Shown: positions 1 to 64,000 of the stretch, piece by piece
How positions within the stretch are numbered: position 1 is the first letter of the stretch
Layout: each line of letters starts with the position of its first letter
Source: Paulownia fortunei
Taxonomy: Eukaryota > Streptophyta > Magnoliopsida > Lamiales > Paulowniaceae
DNA: 64,000 bases
Assembly (NCBI GenBank): GCA_019321725.1
Contig: CM033111.1
Coordinates: 9,858,001 to 9,922,000 of the forward strand
Direction: 5' to 3'
Notes under the pieces: generated by a model
What the model was told of the DNA's origin: nothing
The model's database searches: none
Seen by the model: the letters and a program-made list of their open reading frames with translations, nothing else
Translations under genes and position numbers: made by a program

Positions 1-203
1 GATTCGCTCTTGTATTACGTTGGTTTTTTTAGTTATAGCATACATTATTTTTTTATATATTCTAAACCACATAAAGCCTACTTTTTTTAGAAATATAATC
101 CTAAAATCTTCAAACAACTTCTCTGTGGATCAACCTCAGACTCATGATAAATTTATTACATAACACAACCTGCACTTGTGTTTGCAACCTTTAAGTTGTA
201 GCA
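1..203 (+). repeat. 3' end of the 5' LTR of the outer Athila-like element
   Basis: From about base 11 to 203 this matches the end of the 3' LTR (21268-21460) with a few substitutions and two small indels, and ends in TGTAGCA against TATAGCA. The PBS follows after 6 bases, as expected for a 5' LTR. The remaining roughly 2.5 kb of this LTR lie left of the window. Confidence 0.9.
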
Positions 204-209
204 AGTTTT

Positions 210-227
210 TGGTACCGTTACCGAGAA
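210..227 (+). other. Primer binding site of the outer element (tRNA-Asp-like)
   Basis: TGGTACCGTTACCGAGAA differs from the usual Athila-type PBS TGGCGCCGTTGCCGGGGA by four transitions, all C to T or G to A, as methyl-cytosine decay would give. It starts 6 bases after the LTR end and would prime minus-strand DNA synthesis. Confidence 0.8.
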
Positions 228-540
228 GGCAAGGTAAGTATTTAAGTTTGTAAATATTTTTTCTTTACAAATATTGTGTGTTTATTTTCTTTACGATTTT
301 ATGGTTTTATGGTATCTTAGTCATGATTTTTGGCATTTGGTTGGAAATAATTATGAAACTTTGTGTTGGAAATTTGTTTGAGTCACCTCCACATACTTCC
401 ACCATGCTGAAAATGAAAGTATACATAATGAAAATAAGAATTAACAAGTGTGTATCATGCGTTAATACTTGCTACTTTACTAGAAATTTTTCTCCTTCTT
501 ATTTTATTTTTTTTCTCAATGCAAATAACTTTTGATTCAA

Positions 541-1600
541 GCCAGATATGATTCATTTACTTTCTAATTTCAATGGGTTAGACTCTGACCTTACTTGCAT
601 CTAAAATAATTTGATGAAGTTTTTGATGATCAAACTTGTACAAATGAAATTGTTAAGATCAAATTATTTTCTTTTTCTTTAAAAGATAAAGCAAAAATTT
701 GGTTTAATTCTTTAAAACCTAGGTCAATTGACACTTGAAAAGAAATGCAAACTGAATTTTCAAAAAAGTTATTTTCAACTCATAAAACTAATGCTTTGAA
801 AATATAAATCTAAAACTTCTCTCAAAATTCTAATGAAGTTTTATTTCAATGTTGGGAAATATTTAAAGATTTGTTGAATTTATGCCCACATTATGGTTTT
901 GAAAAATGACGCTTAATTAATTTATTTTATGAAGGTTGAACTCTTGAAACAAAATAATAATGGTGAGTTTTTTGATAAATAACCTTATAAAGCCTTAGAA
1001 TATCTAGACTATTTGGTAGAAAACTCTCAATCATGGTATAATGTTAATTCTTCCGAAGATTCTATTAGATATAATCTTGCTAATAGTAATAAAGAAAATA
1101 TACCTTAGTCAAGAATGTGACCTAAATGCTAGGACTGCTAGTTTAACAAGAAAAGTTGAAGCCATGGAACTTAAAAAAGTAAAGAAAATCAAATTTATGC
1201 AAGAGGAAGAAGTTTGTAGTAATTGTGAACTTATGGGGCACTCCACAATAAATATCCAAATATTCCAGTACAAATAAATTTCATGAACACATTCAAAAAG
1301 CCTTTTCATTCTCTATATTCTAAAACTTACAATCCACAATGGAGAAATCATCCTAATTTTAGTTGACGAGATGATAACCGTGCCCAACCACTACATTCAC
1401 AAAAGCCACCAAACTTTTATTCTTATCCAGCTCCACATACAAAATCCCTTGAGGAGACTTTGCAAGCAGTTATACATAAACAAATAAACATCAATAATCA
1501 AACTTCACAAGCCATCAATGAGATAAAAAATACACTTTCAACATTAACCGCCTCTTTGCGCACTCAGGAAAAAGTAGTTTCCAACTCAACCTTAACCTAA
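541..1600 (+). pseudogene. Outer element gag, degenerate
   Basis: Gag would form the particle that packages element RNA. Translated piecewise, the region contains the retrotransposon Gag core: a KLFSFSLKDKAK-like stretch near 660-705, a WFNSL stretch, and an FSKKLFSTHKT-like stretch around 755-790. After this come a CWEIFKDLLNLCPHYG-like motif near 850-900 and a zinc knuckle beginning C-x2-C-x4-H at 1215-1241 whose final Cys is not seen. A Q/N-rich coiled stretch follows at 1450-1590. The core matches the inner element's Gag in order and spacing. Several stops (for example near 618, 735, 807 and 906) and frameshifts rule out a functional protein. No start codon can be chosen with confidence. 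Confidence 0.75.
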
Positions 1601-2089
1601 TCTTTTCACTCAATGTTATGTTTCTTCTTTATGTGAAAATTCAATCAATGAGGCTAATTCGGTCACAACTATTCAGAATGGAATAGTTGATGACAAAGCT
1701 ATTCATTCCAAGGAGAAAATTTCTAATCCATCTTCACAAATAAAGAATGAAAATAGTCTTGACGATGACGGTAAGTTTAATGAAGGTGAGTTTGAAAATG
1801 ATGAAAAAGAAAATACTCACCTCTAGCTCATTTTCCTCAAAAATTGCAACCAACTCAGAAATTAAACTCAAATTCTGAAATTTTTGAACTTTTTCAATAA
1901 GTTAAGATTAATATTTTACTGTTAGATGCAATCATACAAGTTCCTTCTTATGCCAAATTTTTAAAAGATTTGTGTATAATAAAAAAAACATCATGTACAA
2001 AATAATACATTTTTAATTGAAAGTGTTAGTTCAATCATTTAATAATTTAGTCAACCCAAGTACCAAGATCCAAGTTGTCCAACCATTTC
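1601..2089 (+). other. Gag-protease linker of the outer element, non-functional
   Basis: About 490 bases between gag and protease. Short frames give an Asp/Glu-rich stretch (around 1750-1825) and fragments resembling the linker found before the protease in Athila-like Gag-Pol. No recognisable domain and no intact frame. Confidence 0.5.
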
Positions 2090-2596
2090 ATGTACCATAT
2101 AAAACACTAGAATAGAGCGTGCTTTGCTTGATCTTGGTGCTAGTGTAAATCTTCTACCTTTCTCAGTATATGAACAGTTAGGTTTGAGAGAACTTAAAAT
2201 AACTTATGTTGTACTCCAACTAGTTGACCGTTTGATTAAAGTTTCAAAGAGAGTAGTAGAAGATATGTTAGTACAAATTGATAAGTTTTACTTTCTAGTG
2301 GATTTCATTATTTTGGACACACATCCTATTGCACATGCATATACCCAGATCCAATCATTTTGGGTCATCATTTTCTTACAACTTCAAATGCTTTGATTAA
2401 TTGTAGAAATGGTATTTTGAAGTTATCTTTTGGAAATATGACTTTGGAAGTACATGTGTTTAATGTCTGTAAGGAACTTACAAAAGATGTAGAAATACAT
2501 GAAGTGGATTCAATCAAGAAACTTATTCATAAATATTTTAGTACCACTAACTCTTCAGATCATTTGGAGACTTGTTTTGAAAGTGAAAGTTTTTGA
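2090..2596 (+). pseudogene. Outer element retropepsin-like protease, frameshifted
   Basis: The aspartic protease would cut Gag-Pol. The active-site region reads LLDLGASVNLLPFSVY at about 2127-2175, the D-x-G-A form used by Athila-like elements and also seen in the inner element's protease. The flap side and a DFIILD strand follow at about 2299-2320. A frameshift near 2360 moves the rest, with the GHHFLTTSNALINCRNG stretch and downstream strands, into another frame that ends at 2596. The usual ILGRPFLAT-type motif is split by this shift. Both halves together cover the expected domain, so this is decay rather than truncation. Confidence 0.8.
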
Positions 2597-3720
2597 AAAA
2601 AGACACACTTTAATACTCTTTCTGAATTTTTCTAGGTATAAGAAAAACATTTTTGGAAGCTAAGGTTTGAAGAACTTTCATCATCAACAGTACAATCTGT
2701 TCCATCAAGTATTAAAACTCCCATGATTGATATGAAATATTTGCCTTTTGATTTGAAATACTCTTTCTTGGGTGAGAATGAGATTTTTCCAACAATAATT
2801 TTTTATAAACTTGATGCATTCCAATGAGGTAAGTTGATCAAAACTCTTTAAATGCATAAGAATGATTTAGGATGGACTATTGCTAACATTAAAGGCATTA
2901 GTCCTTTTAATTTGTACACATAACATCTATCTAAAGGAAAATGCTAAAACTTCTAGAGAGATGCAATGAAGCCTAAATCCTAATATGAAAGAAGTAGTGA
3001 GAAATAAAATTATTAATATCTTAGATAATGGAATCATTTATCCTATTTCTCACAGCAAATTGGTGAGTCCTACTCAAGTTGTACCTAAGAAATCTGGAAT
3101 TACTGTAGTCAAGAAATAGAATGATGAATTAATTCCAATTATGACTGTTACTAGTTGGCGAACGTGCATTGACTATAGGAAACTCAAATTAGTTACTAAA
3201 AAATATCATTTTCCACTACCCTTCATGGATTAAATTTTAGAAAGAGTTGCAGGACATGAATTCTACTGCTTCTTAGATGGATATTATGAGTATAATCAAA
3301 TTGCAATTTCACTTGAAGATCAAGAGAAAATAATTTTTACATGTCTTTTTGGTATTTTTGCATATCGAATGATACCTTTTGGATTATGTAATGCACTAGC
3401 TACATTTCAATGATGTATGCTTATTATTTTTAGTGACATGGTTGAATGTTTTCTTGAAATCTTCATGGATGATTTTTCTATTTTTAGTAATTCATTTGAC
3501 GATTTCTTATCTAATTTAGAAAATAAATTGATCAGGTGTGAAGAAAAGAATCTTGTAATCAATTGAGAGAAATGTCATTTCATGGTAGCAACTGATATTG
3601 TTCTTAAACATATTATTTTGTAAAAAGGTATTGAAGTAGACAAATCTAAAATCGAGTTAATTGTCGATTTGCCAATACTAAAATCTGAAGAAGGAAAGAT
3701 CATTTTTAGGACATGTTAGT
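2597..3720 (+). pseudogene. Outer element reverse transcriptase, degenerate
   Basis: RT would copy element RNA into DNA. Visible in order: the pre-RT linker (about 2660-2940), VVPKKSGITVV near 3079-3111, the CIDYRKL motif near 3164-3185, the FLDGY-like motif near 3271, an IIFTCLFG-type strand near 3330, and the catalytic FMDDF box at 3462-3476, which keeps both aspartates. At least five in-frame stops fall in about 200 codons (for example near 3117, 3231, 3411, 3565 and 3621), several at positions where relatives have Trp, Arg or Gln codons. It is clearly inactive. Confidence 0.85.
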
Positions 3721-4360
3721 TTTTATAAAAAAATTATCAAAGATTTTAGTATAATATGTAAACCTTTATGTAATCTTCTAACAAAAGACACTATATTTGA
3801 ATGGACTGAAAATTATGAAAATGCTTTTATTAAGCTTAAAAGCATGCTTACTACTGCTCCAATCATGCAGCATCCAGATTGGACTTTACCTTTTGAAATA
3901 ATGTGTGATGCTAGTAACTATGCTGTTGGAGCTGTCTTGGGACAAAGAAAAGATAAGAAACCATATGTTATTTACTATGCAAGCAAAACTTTAAATAGTG
4001 CTCAATTTAATTATTCAACAACTGAAAAAGAATTGCTATAGTTTTTGCATTGGACAAATTTAGATATTATTTTGTTAGCTCACCAGTTGTTTTCAGTGAT
4101 CATGCAGCTTTGAAATATCATTTGTCAAAAAAAAATATCAAACCTAGATTGATTATATGAATTATCTTACTTCAAGAATTCAACATTATGATTCGAGATA
4201 ATAAAAGAGTAGAGAATGTGATAACTAATCATTTGTTGAGGCTTGTTTGTGATGACTCAATTCAAACTACACCCATTAATAACACTTTTCTTAATGAATA
4301 ACTATTTAATGTTTCTATTTTACCTTGGTTTATTGTTAATTTTCTTGTAACATGAAAGAT
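3721..4360 (+). pseudogene. Outer element RNase H, degenerate
   Basis: RNase H would remove the RNA strand during reverse transcription. An open stretch at 3844-4041 carries the connection and the first half of the domain, with IMCDASNYAVGAVLGQR including the first catalytic Asp, then YYASKTLNSAQFNYSTTEKELL with the conserved Glu. A stop or shift follows, and the AVVFALDKFR-like part continues in another frame from about 4042. The end of the domain (YLLSKK-type, then a RLI..ILLLQEF-like stretch) decays to about 4200. The inner element's RNase H has the same layout. Confidence 0.82.
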
Positions 4361-4469
4361 GCCATCGCATTGGAACTTCTGAGACAAAAATAAGTTTTTG
4401 ACTTAGGTGGAAATTTTTTATTAGGGTGATCCATACCTATTCAAATGTTGTTTCGATCAAATATTTCGA

Positions 4470-4940
4470 AAATGCATTTCTCATAAGGAGATAGGCAATA
4501 TTATTAAATTTTGTCATTCAAAAGCATGTAGTGGCCACATTTCGGTAAAGAAAATCGCTGCAAAGATCTTGCAATGTAGATTCTATTGGCCAACTCTTTT
4601 CAAAAACACTTACACTTTCTACAAAAGTTAGAATCTATTTCAAAGCGAAACATGATGTCCCTACACCCTATCCTAGTGATTGAAATATTTGATTGTTTGG
4701 GTATTGACTTCATTGGACCATGTCCATTATAATTTGATTTTATTTACATATTGGTCGCCATAGATTATGTCTCAAAATAGATCGAGGGAATTCTCTATCG
4801 AAACAATGATCACAAAATAGTGATAATTTTTTGATAGAACATATTTTAAGTCGATTTGTAATTTTTTGATCCATTATCAGTGATGGGAGAAAATATTTTT
4901 GTAATCAAATTTTTGGAACTTTAACGAGAAAATATGGAAT
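4470..4940 (+). pseudogene. Outer element integrase, N-terminal half up to the nested insertion
   Basis: Integrase would insert element DNA into the chromosome. The zinc domain is recognisable as CHSKACSGHISVKKIAAKIL around 4510-4570 followed by FYWPTLFKN; the Cys pair further on is lost. The catalytic core begins with CLGIDFIGP (first Asp at 4706-4708), a [11 protein letters not shown] strand near 4750, and IISDG with the second Asp at 4882-4884. Several stops interrupt it. Similarity ends at the codon where the inner element is inserted (4940/4941) and resumes at 16276 with the rest of the core. Confidence 0.85.
4936..4940. repeat. Target-site duplication GGAAT, left copy
   Basis: GGAAT directly before the inner element's terminal TG is repeated at 16276-16280 directly after its terminal CA. 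A 5-bp duplication is the normal size for LTR-element integrases. Confidence 0.93.
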
Positions 4941-6204
4941 TGTTGCAAAAATTCATGAACGCAAGTGCACGCTATCATTACAAGTAATAACATGATGAGT
5001 AGATTATCGTTCCCACGAGAACTATAAAATTACTAAATACCAAAATTTTGTCAACTCTAATTTTATTTGAACAAACAAAAGCGAGTGGTAATTAATGCAA
5101 ATAAATTTAAATTACTCTACAAAATGATGCACAAAATAGAGTAAAAATAAATATCAATGATTATAAAGACCTAGGGTTATGATTTTATCATAATGAGTTT
5201 GAGTTGAATAATCTATCTTATCAATTTCTACTTATTTCTCAAGTGATAGTTGAGAATCCCTAAATTATCCATTAGCCTATCCTAAGGTCTAATGAAAATA
5301 CCATCAATTGCTAACTCACTATATTCTTATGTGAATTATAACAATCAATAATTCATTTAGTTCTATGGATCTCCAATAAAACTACACAAATCATGAAAGT
5401 ATATTTCTATCTCACATGCAATTTATGATTCTCTATACTTAGAATTAGACATATATATCACCTCTTAGGTTAATATAATTATCAAATCATTCAATTAGTG
5501 GCCAAATAATTGAAAGCATTAAGAACAATGTAGAAAACTCAACTTGATAGATAAATCAAGAATTGACTTGATAAAAATAGTCAACCCATCCTAATTAGAT
5601 TACATCACAACCCTAGAAATGGAAATTAGTTCATGATGAAAATAAGAAATATCTTAACAATATTCATATATAGATTCAAATGAAGAGATGAAAATAAAAT
5701 CAAACTTCAAAGAGGATGAGTTTTTCTTTCCTTATAGATATCTTTCTTCAAACTTGGAAGAATTCGTCCCTCTTCCCCAAAATTCTTTCTTCTTGTCTTG
5801 TTCTTCCTTTTTCACTCTCTTCTCCATTCTCTTTTGTCTCAAAAATCCTCTCCCCCTCATTTGGAGGCTCTTGGGATCTTAAAATTTTGATTGGGATGCC
5901 CTAAAGAGGGCAAAATGTCAATTTTAGCCTCACAAATTCATCAGGCAGCGCCTAAGCACTGCCTTCACTGGACAAAATTTGTTGTCCAGTAGCTATAGCG
6001 CTTAGGCACTGGAGCTACTGTTCATCGGACGATTTTTTTTTTTAAACAAGTAGATTTTTGGCACATCCAATGACATTCTTCCTTTATCTTCAACTCTGCA
6101 AAATAAACACTAAACACAATAATGAAAATCATAAAAAATCTCAAAAACTAAATAAAAAGTTAAGCAAATGGTGCTCAATTTATGGGTATAATTTTCACTC
6201 ATCA
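4941..6204 (-). repeat. 3' LTR of the inner element
   Basis: 1264 bp, beginning TGTTGCAAAA and ending CACTCATCA on the + strand, pairing with 14992-16275. It contains a pyrimidine-rich tract (about 5780-5870) and GC-rich GCGCC/GCACTG palindromic motifs at about 5944-6027 in an otherwise AT-rich sequence. Short frames inside it are not genes. Confidence 0.94.
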
Positions 6205-6220
6205 AATACCCCCAAACTTA
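6205..6220 (-). other. Polypurine tract of the inner element
   Basis: Read on the minus strand, AAGTTTGGGGGTATTTG abuts the 3' LTR start. This is the usual Athila-like form of the RNase H-resistant primer for plus-strand DNA. Confidence 0.8.
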
Positions 6221-7527
6221 ACATTTTGCTAGTCCTCGAGCAAAACAAAGAAATAAAACAAGTATAAAAACAAACGATGATCACAATCAACTGACTACAT
6301 GGCCTCAGAAATCAATGTAAATTTATAACTTAAGGAATTATCTAAATATCATCAAAATGCATGATTTCAACTCAAGTGTCAAATTCACCTATCTTTAAAT
6401 CCTTTGAGTGTGTGTGTGTCTAGCCTTTTACATTTAACATTTCGTTACCCAGATTGGTTTATGCAAACTTACAACAGAATTATTGATCTCTTATTTTGGT
6501 ATTTTTGAATTCTATATGCTTGTTTTTCATGTCACTCTTCACTAATGTAGACCCACACAACATCAAGGATCAGTAGGACTTTGAAAACTTATAATGTGTG
6601 GCTAAGGTAATGATAGGACAAAAGATAATACAGTAGCTCAAATTACTCATAGCACACAACTATTCTAGAACCTTGTTGATGAACCCCACCACATCGTCGT
6701 CTCACACCTTCATAAACCTTTCATCTTTTGATTTGTCACACCACTTTATTCATTAAACACCCTTTGATGTGTTACACCTCTAAACTTATTTATTTTTATG
6801 AACAATAGGTGTTGCATTATTTTCTCATATTTTTTTATATTTTTTTTTCAGGAGTTATGTACAACGCCACCTCTCTTTGCCATTTTTTTTAAACCACTTT
6901 CAATGCTCAAAATGATGTTACTAGAATAGCAATGAGCTGAGTGTAGGGTAAAATGTAAGAAAATGGCTAGGGTAACTTTTTGTAGGGTGACAAAGAACAT
7001 AGCTCAATAGGCTTAATAGGGGATACTAGGGATTATGCATCATAAACAAAGTGGCTTGAAAGGCTCAAACGGTCCAAAAATGGCCTAAATCACTTTTCTA
7101 ATATTATGTAGTCTAGGATTTTGCCTCGAGTGACAATCAAACAAGTTCTAGAATTATATGAGATCGCCAAAAGAAAGTATTGAGTTCACATAAACTTCTT
7201 CTAAGTAAATAGAAAATCCAAATATTCAAGGCTATGTGCTCAATATGCCAAAGGATTACAAGAAAGATAAAAAATCAACAAGAGCTAAGCATGTACATGA
7301 GCATAATATTCATCAATTTCCAAAAGTTATAAATAAACATAATCAAATTCTCATCATTAGCTTTAGGTATTTGATCATAATCAGCATTTCTAACCCCTTT
7401 TTTTTAACTACAACCAAAACAAAATAGAAAATAACCAGATGCCCCCAAACTAGAAGTGAACATTGTCCTCAATGAAAAGATAAATAACACAGAAGTGAGA
7501 AGGGCTTTCCTGAAGGTGTGTTCAATC
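6221..7527 (-). other. Untranslated segment between ORF3 and the PPT of the inner element
   Basis: About 1.3 kb with no recognisable domain on either strand. It has an AT-rich body, a T-rich run (6820-6850) and scattered short frames. The position corresponds to the long non-coding stretch commonly found before the 3' LTR in Athila-like elements. Confidence 0.6.
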
Positions 7528-8613
7528 CTATGCGTCCTCATCAATTGGGTTGGGCATGGGTGGTGGAGCGGAAAATTGTGGAGGAGGTGGTGGTGTAGGA
7601 AAAGTAACATTGGCTCCCAATTGAATGAATGCTTGCTCGATGGCGGATGCAACTCCAACTTGATAGGTATGAAATGCGGCATTATGGGAAGCAAGTTGGT
7701 GAACGTCAGTCTGTAGGCCTCGAAAATCCTACTCCAAGATGGTGAGGCAGTCGGTAGTAGAAATCTGACGAGATGAGCATCGTGGTTAGGAAGGAGCGGT
7801 GGTATCAATAGTGGGTCGGGTCGTATAACTCTCTGCAATAGCGTTACTAATGATAGTTTTGGGAAGGAGCAGTTCTTCATCCGGCCTCCAAGGCACACCA
7901 ACAGTCTAACAAAGGCCTGTAATAAGATAAAGATGTCCAAGACCACCAGTGGTGGTAACCTGGATAGCATGTAGGATGGATTGATAGATAACACGCCCTA
8001 TATTAATGGATTTGCCAGTAATAATGGCAAAGAGTAATATAGCCCTCTCTTTGGTAAGATCACTTAAATGAGTTGTGGGCATGAGCTTTGCTCCAATGAA
8101 ACTATGCCAAACTTTATATACCCCATATAAATGCGTGGAACTGAAAGTGATCACCGTCTCATCTTTTATTGTCCATTGTGCTCCCGGATAGGCAAGTGTA
8201 GAAATAATTTCATCAAAAGTCACCTCATTGCTCTTATAAGTGGAATATTCATCATCATCAATATCCGGAAGACCATAAAATGCATTGATGGTTGAGTGGT
8301 CAAAGTGGACCCGCTTGCCTTGCACAAAGACTCGACAACTCTCACAACTGGTTGCATTGGCATAGAATTCTCAAACTAAAGGGACCACAACATCAATGGG
8401 TTGTTGAGTGAATTCTTGCCATCTTTTTCTTTCAATAATTTGTGGAGTTGGAGCTAAAGTTGTGTTGATGCCTCTTTCTTGAGTTAAATTGCATTTGATG
8501 GTGTGATTTAGATAATGCCAATGAGTAGTAATATTCAAGAACTTGTGCTTATCAAATGTGGAGGAGACGGAAGTAGAAGCAGAAGCGGTCGACTTTCTTT
8601 TCTTAAAAGCCAT
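7528..8613 (-). pseudogene. Inner element ORF3 in the env position (plant retrotransposon accessory protein), with stops
   Basis: On the minus strand a single frame runs from an ATG (MAFKKRKS...) at 8613 to a stop at 7528, about 361 codons, with only about four internal stops (near 8372, 7909, 7795 and 7735). The N-terminus is Ser/Thr/Lys-rich. The middle holds a REFYAN-like stretch followed by V.GKRVHFDHSTINAFYGLPDI (about 8330-8260), which I recognise as the helical domain of plant retrotransposon and 'putative plant transposon protein' families. The C-terminus holds a heptad-like stretch and a Pro-rich tail ending PNPIDEDA. I see no signal peptide, clear membrane anchor or protease site, so a true envelope glycoprotein is not supported; its role is unknown. 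It lies downstream of integrase, where Athila elements carry their extra ORF. Confidence 0.7.
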
Positions 8614-9535
8614 ATGCCAATCACTACCGAAAGTTGAAAATAGCCGCAAGCAATAATATTACCTTGCAAAATGGATTTAGAGATATCCCCAAAATATCAA
8701 GCACCAAACAAGTTTCGGAGAACAAGCTTCAAATAAGGCAAGACATTGCACCCATCTCTCTTCGGTCTTTTATCAAACAGTTAGTGTGCAAGAGTAGGGA
8801 TTCTTCTTGTGAGTGATGATTTTAGAACCTCAATACCCTAATTTTAACAACCAACCAGCAACTACCAACAATTAACCACAAATTAACCACACTAATCATC
8901 AAAAGCCAACATGATAAATCTATTCCCGTTCCTTCTTACCAAAATTGAGATTTGAAGAAAACCCTTTATAATACCTATCCACAAAAATAAAAGAAGAAGA
9001 TGAGGGTAGTAAGCAATAGTAAGAGTAAATGTGAGTTAAGGGGTAGCACAATAATTGGGGAAGAAAAAAATAAAAAATAAAAAATAAAAAAAATAGAGAA
9101 TGAAGGGGAAATGAAGAAAGAAAGAAAGAAGAAAAGAAAGAGAAACGCTGCTAAACTTGCTACCTTTTTCTAATTTTTTTTTATATTAATAAAATTTCCC
9201 AGCGCTGCAGCGCTGGGCTTTCTACACATTTGGGGCAATCACCAATGCCTCGGCGCTAGGCACCTAACACTGCAGCACTGGGCTTTCTGCCCATTTGGTA
9301 GTTGCCCAGTACCGAGATGCTAGTTTTTTGCCATTTTCCTTTTTTATTATTATTATTATTATTATTATTTTTTAATATAACCAAAAAAGAAATTATAAGA
9401 AACACAAATGCATAAAATACATGAAAACTATAGAATGACTTGGGTTGCCTCCCAAGAAGCACTTGGTTTAAAATCTCTAGCTAGACTTTCACTGAGGATT
9501 ATAAGGTTGGTTCGGTAAGGGTGATGGTAGACTTT
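8614..9535 (-). other. Intergenic segment of the inner element between integrase and ORF3
   Basis: It holds an A/G-rich tract (9060-9150), GC-rich palindromic motifs around CAGCGCTGCAGCGCTGGG (9198-9320) with two related copies of GCAGC(G/A)CTGGGCTTTCT, and an ATT microsatellite at 9344-9370. An LLGRQPK-type peptide sits near 9450, a motif often seen just after the integrase of such elements. No intact gene. Confidence 0.6.
9343..9371. repeat. (ATT)n microsatellite
   Basis: About nine ATT units inside the inner element; in one minus-strand frame it reads as a run of Asn codons. Confidence 0.95.
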
Positions 9536-10665
9536 TTCAAATCCCCTCCACCTTCAATGAATACTTTAAGCCTTTGGCCATTAACTTTAAACCTTCGATC
9601 CTCACTCTGAATTTCAATGGCACCATGCGGGAAAACTTGGACTACTATGAACGGTCCACACTACCTCAATCGCAGCTTACCTGGAAACAAACATAAATGA
9701 GAGTTAAACAATAAAATTTTCTGACCAGGACTAAACTCTCTTTGAAAGATATGCTTATCATGCCACTTCTTGGTGCGCTCTTTGTACAACTTGGCATTAT
9801 CATAGGCCTCTTGGCGAAATTCATCTAACTCATTCAATTACAACGATCGATGTTCACCCGCTGCATAAAGATTGAAATTCAGTTTCTTGGTAGCCCAGTA
9901 TGATTGATGCTCCAACTCGACTGGTAAATGACATGCTTTCCCATAAACCAAATGATACGGCATCATACCAATAGGAGTTTTGAATGCAGTTCGGTAAGCC
10001 CAAAGAGCATCATCCAACTTCCGAGACTAATCATTCCGAGAAGAATTTACAGTCTTTTCCAGAATCCACTTAAGCTCTCTATTTGAGATCTCAATTTGGA
10101 CATTAGTTTGGGGGTGATAAGAGGTAGCAACTCTGTGTGTAACCTCATACTTAGCCAAAAGAGCATCAAGTTGCTTGTTACAGAAGTGCTTGCCTTCATC
10201 ACTTATGATTGCCCTTGGTATGCCAAACTGAGTGAAAATTTATTTTCTCAAGAAGTTCATCACTGCTTTAGAATCATTTGTGGGAAAGGCCACTGCTTCA
10301 ACCCACTTAGAAACGTAATCAATTGCCACAAGGATGTAGAGATTATTGAATGATAGCAGGAATGGCCCCATGAAGTCAATGCCCCAAACATCAAATAATT
10401 CTACCTAAAGAATGTTACTCAATGGCATTTCATGTCTCCTAGATATGTGTCCTATTCGCTGACATCTATCACATGAGGCCATGAAAGCTTGAGCATCTTT
10501 AAATAATGTCGGCCAATGGAAACCTGATTCAAGCACTTTAGCAGCTGTTCTATTCCCACCAAAGTGCCCACCATACAAAGATAAGTGACAATGGTGAAGA
10601 ATACTTTGTATCTCTTCATCGGGAACACACTTCCGTATAATCTGGTGTGGACAAAGTTTAAACAA
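9536..10665 (-). pseudogene. Inner element integrase, lightly degenerate
   Basis: Minus strand. The zinc domain is complete: H-x3-H in HHCHLSLYGGH and CDRCQR (10665-10405), with FHWPTLFKDA between. The core follows from about 10400: GIDFMGP (first Asp), [24 protein letters not shown] (second Asp), then [19 protein letters not shown] with the catalytic Glu, and the [17 protein letters not shown] and [11 protein letters not shown] blocks (about 9990-9900). The C-terminal part ([30 protein letters not shown]) ends near 9540. Only a few stops occur (for example near 10245, 10030 and 9850), so it is much better preserved than the outer copy. No chromodomain is seen. Confidence 0.85.
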
Positions 10666-10739
10666 GAAAAGATCTTCCCAAAAATAATGTCTAACATCAT
10701 AAATAAACTTTCTATTTTGTTAACAAGTTAAGTCAGGGG

Positions 10740-11360
10740 GAAAAACATTACTTGCTAAGAAATTTACTAAATCAACATACCAAGGAAGTTTACCAATAGC
10801 CAAAGCAAAAGGTTGCTCATCTGAAAAGTTTCAGTAACGGGAGGCTCATGATCAACATACTGATCATGTTTCTCCAACCTAGAGAGGCGATCCGCAATGA
10901 TATTTTTCATTCCCTTCTTGTCTCAAGTCTCCAAATCAAATTCTTGGAGCAACAAGACCCATCAAATCAACTTTGGTTTCGTATCTTTATTCTCAATCAA
11001 ATATTTGATTGTGGAATGATAAGTGTACATAATTACCTTTGTGCCAATCAAGTACTGCCTAAACTTGTCAAATGCAAAAACTACAGCTAGTAGCTCATTC
11101 TCAGTAGTTGCGTAGTTCATCTGTGCATCAGTTAGTGTTCGACTAGCATAATAGATAACATGAAAAATTTTACCTTTTCGTTGTCCTAAAACTACTCCCA
11201 TGGCGAAATTACTGGCATCACACATTAGCTCAAAAGGTAAACTCCAATCAAGGGCAACAATAATAGGGGTAGAAATTAGAGCAGATTTTAATTGTTGAAA
11301 TGCATCAAGACACTCATCATCAAATTTAAAAGATATCTCTTTCATAAGTAGATTGCACAA
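10740..11360 (-). pseudogene. Inner element RNase H
   Basis: Minus strand. An open stretch of about 130 codons (11360-10962) carries [16 protein letters not shown], then [21 protein letters not shown] with the first catalytic Asp, [35 protein letters not shown] with the conserved Glu, and a [13 protein letters not shown] stretch in place of the usual DH-x-AL. After a frameshift the LLLQEFDLE and ADRLSRLE blocks continue to about 10840. It follows RT directly and precedes the integrase zinc domain, as in all Ty3/gypsy Pol proteins. Confidence 0.83.
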
Positions 11361-11399
11361 GGGCTTTGTTATCTTTGAAAAATCTTTGATAAAGCGTCT

Positions 11400-12660
11400 A
11401 TAGAACCCTGCATAGCCTAGAAAAACTTTGCACTCCTTTTACTGAAGTAGGTGGAGGTAACTTTTCAATGGTTTTAATCTTAGCCCGATCCACTTCAATG
11501 CCATTTGCAGAAATTTTATGGCCAAGGACAATCCCCTCTTACACCATAAAGTGACACTTCTCCCAATTTAAAACTAAGTTGATTTCTTCACATCTTTTTA
11601 ACACCAATGTCAAATTCTGCAGACAAACATCAAATAAGTCACCAAAAACTGAAAAGTCATCCATAAAAATTTCAATGAAATTTCCACCATATCAGAAAAA
11701 ATTGCCATCATACACCGCTAAAATGTGGCCGGTGCATTATACAACCTAAAGGGCATGCGCCTAAATGCAAAAGTGCCATAAGGGCATGTAAAGGTGGTTT
11801 TTTCTTGGTCCTCGGGTGTAATGGAAATTTGATTATAACCAGAATAACCATCTGGGAAACAATAATAAGCATGACCAGCTAGCCTATCCAACATTTGATC
11901 AATAAAGGGCAAGGGGGAGTGATTTTTCCTAGTAGCCTTATTTAACTTCCTATAATCCATGCACACACGCCAACCAGTTACAGTTCGAGTGGGAATCAAT
12001 TCATTATTTTCATTTTCGACTACCGTTATTCCACCTTTTTTGGTACTATTTGGACAGGACTTACCCACACATTATCAGAAATATGATAGATAATACCTGC
12101 ATCTAGTAGCTTTAAAACTTCAGCTCTTACCACCTCTTTCATGTTTGGATTTAAGTGTCATTGATGCTCCACGGATGGCTTGTAGCTCTCTTCCATCAAA
12201 ATCTTGTGCATGCATATGGAGGGACTAATACCTTTTATATCGGCGATAGACCATCCTAATGCCGTTTTATGGTCTCTCAACACTCTCAGCAATTTTTCTT
12301 CCTATTCTTCATTTAATGCAGCAGATATAATAATAGGCAAAGTAGAAGATTCACCTAAGAAAGAATACCTCAAGTGGTTTGGCAATTATTTGAGTTCTAA
12401 AATGGGTGGTTTTTCGATTGATGGTACTGGTTGGTCAGAAGCCGTCCCAAGATCTTCAAATAGCCTCTTGACTAACACTAGTGGTATTGCATCAAGTATC
12501 TTTAAACACTCCAAAATATCTGCATCATCATTTACATTTGCTTCACCCATACAAACCTCAAGAGGATCTCCAGTATAGTTGGATTGAAAGAATTCCTTTA
12601 CATATTCTTCGGTGGCATCCATCCTTAAGCAAAAATCTTTCTTATTTGGGTATTTCATAG
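11400..12660 (-). pseudogene. Inner element reverse transcriptase with N-terminal linker
   Basis: Minus strand. The linker after protease runs 12658-12386 (open) and then PLPSHLRYAFLGES near 12390-12350. RT blocks follow: IVPKKGGITVV around 12050, CMDYRKLNKATRKNHSPLPFIDQMLDRLAG (11970-11885), a FPDGYSGYNQI block (usually FLDGYSG; the first catalytic Asp is kept), TFTCPYGTFAFRRMPF, and NAPATF ending at 11718 at a stop. The catalytic FMDDF box is at about 11669-11655 after that stop. Further stops and shifts interrupt the thumb and connection (11600-11400). Confidence 0.85.
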
Positions 12661-12718
12661 CCTTGAAAACATTGAAAGTTACTTGCTCCTCTTGTACCCT
12701 TAAGATTAATTAGCCCTT

Positions 12719-13126
12719 TTACACATCGATAAGGGTCCTTCCCATTGCCAAGAAAGGTTGACCAAGAATGATGGGGATCTCTTGGTCTTCCTCCATATCT
12801 AAAATAATGAAGTCTGCTGAGAAGATAAATTTATCCACCTTTACTAGCATATCTTTGATTACTCCCCTTGGATACTTAATGGATCTATCGGTAAGTTGCA
12901 GCGAGACTATTATCGGCTTTGCTTCTCCAAGCCCAAACTTTCTAAAAATAGAAAGAGGCATCAAGTTAATGCTTGCACCAAGATCACATAAAGCTTTATC
13001 AAAAAATGAATTGCCAATTGTGCAAGGAATTGTAAAACTCCTTGGATCTTTTAGCTTAGGTGGAAGCTTTCTTTGCAATATAGCATTACACTCCTCAATG
13101 AGTGCCACTGTCTCGTATTCCTCCAA
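12719..13126 (-). pseudogene. Inner element retropepsin-like protease
   Basis: Minus strand, about 135 codons open. It begins with an ALIEECNAILQRKLPPKLKDPRSFTIPC-type pre-protease stretch, then LCDLGASINLMPLSIF with the active-site Asp, SLQLTDRSIKYPRGVIKDMLVKVDKFIFSADFIILDMEED, and IPIILGQPFLAMGRTLIDV with the second conserved ILG block. The domain itself looks intact, but its frame differs from that of the preceding gag by one shift. The 13127-13262 interval joining them also has several stops, so the Gag-Pol reading is broken. Confidence 0.85.
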
Positions 13127-13262
13127 CTTTTATTTGTTAGAAAGGATCTCCTTCATAAATTTTACGTAGCTGGGCATTTGCTCTAAGGCATCTGCAAAAG
13201 GAATATTAATATGCAACTTTTTAAACACATCCAAAAACTTAGAAAATTGCTTATCTAATTTT

Positions 13263-14745
13263 TTATTTCTGAAAGTGTTGAGGAAATGGGATATGAGGCA
13301 CATATGTTGGCGGGTTGTCTAGAAACAACTTTGATTTAGGCTTCTCTACTTCTTTGCTTGGTGTGTTATCAAATTCCTTTACCACTCCTTCCTTTGCCAG
13401 CTCCTTTGGAGTAGTGATTTTTCTTTCCAATTTCGGCAACTCCTTACCGCCACGAAGAGTAATGGCTTGCACATTCTCTTTAGGATTAATCTCAGTGTTA
13501 CTTGGCAATGAACCTTGAGGTCTTGCACTTAACATACTAAAAATTTGACCTATTTGGACCTCCAGGCTTCAAATAGTGGCTGATTGATTCTGAATAATAG
13601 ACTCTTGTTTTTGCAGTGTTGCCTCTGTTCTTTCCATGAATTTCTCGATAGCATCTTCTAGGGGAGCTTTAGGTACTTATTGAGACTGATTTTGAGGGTA
13701 AAAATTGGCTGGTTGTGCACCCACTGCATTTTGTCCATTTCTCCATAAAAAGTTAGGATGGTTTCGCCATCCTAGATTATATGTGTTGGAGTATGGATTG
13801 TTTTGCCCGTTAGCATTACCCATAAACTGTGCTTGCTCTTGCTGAGATGGAGTGAATGGATTCCTGACTTGACACTCTGTACTATGGTGAGGACCACTAT
13901 AAAAATTGCATACCTCAACTGCTATAGGAGCAGGATTTGTATACATGGAGTTAAATTGTTGAGACAAAACAACAGCAACTTGAGCAGTAAGAGTAGCGAA
14001 TGCATCAACATCATGAACTCCAAATACTTTCTTTGCTGCAATTCTTTCTGAAGGCCATTGATAAGCATTAGCAGCCATGGTCTTAAGAAGACTGTAGGCC
14101 TCCTCATGTGTTTTGCCTATAAGAGCTCTGCTAATGGCAACGTCCACGAGAGTTCGGGTTACACCGCTCAATCCATTGTAAAATGTCTGAACTTGTAGCT
14201 ATTTTGGAAGACCGTGATGAAGACATCTTCTCAATAACTCCTTATACCTTTCCCATACCTCATGCAATGATTCCATTTCATATTGGTTGAATGTAGTGAT
14301 GTCATTCCTCATCTTTGTCGTCTTCGCTAGTGGAAAATATTTAGCAAGGAATGTTTGAGCTAAATTAGCCCATGTAGTGATTGCACCCAGTGGCATTGAG
14401 TTCAACCAACTCTTTGCCTTGTCCCTTAGTGAGAAAGGGAACAACCTCAGTCTAATGGTATAATCGATAACACCATTCTGCTTAAATGTATCACAGATTT
14501 CAAGGAAGCTGGCTATGTGTACATTTGGATCCTTGTTAGCTAACCCACAAAATTGATTAGCTTGAACCATTTGTATGACAAGCTGGCTTAATCTCAAAAT
14601 TATTCACTTGAATTGCAGGGCATCTAATTCCAATCAGATGTTCATTTACCAATGGCAAAGCATAATCACGAAGCGCCCTATTGTTGGCCCTTGGTGCTTG
14701 TGGTGGCACATTATTGTTATCATCAACTACCCTATCATTTTCCAT
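13263..14745 (-). pseudogene. Inner element gag, interrupted by stops and one shift
   Basis: Minus strand. The likely start is the ATG at 14745 (MENDRVVDD). A frameshift near 14580 moves reading to the frame used from 14597 down to 13263, which is broken by stops near 14197, 13675 and 13570. The Gag core reads DPNVHIASFLEICDTFK, then LRLFPFSLRDKAKSWLNSMP and FLAKYFPLAKTTKMRNDI, with WERYKELLRRCLHHGLPK at 14230-14199. A zinc knuckle has decayed to C-x2-Y-x4-H-x4-C near 13910 (second Cys replaced by Tyr). The tail has a Q-rich coiled stretch and an ITLRGGKELP motif before the protease. These blocks are diagnostic of Athila-like Gag. Confidence 0.85.
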
Positions 14746-14967
14746 AATGTCTTGAGGTAATATGGGGGCTCCTCTCTTTTCTTTTCAGTTTTGTTTACAA
14801 GTCTTTTCAATTTTCGAATCAAAAGGGATCAAGACTCCATTTCCAAATTTTCTCATACACCTAACAAAACACCTGGAAAAGTCAAGAACGGCAATCAAAA
14901 TAAAATCAAATAAAAGTTTAAATTAAAATCAAAAGTACTTAGTATCGATATTAATAAAACAAAATAG

Positions 14968-14985
14968 TCCCCGACAATGGCGCCA
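14968..14985 (-). other. Primer binding site of the inner element (tRNA-Asp-like)
   Basis: On the minus strand TGGCGCCATTGTCGGGGA, the Athila-type PBS, starts 6 bases after the end of the 5' LTR. Confidence 0.88.
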
Positions 14986-14991
14986 AAAACT

Positions 14992-16275
14992 TGTTGCAAA
15001 AATTCATGAACGCAAGTGCACGTTATCGTTACAAGTAATAAAATGATGAGTAGATTATCGTTCCCACGAGGACTATTAAATTACTAAATACTGAAATTTT
15101 GTCAAATCTAATTTTATTTGAACAAACAAAAGTGAGTGGTAATTAATGCAAATAAATTTAAATTACTCTACAAAATGATGTGCAAAATCGAGTAAAAATA
15201 AATATCAATGATTATAAAGACCTAGGGTTATTATTTCATCAAAATTAGTTTGAGTTGAATAATCTATCTCATCAATTTCTATTTATTTCTCAAGTGATAG
15301 TCGAGAATCCCTAAATTATCCATTAGCCTATCCCAAGGTCTAATGAAAATACCATCAATTGCTAACTCACTGTATTCTTATGCGAATTACAACAATCAAT
15401 AATTCATTTAGTTCTATGGATTTCCAACAAAACTACACAAATCATGAAAGTATATTTCTATCTCACATGCAATTTATGGTTCTCTACATCTAGAACTAGA
15501 TACATATATCATCTCTTGGGTCAATATAATTATTAAATCATTCAATTAGTGGCCAAATAATTGAAAACATTAAGAACAATGTAGAAAACTCAACTTAATA
15601 GATAAATCAAGAATTGACTTGATAAAAATATTCAACCCATCCTAATTAGATTATATCACAACCCTAGAAATGAAAATTAGTTCATGATGAAAATAAGAAA
15701 TATCTTAACAATATTCATACACATATTCAAATGAAGAGATGAAAATAAAATCAAACTTCAAAGAGGATGAACTTTTCTTTCCTTGTAGATATCTTTCTTC
15801 AAGCTTGGAAGAATTCGTCCATCTTCTCTAAAATTCTTTCTTCTTGTCTTGTTCTTCCTTTTTCACTCTCTTCTCCCTTCTCTTTTGTCAAAAAAATCCT
15901 CTCTCCCTCATTTGGAGGCTCTTGGGATCTTAAAAATCTGATTGGGATGCCCTAAAGAGGATAAAATGTCAATTTTAGCCTCACAAATTCGTCAGGCAGC
16001 GCCTAGGTGCTGATTGGCAGTGCCTAAGCTCTGCCTTCACTGGACAAAATTCATTGTCCAGTAGCTGCAGCGCTAGGCGTTGGAGCTACTATTCACCAGA
16101 CGATTTTTTTTTTTAAACAAGTAGATTTTTAGCGCATCCAATGACATTCTTCATTTATCTTCAACTCTGCAAAATAAACGCTAAACACAATAATAAAAAT
16201 CATAAAAAATTTCAAAAACTAAATAAAAAGTTAAGCAAATTGTGCTCAATTTATGGGTATAATTTTCACTTATCA
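14992..16275 (-). repeat. 5' LTR of the inner element
   Basis: 1284 bp, pairing with 4941-6204. The net 20-bp length difference lies near 16005-16035, where the GCGCCTAGG/GTGCCTAAG motif is partly duplicated. It is followed by the right GGAAT copy. Confidence 0.94.
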
Positions 16276-16280
16276 GGAAT
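16276..16280. repeat. Target-site duplication GGAAT, right copy
   Basis: Matches 4936-4940 and is the first sequence after the inner element's terminal CA. Confidence 0.93.
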
Positions 16281-16860
16281 CATACATAAAATTGTAACCC
16301 TTTATCACCTTCAAACAAATGGACAAGTTGAACTTGCAAATAGAGAAATAAAATAAATTTTGAAAAAGACAGTTAACCCAAATCGTAAAGATTGGTCTCT
16401 TACACTTACTGATACACTTTGGGCATATAAAACTTCTTTCAAAACATCAATAGACATGTCTTCTTATTGGATAGTTTATGGAAAACCTTATCATTTACCT
16501 ATTGAACTTGAACATAAAACTTATTGGGCAATCAAAATGACTTCAACCTTGATGAGCTTCAAAATTGGGCAAATTGAAAATTAATGAACTTAAAAAATTG
16601 ATAAATGATGCATATGAGAATTCTAAATTTCATAAAGCAAGAATCAAAGATTTTCATGATAATAAAATATCAAGAAAAATATTTGAAGTTGGTCAAAATA
16701 TTTTGCTTTATAATTCTCGATTGCATTTGTTTCTTGAAAAATTGAGATCAAGGTGGAGTGATCCTTTTGTTGTAAAATAGGTATATCCTTATGGGGCGAT
16801 TGACATTGAAAATCATAGAAATGATAACGTATTCAAAGTAAATGGATAAAGGCTCAAACC
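16276..16860 (+). pseudogene. Outer element integrase, C-terminal half after the nested insertion
   Basis: Directly continues the core interrupted at 4940: an IIHKIVTLYHLQTNGQVELANREIK block (16278-16353) with the catalytic Glu, then [20 protein letters not shown] and [13 protein letters not shown] (to about 16520). A shift near 16560 is followed by the C-terminal domain (NELKKLINDAYENSKFHKARIKDFHD, FEVGQNILLYNSRL, LRSRWSDPF), and VFKVNG.RLKPF ends at about 16865. Two stops and a shift are visible. It lacks a chromodomain, as expected for Athila. Confidence 0.87.
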
Positions 16861-17840
16861 ATTTCTAGAGAATCAATTTTCACAAGAAAAAAATCTTTTT
16901 CTTTCTAACCTTTGTTATGATTAGTGTGTGTATATACTTATTTTCTCTAACTTTATTTATTTTATAGGCTTTTTTTTATTTTTTATCCTAGTTAAATGGT
17001 GGATAATGGTACTCCGTGGCTATTAAAGTCAGACATATCAATTTCCCAAATAACTTAAATCTATGTACAAAGTTTCTCTCTTTCTCATTATTTTTTCTCT
17101 TGTTCTTTTTAAAATTAATGATATTATTCTAACTCTCAAGAAACGATTTTCTTTTCTTCAAAAATATAATTTTAAAAATATATAAAATAAGGATTGAAAG
17201 ATTAAGAATGCTTATGCACAAGAGCATCCTAGGGGACATATGATAGATGATTGAAGCAAAGGTAAGAGTAGCAGGTGAGTTTTCACATGAGTTTTCAAAC
17301 TTGCTTACTAAATACATGCCTGGTTTTGATAAAAATATATATTCAAAAAAACAAAGGGTGAAAAAAATGCAAGTTTGTCATAAATTTGCTCGATGAACTT
17401 GCAACACAGAGTATCATTCCTTAGGAATGATTTTTGAAAATCAAAAAGATAAAATTTAATTCATTATGGATAGACTGAGTAAGGAGTCTTTAGATGACAT
17501 TAGATTGACTATTAAAATGCATTCATGTGGATTAATACATTGTGAAATTCTTAATTATGAAATCACTTCTGATATGAATATGAGCATTGTAGTTTTGGAA
17601 ATTTGACATTAAAAATTCCTATTTGCCAGTTTATTAGAAAAATGGATGGGAAGCATATCCTCGACACATAAAGGGCATTTAAGCTATTACTGGACATAAA
17701 ACTAGAGGAAGATGTGAGCTACAAACACAACTATATATACATTCACGTGTAAGTAAATAATTTTTAAATTTTGTGTCCTTATTTTCAACCTTTCTGATAA
17801 AAAAAAAGACGTGTAAGAAATGCATTCCCTGTTTATACCT
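16861..17840 (+). other. Outer element segment between integrase and the LOG-like pseudogene
   Basis: About 1 kb without an intact gene. One protein-like short frame starts at 17466 (MDRLSKESLDDIRLTIKMHS..., 47 codons, stop at about 17607), which I cannot assign to a family. The part from roughly 17600 onward may be the captured 5' flank of the LOG-like gene, but its left boundary is not visible. Confidence 0.4.
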
Positions 17841-17849
17841 CAATAAATA
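17841..17849 (+). promoter_or_regulatory. TATA-like box before the LOG-like pseudogene
   Basis: CAATAAATAG lies 50-58 bases before the ATG at 17899, a normal spacing for a plant core promoter with a short leader. It is distinct from the LTR promoter of the host element. Inferred only from spacing and composition. Confidence 0.35.
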
Positions 17850-17898
17850 GCATCGTACTCACTCCAGTTTGCTCAACTCACTTTAAAAAAAAATAAAA

Positions 17899-18528
17899 AT
17901 GAAAGGGTCTTCTACTTGTAAGTTCAATTATATTTGTGTTTTTTGTGGATCCAATCTAGAAATAAATAGTAAGTTTATAGGGGCAGCCAATAACCTTGGT
18001 AGAATTTTAGCAGAAAGAAAAATTCATTTAGTATATGAGGAAGGCAGTCCAGGGTTAATTGGGAGTTTGCTACTTCTTCTCATGCAGGAGGAGTCAAAAT
18101 TTTAGGAGTTATCCCAAAACCTTTAACAGTACAAAACATCACAGGTTTGACCATCAGAGATGAGCTAAGAGTGTCACATATTCAGGACATAATGTCTAAC
18201 ATATTAAACAATGTGGATGCATTCATCACCCGACGTGGTGGTTTGGTGCACTAGAGGAGTTATTTCAAGTTTTCTCTTGGGCATAACTCAACATTCACCA
18301 GAAACTGTAGGTATTCTTAATGTTAATGATTTCTGAGATGGTTTGCTATCTTTTGTAGATCATGTTGTGAAAAAAAGTTTTATTTTACTGTTTACGAGAT
18401 GAATCATTATTTTTGCTCCAATACCTGACCAACTAATTGATCAACTTCTAGCATAAATGCCAGAACCTGATCCTGCCATGGCCTGTATGGATTGGTCTAA
18501 CAGGAATAGTGTCGAAAATGCAAAATGA
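17899..18528 (+). pseudogene. LOG-like cytokinin riboside 5'-monophosphate phosphoribohydrolase, captured and broken
   Basis: Functional LOG enzymes release active cytokinin base from the nucleotide in the cytosol. Here an ATG opens a frame with YICVFCGSN (family: RICVFCGSS) and HLVYEEGSPGLIG (family: DLVYGGGSIGLMG). A +1/-1 shift near 18065 is followed by VKILGVIPKPL, NITG, DELRVSHIQD and NNVDAFITRRGG, where the family has DAFIALPGGYGT, so the nucleotide-binding PGG is lost. Another shift near 18245 precedes EELFQVFSWAQ and HQKPVGILNVNDFYDGLLSFVDHVV. A QLIDQLLA..PEPDPAMACMDWSN-type tail ends at a stop at 18526-18528. Total length (about 210 codons) equals a full LOG. No introns are seen across the whole length. 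It lies between integrase and PPT of the outer element, where Athila relatives keep ORF3. It is non-functional as read. Confidence 0.85.
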
Positions 18529-18688
18529 ATTTAACTCTTAACCCGTGAAATTTATCATTAATGGTTTCAACTAATAGTGTGTTTGTGTTGTTTCATCTCT
18601 ATTTTTTCTAGTAAGCCACATTTCATGTTATACCTTTTAAACTTTATTTTCCCATCTATTTTCAATATTGGGGACAATGTCTTAATTA

Positions 18689-18707
18689 GGTTAGGGGAGG
18701 GAATAGC
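18689..18707 (+). other. Polypurine tract of the outer element
   Basis: AGGTTAGGGGAGGGAATAGC, preceded by the TTGGGGACAATGT block often found just before the PPT of such elements, abuts TGATATCATG, the presumed LTR start. Confidence 0.6.
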
Positions 18708-21460
18708 TGATATCATGTTTTATGTGTTCAATGTGTGTTTTTCTAGTTTTTTTTTAAATACAAGCATATTTTTTTTTGTCCGTTCAAAATCATGAATAAG
18801 GGTGACAAGAGCAAATGGTCATCTTTTAACTCTCTTGAGACACCCCCATTTGTTTTTGCAAAACTTGTCGTGTCTGTGAAGTTTTTAACTAAAATTTTGT
18901 AAATTATCAAAGTATAATTGCAATCTTTTTTTTGTTAGAGTCCAAGGGTACTATCTTGAAAAAAAAATAGTCTTGTGCACATCCTAATCCTTGTGGAAAG
19001 ATTGGTTGCGATACATATAACTAAAATTTCCAACCATGTTAAAGTGTGTACTTTTTAATATTCACACGTCTTTTGTGAATAAGTGGAGAGTTTGAGAAAA
19101 CAAGCATTCTGAACTTTAATTGATAATTTGAATTGGTTTCATTTGAATTTGAGATACTTAATTATGTCTATCTTGCATGTGAAGAAATGAATTAGGTAAA
19201 CATGTGTAGTCATCTATTTCTATTGAAATATTTTAATTTGTAGCTAATGATGTGAGTATAATTATAAATTCTTTTTTTTGATCTTCTGTTATCATGTGAG
19301 TTATGTTGTAAAAAAAAAACAAAAAGAAATACAAAAAAAAACAAACAAAGAAAAAGAACAACAAAAAAAACAAATAAAAAAAATTCACCATTTCGTTTTC
19401 AAGTTAACAAATGAAAATTTAAGGCATATTTTGATAAGATAGACTAGATATTTCAAATTTTGTTACTACATATTTTATACTCAATTTTAGTTTGAACACT
19501 TGTCCTAAATCATTTAAGTTATTTCCCAAAGTGTTTTAACTATTTTCCAACTCCATGAGTGAATACCTTTCCAACTTAATGGCACTTACCTATGAGGATA
19601 TGGATATGTATCTTGGTTTGTGGAATAAAAAGTTAACTTAGTGTACATATACACACAACTTTTGGAAAAAAATTCTCGATAGCATATATAATCTCTAACA
19701 AATGATTATTTGTGATTGTTTAACTATTTTACAGATTTTTCTTTAAATGTTGATTATCATGTCATGTTCCTTTTTATTTGTATTGCATTTCATTATGCTA
19801 TAATTACTAGGGACTAGTAAAAAGTTAGTTAGGGGTGCGATGAACATTTAAAAGTGTATAATTAATTAGTATTTATATAATTATTTTTACTTTAAAATTG
19901 TCATTAGAACTTCCAATTAAAGAATTTTTGTGTTTTAAAAATAAAATGGGAAATCAACATTAAAAAATGAGATTAAAAAGTTTTATCTTCTTTTGTGAAG
20001 GTTTTAGAAAAACTAACGTAACTTTTGATTCTAAAATAGTTTTGGGTTAATTCTTGAGGCTATGGATTGATAAGTCATTCATCTACAAGTTCATGTAAAT
20101 ATTGGATCCCATACTAAATATTTAAGGATCAAAGAAGTTGGATTACAAGTGATTGTACAAAATAGATTGCCAAAAATTCAAATCAGAGTTAAGTCCAGTC
20201 TTAACCTATTTTACCAATTAGGTCATATCTCTTAAACCAAAATTGATCTTGATTTAGAATTTGGAGATATTATACACAAGAGGTAGACAAACAAGTTTGT
20301 TAAAGACAAGATGTGAGAAAATATGTCAAAATGGTTAATAAACATGTTGCATTGAGCTACTAATATTTGAAGGATGGCTCTTGAATATTATCCGGTAATT
20401 TGACTATATCTCCCTCATCTGGCTGCTAAATTTGACAAATAATATATGAAAATATATCAGTATAGAAAGATCTACAATTTTATTCACTCATCAACAAAAT
20501 CTAGCTATATCTAGCTTAAAAAATTTAATTTAATTAGGTAGGTGAAAATTTAAAGAATTTGGTATAACAACTTATCAACTATTGACAACTAGCATACCAC
20601 TTGATTGTTTAACTCATCCATTATATATTTGGCCTCTAGCATATGTCAAATACTATAAATAGATCATGCATTAAGCTCATAAGAATAGGGGAAAGGGTAG
20701 ACAGTTTCTTTAGACTAAATTTTCTAGTAGTAATAAAAATTTATTCTCTAGTTTCTCTTCTATTTTTGGTCTTTCCTACTTTCATTATATCTTTCTAAAT
20801 TTTATTTTGTTGAGGAATAAGGGTGAACCTCTTGATGGAAAAAGATGAATGGTTATAAAGGTAGAAAATATTTAAGTGTGTTGTATTTTGTTTAAACTTG
20901 TTATCTAAACCTTACTTGTTTTGTGGTGATTCTGGATTTATGTATCACTAATGGCACAACAAATACTTGGGTTCATTTAGTTAGACGTTTGGTTTTACTG
21001 TACCAACCACTAATGTGAAACCTTGATTTGTTGTTGACAAAGGTGTGCATAAATACTTGATCTAATAAACAAGTATTGGCATTGAGAGATAATTTATAAA
21101 TAGTAAGACAATATCATAATTACCTTATTGCATGAGCTATTTGATAACATCTTCCCATTGAAACCTTCATTATGTATGAATTTCAATAGTGACAATTAAA
21201 AGAGGTGAAAAATAATAAATAATCGTTCCTCTATTCAAAATACAAGAGCGAATCTCTAATCTTCAGTATTTGTATTACGTTGGTTTTTTTAGTTATAGCA
21301 TACATTATTTTTTTATATATTCTAAACCAATAAAGCCTTTTTTTTAGAAATATAATTCTGAAATCTTCAAACAACTTCTTTGTGGATCAACCTCAAAATC
21401 ATGATAAATTTATTACATAACACAACCTGCACTTATGTTTGCAACCTTAAAGTTATAGCA
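18708..21460 (+). repeat. 3' LTR of the outer element
   Basis: The end at 21460 (TTATAGCA) is certain because it matches the 5' LTR end at 203. The start is inferred from the PPT and the TG at 18708, giving about 2.75 kb, long but possible for this lineage. It contains an A-rich run with CAAA/GAAA units (19309-19385) and a TATA box at 20654. Only its last about 200 bases can be paired inside this window. Short frames inside are not genes. Confidence 0.72.
20654..20661 (+). promoter_or_regulatory. LTR TATA box of the outer element
   Basis: TATAAATA within ACTATAAATAGATC, about 800 bases before the LTR end. Transcription would start about 30 bases downstream, near 20685. Confidence 0.5.
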
Positions 21461-21660
21461 GGAAAGAGAAAAGCAAACTCAAGAACTAAAAACTATAAGC
21501 TGGGTATATCAATTTCTTTTTGGATGAAACTCACCTTAGAGAAGATTTTTTAGCATAACTATAGTGCAGAAGATGTTCAGTTGCTTGAGAAGAGAAGGAA
21601 AGAGAGAGCTATTGTGAATGAGCAGATGATGGGCCCGATAACAATTTTTTCTTAAAAAAG
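21461..21660. repeat. Duplicated host segment, copy A (cut by the outer element)
   Basis: From the first base after the outer LTR, about 170-200 bases match 22013-22140 and 23795-23860 with small differences. The shared sequence includes AAACTCACCTTAGAGAAG, which on the minus strand reads CTTCTCTAAG|GTGAGTTT like an exon end with a splice donor. No protein family recognised; it may be a remnant of a transcribed region. Confidence 0.65.
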
Positions 21661-22012
21661 GCCTATTTATCATACAAAAGAGTTATACATTTATTTATCA
21701 CCAAAGCATTTATTCAAATAAAAAAAACAAACCAAATCAAAATAAACCAAACCAAACAAAAAATGTAGAATATACAAAATATAAAGGAGCTTAATGATTT
21801 TTGGTAAAATAGTTATATTAGGCTAAAAAAATTCTCAACTTAATTTTGATTGAAGATTTAAAATTCGATAAAAGCTCCAACAAATCAATTTTCATACAAT
21901 AAATAGCAAAGGAAATATATTTACTTAATTTTAAGAAAATAAAAAGGGGCAATAGCTCACCTTGAGGCTTAACAGGCAGAAAACAAAGAAAACCCAAGCA
22001 TTCGAAAGTGGG
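21661..22012. other. Unassigned AT-rich sequence between the two duplicated copies
   Basis: No gene or repeat recognised. A minus-strand GTGAG-type donor context (CTTGAGGCTTAACAGG region near 21960) is the only gene-like hint. Confidence 0.3.
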
Positions 22013-22140
22013 AAAGAGAAAAGCAAACTCAAGAACTAAAAACTACAAGCTTAGTATATCAATTTCGAGTAGATTTTTGGATGAAACTCACCTTAGAGAA
22101 GATTTTCGAGCAGAACCATAGTGTAGAAGATACTAAGATG
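22013..22140. repeat. Duplicated host segment, copy B left part
   Basis: Matches copy A from GGAAAGAGAAAAGC onward; copy B keeps 11 extra bases (GAGTAGATT region near 22066). It is interrupted at 22140 by a solo LTR and continues at 23795. Confidence 0.7.
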
Positions 22141-23794
22141 TGATGCCCCCAAAATGGTGGTAATAAAATTGCAAGTGCACGGTGTCAACAAGTAATAAAA
22201 AATAAGAAAAGTATCATATCCATAGAGCGTGCATGTGTAAGTACCAAATATAGATTACCTATGCTATATTGACCTATCGATTATGATGGCAGTTGAATTA
22301 AAATATAACAACTACTAAATTGACAAAATTAACTAAAACCCAAGGAAACTAGGAGATTGAATTCAATACTAAGGAGAGTAAAAGCATTCGTTAGCCATCT
22401 ATGCTTTTACGAACCTAGTTTAATTGTGATTAAGAATAATGTGGATTATGTGACGGTAGAGCTTCCTAATGTAATTGGAGCTTTTTTTTGAGTCGGACCA
22501 AATCTATCTCGGGTAGGCCACCGGCGCCATCTCTAGCTATGGGTCATCCTACTAAAAGTGCATTGAACTTTGTGAATTCCACTACTTTCGATTTTCACAC
22601 CTATGACTATCAAACATAACTATGTTTATCTCTATAGGAGTCAGTCTGTGGCATATACTACCCAATCTATTGTCACAACCTCACCTCTCGATCTTAATTA
22701 CAACAATTAAAATCAACTTGAATTGGCCAAGTCTCAAGAAGCATTAAGAACATAGCACATGCTCATCACAATAAAAGCAATATTCCAATCACAATATAAA
22801 TATTAAATCATAACTCCAAATAAATGGCTTTCCAAGCCTTGACAAAAGTAATTTAGCTCATATTGAAATTGTACAAGCACCAAGAGTTTCCCAACATCAT
22901 GATTCTTACAAATGTTTCAAAACTAAACAAAATAAAAGAAGAAATTAAAGTAGAAGATTACAACCACTAAGTGATTCTTAACTTCTCTTCTTCAAAAATT
23001 TTATTGCCCAATAAAGTTCCTTCTCTTCTTGTCTTTAAATCCCTTATCCTTCTTGGTAATGGGTGTGTATATTTTTAGTGTAGTGTGTGAAAAAATATAG
23101 AAGAATAGGTATTTTATAGAGAGAAAAGTGTATGAAGATTTAGGTGTAGAGTGTGTGCGGATGATGAATAGTGTGTTGAATGTTGTGAATTGAGTATATG
23201 TTTGAATTGTGTGTGTGTGTGTGTAGTGTATCTATCAAAAGCATCACATGGGTAATGATGTATAGATGTATCTAATGTATATATCTCATACAAGATACCA
23301 AAATTCATGATTCATCACCACTTGTTGCAAAAAAAATGCATCAGCATCTTTTTGGTTAGTAGAGTAACGCCTACGCGCTACACATTCTATCCAAAACCAA
23401 TTTCGGCAAAGCCTAAGCGCTGCACTTGCCATCCAAGTCCTCTCCTGTAATGCCTGTAATCTTTTTCAACTAATTTTTCACCACTTTCTAGGCCAAAATA
23501 GTTTTTGGTGTCTTCAAAAAAATTATAGCCCTATCTCTTAGCTTTCTTTGTCTTCATAAATCAGCTCAGTATCACTTTTGTGGAGATAATTATGCCATAA
23601 AATGAAGACTGTGCATCTTAAAGGTTCTGTTAACTCTTTAACCGATTTTTCATCTTTCAATCTATTTCAACAATTCTTAGTTCCTACACATAATTATTAC
23701 AAAATAAGACATAATTGTATCAATTGTAAGGGGAAAAAAAAGTACAATTGTACTCATGGAGATTTCGAAAATATCACACTTTATGAGCCCATCA
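22141..23794 (-). mobile_element. Candidate solo LTR of a third Athila-like family
   Basis: 1654 bp starting TGATG and ending CATCA. It begins with AATTGCAAGTGCACGGTGTC and an AAGTAATAAAA stretch, laid out like the start of the inner element's LTR (GCAAGTGCACG then AAGTAATAA), and carries the same kind of GCGCT/GCCTAAGCGCTGC motifs near 23365-23450. It interrupts duplicated copy B, so its ends are defined by comparison with copy A. It has no internal coding part. An exact 5-bp target duplication is not obvious. It contains a GT microsatellite (23209-23224). Confidence 0.6.
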
Positions 23795-23880
23795 TTGCTT
23801 GAGAAGAGAAGAGAGAACTATCGTGAATAAGTAGATTAAGATCGCCATCAATTTTTAAATAAGAAGGGCATTTTTGTCCA
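23795..23880. repeat. Duplicated host segment, copy B right part
   Basis: TTGCTTGAGAAGAGAA and the following GAACTATCGTGAATAAG match copy A at about 21589-21640, resuming exactly after the solo LTR. Confidence 0.65.
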
Positions 23881-24294
23881 TCTCAAATTTAATATGAGCT
23901 GGACTTTTTTTTAAGATTATACATCACATGTTTAGGAGGTGTGATACACTATCCAAGATGGACCAAGATTACTGATTGGGCCAGTATTTTTTATGAGTTG
24001 AAGGTATTTATACCAAACAAGAAATTACATAGGATTTTATGTATCTATCAAGGCCTAATCTAGTGTAGCAAATAAGCCCTATCTATATAGGTTAGTGTAC
24101 TGCATAAGGGAATAATTAATACCACATTTGTGTGCACTTAATACTACACCTGATTTTGGACTTAAATAGTGCGATTTTCCATGTTTAACAAGCAAACAAA
24201 TATAAAATGGTTAGATATATGGTTTTGTTTCTTTGTTAATCACATTGATAAATGATATTTATTATTAATTAATAATGCATTGCAGGTTTCGCAA

Positions 24295-24840
24295 AATTAA
24301 ATGTTCAGTATCATATACTTATTCATAAAGTACTAAAAAGGTACACGTTTAGTATCACAATCTTATTTACAAAGTACTGCAATTGAATGTTCCATACTCA
24401 CCTTTATTCACGAAGCATTGAAAAATTACGGCTTTGTTTGGTTTCATTTTTATTCTACCATCTTCCTTCTCTCGAAATGAAGAAGCATTTGCCGTTAATA
24501 TTTTCTAAAGATGATATTTTTATTTTTCAAAAATATCAATAATCTATTATATTATTTAAATAGTCATATACCCTACAATACCCTTACTATTTATAACAAA
24601 ATAATATTAATAAAATATTTACAATTGATATTGTATATCACTAATTTTTAACAAGTAATATTGATAAGAAACAATCCCATTAACAAAATGCATTCTCTTA
24701 AAATAATTTTATCAAAAGAATAAAAAATAAACCAAACAAAGTATACATATTTAGTACCACAAATTTACTTGTAAAGTGTTGCAAAATTGAATGTTTAGTG
24801 CCACAAACCTTAGTCACAAAGTACTACAACATTGAATCGT
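24295..24840. repeat. Degenerate minisatellite of about 45-bp units, split by a MITE
   Basis: At least five imperfect units with the pattern TTGAATGTTTAGTACCACAA ... CACAAAGTACTGCAAAA run from about 24298 to 24420 and resume at 24745-24837. The units are diverged from each other. A 0.3-kb inverted-repeat element separates the blocks. Confidence 0.6.
24430..24742. mobile_element. MITE with CTTTGTTTGGTTT terminal inverted repeats
   Basis: About 313 bp. The left end CTTTGTTTGGTTTCATTTTT and the right end, reverse-complemented CTTTGTTTGGTTTATTTTTT, match over about 25 bases. AT-rich interior without coding capacity. The TTTGTTTGG end resembles common plant MITE ends; the target duplication is unclear, so the superfamily is not assigned. 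Confidence 0.6.
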
Positions 24841-24844
24841 TTAA

Positions 24845-27800
24845 CATTTATATAAAGTTAGTAAGACATCCTAGCGTCGTATATATTTTGTACGCAAATT
24901 AGTAAATAAATAAATACCATCATGTCTTCTAGACCCTTACTCACTTGTAGACATTTTTTCAGGAAAGATTTGTGGTGGCAGTGATCGTGGTAGCTGATAT
25001 TTTCCAATAGCAAAGTTCTCTAGGAGCTTGTTTTATAGATTGGGCTTGATAGAGAATATGATCAAGTCTGGTCAAAAGTTTGGCATCATGGACTTCAACC
25101 CATGATAAATTCCAGGCCCGTGAAGTTGTCATGCAATTCAAGAATTGTGTATCGTCTGCCCACCTCTAAGGGAAGGTAATCCAAAAGAATGGGTCAGGAT
25201 CCAACAAAGAGGCTACACCTCCGATTTCCTCCTCGATCCTCTCGGTTTTAGAGACATAGACCCATGATAATTGAGATTGTTGCATTGATGGAAAAGCATA
25301 TGGAAGCTGATAGAGCATAAAAGTGCCTCGATGCTCAGGCCCCAGATTTTGAAGAGAATATTATTGAGGATGAACTAAGAAATATCCACAAAGAAACATA
25401 GAAAAAATGTGAGAGATGATAAAGATATGATATATAAAAAGTTATTACAAAAAGACAAAGTACGAAGAAACCATGACGATTCTTTTAATTGGAATACTAT
25501 TGGGAAGCATGGGAAGAAGAAAAGGCACAAAAAATATGGTAGAGATTCTCATATCGATGTTTGGAAGAGAATGACAAGAGAAGGGCAGAATCATCACAGA
25601 AACAAAAAGCTTTTAGACACGACAGTGGTTCTGTGATTCAAAATCTAATTATGAGCATTTTATACATTGTTGTTAGAGCTTGTTTGTTCAAACAAATGAT
25701 GGGAACTGTTATAGCTTGTTTATTCAGACATAGAATTTTGCCATATTTCTGGCTAAAAAAATTTGAAAAAAATCTGCATACCGAAAATCTAATTATATAT
25801 TTCCAATAGTTGAAAAACTGCATACAGAAAGGCAAGATTTGTGTTATATCATCACAAAAATGGAGATGGTTTTTGAACTCAAATAACAGAGGCGAGATTT
25901 GCGGAAAACTCACATTGTTCAGATTATTTTACCCGTTTTTGGTTGAAGCTGCCAGGAGTTTCAAATGCATTTGTTATGGAAACAGGCACATGGAGCTTTT
26001 GTGTATATGTAAGGGTATTTGAGTCATTTTACTTGAAAACTTTTTTAATCATTCGATCAAAGCAAATGATAGGTAATTTAGTCTCAAATTATAAAATTTT
26101 AATCCTACAGTCCAAACATATTTTTTTTTTTTTATATCTTAAATAATCATGAACATTGTAAAATCCTACCCTATCAAATCAATGTTATCAATCACATCTT
26201 CAAATCCAAATAGAGACCTAAGAAAATTGGACCATCAACTATAGTAGAAGGCTGATATCAAAATACTCTCCCTATTTATTCTTTGAAAAAAAGAGACCTT
26301 TGAATAACAACTTAGAATATATAATAAGGACTCAATCTCAATACTCTAAATGCAGAAAATATCTCCAGACACGGAAGTCATAGCTATTATTTTGATTATT
26401 TTACCGATAACAAAAAATGAATTTGTGGTACTCATTGCAACAAAATATCTATAATGTCGGGGTCTTTAAGAACAAATCCATTTCACAGGCTATTCTAAAT
26501 CACATAATAATTTTAAAATACAACCTTCTTAAAGATTTGAATTATAGTCAAGTGAACCCATTTTTCTTTTAACAAAGAAAATACATGATGATGAGAGAGA
26601 AAAAAAAATGAGACTAGCTTTGTGGCGGTAGATGGTGACAAAGCTGGTAGATTGTGGCGATAGAGAAGCCGGTGGCGGTGGCAGTGGTGGTTCCTAGTGA
26701 TGATGAATTCGAGACTGGAGCTTATTGTCACGGACTTAATCTCTCAACAATGATCATGCGGCCTTAAGTTCTTAAACTAGTCTTCACTTGGCGGTGCGTG
26801 ATATCATGGTGGGTGTGTGCAAGTATGGGGAGAGGAATTAGGTTTTCCAAATAAAAAAAAAAAAGAAAAAAGGTTAAGTGGGGAGAATATTTTGACAAAA
26901 TCAAGTGGGTGCGGGTTAACTCTCCTATTCCTATAATTTCTTGCTTAGGAAATGCAAACTAACTAATGAGTGGGAATTAGTTCATAACATTAGAGCAGGA
27001 GTTTGGTATTTTGTAATAACATGCCCATATATCAATAAAATATACTCAATAATTATGAATATAATGCATTTATCTGTGAAAATATCAACAGACATCATAT
27101 TATTGGTAGACTGATATATAATTATTGGACAAAATAGATAAAAAAAAAAAAATTAATGTAACGTATTAATTTTCAATTATCTTAATCTTAATGAAATTAG
27201 TATAACATAACTAAACTTTAATACATTATATTAAACTTGTTTATTTATTAATTTTCAAATATTTGTCACATTTATATCTGAGTGAATCAAGTTAAATTTA
27301 AAATCATCTGAATATAACTACATTGATTTTGAGATGAAGTTGATCTAATAAAGTTTGGCTCTTAAGGTCACTATATTTTTTGCCGCATTTGATTCAATTT
27401 TTTTTAGGTTTAGCACGGAAAGATATTATATGATACAAGATTCATCACACTAATTGAAACTTCATGAAAACCTGGTTTATTTTCTTTTTTGGCCCAACAA
27501 TAATTACACCATTACTTCAAAGTATCAATTAATAATTAATTCAATACAAACATCAATAATCAATAAATTATGATAAAAATTAGTACAACCATGACAAGTA
27601 ATAATTACATCATGATATTAAGTTATCAATCGATAATTAAATCAATACAACTATCAATAACCAATAAATTATGATAATAATGAAATAACAAGCTCACATA
27701 AGTAAAATAAATATCCACATATGTATATGTATAGGATTTGAATAAGAGATTATCTAAAATTTTGAAATCTCAATCTTAAATTTTGATTTCTGACAAACAT

Positions 27801-28539
27801 ATTATCACCATCATTACATTCCAATAATGAGATACTTCATTACCACTTTTGCAAACTTGGACAAGATGGACCTTAAGTCATGTAAGACGAAAGTGGGAGC
27901 GAGAGTACAATGACAACATCTTAGAGCTTCTATTAAAAATAAATAATAAATTATATTAAGATATATTGTTGTTACTATTTTTCAATTGATATCACAAATT
28001 TTGTAACTCGTACTGTCCACTTCTATAAAATTAATTATGTAGCCCAACCATGCTATATCATCTTCTTTGAAATACCCATATGTACAATATGTCCAATAGG
28101 CATTTTGCAAGTTCCGTGTGATAATGTCGGAAGGTGGTGTTGAAAATCAATAACAATGTATTAGAATATATTGAGCGACATGAAACAAATGCTTAACATT
28201 TTCTAAAAAAGTCAGTTAAATTATATAAAAGAACATAAATAACACAAATCATTCCTTCTTCATGTATGAAAAAACTTTTATTGCATTAAATATTGATAAA
28301 GTTAAATATTTTTTTTTTTTAACTTAAATTATTATGAAAAGAAATAATTACATTAGAAAATATTCGGTGTATACATAATAACACATTCATTGAATCAAAT
28401 TATAAAGCAAATTTCCAGAAAAGAAATTTAAACTCCATGAGACAATGGGGATAAGCTTATCATCGAGAGGGAAACAACACGGATCATTGACTAAGGCTCT
28501 CCAAGAATTTGATTGCGTTCATATTAGAGGGCAGTCTTT
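24845..28539. other. Non-coding intergenic stretch
   Basis: No recognisable gene. A Lys/His/Arg-rich frame of 75 codons at 25409-25636 (NHDDSFNWNTIGKHGKKKRH...) sits in a slightly less AT-rich island (25140-25640) that could be remnant coding sequence, but no family is recognised. GGCGGTGG-type repeats at 26620-26700 and simple A/T runs are the other features. Confidence 0.4.
27497..27681. repeat. Two-unit tandem duplication, about 84 bp each at 101-bp spacing
   Basis: 27497-27580 and 27598-27681 share TAATTACA(C/T)CAT, TATCAAT, AATTAA(T/A)TCAATACAA and CAATAAATTATGATAA in the same order. Confidence 0.6.
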
Positions 28540-28604
28540 AGAAACAATACAGTGTATGTGTCCAGGTGAGCTAAATAAGTTATTTTAATTAGACTAACAA
28601 GTGC
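28540..28604. repeat. 65-bp direct repeat flanking the Tat-like element, left copy
   Basis: Matches 33465-33529 at all but about five positions. It ends exactly where LTR similarity starts; the right copy begins exactly after the LTR end. Confidence 0.85.
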
Positions 28605-29315
28605 CTAATAGGCCTTTTTGGGCTGGAGTCTGAGTTGAGTATTAAAAGATTATCGGGTCGTATTGGTTTTACTGATTACTGTGATGGTGGGCTGATTAGC
28701 CTATTAAGAGAAGATGGTCTATCAGAGCTGAGAATAGTTCAGACCTATCCTATCATTTGGATACGTCCGATCTAGAATAGGTCAGACCTGCCCTATTGAG
28801 TTGGGTATATTCGAGCTAGATTAATTCAGATCTACACTACTATACATAAGTTGTGTATCCAACATAGTTTGTCCGAGCTGAATTATGCTGAATAATGAGC
28901 TCGAATTAGAGGTTTTCAGTAAACAAATGAGCATTATCAGGGTTCTAAAAAGGAAAAAAATCATTCCATATTAATAAGCAAGATTTTAGGAGATTAGCCA
29001 TATCTTTAGTCTTATCCCCGCAAGGTAATAAAATTCTTTCCTTATTAAACTACTGTCTATGAATGGCTATAAAAGGAGATACAAGGTATGGTTTTTGGTT
29101 TTTTACACACACGTACATTAAGAAAATGAGAGATTAAATCTTGATTGATTGATTGATTGAGGCTCTTGATTATTTTTACTAACTTGAGCATCGAAATATT
29201 TATGTTGGGCACTCCCCAAACACTTTGTAGGTCAATTCAGTACAAGGCTTATTCATATTAAGGTATTATCATTTAATTAAAATTTTCTTGATTATTGCTA
29301 GATTTTCTGACATCA
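28605..29315 (+). repeat. 5' LTR of the Tat-like element, missing its first bases
   Basis: Matches the right LTR from TTAATGGGCCTTT onward; the first 27 or so bases of the right LTR (TGATGTGGTTTGG...) are absent here. It ends GACATCA. It contains a TATA box and a (GATT)n run at about 29143-29159. Confidence 0.85.
29068..29076 (+). promoter_or_regulatory. TATA box of the Tat-like 5' LTR
   Basis: TATAAAAGG in GGCTATAAAAGGAG, 247 bases before the LTR end. The corresponding segment is deleted from the right LTR. Confidence 0.6.
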
Positions 29316-29320
29316 TAAAG

Positions 29321-29338
29321 TGGTGCCGTCTGTGGGAA
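29321..29338 (+). other. Primer binding site of the Tat-like element
   Basis: TGGTGCCGTCTGTGGGAA, one base from the TGGCGCCGTCTGTGGGAA form common in Tat-lineage elements, lies 5 bases after the LTR end. Confidence 0.75.
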
Positions 29339-29447
29339 TAATTAAGTGGAGGTGTGAGTTTTTGTTACTGCAAATTTTTTGGAAATATATGTGATTTTCT
29401 ATTAATAATCTACTGATTCCTGGATTTTACCAATGGCCAATAAATAG

Positions 29448-31040
29448 ATGACCAGAAACCTGAATAAAGAGATGGAGGAACATCCAGGAAGGGAAAGAGA
29501 TCTAGACACAGAGAGCATGGATAAGGATGAACAACCACCTGTTACTCCAGCCACTATCACCCAGCTCTTTCCAATTCAAAGAAGCGCAAGATGGGGTGAT
29601 TTGGGCTCCAGTACACCCATTGCACTCACTTTAGAATAGTTGCAGGGTATGATTACTGTTGTAGTCAACACGACACTGAAACAGAAATAGGTTGCACAAC
29701 CTCTTCCTCAGCCACAGGAATGAGATATAGGAACTGGGAGAAGGAATAAACCTCTGCCCGCAGAGGATATCCACGAAGAAAGCTACACTTCAGTCATTTC
29801 GGGAAAAAGTGCTGGGAAATCCAAAGTAGATGTTGATCCAGATATGTCGCAGAAAGGAGACAATCTCCATCAGGAATTGAGAGAGATTAAACAAATGATG
29901 GCTAGAAAGACGATGGTGCAAAGAAAAGGAATTCACTTATCTAAAGAGGTTATGGTGAATGAATTATTATCCAGTTTCAGGCTGCTAAATTTTGAATATG
30001 ATGGGACTATAGATCCGTGGGATCATGTTTGCATATTTGAGAATGTAGCTCTATTTGCACCGATATACAGACGGAGTCAAATGCCGAGTTTTTCTTACTG
30101 CATTGACTAAATCAAACCAATAATAGTTTAGTCAACAACCTCTGAACTCTATCAGTAATTCTAATGAGTTCAGCTCGTCATTTTTACATCAATTAGGCAG
30201 TTTTATGTAGCATCAAAAGACTGCCTTGACCTTATTCAGCCTTAAGCAGAAAGAGAATGAAGGGCTTAAATGTTATATCCAAAGATTCACTACTGTTGCA
30301 CTGGAGGTTCCATCAGCCTCGCAGGACATCTTGTTAAATCCTTTGGCTTAAGGATTGCAAGATGGTGAGTTTTTTAGGTCATTTGCTAATAAACCTACTA
30401 ACACTTTTGACGAATTATTAGCCAGGGCGGAGAAGTATATCAATGTGAAGAAAGCCCAAAAAATAAAGAGGGATGAATTAAGAGAGAAAAGAAATGAGAG
30501 AAAAAAAGAGGAAGAAAGATAGGCCGATTTTAATCCTAGTAATCAACCCAGAATAGAGAGAAAATGAGGACCTTAACTAAGGTATGAAAAATACACGCCT
30601 TTAGTCATGCCTCATGAGCATATGCTGGCCGTATTAGAAAGATATCATGCTCTACGATGGCCCAAAATATATTCAGATGCTCCCAAAAGAGTTAAGTCAG
30701 ATTAGTTCTATCGATTTCATAACAACTACGGCCATACCACGGAGGGTTGTTATCATTTGAAGAATGAAATTGAGAGGATGATTCTAGCAGGACATCTTAA
30801 AGAGTTCATATAAGGATAGAGAGCAACCGAGAGGCCAGAAGAGAAAGGGGCAGAATTGACAGAACGCCCTAAGGGAGAAACAGAGATTGGAAGAAGGAAT
30901 TGAACTAAGAGAGAATGCACCACCGGCTCCTCTTAAGAGGGGAACAATCCATATGATCGTGGGAGGACCTATGAATAGGGATTCTCATCGAGCTAGGAAA
31001 GCTCATGCCAGAGCAAGTAGTTTCTAGCAGGAAGAAAGAC
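29448..31040 (+). pseudogene. Tat-like gag, broken
   Basis: A first frame (29448-29639) begins MTRNLNKEMEE and ends at a stop. A second (29844-30110) reaches the Gag core with FRLLNFEYDGTIDPWDH. Beyond it, in shifting frames, come LFSLKQKENEGLKCYIQRF, NKPTNTFDELLARAEKYINVKKAQ (about 30395-30455), then a Lys/Arg-rich segment. A knuckle-like FYRFHNNYGHTTEGCYHLKNEIERMILAGHLKEF follows (about 30710-30810), in which the first Cys of the usual C-x2-H pattern is replaced. These blocks in this order are typical of Tat-lineage Gag. Many stops are present. Confidence 0.75.
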
Positions 31041-31149
31041 ATGAGGTAAACCAGGGTTAAAGGAGTATCAATCTAATTCAAACCGAAAGACGAGAGAGGT
31101 TTATAGGTCCCATATAATGATGCTCTGGTTATAACAGCTTCCATCACCA

Positions 31150-31548
31150 ATTACCATGTAGCACGAGTTGTTTAGATATAGGGAGCTCTGTAGATATTCT
31201 ATTTTATGCTTGCTACAAGCAGATGGAATTGGGAGCTGAGTTGCTACCTGTAGAGACATCACTTTTTGGCTTTGCAGGTGGAGCAATTCAACCAAAAGGA
31301 CAAGTGATCTTGCCAGTAGTACTTGGTTGCCACCCTTACAAAAGGTCAAGATGGTACGATTTTTAATAGTTAATGCACCATCAGCATATAATGTTATATT
31401 GGGTAGAACTATGCTTAATATGTTCCAAGCAATAGTATCTATCTATCATATGAAGATGAAATTCCCTGAACGGATACAAAAAACGTACTTGGTCTTCCAG
31501 TTCTTTATGGAAGAAGGGGCTCCTGCCAAAAACGTGGGCGAGCCCTAG
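31150..31548 (+). pseudogene. Tat-like aspartic protease, frameshifted
   Basis: The active-site block reads LDIGSSVDILFYACYKQM from 31171, with D-x-G kept (family form DGGSSADILF). FGFAGGAIQPKGQVILPVVLG follows; a shift near 31345 moves reading to the frame VRFLIVNAPSAYNVILGRTMLNMFQAIVSIYHMKMKFP (31351-31470). The NVILGR block is the second protease signature. The frame ends at a stop at 31548, and the expected RT does not follow. Confidence 0.82.
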
Positions 31549-31659
31549 GAGGTAAGATAGAATTGGCCAGAACCTAAAGTTTTGATCTGGTAATAAAAAT
31601 AAAAGAGATCGACTGAATGCTTTATTTTATTGTAGGTAATGAGACGAATTGGTTTAAGG

Positions 31660-32250
31660 GGACCCTGAATTTAGAAAAAAATATCAATAAAGATGTGAGG
31701 GATTGGAAAACAAAGACCAGCCTTTAGCTGGTCTATAAAGAAAGATAGGAAACTATGAGGGGGTAAATCTGGTCTCTGATCAGAATGTGACTCTAGAAGG
31801 ACAAAATTATTTAGGATACTAAAATTGAAGCGTATTTCCTCCAAGGTTTGGTGGGACACCTTAGAAGAAATGGGATCTAGAGAAGGCATGCTGGGTAGAA
31901 CTGCTATTGTTACAGTCTCTACCAGAATAGCTCTAGGAATAACTATTGGAAGGGGAGAAATATGGGCCTAGAAAGGAGATTTAAGGGTTCAGCTACGGTA
32001 GTGGATGTAATAGGAAAATTTTCTTCATATACGGTAAGTTCGTCAAGGGTTCATCTCTGAGAGTTAGAGGTAGTCCAACTGGTTGTTCGGCTTTAGAGTC
32101 AGAGTGTGGAAAATCAATAAGAATATAAATTTCTCTAGATTGACCGGAAGACAAATTAGGGAGATAATTCTCGAATCCCACAAAAGGGGATGAGGAGATT
32201 AGTAAACCCCCTGTGGAAGTTACAAACCTAGTATCATCTGAGTTAGACAT
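31660..32250 (-). pseudogene. Antisense ORF region of the Tat-like element
   Basis: Minus strand, on the 3' side of the element. An 85-codon frame at 32250-31993 (MSNSDDTRFVTSTGG..., Ser-rich start) and a second frame at 31889-31671 could be pieces of one longer ORF. Known: several Tat-lineage elements carry an additional antisense ORF near the 3' LTR, and this sits in that place. I do not recognise a domain, so the assignment is positional only. Confidence 0.35.
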
Positions 32251-32886
32251 GACTGGAGTTTGGGAAATATGAGTAAGTGATTAACAAAAAAAAATCTTAA
32301 AATGAAAAAATCATAAGGGAAATTGTTATGAAATAAGCCAAAAAACTAAAAGGGAAGTGATTATGCAATTGCAAAATTAAAAGAAAAGGCACAAATTCGT
32401 ACCCATATAGTCGAAGAAAAATAAAAAAACGACAAGGGTAACCGAAAGAGAAGATTGGAGATGGTCAGAAATCGAAGCTTGGAAGCTCCTCACGAAGAAC
32501 TAGGGTTTGTTATATATAAAAAACAAAATGTAAAAAGTGTTGGGGTGAGGAAGAAAAAGACCTTTATATGATTCGGAAGGAATTTGAAAAAATGATTTGA
32601 TTGGTACCTTATATACATGTTACACGTGTAAATACCAGATCAACTTATTTACGAAATGGACAGCTATGTCTATGGATGATGAACGCGTGTATGGATGGAT
32701 TTAGTCGGGTAGTTGAAGTGATTATTGCTTTTTGGCAGATTCAAATTAAGTGTGGGATTTCATGCGTCAGAATAAATGGGAGTTACGGGGAATATCACAT
32801 TTAATGCGGAAAGGACAAATAATGATGGTTGCTGCAGAGGAGCCATTCTTGTGTTGTTACTCTAATTAATCAGCCTCTACTTAAAT
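32251..32886. other. Non-coding 3' part of the Tat-like element
   Basis: A/G-rich (32280-32560), with no RT or integrase motif on either strand. A 67-codon + strand frame at 32601-32804 is not recognisable. Confidence 0.5.
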
Positions 32887-32903
32887 AGAGTAGGAGGACT
32901 AGT
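32887..32903 (+). other. Polypurine tract of the Tat-like element
   Basis: AGAGTAGGAGGACTAGT directly precedes the TGATGTGG start of the right LTR. Confidence 0.55.
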
Positions 32904-33464
32904 TGATGTGGTTTGGAAAAGACCACATACTTAATGGGCCTTTGTGGGCTGGAGTCTGAGCTGAGTATTAAAAGATTGCCAAGTCGTATTGATCTTACTG
33001 ATTACTGTGATGGTGGGTTGATTAGCCTGCTAAGAGAAGATGGTCTAGCAGGGCTGAGAATGGTTCAGACCTGCCTAGTCGACTTGGGTATATCCAGCCT
33101 AGTATGTCTGAGCTGAATAATACTGAGTAATGAGCATGGATTGGAGGTTTCCGGTAAACAAATGACCATTATTAGGGTTCTAAAAAACAAATCATTCCAT
33201 ATGAATAAGCAAGATTTTAGGGGATTGACCATATTTTTTTCATGAGAATTAGCCTTATCCCGCAAAGTAATAGAATTCTTTTCTTATTCAACTACTATCT
33301 ATGCGCTAAATTATTCAAGTTTTTACTAACTTGAGCGTCGGAGTATTTATACTGGGCACTCCCCAGCACTTTATAGATTAATTTAGCATAAGGATCATTC
33401 GTATTAAGGTATTATCATTTAATTAAAATTTTCTTGATTATTGCTCGATTTTCTGGTATCATCA
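32904..33464 (+). repeat. 3' LTR of the Tat-like element, with internal deletions
   Basis: 561 bp, TGATGTGG...GGTATCATCA. Relative to the left LTR it lacks a block of about 90 bases near 33075-33100 and about 95 bases near 33300 that include the TATA box. Confidence 0.87.
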
Positions 33465-33529
33465 AGAAACAATAAGGTGTACGTATCCAGGTGAGCTAAA
33501 TAAGTCATTTTAATTAGACTAACAAGTGC
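33465..33529. repeat. 65-bp direct repeat flanking the Tat-like element, right copy
   Basis: Starts AGAAACAATA immediately after the LTR end and ends AACAAGTGC, as the left copy does at 28604. Confidence 0.85.
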
Positions 33530-33901
33530 TAGCAGAATTCAATCATGCAATTTAAATATTAACAAATATTAACGTCAATATACATAAACTTATAAAATAA
33601 TAAATATGGTGCAATTTTCTCGAATTGAGCCAACCAAGATGTGAATCGATCGATATTATCGAATATTGACCAATTTAAACTATGGTTTGAGCTTGTGGGC
33701 TGCTAGATTGCCTAATAAAAATTAAGGTGTGCTTATGGCTATTTTACATGAAACCCTTCCTACTAATGGAAAGATTAAGAGTTGGCAAAATGGAGATAAT
33801 GAATTGTATTCCATCTGGTAGGTAATCAATCAATTTCATGGCACGTCTTGAAATTGGGTGTGAGTTTATAATATCCATGTATATAGTACACTCATTGTAT
33901 A

Positions 33902-34923
33902 TGTTAAGTCCGTGAGACTTATTTATTTAATTGGTATTATTTAATCAAAATGGTAAGTGTAATTTATTAAGTCTCTTGTTTATTTATTTTCTTATAGGAA
34001 TCAAACTTCTTACTTACCATATTGGATTGATTTATTAAATACAAACTTGTAGTATTTATGAAAATAAATCTACAAAATGTCTTCGAATAAATATATGTCC
34101 AATTGGAAAGAAAAAATAGTTATTATGGACTTACATTATGAAAATGAGACTTGACACATTTCCTACCATTCCAAGAAGCCGTGTACATTATTTAGAGTAG
34201 GAAATTAATGTAATCTTGAACTCCAAAGTTCAGATTTATTCACGACAGTTTATAGAAGAATTCTGGAAGGAAAGTTTTTGTAATAGAATATGAATCTGTC
34301 CTTGTATTTGTTTAAGAATCAACTAGAGAGTTTGTGTATTTAAACACAAACATATGTTAGTTTGTACTGCTGATTTTAGAGAAGAAATCCAAAGATTATA
34401 GACAGTCGATTTCCTTTCCAGTGTACATCAAAGATTATGATTGAAGTTTGAGTTTCAAGCCAGCACTGGAGATTTAAGTTTGTTCCATACTATATCGGAA
34501 CAACGCATTGAACATTCTTTGAGAGAAGAAAGTGAGTTCTCGGGAGAGTGTGCTCTGCTATTTTGATGGAGGTCAACATTGAAGAGAGTTCAACGAAATA
34601 GATTTAAGTCGAGGGGGTCTCGCAAATAAGTCTATCGATGAAGTAATACAAGAACGACATCAAAACAAATAAGGGTTCTTTGGTTTTGTTTTATAAGTCT
34701 ATTGTATTAAACTTTACTGATAGTTGATTGTTTTCTCTTTGAGTGTGGCCTTGAGGAGTAGGATATTTGATATCCGAACCTCGTTAAGATTGCTGGTGTC
34801 AATTTTAAATTCCACTGTGCATTTCGTTTTATGTTCTAATCTTTGTTCAAACATTAATTAGAACGTAACGAATCTGATAAACTATTTACTCGAATTAATT
34901 AAACACGACAATAAATTCTAACA
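33902..34923 (+). repeat. 5' LTR of the SIRE-like copia element
   Basis: 1022 bp bounded by the inverted TGTTA/TAACA ends; the end is fixed by the PBS 2 bases later. No second copy exists in the window, so the start is inferred from the inverted end and typical length. Confidence 0.72.
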
Positions 34924-34925
34924 AG

Positions 34926-34938
34926 TGGAATCAGTAGC
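34926..34938 (+). other. Primer binding site of the copia element (initiator tRNA-Met-like)
   Basis: TGGAATCAGTAGC, a decayed form of the standard TGGTATCAGAGC. Confidence 0.75.
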
Positions 34939-34956
34939 AGACACTAGACATACTTA

Positions 34957-36750
34957 GTGAGATCTTGGATTAATTTGTTGTCGAATCTTTGTAGAGGTTT
35001 AGTTACGCATCCACCATTACTAAAAGGTTCTAATTACTCATATTGGAAAGCTAGAATGAGAGCGTTCATAAAATCAATTAATGAGAAGGCATGGAAATTT
35101 GTTGTACCTGGTTGGCAACATCCGGTCATAGAGAATGAGTAAAAGAAAGTTGTTCTCAAGCCCAAAGATTTATGGACAACATTTGACAATGAACTCACAA
35201 ATGGTAATTCCAAGGCACTAAATTTGATCTTAAGCGTTGTTGACTCGAACCAATTTCGATTGATTGCAACATGTGAAACTGCCAAGGAAGCATGGGACAT
35301 ACTTCAAGTAGCTTGTGAAGGAACTGCATCTGTCAGACTTTCAACACTACAAATGTTAGCTTCCAGATTTGAAGACCTCGGGATGGAAGATAACGAAACC
35401 ATTGCTGACTTCAATGCCAAACTTTGTGATATTGCAAATGAGTGTCATGCCTTAGGTGAAAAGTATGATGACATAAAGCTGGTAAGGAAGACACTAAGAT
35501 CCCTACCTGATAGGTTTGCTCATAAAGTTACTACCATCGAGGAGTCCAAAAATGTGACCATTATGCGTCTTGATGAACTTATGGGTTCACTACAGACCTT
35601 CGAGATGAATTTGAAACAACACAAATGACAGAAAGACAAGGGAATTGCACTGCAAGCTTTAGCTCATGAAATCAAAGATGATGCTCAAACTGAAGATCAA
35701 GATATGACTGATCTACAGGTTTTTCTTACAAAAAACTTTGGAAAGTTTTTTAAAAACCAAAAATCTAAAGGAGGTAAGAATTCTAATACTCCTAGATATA
35801 AAAGTGCTTCTAATTCTTCTTCATTTTCCAATGATAGGAAAGACAAACAAATCCAATGCAGAGAGTGCGAAGGGTATGGACACATTCAATCAGAATGTGT
35901 AAACACTTTCAAGAAGAAGAAGGGAATGTCACTAAACATAACTTGAAGTAATGCTGATTCAGATAACAATCAAGAAGAATGTGATGAAGTTGTGAGCAAC
36001 CGTGTTGCTCTATTTACTAAACAAGATACAATTGTCCAGTCTGGAAAATGTTATGTCACAAGTCATGCTCAAACACTAGTTGGAACATTGCGTATTTTAG
36101 AAGCCAGTACTGATACTGCTTCAAAAGGTAAAGAAAAAATTGTTCAAAATTTTTCTAGTGATGAGATTTCTGACTGCAGTAGTGATGAAGATGAACCAAG
36201 TGATGAGGACATTCGAACAATGTGCAAATTGATGTACAAAAAATGACTTGAAGTCTGTAAGACAAACAAGTTATTAGATGGACAGATTGTTGAGCTCACA
36301 TGTCAGACAATTGAGTTACAACACGAGTTAGACCAATTCAAGCTTTAGATTGCTAAAAAATATATGTTGTTCAAAAGTACTATTGTTGAGCTGGAAATGA
36401 CCAAAGCCTCTTAGTCTAGAATGAACACTGGTAAAGCCAAACTTGATGAGATTCTCTCTACTGGACAAGTTAGAGAAAATCGTCAAGGTATAGGCTATAT
36501 TGGTGAGTGTTCAAACATAAAGAAGGATCATAAATTGAAGATTGAATTTTTGAAAAGCACTGTAGCAAAATCACCCATCTTTGATTTTGGTAAGAAAAAG
36601 ATTTTTCAAAAACCTCGGCCAAGAAGGTTTGTACCAATCTATCATTACTGTCATATTCCTGGTCATATATGTTCTAAGTATTTCAAATTGAAAAATAACT
36701 TGTGGAATGGAAAGCATATTAGAACATCGTTCTCTGGATAGTTTGAACAT
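34957..36750 (+). pseudogene. Copia gag (SIRE type), broken
   Basis: The N-terminal part carries PPLLKGSNYSYWKARM (about 35010-35060), the usual start of copia Gag. A stop near 35141 is followed by an open 134-codon stretch (35224-35628) with ETAKEAWDILQVACEGTASVRLSTLQMLASRFEDL, the Gag core of UBN2 type. A knuckle, CRECEGYGHIQSEC, is complete at about 35859-35900. A long acidic and coiled region follows (35940-36400). The last open piece (36421-36741) ends in HYCHIPGHICSKYFK, a second knuckle missing proper Cys spacing. About five stops interrupt the frame. Confidence 0.85.
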
Positions 36751-36867
36751 GGGCCAAAATCTGCTTCTAAACACACACCAAAGATTAAGATTCAACTAAA
36801 AGTTGATTTTTCATGCAGAATTTGGATTAGGAAATCTGATCTTAGGTGTAATATTGCAAATATATCC

Positions 36868-37420
36868 TTGAAAGCATCTACTTGTGAATCTTGGTATTTT
36901 GATAGTGGTTGTTCTAGGCACAGGACTAGTAACAAAAACAACTTATCAAACTTTCAAAGTATTGAGAAATGTTGTGTGACTTTTGGGGATGGAGTTTCTG
37001 AACAGATTCTTGGTAAAGGTACACTTGATGTTAAATGTTTACCTATACTAAAGAATGTGTTATTGATTGAAGGCCTTAAAACAAACTTGATTAGTATTAG
37101 TCAATTATGTGATCAAAATTTATTTATTTGTTTTACAAAAGATTTATATCAGGTTTTTTATGATACTAACAACAGTGTTACGACAGGTAAAAGGTCAGCA
37201 AACAATTGTTACTTGCTAGAATATCTAGATGACCTATTTGAATGTCACATATGATGAGACTGAGATTTGGCACCAGAAACTTAGGCATTTAAATTTTTAA
37301 AGATTATCTAAACTTGTGAATATAGATGCAGTTCTGGGAGTGCCGAAACTGAGTAAGAAAAAGGATGGTGGCTATGGTCCGTGTCAATTGGGCAAACAGA
37401 AACATATGTCCCATCCCATG
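36868..37420 (+). pseudogene. Copia protease and GAG-pre-integrase region
   Basis: Open for 128 codons (36868-37254). It starts with SWYFDSGCSRH, the copia protease active site (D-S-G), then VTFGDGVSEQILGKGTL and KNVLLIEGLKTNLISISQLCD, all family blocks. A stop after YLDDLFECHI near 37250 is followed by the pre-integrase region (WHQKLRHL-like, about 37268-37300) in a broken frame, ending near the CQLGKQ..HVSH-like motif at about 37380-37420. Confidence 0.83.
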
Positions 37421-38348
37421 TTCTAATATGTAGGTACATCACGGAATCTGAAACTTCTACACTTGGATCTGATGGGTCCTATACAGGTTGAAAGTCTCGA
37501 TGGTAAGAAATACATGTTTGTTTGTGTAGATGATATCTCTAGGTATACTTGAGTTGACTTTTTGAAATAGAAATCTTGACACTTTTTATGTCTTTAAAAA
37601 ACTTTGTGCAAGATTAAAAACTGAGAAAAATAGTAAAATTAGTCAAATTGTTAGGATTAGAAGTGACCATGGGAAGGAATTTGAAAATACTATTTTTGCT
37701 GATTATTGTGATAAGTATAGTATAACTCATGAGTTTTCAGCCCCTAAGACTACTCAACAAAATGGTGTGGTTGAGAGGAAAAATAGGACTTTGCAAGAAA
37801 TAGCTCGAGTCATGCTCAAGTCTAAGAAATTGACTCGAAAGTTGTGGGCTAAAGCCATTAGCACTGCTTGTTACATATCTAACAAAGTTCACTTAAGATA
37901 TGGTTCTAGTAAGACTCCTTATGAAATATGGAAAGGTAAGAAACCAACTCTCAAATTTATTCATGTGTTTGGTGCTAAGTGTTTTATACTTAATGATCAT
38001 GAATATTTGGAAAAGTTTGATGCAACGAGTGACGAGGGAGTTTTTATTGGATATTCTACTAACAGTAGAGCCTATCATGTGTTTAGCATGAGAACTCAAG
38101 CTGTTATGAAATCTTCTAATGTGGTTATTGATGACTTTTCTGATTTTGCAAAATTTTCCTTGGAAAAAGAAATTAACAGTCTCACTGAGGAAGCAGATAG
38201 TCTACTAGAATCTTCAAAGTCAGAGGAACAGAATGTTCAATATGATGTTCCATTTGTTGTTCCAGATCATGTGATAATATCAGATGGAACAGATTCACCT
38301 AAAATGGATCTACCTGCCAGAATTCAAAAAAATCATCATTCAGATTAG
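37421..38348 (+). pseudogene. Copia integrase, partly open
   Basis: The core starts with LLHLDLMGPIQVESLDGKKYMFVCVDDISRYT (first Asp at 37465-37467), then stops near 37550-37585. IRSDHGKEF-like sequence with the second Asp is near 37660-37680. The part with the catalytic Glu, TTQQNGVVERKNRTLQEIAR, opens a 193-codon frame (37767-38348). That frame includes WAKAISTACYISN, KTPYEIWKGKKPTLKFIHVFGAKCF, DEGVFIGYSTNSRAYHVF and an acidic C-terminal tail. Confidence 0.87.
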
Positions 38349-39130
38349 GTAATTAAAACTCTTACTGATGGGACGAGGACAAGGCAAAAGCCTAAGCTCA
38401 ATTATAGAGACATGGTGAGGTATGTTTGCTACACTTCCTCTATTGAACCAAAAAATGTGAGTGAAGCTTTGAAATATGAATTTTGTGTCAATGTTGTGCA
38501 AAAGGAATTATGTCAATTTGTTAGGAATGATGTTTGGATTCTAATTCCTAGACCTAAAGGCTCTAATGTAATAGGTACCAAATAGATCTTTAAGAATAAA
38601 ACTTATGAGTTTGAGAATATTACAAGGAACAAGCTAGGTTGGTTGCTACACACAAATTGAGGGAATTGATTTTGATAAAACCTTTGCCCCCATGGCTAGG
38701 GTAGAGTCTCTTAGGTTACTTTTGATCATTCCATGCTTGATGAATTTCAAATTTTATCAAACAGATGTCAAAAGTGTCTTTCTAAATGGGTTTTTAAATA
38801 AAAGGGCCTATGTAGAACAATTGAAGATCCACATCATCCTAACCATGTCTATACATTGAAAAAGGCAATGTATGGACTGAAATAAGCTTCTAGAACTTGG
38901 TATGAGCGTTTGACAAACTTTTTGGTCAATAAGGGCTACAAAAGATGGGGAGTTGATAAAATCTTGTTAATTAGATGTTTGAATACCAATTTGATCAATG
39001 CACAAATTTATGTGGATAACATAGTTTTTTAGTCAGCCTCTAAACATAATATTGATAAATTTGTTGAACAAATGTCTAAAGACTTGAAGATGAGTATATG
39101 GATAATGGGAACAATATACTTTGGATTCTC
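38349..39130 (+). pseudogene. Copia reverse transcriptase, broken and truncated
   Basis: Visible blocks: EALKYEFCVNVVQKEL and ND.W.L.PRPKGSNVIGTK (about 38470-38580), a DFDKTFAPMARVESLRLL-like stretch in shifted frame near 38665-38720, QTDVKS.FLNG near 38762-38790, VYTLKKAMYGLK.ASRTWYERL near 38850-38905, and the catalytic YVDNIVF box (family YVDDIIF; second Asp replaced by Asn) near 39010-39030. The sequence ends after the KDLKMSIWIMGTIYFG-like block. The family normally continues for several hundred residues with RNase H. Confidence 0.82.
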
Positions 39131-39954
39131 CAATAGAAAAACTACTTGACTGAGGTACGATGATAATTAGAAAAGCATTTCTCTAATTTCATCAGTTGCT
39201 TATCAACTTGAATATATATACATAATTACAAAATATTCAAGGTTACAATTATAATGTATCCTATGTTCACTCTGCCGGTTGTGCTTAGGACACGTTATAA
39301 GTGACGCATTGAAATTTTAAAAAAATTCAAAAATAATGTTGTAACAATTATTATTTAACCTACGTATCCCAAATATATATCATTGATCAATTCTTTTTTT
39401 TCTTTATTCGCATGTAGGGAGGTTTAACACTTTTACGTTAACTTTTCCAACCAATGTAGCACACAGTGATGCGATTTAATTTCAAATCTATCTCTCACTA
39501 TTAAAATCAAGTTTATGAATTAATCAAATCTTATAAAACTTTATATAGTTAACTTAGGACATTACTCAAATATTCAAGCTCCTATTCAGAACTCTTCTGA
39601 ATTGACAAACCCAATCAAAAAATCCTTGTTTGTGATAGATGGTTCACTTTAGCGTTCCAAATATTTTTCTTCTAAAACTACTCCACAACTCGGATGCTAA
39701 TTCGAGATCATAATTATGCCACAAATCTTGATTTGAGAATGTGCTTGAATGTATGGGTGAAGCAATTTCACAATCACTTTGTGTATCATTTTATATTCTT
39801 AAGCTTTTTTATTCAAGAGATGAGAAGAATACAAAACACAAAGAGAAAAGAAAAGGAGAGGTCATGGTTGAGACAGAGAATGGATTGAGAATTTCACATA
39901 CTAACTTAGCTATTTTTTTTTCTCTCTTACACTGTGATTAGCTCGTTGGCCATT
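39131..39954. other. Non-coding stretch between the copia and TRIM elements
   Basis: AT-rich, no motif or repeat recognised. Two overlapping frames near 39694-39941 rich in Lys, Arg and Ser look random. Confidence 0.4.
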
Positions 39955-40433
39955 TGTGTAATATTTCATATAGATTGTGGGAGAAAATTTAGACCGATTT
40001 GTAAATGGATATAATGGATTTTGTCTATTAATTTATATTAATTATTTATACAAAATAAGAACGAGTGTCAAGTAATTGTTTACAAAGTCTATTGAATTAG
40101 AGTCTTGCTTGTGGGCCCCACTTCAAGCGCCTTTGGCATGAAAAAATAGTATCAGAGCCAACACCAGGGATACTATTAGCGGAGGAAGTTCTATTGGATC
40201 TATACTAAGAGTGGTCCTGAAAAATAAAAAGAATGCAAGGAGGACGTTGCATATCCAAGCGGGGGTGATGTTAGTATCTCACATGGATTGCAGGAGGAAA
40301 TTTGGACTTATTTATAAATAGATATGATGAATTCCTATTATAACTTGAGCTAACTATTTTTGCAAAACGAGAATGATTTTACTTGTGGGCTTATACATTT
40401 AGAGTCTCACTTGTGGGCCCAAAGTGTGACAAC
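39955..40433 (+). mobile_element. TRIM (terminal-repeat retrotransposon in miniature)
   Basis: Two diverged short LTRs, 39955 to about 40138 and 40269 to about 40433, share the GATTG..GGAG(A/G)AAATTT(A/G)GAC, GATAT(A/G)ATG and (G/C)TTGTGGGCCC blocks. The internal domain of about 130 bases starts with TAGTATCAGAGCC at 40147-40159 (PBS, initiator-Met type) and ends with AAGCGGGGGTGA at 40258-40268 (PPT). This is the classical TRIM layout; the TGTTAGTATCTCACATGG start of the right LTR matches the common TRIM opening. There is no coding capacity, so it depends on other elements. The target duplication is not clear. Confidence 0.75.
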
Positions 40434-41681
40434 TACTCTAATACATTCGAGACATTGGATGATGGCTTTACTGCATGGTAATTGCCATTAGAGACATTCA
40501 CTTGATCATTCACCTATATTTTGATCTTCATGCCAAAATACTAGATATCAACCATTTGAATTAATAAGATTAATTCTATGATTAATCAAAGAATTTAATT
40601 AATTAGTTATTCAATTAAATCACAAGATATCTTATTACTATTTTTTTTAGAGAATCGGTCAAATATATATCAATTATTACTACTAACTTATTGGTGAACA
40701 TAAAGAATCTCACGCTAAGTCAACTACAACCAATTTTAAAATTGAGAAAAAAATTAATCTAAGAATTGAATTAATTAAATAACTTAATCGAATCAATTAA
40801 TCCATTGAACTTAATTTAATTAAGTCTTATCAATAGGAACACAATTGGAGTTAAAATTGATTTGGAAAATGAAAGTATTAGATAATTGGACTAAGCATAA
40901 GATACCTAAGCCCAACTGAATAATGTGGTTAGGTTGTGCAGACTTAATCTAACAAGGGAAATATAAAATTTTAGGAAACTCTGTCCTAGTTATTTTTATG
41001 ACAAGGAGGACAGTTCCCCCAGCCCCAATACCCAAAAAGAAAAAAGCCAAAAAAAAAAAAAAAAAAGGTTGGGGAGGGGGAGGGGGGCCGAAATTGTCAC
41101 TTAAAACAAACAATTTTTGGCCCTCTAACTTCTCTAAAATCTCTCTAAGAAACAATATGCTGCAAAATCATCGCTAATATTACTAGTCGTGAATATTCAG
41201 CTTTTGGACATGGTTTTGCTTTGACTAATGAAAGAGGGGTTGAATTGGAATAATTGGATTCCCACCTTTATTTCATTCAATAATAATCCACCCGAAAAGG
41301 TGTAAACGGGCCGATTTAGCCGATGACCTGACCTATTTATTGCCCAAGTTAACTCAGCCCAAACACATGTAGTAGATTTGGGGTAGTCTCAACCCCCACA
41401 TAAATGGGGGGCCTTGCTGGATCGTCTATAGGTATTTTGGACCCATTGCCTGGAACCATAAGAGCTTTGTATTTCAATCTACTATTTATTACCAATGGCA
41501 ATTGCCACAAACTACTAAACAATGAATGTATAAAAAATATGTCCTCAAAGAATAAGCACTCATTGACCTAAAATATATTGTATGATTTTGAAATGTGATT
41601 TTTTTTTTTTTATCTCGAATGAAATTTGCTCTCGCTACAAATTTCCTGTCCGAATTATTGTAAATTTATTTTTAGGAATAT
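40434..41681. other. Non-coding stretch with a poly(A)/G-rich tract
   Basis: AATTAATTAA-type runs (40560-40810) resemble long-LTR interiors but cannot be placed. Poly(A) at 41049-41066 is followed at 41067-41087 by G-runs (GG, GGGG, GGGGG, GGGGGG with one- or two-base loops), a possible G-quadruplex. Confidence 0.45.
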
Positions 41682-42022
41682 GTGTTTGGCTAAATTTATT
41701 TAAAAATTTTTTATAATTTTTTACATCTTATGAGATGTTTTTGGAGTTTATAAGATGTTAAATCTTATTTTAAAAATAAATTTTTAAAGTAATTTAACAA
41801 AATAAGATTATGAAACTTTTAAAATGTTAGTAATGATAATTTTGTAAATAAAATTATCAAGATAAAATCTTATTTTAAAAATTAATTAATATTTTCTTAC
41901 TTTTTGAAAAATAATTTATAAGTTTCTAATATTTTATTTTAAAAATTTATAAGCTCTTTTTCTAAAAAATATACTAAATATTTTAAGAGATTTTGTAAAA
42001 GGTTATAAGCTAAATCAAATAC
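41682..42022. mobile_element. MITE-like inverted-repeat element
   Basis: GTGTTTGGCTAAATTTA at the left and, reverse-complemented, GTATTTGATTTAGCTTA at the right. The interior has TTATAAG, TTTAAAA and AAGATTTTATCTTGA-like palindromic blocks. About 340 bp, no ORF. The GTGTTTGG end is common in plant MITEs; the target duplication is unclear. Confidence 0.5.
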
Positions 42023-45000
42023 TTAGCCGACTTCTTGATATACAATTGATTTGGAAAGACTCGTTCAATTAAAAATATTTGAAGGGGTTGTCAGGATTTT
42101 TCACTTACCAAAAGGCATGCCGGAGAATATTTTAATTTTTCCATTCCCATCCCATCTATTCTCGTATTTGATTTTCATAAAAAATCAAGTTTTATAGTAA
42201 TTGATTTTATTCGTAACTTAACCAAACAACTCAACGGATTATAAGGGTGATTAATCAATTTCTATGATTTAATTAGAAAATTAATCTAAATCAATAATTA
42301 TACCATGTGATTTATTGGGTTCGATTCAACCAATTTAGATTAGATTTTTTTCATTTTTCTTGTGGCCGAAAGACAGGTATAGGAATAACTTTAACTAGAG
42401 TAGTAACATAATCTGGCAAAAAGTGATAGGACAGATTCCAATTTTGAAGTTCTTGTGTAAGAATTGATAAGATTGCTAACTTCTAAAACTAGACAATAAA
42501 AGGCAGGAAAAGTATGACCATTACCCACTGCCCATAAATTAGATTCTTGCAACTATTATGATTTTTTTTCCAAATTCGACTATGATAAGATTTTTTCATT
42601 TGCCTCAAGAAAAGCTAGTTTTAAGTAAACTTATTATGCCCATAAAAAGAGTCTGTTCTGTGAACATGTGAACTGCTTCCATCTTATGGGGCAAAAAACA
42701 AAAATCATGAAGAATTTTCAAATTCCTGATACCTAATCCTCCTAAGACTTCGGTTGGCAGACTTTATTCCATGTGAGTTTGATGATATTTGAAATCATGG
42801 ACTTACTGAGCGAATAGGTGGAGCTCCTACAGGTTCTGAGAATCGGTGTACATGGATGACGATCTGTTGGGCTGATTGTTAACTTATTTGATTTTAAAGT
42901 TTATTGTATTAGGTTTTGAGATTTGTACTCTGTGTTACTTTTAAAACATTTCTGTACATGGGTATGTAAATATTATGGTTGTTATGAGTCATCTGCAGGT
43001 ATATATATATTAGTTTGTAAGTGAGAAAAATAATTTATTATTTATTATGTTGTTATAAAAAAAAATTATAAATACACACAGAATTTATTATATCAAAATT
43101 ATTATATCTATAAATATATATGTGTGTGTAGTATTGAGGGTGTTATATAACAAGTCCAATTCTAGACTGGAACTGCCTGCCGACAAGGGTTCCAAAAATA
43201 TATTTCACCAACATATGAAATTGTGTTTGTCACGTGACATGAAATTTGAATAATATTTATTGTGTGACAAGACAATTCAGATGTTGCTCTAATTCTTGCA
43301 TTTTCTGATTTTTTTGCTGAAAAATTCATCGACTCCCCCTAACAATTTGTTTGCATTTTAAGTTGGATCGCCTACACTGTTTTGCACTCCCAACTCAAAT
43401 ATTTGACACATCAAATAAGAAAAAGGTTTCCAGCAAAAGAAATAAATTTATCATACCAAATAAAGATTTTATTTTGTACTTTAATGATTATATCATCAAA
43501 AGTTTGTTTGGTAGCATTTTTCATTTCTCATTGCTAAAAAGAGATCCAGAATTCCGCGTTTTCTAGAAGTAATAATATTAGGGGGAGAATATAAGACCTT
43601 GCACTTGTCCACCAAATAGTTTGACCCGCCCGTCGGCATTGGCAAAGTCTTGAAGGATCAATCTAATAAGATTTCTTTAAATAAATTCAACCCACTGGTT
43701 ACAAATTTCTGGACTCCACACAAAAAATTTCCAAATAAAATCATTTTTATAAGAAAGTTCTTGCAAAACAATTACATGACCAACGTGATTCATTCCTTAT
43801 GTAATTAGGTTCCAAATTTGATCTCAATTAGAATTTTATTTTATTTTCTTTTCTTTTATTATTATTTTTTTGGTTCCTTGTCATTGAATGGTGATTACAA
43901 ATTTATTTACAACAAAAAAAGGTGGACAACTACATAAAGACAGTTCTTGATTCTGGCTTTGCCAACCCAATTGCATCCATCCTTATACATATATAGTAGT
44001 TTATTTTGTTAATATTTTTTCTAGTAGTATTTGATATCGTTATATAATTGTTCGTGCATAGGGAGTTTGGATTTAGAATTTAAATATAATAATCGATACA
44101 ATATTTATTTGTTCCCTCAAATTATTTAAAAAAAAAAAAAGAATTTTCCTTAGGTTTCAAGTTGGTTAAAATAAATAAATAAATCAATCAAGACATGGGG
44201 TTTCTATCTTTGCTAGCACAACAATAGGGTACAGGCTGTACTACAAATGCACAATCCAATGTCAAAAACAAATCTTACCTTCCTCCCTCCCAAGTCCCAC
44301 CACTTTCTTGATTTTATGGCTAACAAAAGTGCTATCCATCTTCTAATTTTTTTTTTTTTTTAAACATTGCATTATATCATCGACTACATTATCACTTTTT
44401 TTTTTCTTTCTAATTCTTAGAAAGAAATCAATAATTAAAAATATTTTGCTCATTACATAAAATAGTATCTTATCAGAGTAAGATAAAAGTTTTCTTTGTA
44501 ACTTAAAAGAAACAATTTAATTCCATGTGAGTACTTAATTCTACCTTTTCTTTTAGGAAATCAAGTTATTACAATTAATTCAGTTCATACAACACAAAAT
44601 TATGGGTAATAAAATCCATATTAATGGAAAAGAAGGAATCTACATATATATTATAGAATTAATGTCCTCATGACTTGTAGTTATTTAAAATTTTCTGTTC
44701 TCAAATCTCAACTTAGCGTGAGTTTGGAAAAGATTTTAATATGATTCTCTTTTTATTTTTTGAGATGTCCCAAGATAAAGTTTTACTTTTTAAAATAATA
44801 ATAATTTTTTAAAATTATTATGTCAATTAAAATAAAATAATGATGTCAAACAACTAAATAAAAATATACAAAAATTTTATTTTTCAACCCTCATTTAAAT
44901 TTTAGATTTAGCTTAAATGGAATTAAGCTTTTATTTTGGGAAAGAGAAAATATGAGAGAATTCCTGGAAAATATATTTTTGAATCAATTTTTATCATCTT

Positions 45001-45480
45001 TGTGGATATATCAGGAGGAATTACATTATACCTAAAATAAATAGCAAAAAAAATTCAAGTTTGAGTAGAATCAACCTCTTTACTGATTTTATTGCACAAA
45101 AAATCAAATAATAGAATAATACAATTGCTAAAGACGTATTAAATTTTAAAAGTTGTTGAAATTTCAGATGAACTCAAACATAATTTTTCAACGTTGTCAG
45201 ACTCACCCCCATTCATCACCATCACTTTCTTCTTCCCTTTTTTTTTTTTTTTTTTTTCTCCTTTGAAGTTAATAGAAAAAGCTGATTTTATAACATGGAT
45301 TGCATTCAGCAAAACACTTACCTCCACGTATAGTGCTGCAATGGTCCCATTTTTCTTAAGCCACTTGCCTTGTCACTTTGCTTCAACGCCATCCATGCAC
45401 CATAGCCATATCTTACCTCCCACCTACTATTTTCTCCTTTTTATTTAGTTTTTTCCTTTTAAATTACTTTCTTAGTTTTA
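42023..45480. other. Non-coding AT-rich stretch
   Basis: No gene recognised on either strand. Contains poly(T)/poly(A) runs (41600, 44130, 44350, 45240) and TATATA runs near 43000-43130. Short frames at 43351-43566 and 45194-45448 show no family features. Confidence 0.5.
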
Positions 45481-45840
45481 GCATACTTAGATGGCATGGG
45501 GTTTGGGATTCGAGTCCTTTTCGAACCCGTTCCATTTAGATAGATTTTTAAAATTATAAATGAGTTTAAGGTGATTTTAATTTTTTTATTTTTAAATTTG
45601 TCCGATTCTGAACTCATTTTATTTATTTATTTATTTATTATTTTAATATAAATGTATTTATATTAGATTATTTTTTAAAAAAATATTTTTAATTTTTTTA
45701 ATAGTGTTAAATTTAAAAAAATATAATTTAAATTTTAAAATTATAAAATAAATTTAGCGGATCTAGAATGGATTCGAATTCTTAAAAAAATTTGTGGGAT
45801 GAGTTTCAAATTGTGGCAAACTCATCTCATAGGCATACTT
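45481..45840. repeat. Low-complexity dispersed repeat, copy 1
   Basis: Shares layout with 46490-46860: a 'CGGATTTTTAAAATT'-type start, TTTATTTATTTATT, TATTTTTAAT blocks, then GGATTCGA(A/T)T and AAAAAATTT toward the end. Probably two old copies of one non-coding family; alignment was only by eye. Confidence 0.35.
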
Positions 45841-46489
45841 TTTTCAGTATACTAAACAATTTTTCAGAACTTTATCTTTCATTTTGAAACTTTTACGTGG
45901 ACAAGTACATTGAAACGGGTTCATTTGATTCGTTTTATTCAATTTTAATATATTAAATTTTGAGCAGAATGAAATTTAAACTTACTTTAATCAATCATGA
46001 GTTGAATTAGAATTTAATAAACCTCAAATAGCTAGGCTCTAGTCATTTAAAATATAAGATATTAGAGTTAGTTTTGAAGTAAAATCTATTATAAACTTAA
46101 TAACGATTTTTTATATAAAATAGTAGAGTTGGTTTTGAAATTAAACTTATATTATAATTAATTATCAACTATTATACCAGCTAACATACATTATTTTGTT
46201 CGGGGAAAATTTTCAATTATGATTTACAATATTTGCTTCTTCACCCTTACTCGTTGATTATTTTTTCCTTTTCTAATGAAATATCACTGCGCACATGCTA
46301 GTCCAAGATAAACAAAAAACTTCTAAAAAAGAAAACTGAGTTGAAGGAAATAAATTTTATAATTTATATAGGCTGAATTTGAGCCTAAAATGATTAACTG
46401 AATAATAGGTTAAGCAATGAAGCTCAAACTTGACCAATTGATATCTCACCCCGTTGTATTTAAAATTTTTAATTTAAAATAGAAATGAG

Positions 46490-46860
46490 ATAGAGTGTGC
46501 TTAAATTCACACTCATTTCAAATTTATTCTATGAGGAACGGATTTTTAAAATTTTAAACGAAGCGGGACAGATTTTGAAAGTTTTAAACGGATTTGGAGT
46601 GAGTTTTGATTTTGATTTTGATTTTGATTTTGATTTTTAATTTATTTATTTATGTAATATTATTTTTTAAAAGATATTTTTAATACATTTTGGTGATATT
46701 ATTTTAAAAGTATATTTTTTAATATTTTTAAATTATAAAGTAAATCTAATTTAAAAACTGATAGTTTAAGGTGGATTCGATTCTGAATGCTTAAAAAATT
46801 TAGTATAGCAGAATTTAAATTTTGATAAATATGCTCTGTTGCCGTTTTAATTGAGAACCC
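46490..46860. repeat. Low-complexity dispersed repeat, copy 2
   Basis: Diverged partner of 45481-45840. Contains five TTTTGA units (TTTTGATTTTGATT, about 46600-46640). Confidence 0.35.
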
Positions 46861-47243
46861 AAAATGGTAATTCTTTCACCAAATAAACTCACATGACTTC
46901 ACAAAAAGAAAAAGGAACGAAAACTTAAGCAATAAAAATATAATTTGATATGATCGGACGTGGACTGTCCAACTTGCCTTCAAAATTTTTGTCTTGCGTT
47001 TGCATTCACCTATACATTTATCTACCGTCCTACCTATCACCATACAGGTGTAATGCCCAATTTTGATGTCACCAAAGAAAGACGTTTACATATAATATAC
47101 ATATTTGTATATGTTTAATCAAATCATTAGGCGGCGACTATTAATCATTCAGCATACTTTTCTTGGTAGTCTCTATCTTTCCAACTGTGTCCATCTCATA
47201 ATTTGATTAAGTACACTCTTGTGTACCGTTTTAGTCTAATATA

Positions 47244-47247
47244 TACA

Positions 47248-47283
<36 letters not shown>

Positions 47284-47290
47284 TATATAT
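47244..47290. repeat. (TACA)n-(TA)n compound microsatellite
   Basis: About eight CATA units followed by a TA run. Confidence 0.97.
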
Positions 47291-47599
47291 GATGTGGATG
47301 GATACTCAGGTTAGATTGAAGTTGCCAAATCCTTCTTGATCTTAATGCCAATGAATATAGAGAATGTTTAATTCTGTAACACGAATAAATCGAGAGGTGA
47401 GCGGAGAGGTTTCTAATCTAAACTCCTCTAACAATCAAGCCAATTTTATACTTATATAGAATTTAAAAATGATAGAAATTAGAATTAACAAAAGAGTAAA
47501 GAACTTACAAAAATAAAGAATATGTAAATGGAGTATTTAATTTATAGTTGAATACTGAGGGTAGTAGATAAATAGTACTATTTTTTTTATGGGTGTGAA

Positions 47600-49290
47600 A
47601 TGATGGAAGGGTATTGTACTATACTTACTTTTAGTTTTGCAAATAATTTTTTTTTTAATGAATTAATTCAAACAACATATAATTCAATGGCTAAAGGTAT
47701 TTCACAAACCACACTAACACGCCATGTAAAAAAATTATATAATAAAATTAAAAAAGAGTTAAAAGAAATATTAAATAATATAAATAATAATTTTTTTATG
47801 TAATGATATTTGGAGTAATCATTAACAAATATATTCATATATGAGTATTACATATCATTAGATTGATGATTATTGGATACTTCAAAAAAGATTACTTGCA
47901 TTCAGAGTTTTTTATGATCCACATATGGCGGCAAATATTTCACAAATTATATTTGTAATATTAGAAGGATATAATTTAGTTAATAAATTTTTTTCAATAT
48001 TATTTGACAATATTGCAGCTAATAATGCTAGTATGATCATTTTAAAGCTGCATGTGAACCATCAATTGGAGATAAATTTTTTCATATTAGATGTATATGT
48101 CATAGTTTAAATTTATATGTACAAGATGACTTAAAAACTTTAAATAATTAACTTAAACCAATTAGACAAATATTTTCTTATTATGGATACATCCACATAT
48201 TAATAAATAATGGTTTCGATTTTGTAAGGTCAATGGTATGAGACTTAAAAAAATTTTGAGGGATGTTCCAACCCTTTGGAATTCAACATATAGATTATTA
48301 GAAGAATGTATCGACTATAAAGATTTATTATGTCAATTTTTTTACAAATTGTTACTACTCATTTTCATTTATATCCATATCATTGGACAATATTTGAAAA
48401 AAATTATAATATTTGAAAAAATTATAATATTTTAAAAATATTTAATGATGCTATTTTATAATTATCTACTGTTTATTCCCTAACTTCTCATTTAGTATTA
48501 AATTGTTGCAATATTGCATCAGTTTTACATAAAAATATTAACTCCGAAAATAAAAATTTAGTAAATTGTCATTTATCAATGCAGTTGAAATGAAAAATAT
48601 ATTTTTTTGAAATTCCAGATATTAATTTAATTGTTGTTGTTTTTTATCCTAAACTTAAATTAGATGATTTACAAGATATGTTAATAATTTATTACAATGC
48701 TTTAAAACATTATGAAAATGATTATACTCTATATATAAGAAATATTATATTTAAAGTTAGAACACTTTTAAATAAATTTATAATGAATATAACTCCAAAT
48801 ATGCTCACAATTCACTCAAGTTAATATACATAGAACTATTAGTAGTAGTAGTAGTAGTTCTATGCTTACGACAATATAATTTTTACTTATGGAACGTACT
48901 AAATGTCCTCGATAATCCTCAAATTTCAACCAGAAACTCGAGAGTTATTTTAATATTTCATTTAAATTTAATGACACAGATGACGATGGAGAGTTCGATA
49001 TTTTGCAATGGTGGTCGCAAAAGGAGCAAACGTATCCAGTTTTGTCCGTAATGTCGAAGGAGATACTTGCTTCACCTACCTCAACCATTGTAATTGAGCA
49101 AGTTTTCAGTGCGAAATGCAATATATTGAGTGAGAAAAATTCAATCTTATCTTTCGAGAATTTAGAAGTACAAATATATGTTAATGATTGGATCAAGACC
49201 TTTGTACGAAAACAAGGTCAGGCAGATTTGGAGAAAGATCAAGAGGAGGACACGGACAGAACAAGGACAGGAATGGGTGGAAGTGATTAA
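47600..49290 (+). pseudogene. hAT-family transposase, decayed
   Basis: The enzyme would cut and paste a hAT DNA transposon. Pieces in three frames keep family order. MAKGISQTTLTRHVKKLYNKIKKELK (47686-47770) corresponds to the region after the BED finger. DIWSNH and DDYWILQKRLLAFRV (47805-47905) contain the DxW catalytic block. FFSILFDNIAANNASMI (about 47985-48045) is the second Asp block. DVPTLWNSTYRLLEECIDY (48261-48320) is the conserved RWNSTY block with Arg changed to Leu. The C-terminal dimerisation domain is open at 49003-49290 with WWSQKEQTYPVLSVMSKEILASPTSTIVIEQVFS. Multiple stops and shifts occur; the N-terminal zinc finger and the terminal inverted repeats are not identified. GAACCG-rich sequence near 49850-49930 may belong to its 3' end. 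Confidence 0.82.
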
Positions 49291-50065
49291 GCCACGTCAC
49301 TCCCTAAGGTAAAAAGGGTTAAAATGCAAGAAAACTATGTGAGTTTTGATTCTTATACTTTAAGAAAATACATAGTCAACTTATATTTAAATTCAAGCCA
49401 TTTTTTTAGTTTTAAAATAGTTTTTAATTATATAATTTAAATTTTAACTAATATTTTTAAAAAACTTAAGTACAAATTTTTTATTGAAATTTAAGTTTAA
49501 ACTTTAAGATTTCAAGTTGAACATCTTTTTTTTTTTATAAATTTATTACAATTAGAATATTTGATACTTTAAATTTTAGATAACAATTTTTTTTACAAAT
49601 TTAAGTTAAATTTTTTTCATTAAGTTCAAAAATTAATAATATTTTTTTTAAATTTTAAATTCAAAAATTAACAATATATTTTTTAAAATTTAAGTTAAAA
49701 AATTTTCATTCAAATTTAAAATTAAGATTTTAGGCCCTTGTTTTTGTTTTATAAAAGTTGTAATTTCGTAGAATTAATGGTTAGTTAAAAAGCTACTAAT
49801 TTTTCAAAATATAAGTCAAAATTAAAAATAAAAAATAAAAAAATTCAAGTGTCGGACCCAGAACCGAAAACATAACGGGCAAGGACGGGTCGGAATTTTT
49901 TTAAACTGTGGAACCGATAGTTCCAAATCATAACTAGCAGTTCCTGAACCATGGTAAGAACTACGTTAGAGTAATATACCTTATAATTTCACTCTTATTG
50001 CCTTCTTTTTCTTTTTAATTTAAATAACCTAAAAAATTACTATTATGTTCATATCGCTAAAATAT

Positions 50066-50066
<1 letters not shown>
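49291..50066. other. AT-rich sequence downstream of the hAT pseudogene
   Basis: T-rich and A-rich runs (49380-49740), then a GC-richer segment at 49850-49960 with GGACCCAGAACCG and GGAACCGATAGTTCC palindromic pieces of the type found near hAT termini. No gene. Confidence 0.4.

Positions 50067-50098
<32 letters not shown>
50067..50098. repeat. (GT)16 microsatellite
   Basis: Perfect GT run of 32 bases. Confidence 0.98.
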
Positions 50099-50100
<2 letters not shown>

Positions 50101-50289
50101 AGAGACGGATAACCAACATCATAATTTTTTGTGCATGATTGAGAGACTCCATTGTTGCAAGAAATGTTGGGTTGGAATTATAAGCACTGTGGAATCCATT
50201 AGCACAACCTCATTATGATCAACATATGTTTGAAATAAGAGAGGGATGACTTGCATTGTAATTATTTTTTGTTAACTGCACTGTCATAC

Positions 50290-52390
50290 ACGCCCCGTGT
50301 ATACTTTTTTATGAATAAAATATTAAATTTACTATAATTGCAGAGGTATACGTAATGAAAAATTAAAATTTTATCAAATATAAATTTAATTCCTTTAATT
50401 CGAAAGTAATTTTAACGATCGCGCTTATTCAATTGAATATATAAATAAATATAAAATCGGATTATACCTTTCATGCACTCCGATTGTTGTAGGGAATGAA
50501 CCAATCAATTGATTATCCTGAACTATCAAAACTTACAGGAATACAAGTGTCTCCCCCCTATCAGCTCCACAATACAGAAGATAAACACTAATCAAAAGGA
50601 TTCGCTAGTATCCTTTTAATTATTTTCTACTATAGAACTGAAGTAAATTTTCAAAAATAATAAAAATTGATTTTTAAAGTTTTTAAAACAATAATATGAA
50701 GAGAATAATAAGAAACTGGTTTTCTTTTGAAGAACAAGAAAATCAAGATTACAAAAAAATGCTTTTTTTCTTTCTTTCTTTCTTTTCTTGGAGAGAAAAA
50801 TAGAAGATTTAAACAAAATAATTTTTGCTTAAATTTGTTGAATTATTTATTGTAATTTTCATTCATCATCATATATAGGACTGGAAATTTACTTATTCTT
50901 CAACTCTTTGACAGTTTGACAATTTTGAACTACTTCAAAGTTTTATCTTAGAAGGATTCCAAATCTTTCAATAACTCTTTTCTTTTCTCTCTTCTATTGT
51001 ATGTGGACTAATTTGAGATAACATTAATCATCAAAATTATCTACATACATTGTTGATATTAATTTGAACTTTTCAAATAATATCAAAATAGATCTATATA
51101 TCATATATATACTATAATTATGTTAATATATAAATTAAATTTTAATGACCTATTTTATCCCATAAAATTGATCATTATATTTATTTATCTATAAATATGT
51201 TAATTAAATAAATTATATTTATTTAATTTATTCTCTTCATATTTTAGTGGGATTCTTAAGTGATCCACATTAATTTTAGGTTTTGATTAAAAAATCCCCA
51301 AATCAATTCAATTTATTCAATTCCAATTTAATCAATCTAATTGATTAATTTAATTTACTCCAATTGGGCTTCCTAATCAAATTAAGTCCAATTAAATAAT
51401 CTAATTATTTAATTAAATAATTTAATTTAACCATTAAATTAAATAGAACTCTTAATTAATTAATACATCAGTATTAATTAATTAATTTTCCACAATTGGA
51501 TAAATTATAAAATTTGAAAATGTTACTTTTCATAAAAATATGTGACCCTCTTAGGTTTACTACTAAACTAATAGTGGGTTTACAACATTTGCAATTTATG
51601 AATAACAATTATTCTAATTAATTAATCCAATTAATTAATCCGCTTGTAATCAACTTCTTAATTCCAAGAACCTCACTATCCATGAAAACACCTAACAAGT
51701 AATTATAACAAACTAGTTTTAAGTGAAATAGCGAGTAAACCTATTTCAGTTGTGAGTACCATACATTTACGGTCCTTTCGACAACTAATCTCACAATTGA
51801 ATGTAAGACATGGATTATAAGTCGAAACCCTAAATAATTCAATAACTGTGATCTCATTTCAAGTTTTAATGATTGTTGATGGATCACAATTTATCATGTC
51901 TTGATCAAGGTTTTTGAATCATGAACTATGAAAACACAAGAGATTTCTTTGTTTAAAAAGATAATTGTCGAATTTTATGTTGACAACTGACAAACCTCCA
52001 TGCACATCAGTGCAACACTCAACATACCCCCTTTGTGATTGTCAAACAATCAGATGATATATCAAAGTGTTGCAAGATGTACACAAGTCTACCATCGTAC
52101 CTCAAGTTTGAGGACTAGTCCTGTACTATCGCAACACAAAAATTCTTATTTCGACAGGCAAAACCTTCAACTAAAAATTTCTTGTGGGCCATGTTTGGTG
52201 TACTTATTCCTTAACAAGTACCCACATACATGCACTTGCGTCTCTACGCTAATACCAATAAAATGTGACATTCTCGTCTCACGAGCATACATCATATGTG
52301 CGAGTCTTACTGAGCTATTTGATGTCCCATCTCAAAAAACTTTCGACTCGAAACTTATTTAAAATCAAAAACTTAGAGACATATTCCATG
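50290..52390 (-). repeat. Possible long LTR or LTR fragment, reverse orientation
   Basis: No coding sequence. Read on the minus strand it has the look of long plant LTRs: regularly spaced AATTAATTAA blocks, GTGACCCTCTTAGG-type segments (51540-51560), and a GGGTTTCGACTTATAAT...TTGTCGAAAGGACCG segment (51770-51830) that I associate with retroelement LTRs. No PBS or partner copy is in the window, so limits are approximate. Confidence 0.3.
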
Positions 52391-53270
52391 ATCGCCATTA
52401 TATGCATGACCATGCCCCATATCTAAATTTGGTTTAAGTACTTTATTTAATGTGCAAAAATAAAAGATGTAAGACATAAGATAAATAAAATATACTTTTA
52501 TTAATATAATTTTTAATAAAATTAATTTTATAAAAATAAAAAAGTATAATACACTCAATTCAATTTAAACGTAGACCATCATTGTCTAACATAAAATATA
52601 AGAGATGTACAACCAATACAGGAGTATCTAGAACACAATGATAGAAGTTTCTTTTTGCAATAAAATGGCTGTTCCAGCCATAGCAATTTTGCTTGATGGA
52701 AGAATAATTGATTGACAAACGGTAACTTGCTTGCATGTTTCCCTTTTTATTTTTTGTTTTTTTCCCTTTTTTTTTCAAATTCAGGTTTCAAAACTTCATT
52801 TGACTAATTTTAAAATAGAACGGCCTTTCTTTCTTATTTGTCCTTTAGGTAAATCTGAAATATGATCATAATTTATATACAGTTGACGTGAACATTTAAA
52901 AGTTGACTACCATATAGATACCCTACCTTATAGAATAATCCAGCATTCCAAGACTTAAAAGAAAACATGGTCTTCTTGAACAAATATTTTCTTCCAGAAT
53001 TTCACGAAGATTCAAATTCAGGATATTCTATGAAACTCACTCTATGTTTTTAACAGTGCGCCATGTTTCCTTTTTTTCTTATGGGGGGAGGGGGTGAGAG
53101 ATTGACAGGGTAGCTATGATAGTATATTGGTTGGTAAACCACATGAAATGGGTCACATATACTATTTGGGCATGCAGCATGGAAACATTTCATATCCACT
53201 AGCTACTGCTAGGTACACCCTTTTTCTGATCTTCTCTTTTCATTCTTAGTTTTTCTGCACAAAAAAGTAT
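52391..53270. other. Non-coding stretch
   Basis: No gene or repeat recognised apart from T-runs and a GGGGGGAGGGGG run at 53083-53095. Confidence 0.4.
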
Positions 53271-53272
53271 GC

Positions 53273-53326
53273 TTTTTTTCTTTTTTTTTTTTTTTTTTTG
53301 GGGGTGGGGGGCGGGGGGGGGGGGGG
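53273..53326. repeat. Poly(T) tract joined to a 27-base G-run
   Basis: T7-C-T19 directly followed by G5-T-G6-C-G14 at 53300-53326. Could form a G-quadruplex; could also be a length error in assembly. Confidence 0.9.
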
Positions 53327-53862
53327 TTCCTTAACTGAAATGCAATGGAACAAAATAATTGCAAGTGAGTAGTGAATTAAGTAGAATACTGTAAAATTTA
53401 ATTAACAAATATGTAGATGAATAATTAAAAAATATTAGGTTATAGAATACATGAGCATGACCCCATGGACAATTTTAATTATGAAAATAAATAACATATT
53501 TTGATAGCTTACAACTACTAAATTAGCAATAAAAGATTTAAGTCCAGAAAAGATGGTACTAAAATATTTAACAAAAATAAAAAATAAAAAATAAAAATAA
53601 AAATGAGAGAAACTAATTTTGAAAAAATCAATGTGAACTAATTTTGAAAAGTTAAATTTATTAAGATCAATCTGGCAATGATTTAACTATATCAATAAAG
53701 TTGTTCTAATATTGAAAGGCCTATAGTTATTGGGGTAGATGCAATGCTGCTTTTAAGTAAAAGGAAAAAAAAAAAAAAAAGAAAGAAAGAGAAAAAATAA
53801 TTATTACTAACTATAAAGAAGATGTTATTCTTGTTGAAGACATGCAAAAGGGTTCTTGATAA

Positions 53863-53871
53863 TTTTTTTTA
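53863..53871. repeat. Probable target duplication (T-rich), left copy
   Basis: TTTTTTTTA before the element; TTTTTTTA follows it at 54824-54831. Low complexity makes this weak on its own. Confidence 0.45.
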
Positions 53872-54823
53872 GAGTTAAATACGTTTTACCCCTTTTTATA
53901 ATTAATTATGTATTAAATATTCCTTTCTATTAATAAAATCTTCAAATGCCCTTCTAAATTAATAAAAAATATATTGATGGGCCAAAATACCCCTAAGTTA
54001 AATGAAAGATTAAATTCATTTTGCCCGTCTATTATAAATTATGTAATCTTTGCCCTATAATTAAATATCAATGAATTTGATCCCAAATTTTATTCAATAT
54101 TATTATTTTTAAATAAAATAATCTTCAATTAAATGTAAAATAATTAAATAACCAAATACAACTTTAATATTATAGAGAAGACACAATAAATTTTTAAAAA
54201 TATATATATCACATAAGTTTCTATTACTATCATTTTAAATATATAACTTTAATAAGTAAGTTTTAATAAGTAAGTGTTAAATTTAGAGTCAATTAAATTA
54301 ATATTATTTAATGGTATAAATAATTCTATTATGTAAGTTGTGCATGTATAATTCAAATATATTAACGAATCTAATTTTAATATGTAGTTATTTATATGTG
54401 AAATAGAAATGAAAATTAGAAAAAAAAAACTTATAAAGTATATTAATGTAATTAAAAACTTTTAAGTGAAAAAATAAAAATAAAAGTCTAATAGATGCTT
54501 TCTAAAACACAATATATAAGATGAGAGTAATATTAGTTTAAATAAAACTTGGAATCGAATTAATTGACATTTGACAAATAAATCACTACAATTAGGAATT
54601 TAATTGTAGGTTTATTTATTTAATAAAATTAGAATTAAGTAAAATATGAGATCAAATTAATTATCATTTAATGTTAAAGGGGCCAAAATGAGATTTAATA
54701 TTTTATTTAATTCAAAGGTAATTTTGTCTATCTATATATTTTTATTGATTTAAGGGGGTATTTGATGGTTTTATTAATATAGGGGGGTATTTGATGTAAA
54801 ATGGGGTAAAGTGTATTTAACCC
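53872..54823. mobile_element. Non-autonomous DNA transposon with about 130-bp terminal inverted repeats
   Basis: 952 bp. The left end reads GAGTTAAATACGTTTTACCCC; the right end reverse-complemented reads GGGTTAAATACACTTTACCCC. Similarity continues over about 130 bases through (C/T)TATTAATAAAA, (C/A)CATCAAAT and GGCC/AAAAT blocks. A second, weaker copy of the terminal motif lies inside the left arm near 54000-54060. There is no ORF. The long TIRs and an 8-9 bp T-rich duplication suggest a Mutator- or hAT-type derivative; superfamily not settled. Confidence 0.75.
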
Positions 54824-54884
54824 TTTTTTTATTAGATAAATCAAGTAAAATGAGGATTCTAAGGAGTTAGGTTTGATCTCGTTC

Positions 54885-55070
54885 TACTATATTGTTGTTA
54901 TTATTATTCATGTTGTTGTCGTCTTCATCCTTATAATTGTTATTATTATTGTTATTATTTTATCGTCATCTTCATCATCATCACCATTGTTGTTTAAGTT
55001 GTCATCGTCTTTCTTATATATATTATTATCGTTATTGTTATAGTTATTACTACTATGTAATGGATCTAAA
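54885..55070. repeat. Degenerate TTG/ATT/TCATC trinucleotide tract
   Basis: Imperfect trinucleotide repeats; a minus-strand frame through it reads as Asn/Asp runs and is not a gene. Confidence 0.8.
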
Positions 55071-55760
55071 ATCTTGTCAATAATAGAGTTTTTAAATTTT
55101 TTTTCCTTTTGTACCAAGTAATTTTATATGTCTTGAAAAGTACGGTTTTCTAACCTTAACTAATTTTGGAATTAGATTAATGATTTGAACTCATTCAAAA
55201 CTCGAAATTTGTGCAAATCTAAACATTTTGATCCAAAAGCAACTTATGCAATTATTAAATTAGAAAAGGGCGAATAATGGAGATCACCTCTTCACGGCAA
55301 AGTAAAAATTGAATTAAAAAAACTTAGGTTAGAGCAAAAATAGCATACATTTAGACTAGTTATGGGATTTAAGTAGTGAAGATTTTATGCAAGATATTAA
55401 GATATTTAAGTCTAGTTTTTAATATTTGAGTTGGACTTTTGTGTTTTCTGTTTTGGTTTGGCAAAAATAGTATGCCATGTTATGATTTAAGAAAATATGC
55501 AAAATTTGTTCCTCATTCTAAAAGTAACCAAAATTCATATTGATGTGGCGAAAAAGTGACTCTTTTTTGTGCTGAAAGTAGAAAAGCTCTATTTATAGTT
55601 TTTTGAGAGTTTAATTACTCGTTTTTTCGTCCATAATTATTTCATCAATTAAACCCCTTCATTTTAGAGATTTCAATTACGTTTTTTGTGCATCACTCCA
55701 GTTCAAAATTATACTTCCACAATTATTTCATCCTTCTGTTAAAGAGAAAATAAAGCCATC

Positions 55761-55762
<2 letters not shown>

Positions 55763-55794
<32 letters not shown>
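55763..55794. repeat. (CT)16 microsatellite
   Basis: Perfect CT run of 32 bases, 70 bases before the Tourist-like element. Confidence 0.98.
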
Positions 55795-55796
<2 letters not shown>

Positions 55797-55864
55797 ATAT
55801 CCTGATTTCAATATGTTGAATAATACATGCAAATCAGCCAATGTGATCTAGCCAAAATAATTAA

Positions 55865-56247
55865 GGGAGTGTTTGCAAACAATTAAAATAAGTGATTTTC
55901 AGCTTTTGATTGAAAAAAAAAAGTAGTTTTTAGTGTTTTTAAATGCCCATTTATGCTTCTACGCAACTTAATCAGAATTTAAAAGTAAAGGGACGAGTGC
56001 ATTTAGATTTTTTATTATGATTTTGTTTTTTTTCTTTTAATATGTAAAAGTTCATTTGGATATTTTTACCCTAAAAAATATATTTATGGCCCAAAAATGT
56101 CCTTACAAATATAAATATACAAATATTTATAATATACAATATGTAATACATATTTAATATATAAATATTTGTAAAAATATATGAATATTTTTATAAATTT
56201 ATATATTGGTGATTTTTATATTTATAAATATTTGTACGGATATATAA

Positions 56248-56278
<31 letters not shown>

Positions 56279-57335
56279 CTTGTGAATATGTAAATAAATT
56301 TATATGTATTTATAAACATTCTCATGAATATATATTTTTAAATGTATATATGTGTTTTACATATATTTATATATATGAATATATAAATGTATTTATGAAT
56401 ACTTGGATGAATATAAAAATACATAATATTTATAAATATATGTATGTATTTTTATATATTACAATTTTTGTGAATATATAAATATATTTATATATTTATG
56501 AATATATATATGTATTTTTATATATTGATATATTTGTGAATATATCTATCTATATATATATATTTATAAATATTTCAATATATTTGTGAATATATATTTA
56601 TAGATATGTATAAATATTTGCATGAATATATAAATACATATATATATATATTTATAAATATATATATGTATTTTTATATATTGATACAAATATTTATAAT
56701 AAAGAAATATATTTATATATTCACAAATATATAAATATGTTTATAAATGTTTGTACAAATAAATAAATACGTATATCTTATAAATATATATACCTGCATT
56801 TTTATATATTTATATACTTGTGAATATATAAGCATATTTATATATAATTATAAATAGTTGTACAAATATACAAAAACATATATATTTGTAATTATCTATA
56901 TATGTATTTTTATATATTTATATATTTGTTAATAAATAAATATATTTATTTATATTTACAAATAATTGTACGAATATATAAATATGTATATATATTTATT
57001 AATATTTATATATGTATTTTTATATATTTATATAATCAGAATCGAAGGGCGATTAGACTTTTTTATATATATTTATTTATATTTATATATATTTAATCTT
57101 TATATATATATATACATATGTACACAAATTACTATTTCAAAATTGAAGGGCAATTTAAACTTTTATACACTAATAAAAGCACTTTTAAAACTTATTTATC
57201 AAACTCCATTTTTTAACTTATTCTACTTTTTAGTAAAACTTTGCAAATACTGCCAATTTTTTATTTTCAATTAATTTTCACTTTTGCTATAATAAATTAT
57301 TTTCTCTAAAAGCAAAAATTTTTGCAAACACTACC
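55865..57335. mobile_element. Tourist-like (PIF/Harbinger-type) MITE containing an AT-rich array
   Basis: TIRs GGGAGTGTTTGCAAA (left) and, reverse-complemented, GGTAGTGTTTGCAAA (right), with weaker similarity further in. It is flanked by TAA at 55862-55864 and 57336-57338, the 3-bp target duplication used by PIF/Harbinger. The TIR fits the GGGxxTGTTTG-type Tourist consensus. At 1471 bp it is long for a MITE because of the internal AT-rich repeat array. No transposase. Confidence 0.7.
56095..57120. repeat. AT-rich imperfect minisatellite inside the Tourist-like element
   Basis: More than 1 kb made almost only of TATATAAATA, TATTTGT(A/G)AATATA and TATATATGTATTTTTATATA words. The TGTATTTTTATAT word recurs near 56445, 56511, 56665, 56905 and 57013, with a TGCATTTTTATAT variant near 56799, so the period is irregular (66-154). 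Frames through it are compositional artefacts. Confidence 0.85.
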
Positions 57336-57857
57336 TAAGTTGAGGTCCTAGGGTCTTAAGTTGGAGTCTCACTATTTCTCACTTAAATTCTATAATAGTT
57401 GATTGTTAGAAGTTAATAATTGTTATTATGTGATGATTTGATGTAATGATGTCATTTTCACTGAAAAATAAATAAAATAAATCGATTAATAAAACAAAAT
57501 TTTGTTTCCAACCCAATTAAATCACCAATACTCCTCCCTATTTTAGCCAAAGTCAGTACATTTGATATCATTGATCGTTTTGATTTATTTATTCATCGTA
57601 CTAAAAGTATCAATAAATAAAATATTAAATTTATGTCGGTTTAGGGTTTTTAGGCTCAGTTTCAAGCTAATATTTAAATTCAAATTGAATGCGTGCTTTC
57701 AATATAAAAATTTGAGCAAATTCAATTTTTAGAAAAAAAAAAATCATGTCTTGCTGAATCCAAATGCGAGCATTTGAAGCATTTAGTCGTTGACTTGATT
57801 GATAGCCAATCGGTGAAATATCAATTACCACAAAATTTAAGCAAAGAGAGACACTAG

Positions 57858-57865
57858 TTATTATT
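57858..57865. repeat. Target duplication TTATTATT, left copy
   Basis: Repeated at 58991-58998, directly outside the element's TAGGGCA/TGCCCTA ends. Confidence 0.75.
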
Positions 57866-58990
57866 TAGGGCAAAATACAATAACACCCCTAAATTTGTTC
57901 GCATTTATTTTCCTAAACTTGTCAAGATAATATTTACCCTGAATCAAATTTAAATTTAATGGTTGGACAAGATTGCCTTTAATAAAATATTCATAGTTTT
58001 TAACATATTTTAAATATTTTAAATTATATTTTTTGAAAAAAGTAATTTATAACTTAAGTAATTTAAATTTTAAAAAACTATAGTAATAATTAAGTATTAT
58101 AAATACATAAAAAATATTGACTATAAAGAAATTGTTTTGATTTTTTGCATTCAAAATAAAATATTAACAGTTTAATCTAAATGAATTTTAAACTCTTATA
58201 GATAAAGATGAATAAATATATTTTTAGTAAATTTAATTTAAATATATATATATATATTATACTTCTCTTTTTATTTTTTATTTTTTTATTGGACATAATT
58301 TCTGATCCAAAGCATAATGTTAATAAATTATCTTCTTTAATAAATACTCGATATGATTCATGAAACACATTCTAAACACATCCAATTAGTTCTACTGTGT
58401 TCTTTTAAGCAATAGATCTTGTTATTCGAATAAAGATTATTAAATATATTTAAACATTACAAATAAAAAAATGTATTATTTTCTTCTTTCATAGTAAAAC
58501 ATTACATAGATCATTATTGAAAACATAAATTATCAACAATTCAAAAAATTATATATATATATATATAAATGAAATATATAAAAAATATACTTATTCATCT
58601 TTATCCAAAAGAGCTTAAAATTCATTTAGATTAAATAGTTAATACTTTATTTTGAATTTAAATAATTAGAATAATTTTCATGTTTAATATTTTTGTATAT
58701 TTATTATTCTCATTCATTACTATAGTTTTTTAAAATTTGAATTACTTAAGTTATTAATTAATTTTTTAAAAATTATAATTTAAAATACTTTTTCTAATTA
58801 ATAATGAATCTAAAATAAAAATTGAGGTATAAATATTTAAAATATACTAAAACCTATATAAATTTATTTTATTAATGATAATTTTATCTAAATATTATAT
58901 TCACATTTGATTAAGTGGGGTAAATATTACCTTATCAACTTTAGGGGTAAATGGGATCTACAGTCAAATTTATGGGGTGTTGTTGCCCTA
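57866..58990. mobile_element. Foldback-type element with about 400-bp terminal inverted repeats
   Basis: 1125 bp with ends TAGGGCA...TGCCCTA and an 8-bp TTATTATT duplication. The left arm (57866 to about 58250) pairs with the reverse complement of about 58555-58990 along almost its whole length. Matching blocks include AACACCCC(T/A)(A/T)AAATTTG, GATAA(T/G)(A/G)TAATATTTACCC, TTTTAAAAAACTATAGTAAT, TTTAATCTAAATGAATTTTAA and GATAAAGATGAATAA. Both arms end in an AT run next to a loop of about 300 bases. No ORF. The 8-bp duplication suggests a hAT-type derivative, but the family is unknown to me. Confidence 0.8.
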
Positions 58991-58998
58991 TTATTATT
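58991..58998. repeat. Target duplication TTATTATT, right copy
   Basis: Directly follows the terminal TGCCCTA. Confidence 0.75.
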
Positions 58999-61368
58999 TT
59001 TTAAGAGTAAAAAAACAAGCACTAGTTAGACTTTTTTCCGGATAATTGTATTTTTTATTGACCTATCACTGACCGCAAAACTTTTTTCAATCTTTGTAGT
59101 CTGCCCTTGTCAAATTTAATTCTTAACATTTTAATTTTTTAACAAATTCTATTCCTTGACCCTCTGGTAATTAATAATGGAGTCGCAAGCGTAAGAAAGA
59201 CTAAAATTATAGAATATTCAAATTCAAAGGACCAAAATTGTAATATGTTCATGAGACAGTTCTAGCAGGACCGAATAGAGTTGTCTAATGTGGTTAGGAT
59301 CATTTTTTTTTTTTTTTGTTTAAGAATAAAAATACAAGATACTAACTACAACAAGTCGAACCAAAAAAGAAACATTAGACTTAAAATAATATAAAATCAT
59401 AATGGGATAGTGATATTCGCATTCTTTCACTTTCACTGTTACAAAATGCCCATCGATGGTAAATTATTTATGGCAAACGCACTTTAAAAATTTTATTCAT
59501 CCTTTTATGGTACAACAGCAAACCCAAAAAAAAAAGAACAATAATTTCAATTTGAAAGATGCTCAACTCATAGAGCTTGAATATGTTGTGTTATACATGA
59601 CATGCCATTCCTTTCTCTCTCCCTCCTAAGTCGTGTTATATGTAATTTGACTTAGTTCAAATAAGGATTCTGTTTTGATTAATTTTTTAATTGTACAATT
59701 AAATTTAAAGTACAAGTGTAATAGAGAGTTTTCTGCAATTAATAAGTGATTAAAATTGATTCGTACTGAATTTCCACATAAGACATACTAAAATTCAGAT
59801 TCTCATATACGACGTCTATGAGTACTAGGATTGTTTAACGAAAACTTAAGTCAGTGGGTGCTTAAGAAACATAATTGAAAGAAAAAAATATTGAAATGTA
59901 AAATACGAAATATAAAACATACCTCAAGAACAATGAAGGTTTTATATAGTAATCAGATAGTAAAGTAATTGAATAAGAGAATGATCTGTTACTTTTTTTT
60001 AATAAATATAAAAAATGCAAATTTTAGTTTGTTTAAGATAGAATTCTTATTTCTTAAACTAGACCTACTAGAGTCATATTATGACTCTGATTAGACGTCT
60101 AGGATTTTCAATAATAATTCTATTGTGATAATAATAACAAATCAGACTTATTTAGATCAACAATGGTTAGCCCTTTAAGGTTTAATCTACTCATTTAATT
60201 TAGATTAACATATAAATCATTTATCTCAAGAGCTATCCAACTAAGTTCATTCCTTAAGAGTTATTATGCTCACCTCAATTGGATTATTACCACCTCTGAT
60301 ATAATATTATGAATTCAAGTGAATATAGTCACTCAAGCTCAGTCCTACGTGAGATCACATGATTAAACTCATTTGCAATATTGTTGCCCAAATCCTTTTA
60401 GGTTCAATTGGCCAAGTTAAATTTAGGACACATCAAATATGGATATGATTTTTGTATTATAAATTAATAATATAAATAAAAAATAATATTTTATTATTAT
60501 ATAAAGCCAATTAATAAAAAATGACTTAAAAATGAATCAAATCCAAGGAATTAAAGAGATATTTTAGTGTCTCTGATCTTGAAATAATATATTTTTTTTG
60601 GTTGCTCGTCATTTGATGATGCTCCACTTAAAAAGGATGGTATAAAGGTTTATCAAATGGCATATTTATCTTATAAAATGTATAAAAATGATTTTCGATA
60701 ATGAGAATTATTATGAAATTATTAAGACAAAAAGCAAAGTGGAAGTGCCAATATTATTACTCAAACTGAAAATACAAAAATAATTATCCGACTATTTCCA
60801 CTCATCAGCGTATAAAAATAGCAACTAGAACAACATGCAACCGTGATTAGTACTGATATACATATATAACTTCAATCATGCAACAAGCAGACAAATATTG
60901 CATGGAGGGTTCTAATCTAGTGGACTTACAAATATATATATATATATATATATAAAGATTATTAGTATTCCTTACTGTTGATGTCAATGGCTTATTTTTG
61001 TACTAAATCAGTCAGATTTTAGTATATTGGAAGATCTCTGAAAATTGACAAGGACATGCTAATATTATAGCACCTTTTTTTTTTTTTTGGGTTGGTGTTT
61101 ACTTGAGTTTTCAATAATATCATGCCTTTTGATTTTCAAAGATGACAATGACAATATATGTGAGGACCATCAAGAATTTTTTGTGCAAGTTGAGGCAGTG
61201 GATGTCTCTGAAGCTTGGCCATTACTTTTTTTTTTTTTTTTTCTTTCATCTGTCCTTTCTTGTTTGGTCCAAAGCACGAATCTTCCTTTTATTTGGCATC
61301 AAATGAAGAAAAGGCCTAACAAATGTACAACCCTCTTGTGTGGTGGTCGTAAACGATGTATTTAAACT
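58999..61368. other. Non-coding upstream region of the 5-phosphatase gene
   Basis: No gene found. Holds poly(T) runs (59310, 61075, 61228) and an (AT)n run at 60932-60954. A 92-codon + strand frame at 61087-61365 lies immediately upstream of the gene but has no family features and spans a T-run; it is probably promoter or leader sequence. Confidence 0.5.
60932..60954. repeat. (AT)n microsatellite
   Basis: Perfect AT run about 500 bases before the start codon of the 5-phosphatase gene. Confidence 0.97.
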
Positions 61369-61369
61369 C

Positions 61370-61378
61370 CATATATAG
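61370..61378 (+). promoter_or_regulatory. Possible TATA box of the 5-phosphatase gene
   Basis: CATATATAG lies about 75 bases before the ATG at 61452 and would give a leader of about 50 bases. A more distant promoter with an intron-containing leader is equally possible. Confidence 0.35.
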
Positions 61379-61451
61379 CTGGGAACTGATAGCAGTTCTT
61401 TTAGCAATTGTGGGTCTTGATTCTTGAGCTGAAATTTGTGATCCAGGGAGC

Positions 61452-64000
61452 ATGAAAACAAGAAGAGGAAAGCGGTCCGAGGTAACAACTGATGTCTTGT
61501 TGCAACACCTCCTACATGTTTGTGGAATTACTTGAGCTAATGTGGTTATTGTTGAATGATTTGTTCTCAGTCCTTTTGGCCCTCCATTGTGATGAAGAAA
61601 TGGCTGAATATCAAGCCCCAGGTTTATGACTTTAGTGAAGATGAAGTTGACACGGAGAGCGAGGATGATGGTATGGACTTGGTGAATTATCCATGCCCTT
61701 TTGGCTATTCATTTCTAGCATGTTTCTTGCTTGATTTCATTTTTATTTTTGTTTTTTGTTTTTTAATATTACTGCTGCTTTCGTTTAGCTTGCTCGCTTA
61801 AAGATGAACATATGCACGATGGTCATGTCGATACAACACAGGGATTTCAATCCGTATGCTTAAGTAAAACTGCAGGCAGTAAGTATATTAATTCTGCTTT
61901 CGTGTTCCCATCATGTCAAGTGAACAGCCTGTTTTTTCTGTTTTTGCTTTTTCTTAAAATTAAGCTTCCACTTGAAGATTGAGTTCAGTAAGCTTGCGCA
62001 GCCAATGGGCCATAAGTTTAATCTGACGTAAAATTATTTTTCTGAGTTTGCCAGAACAGTTGGCTGTGAAAGTGGCTGAATTTCAGATGATTAAAGATGT
62101 GCAAACTTTAAGATTAATGTGTGGTATACTAAAGTCTTGACATGCGTTAAATTTTGCATTTTTTTTCTTATTAGATCATGAAATAGCAGAAAAAATTATT
62201 GTATCTAATGTCACATGATGACGGGCTTGATCAAATATTGAAGCATATTTAGTTTTTGTTTTTAACCTTTCCAATACTGAAAGTTTCTTAAAAAAATTAT
62301 TTCTGCCTTATGTTGATGCTTGAAAATCAAATAATCCAGGGAAACCTTCAAAAGACTATTCAGTAAAACATCGGAGAGGAAAATCAGAAACTTTGCGACT
62401 CCAGTACATAAATACAAAAGATGTGAGGTTTGGCTCTATAAGAAGTCATAATTTTTTTGAACTTTTATGCTGATTTAATTTCCATCTACATCTTGGTTAT
62501 TGTTGATTCATTGTATTGGTTCACGTCTCTACAAGTAAAAATATATGAGTGGTTCATTTTCTGCAGGGTAACAATAGGCACTTGGAATGTTGCTGGAAGA
62601 CTTCCAAATGATAATCTTGAGATTGATGAATGGCTCTGTATGCAAGAGCCAGCAGATATGTACATCCTTGGGTAAGCAAAGCATCAAAGTTTTGAACTCT
62701 TTTGGAAGATGGATAACTACTCAGTCATCATTTCAGCTACTAAGAAAACTGAGTTAAGTTCGTACATTAGTTTTTGAACTAGATTATGTTTGGGAAAGGG
62801 AGATTGAAATAAAGGAGAAAAACAATCTTACAAAAATACTAAGAGCAGTAATTTTCTTCTCTCCGCTAGAATTTAGAAGGCATAAATTAATTTTTTTAGT
62901 ATTCAAACATTTTGCAAATAACTCATATTAAGTTTAAACTTATTTTTCAAAATAATTTTTTTCAAAATAATTTTTTTTCTTCTAATTCTTCCTAAATTTT
63001 AAATTTTCTGTGAAAATAACCATAAGAATAGCTGTGCCATGTCTCTCCATGTGCTCTGCCTTTCGAGACTTCCTAATATATGATTCAACTGCCTAATCCT
63101 GCATCTGGAAAAACTCTTCTCTGAATTTCATCTTGTGATTGGACATAACTTTTTAGTATAAGATAACTTTGCACCCTAACTGCTTTTACTCTGTGATCTG
63201 ACAAGAATACTTAGGATTTCAGATATTGTCTTGGTGCATCTCTAGATTTATATAGGGACCTATGATTTTGTGTCACATTTCTATTCTAGAATAGCATTTC
63301 TTCATTTAAAGATGCAGCATGATGTCGTATTAAAAGTTTATTTTTTGATTCAGCATCACAAAATTGGGCTTACACTTCACTTTTCCCAAATTTTGAAGGG
63401 TTCGGAATGTGTATTTAGTTATTCTTAGAAGAATTTTCGTTGTCTTCTTTATATCATCAAACATTGCATTTAGCTGTCATTCAATTCTTGGTTTATTCAA
63501 TCTTTGTTTTAGAATACATGTTATTTTGGATAATTCCTTATTCTCGTTTTACAGTTTTCAAGAGGTGGTTCCTTTGAATGCTGGGAATGTACTTGGAGCA
63601 GAAAATAGAAGACCCATTCCCAAATGGGAGGCTATCATCCGCAAGACTTTGAATAAGTCACTGGAACCTGAAACTAGACATAAGAGCTACAGTGCACCCC
63701 CCTCTCCAGTTTTTAGGACTTCCTCTGCTTCTGATATATTGGCTGATGTGGCAGATACTCCTGTACTAGATATATTTGGAGAGGATTCCATAGGCACCAT
63801 CATCGGCAGTGATCCTGAGATAACAGGCAGTGGGAAGAGCTTCCAGCTAAAGAGGATATATGATATTGATTGGGACAGCAGATTGGACTGGCCTGAACAA
63901 TCTTTGGATGCAACACCTCAAGCTCTATCTTCTAGATCCAAATTACGAAGAGTACTAAGCAGTTCTGCAAAAATTGGTTCTAGCTGGATGGGTAACGGTC
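61452..64000 (+). CDS. Type I inositol polyphosphate 5-phosphatase (IP5P2/IP5P1-like), N-terminal exons, runs off the window
   Basis: Enzymes of this family remove the 5-phosphate from soluble inositol phosphates such as Ins(1,4,5)P3 and so damp Ca2+ and ABA signalling; many also act on phosphoinositides. Six coding exons join in frame with GT-AG introns: 61452-61481, 61571-61670, 61789-61878, 62340-62427, 62567-62671, and 63555 to beyond 64000, giving 286 codons without a stop. The ATG is chosen because MKTRRGKR is the conserved family N-terminus. Then come FWPSIVMKKWLN, VYDFSEDE followed by an acidic stretch, HRRGKSETLRLQYINTKD, TWNVAGRLPNDNLEIDEWL, MYILGFQEVVPLNAGNV (start of the catalytic domain, with the metal-site Asn and Glu), RRPIPKWEAIIRKTLNKS, and a Ser-rich insert typical of plant type I enzymes. 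The catalytic GDLNYR and PAWCDR blocks must lie right of the window. Arabidopsis relatives are about 600-650 residues. Which paralogue this is cannot be decided here. Confidence 0.93.

Follow-up and report, generated by a model that had tools for sequence, protein, structure and literature searches.

Does the LOG-like reading that lies in front of the 3' long terminal repeat (LTR) of a retrotransposon in Paulownia fortunei belong to that element, and, if so, since when and to what end? The window, that is, the whole stretch of 64,000 nucleotides that we analysed, carries this reading in a heavily damaged copy (Table 1). A sequence-only reading of the same DNA had taken it for a captured gene, full-length and broken, placed between the integrase and the 3' LTR in the slot where related elements keep ORF3. 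Our own answer, which we hold to be probable, is that LOG is a resident accessory gene of an Athila-like Ty3/gypsy lineage, anciently acquired in intronless form and favouring the element via active cytokinin.

Table 1. Features of the outer and inner elements in the window
Feature	Position	Strand	Basis or remark
Outer element 5' LTR, terminal part	1..203	+	remainder upstream of window; 10-203 vs 21270-21460, 94%
Primer-binding-site-like stretch, outer element	210..225	+	sequence reading, position by counting
Gag to protease-linker remains, outer element	1454..1987	+	tblastn matches of fused proteins
Decayed reverse transcriptase, RNase H and first part of integrase, outer element	2867..4939	+	66.6% to RT region of inner element
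Inner Athila-like element, inserted in outer integrase	4937..16273	-	GGAAT on both sides
Outer integrase / pol end	16274..16915	+	translation; 91% DNA identity to other copies
Second accessory ORF remains, broken	17119..17670	+	84% DNA identity to unbroken ORF of copy L114
Spacer upstream of LOG, TATA-like stretch and A-rich leader	17671..17898	+	kept in four other copies; 86.6% to L114
LOG, full length, broken by frame changes and stops	17899..18528	+	84% DNA identity to other copies
Polypurine-like stretch preceding 3' LTR	18689..18707	+	sequence and counting
Outer element 3' LTR	about 18708..21460	+	end pair with 5' LTR (10-203 / 21270-21460, 94%)

What stands in the window is an old, dead, nested copy of a LOG-bearing element. 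The placement of LOG between integrase and 3' LTR was borne out; beyond pol and ahead of its 3' LTR the outer element has an additional ORF, a mark of the Athila lineage of Ty3/gypsy. Its likeness to the inner element suggests that it is Athila-like; the primer-binding-site-like stretch may resemble the tRNA-Asp-type site of Athila elements. The decayed upstream parts were matched in tblastn by fused proteins of Acer (P0153, at 1454-1573 and 1820-1987) and Xanthoceras (P0013/P0052, at 1805-1930), and those further on by Primulina P0152 (72% at 3787-3981 and 43% at 4047-4580). The inner element, with gag, RT and RNase H domains and with LTRs at 4940-6204 and 14991-16275 that are 92% alike, does hold an ORF3 in the corresponding slot, as had been stated: its product at 7906-8322 matches PF20167, 'putative plant transposon protein'. 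DNA upstream of the window matches the outer 3' LTR in patches only, at 78-94%, and the window copy therefore has no LTR-based date. Compared with the copy L114, its LOG is 84.1% identical, its second ORF 84.3%, its integrase 92.0% and its element tail region 74.8%; parts of its 3' LTR are 77-78% alike to copies that have no LOG. An Rfam search of 16200-21600 gave no match. Just beyond the 3' LTR, the stretch 21461-21574 recurs at 22011-22131 (88%), and a similar stretch (78%) occurs in the DNA upstream of the window.

The LOG reading opens with an ATG at 17899; its pieces, which contain in-frame stops, occupy three frames between 17887 and 18525. When translated with X at the breaks, it matched 50 of 129 candidate proteins at E<=1e-3, with a lowest E-value of 1.2e-87, well outside what chance would give; the best match showed 69% identity over the full length, and the plant relatives have 217 aa. 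Pfam Lysine_decarbox was found on the full-length protein matches, and an Orobanche relative matches solved LOG structures of the PDB by sequence. Furthermore, the predicted structure of the LOG part of the Orobanche protein P0150 has 2a33_B (At2g37210) as its best PDB match, with E 3.3e-21 and TM 0.95 on the target. Across 14 proteins of A2 the LOG motif is invariant at R98, P113-G115, E120 and E121, and the conserved Arg with the PGGxGTxxE-type motif is presumably catalytic. Membership in the Lysine_decarbox / LOG family, the LOG fold and this motif were thus all found, and the broken full-length LOG is real. It is uninterrupted by an intron and preceded by a TATA-like stretch, a candidate promoter, both as had been noticed, and an alignment of the window with four other copies shows the latter to be conserved. 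The spacer that contains it is as conserved as LOG itself, and the length of its A-rich leader varies among five aligned copies; it is possible that an internal promoter or a splice site lies here. LOG scans of viral contigs returned either no relative or 28 loci at 25-52% identity, and the best 80 from genome contigs, at 37-46%, were bacterial by title, with no plant element in either scan.

The window taken alone, in which LOG has a TATA-like stretch of its own, allows the thought that a host LOG gene happened to lie where the element landed, or that LOG was inserted into this copy only. We therefore turn to the other copies in the 509 Mb P. fortunei assembly containing the window. A search with LOG gave 150 scored places, the best of 3759 first-look candidates, and by hand count 92 of them have no stop within the match, a share biased upward by the restriction to best-scoring places and by some partial matches. 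All of 30 LOG-picked loci, each carrying about 1500 bases per side, match the mid-region, LOG, the element tail region and the LTR start of the window, the LTR start following LOG every time. The junction upstream of LOG is kept in 29 of these loci and the one downstream likewise in 29; the integrase-to-mid junction is kept in 25, and the mid-region is complete in 25. By pattern search, 22 of the 30 have a 217-aa LOG ORF. Because picking on LOG was to be avoided, another 30 loci were picked by integrase DNA alone (from 40 scored, 2013 first-look candidates), one of them being the window, and LOG lies behind the mid-region in 25 of the other 29. The test put forward with the sequence-only reading, whether copies share LOG at the same junctions, accordingly came out in its favour, and so did the supposition that some of them carry LOG intact. 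These junctions, repeated on many contigs, led us to reject a host LOG gene beside the element; with the introns and the different tree position of host LOG added, we regard a neighbouring host gene or an insertion in the window copy only as next to impossible.

The four integrase-picked copies without LOG comprise three deletions that start ahead of LOG and end at the LTR start or within the LTR, plus a copy running into an assembly gap. They were considered as a possible ancestral state, which was rejected on this account, and among the 29 integrase-picked copies there is no empty precursor, i.e., an element before the gain of LOG. One of the LOG-less copies (L159) shows a short duplicated stretch, and its deletion terminates within A-rich tracts of the LTR. 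At each of two loci picked by the second ORF, a LOG with a broken frame follows that ORF. Since the LOG copies are mostly 97-100% alike, the lineage appears to have spread recently in Paulownia and now to occupy at least about 150 places with LOG, many of them stop-free.

How old, then, is the association, and from where did LOG come? Comparison with host LOG by tree and intron content, which had also been proposed, was made with a single Paulownia gene (C15, L178), which has about seven exons and is 47-83% alike to Arabidopsis At2g37210 in intron-free pieces. Two trees, with 33 and 27 rows, place the element-type LOGs on one side, with support of 89/92 and 87/83, and the canonical LOGs, four and five rows respectively, on the opposite side, the Paulownia host gene being among them in the second tree. 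With this moderate support, and with rows that are not all shown to lie in elements, the element-type LOGs of several eudicot families would form one clade. They have the fold and motif of canonical plant LOGs (At2g37210, At5g11950 and Paulownia L178) at about 50% identity, but differ from them in this separate clade and in lacking the exon structure of the host gene.

The location inside an element, observed directly in Paulownia, is indicated for Primulina, Acer and Xanthoceras through fused gene models. A search of 1083 longer candidates returned 43 proteins, of which two from Primulina join RNase H, integrase and LOG and two from Orobanche gracilis join the second ORF and LOG. In addition, a gag part is fused to LOG in Acer P0153 and in Xanthoceras P0052 and P0013, Pfam seeing only the LOG domains of P0153 and P0013. 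The RNase H part of Primulina P0152 is 72% alike to the outer element vs 52% to the inner, and the Acer gag part 68% vs 41%; for integrase the comparison is mixed, with 43% and 78% to the outer element vs 61% to the inner. The fused models of Primulina, Acer and Xanthoceras thus contain retrotransposon parts close to the outer element and are independent evidence for LOG in elements. Because one clade extends across several eudicot families, apart from the intron-bearing host gene, LOG looks old in the element lineage. Of the two routes offered with the sequence-only reading, capture at the DNA level and template switching from mRNA, either may apply; the evidence leans towards mRNA or an already intronless gene as the source, since the host LOG has about seven exons and the element copies are uninterrupted. 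In the scenario that we favour, an Athila-like lineage would have gained LOG once or a few times long ago and then retained it, across several eudicot families, at the place that ORF3 takes in its relatives.

Whether LOG is of use to the element is a separate matter, and within Paulownia the signs are faint. The pooled dN/dS of 22 LOG ORFs is 0.27, a value biased by picking on protein score. As a second measure we took the ratio of first-and-second to third codon positions. In the integrase-picked set LOG gave 0.90 over all 27 covered copies; with copies under 85% identity dropped, among them misaligned deletion copies, it gave 0.57 (25/29), the second ORF 1.33 (28/29) and the integrase 1.63 (29/29). 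The LOG-picked set gave 0.48 for LOG (29/29), 1.16 for the second ORF (27/29), 1.11 for the integrase (24/29) and 0.97 for the element tail region (29/29), and no significant codon-position bias was found in the window copy. We read in these ratios a weak sign of selection on LOG and none on the second ORF and the integrase. Such a weak or filter-dependent signal suits the idea that LOG was captured anciently, is useless to the element and was kept because it is harmless, being unbroken only through recent amplification; with copies as alike as those in Paulownia, many unbroken frames are expected without selection, and the three LOG-less copies did arise by deletion. Nevertheless, full length, motif residues and C-terminal tail are kept between families despite a protein divergence of 35-50%, and we consider such a passenger rather unlikely. 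Conservation between plant families, both of the motif residues and of the basic and LxLxL tail, is a better argument for function than the ratios within Paulownia.

That tail could itself be what matters. A basic patch and an LxLxL end, presumably EAR-like, are both present in 103 of 119 full-size LOG proteins, and with them the LOG of the element might act as a repressor in the nucleus or as a modifier of silencing, the tail outweighing the enzyme. However, the comparison covers these 119 proteins, many of them near-copies from few genera in a list ranked by likeness to A2; the tail is altered in Orobanche hederae and absent from P0017 and Xanthoceras. To us this makes a tail that outweighs the enzyme decidedly improbable, and a resident LOG working through cytokinin remains our preferred reading.

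LOG is not alone in its slot. Ahead of it lies a second accessory ORF that had gone unmentioned in the sequence-only reading; in unbroken copies it encodes 185 residues, among them a KKRRAKK patch and four cysteines close together. It is 60% like the N-terminal part of the Orobanche fused protein, and residues 17-143 of P0150 match the window at 17160-17552 in tblastn (50%, 2.5e-31). It is open for at least 150 residues from an ATG in 9 of the 30 LOG-picked loci, and among 150 scored places, the best of 4058 candidates, 11 rows reach 100% over 185 residues, the query's own place included.

Carlavirus nucleic-acid-binding proteins suppress silencing, and it is to them (PF01623, PF05515) that the second ORF may be related, with a basic patch and cysteines in common. 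Carla_C4 (cut-off 20.9) scored 25.1 and 25.3 in two Paulownia stretches and 23.7 and 23.4 in both Orobanche proteins; Viral_NABP (cut-off 23) scored 26.0 in both Orobanche proteins, and one reversed and seven shuffled second-ORF sequences matched neither family. On the other side, the Carla_C4 match spans about 35 profile positions, Viral_NABP stays below its cut-off in Paulownia (18.4 and 16.4), and three window pieces of the ORF, scanned alone, match neither Carla_C4 nor Viral_NABP. Moreover, no relative was found in IMG/VR contigs, and the predicted structure of this part has pLDDT <50 over most of its length, too poor for a fold search. A likeness due to nothing but a basic stretch and closely spaced cysteines is, in our judgement, just as probable as true kinship. 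The match is short and lies within a retrotransposon, unlike the viral proteins, and the homology is putative.

Returning to the benefit that we propose for LOG, we infer that an element-made enzyme, with fold and motif residues kept, would release active cytokinin where the element is transcribed. The extra cytokinin would push cells to division or to an undifferentiated state, in which plant retrotransposons may be less silenced, and new copies could consequently reach the germ line. The product of the second ORF, basic and Cys-rich, might act next to LOG by binding nucleic acid or by dampening RNA silencing. A stronger version, in which a widespread lineage carries a two-gene cassette for steering its host, joining a silencing-suppressor-like protein shared with RNA viruses to a nucleus-directed cytokinin enzyme so as to obtain a permissive dividing cell, strikes us as doubtful.

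Related elements have been met before. Steinbauerova et al. reportedly described in 2011 a LOG-like extra ORF, similar to LOGL4, in the 3' part of Athila-like elements, the same position as here. In its available part, PMC9289625 reports a YgdH (LOG) domain in Gypsy consensuses of Citrus sinensis and C. clementina and, without its count filter, in Populus trichocarpa Gypsy, and cites a 2011 survey for LOG in such elements. LOG in plant Gypsy-type LTR elements is therefore already known, and this, with the old clade across eudicot families, speaks against the notion of a fresh or isolated capture. To the domain count in the available part of that paper we add the shared junctions, the copies without breaks, the ORF ahead of LOG, the clade, and fused gene models from further families; this second ORF, the LOG tail and the breadth were not found in that part and may be published elsewhere. 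The same source, as far as available, describes an AlkB-type m6A demethylase in Gypsy elements of orchids, likewise an enzyme of host type that is retained in an additional ORF and offered as an answer to host control; that enzyme is a different one and its activity was shown in vitro, whereas the activity of the element LOG is a prediction. Our literature search returned no paper linking LONELY GUY to retrotransposon gene capture, or Athila to cytokinin riboside or LOGL4; 'carlavirus' was absent among the literature matches listed (20 of 248), and 'cytokinin' from the available parts of PMC7264820 and PMC6317226.

If the element LOG is active, retrotransposons would carry a gene for hormone activation through plant genomes, with possible effects on growth or on behaviour in tissue culture. 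Many annotated 'LOG' genes of Paulownia, and perhaps of Reevesia and Populus, may in fact be element genes, and the virus-like second ORF, if confirmed, would be a gene common to plant RNA viruses and retrotransposons.

The remainder of the window offers some minor observations. A row of plus-strand ORFs at 35224-38348 resembles a Ty1/copia element, by reading only; direct repeats at 28606-29320 and 32932-33466, 80-89% alike, are perhaps an LTR pair; and 56100-57130 is an AT-rich tract dense in direct and inverted self-matches.
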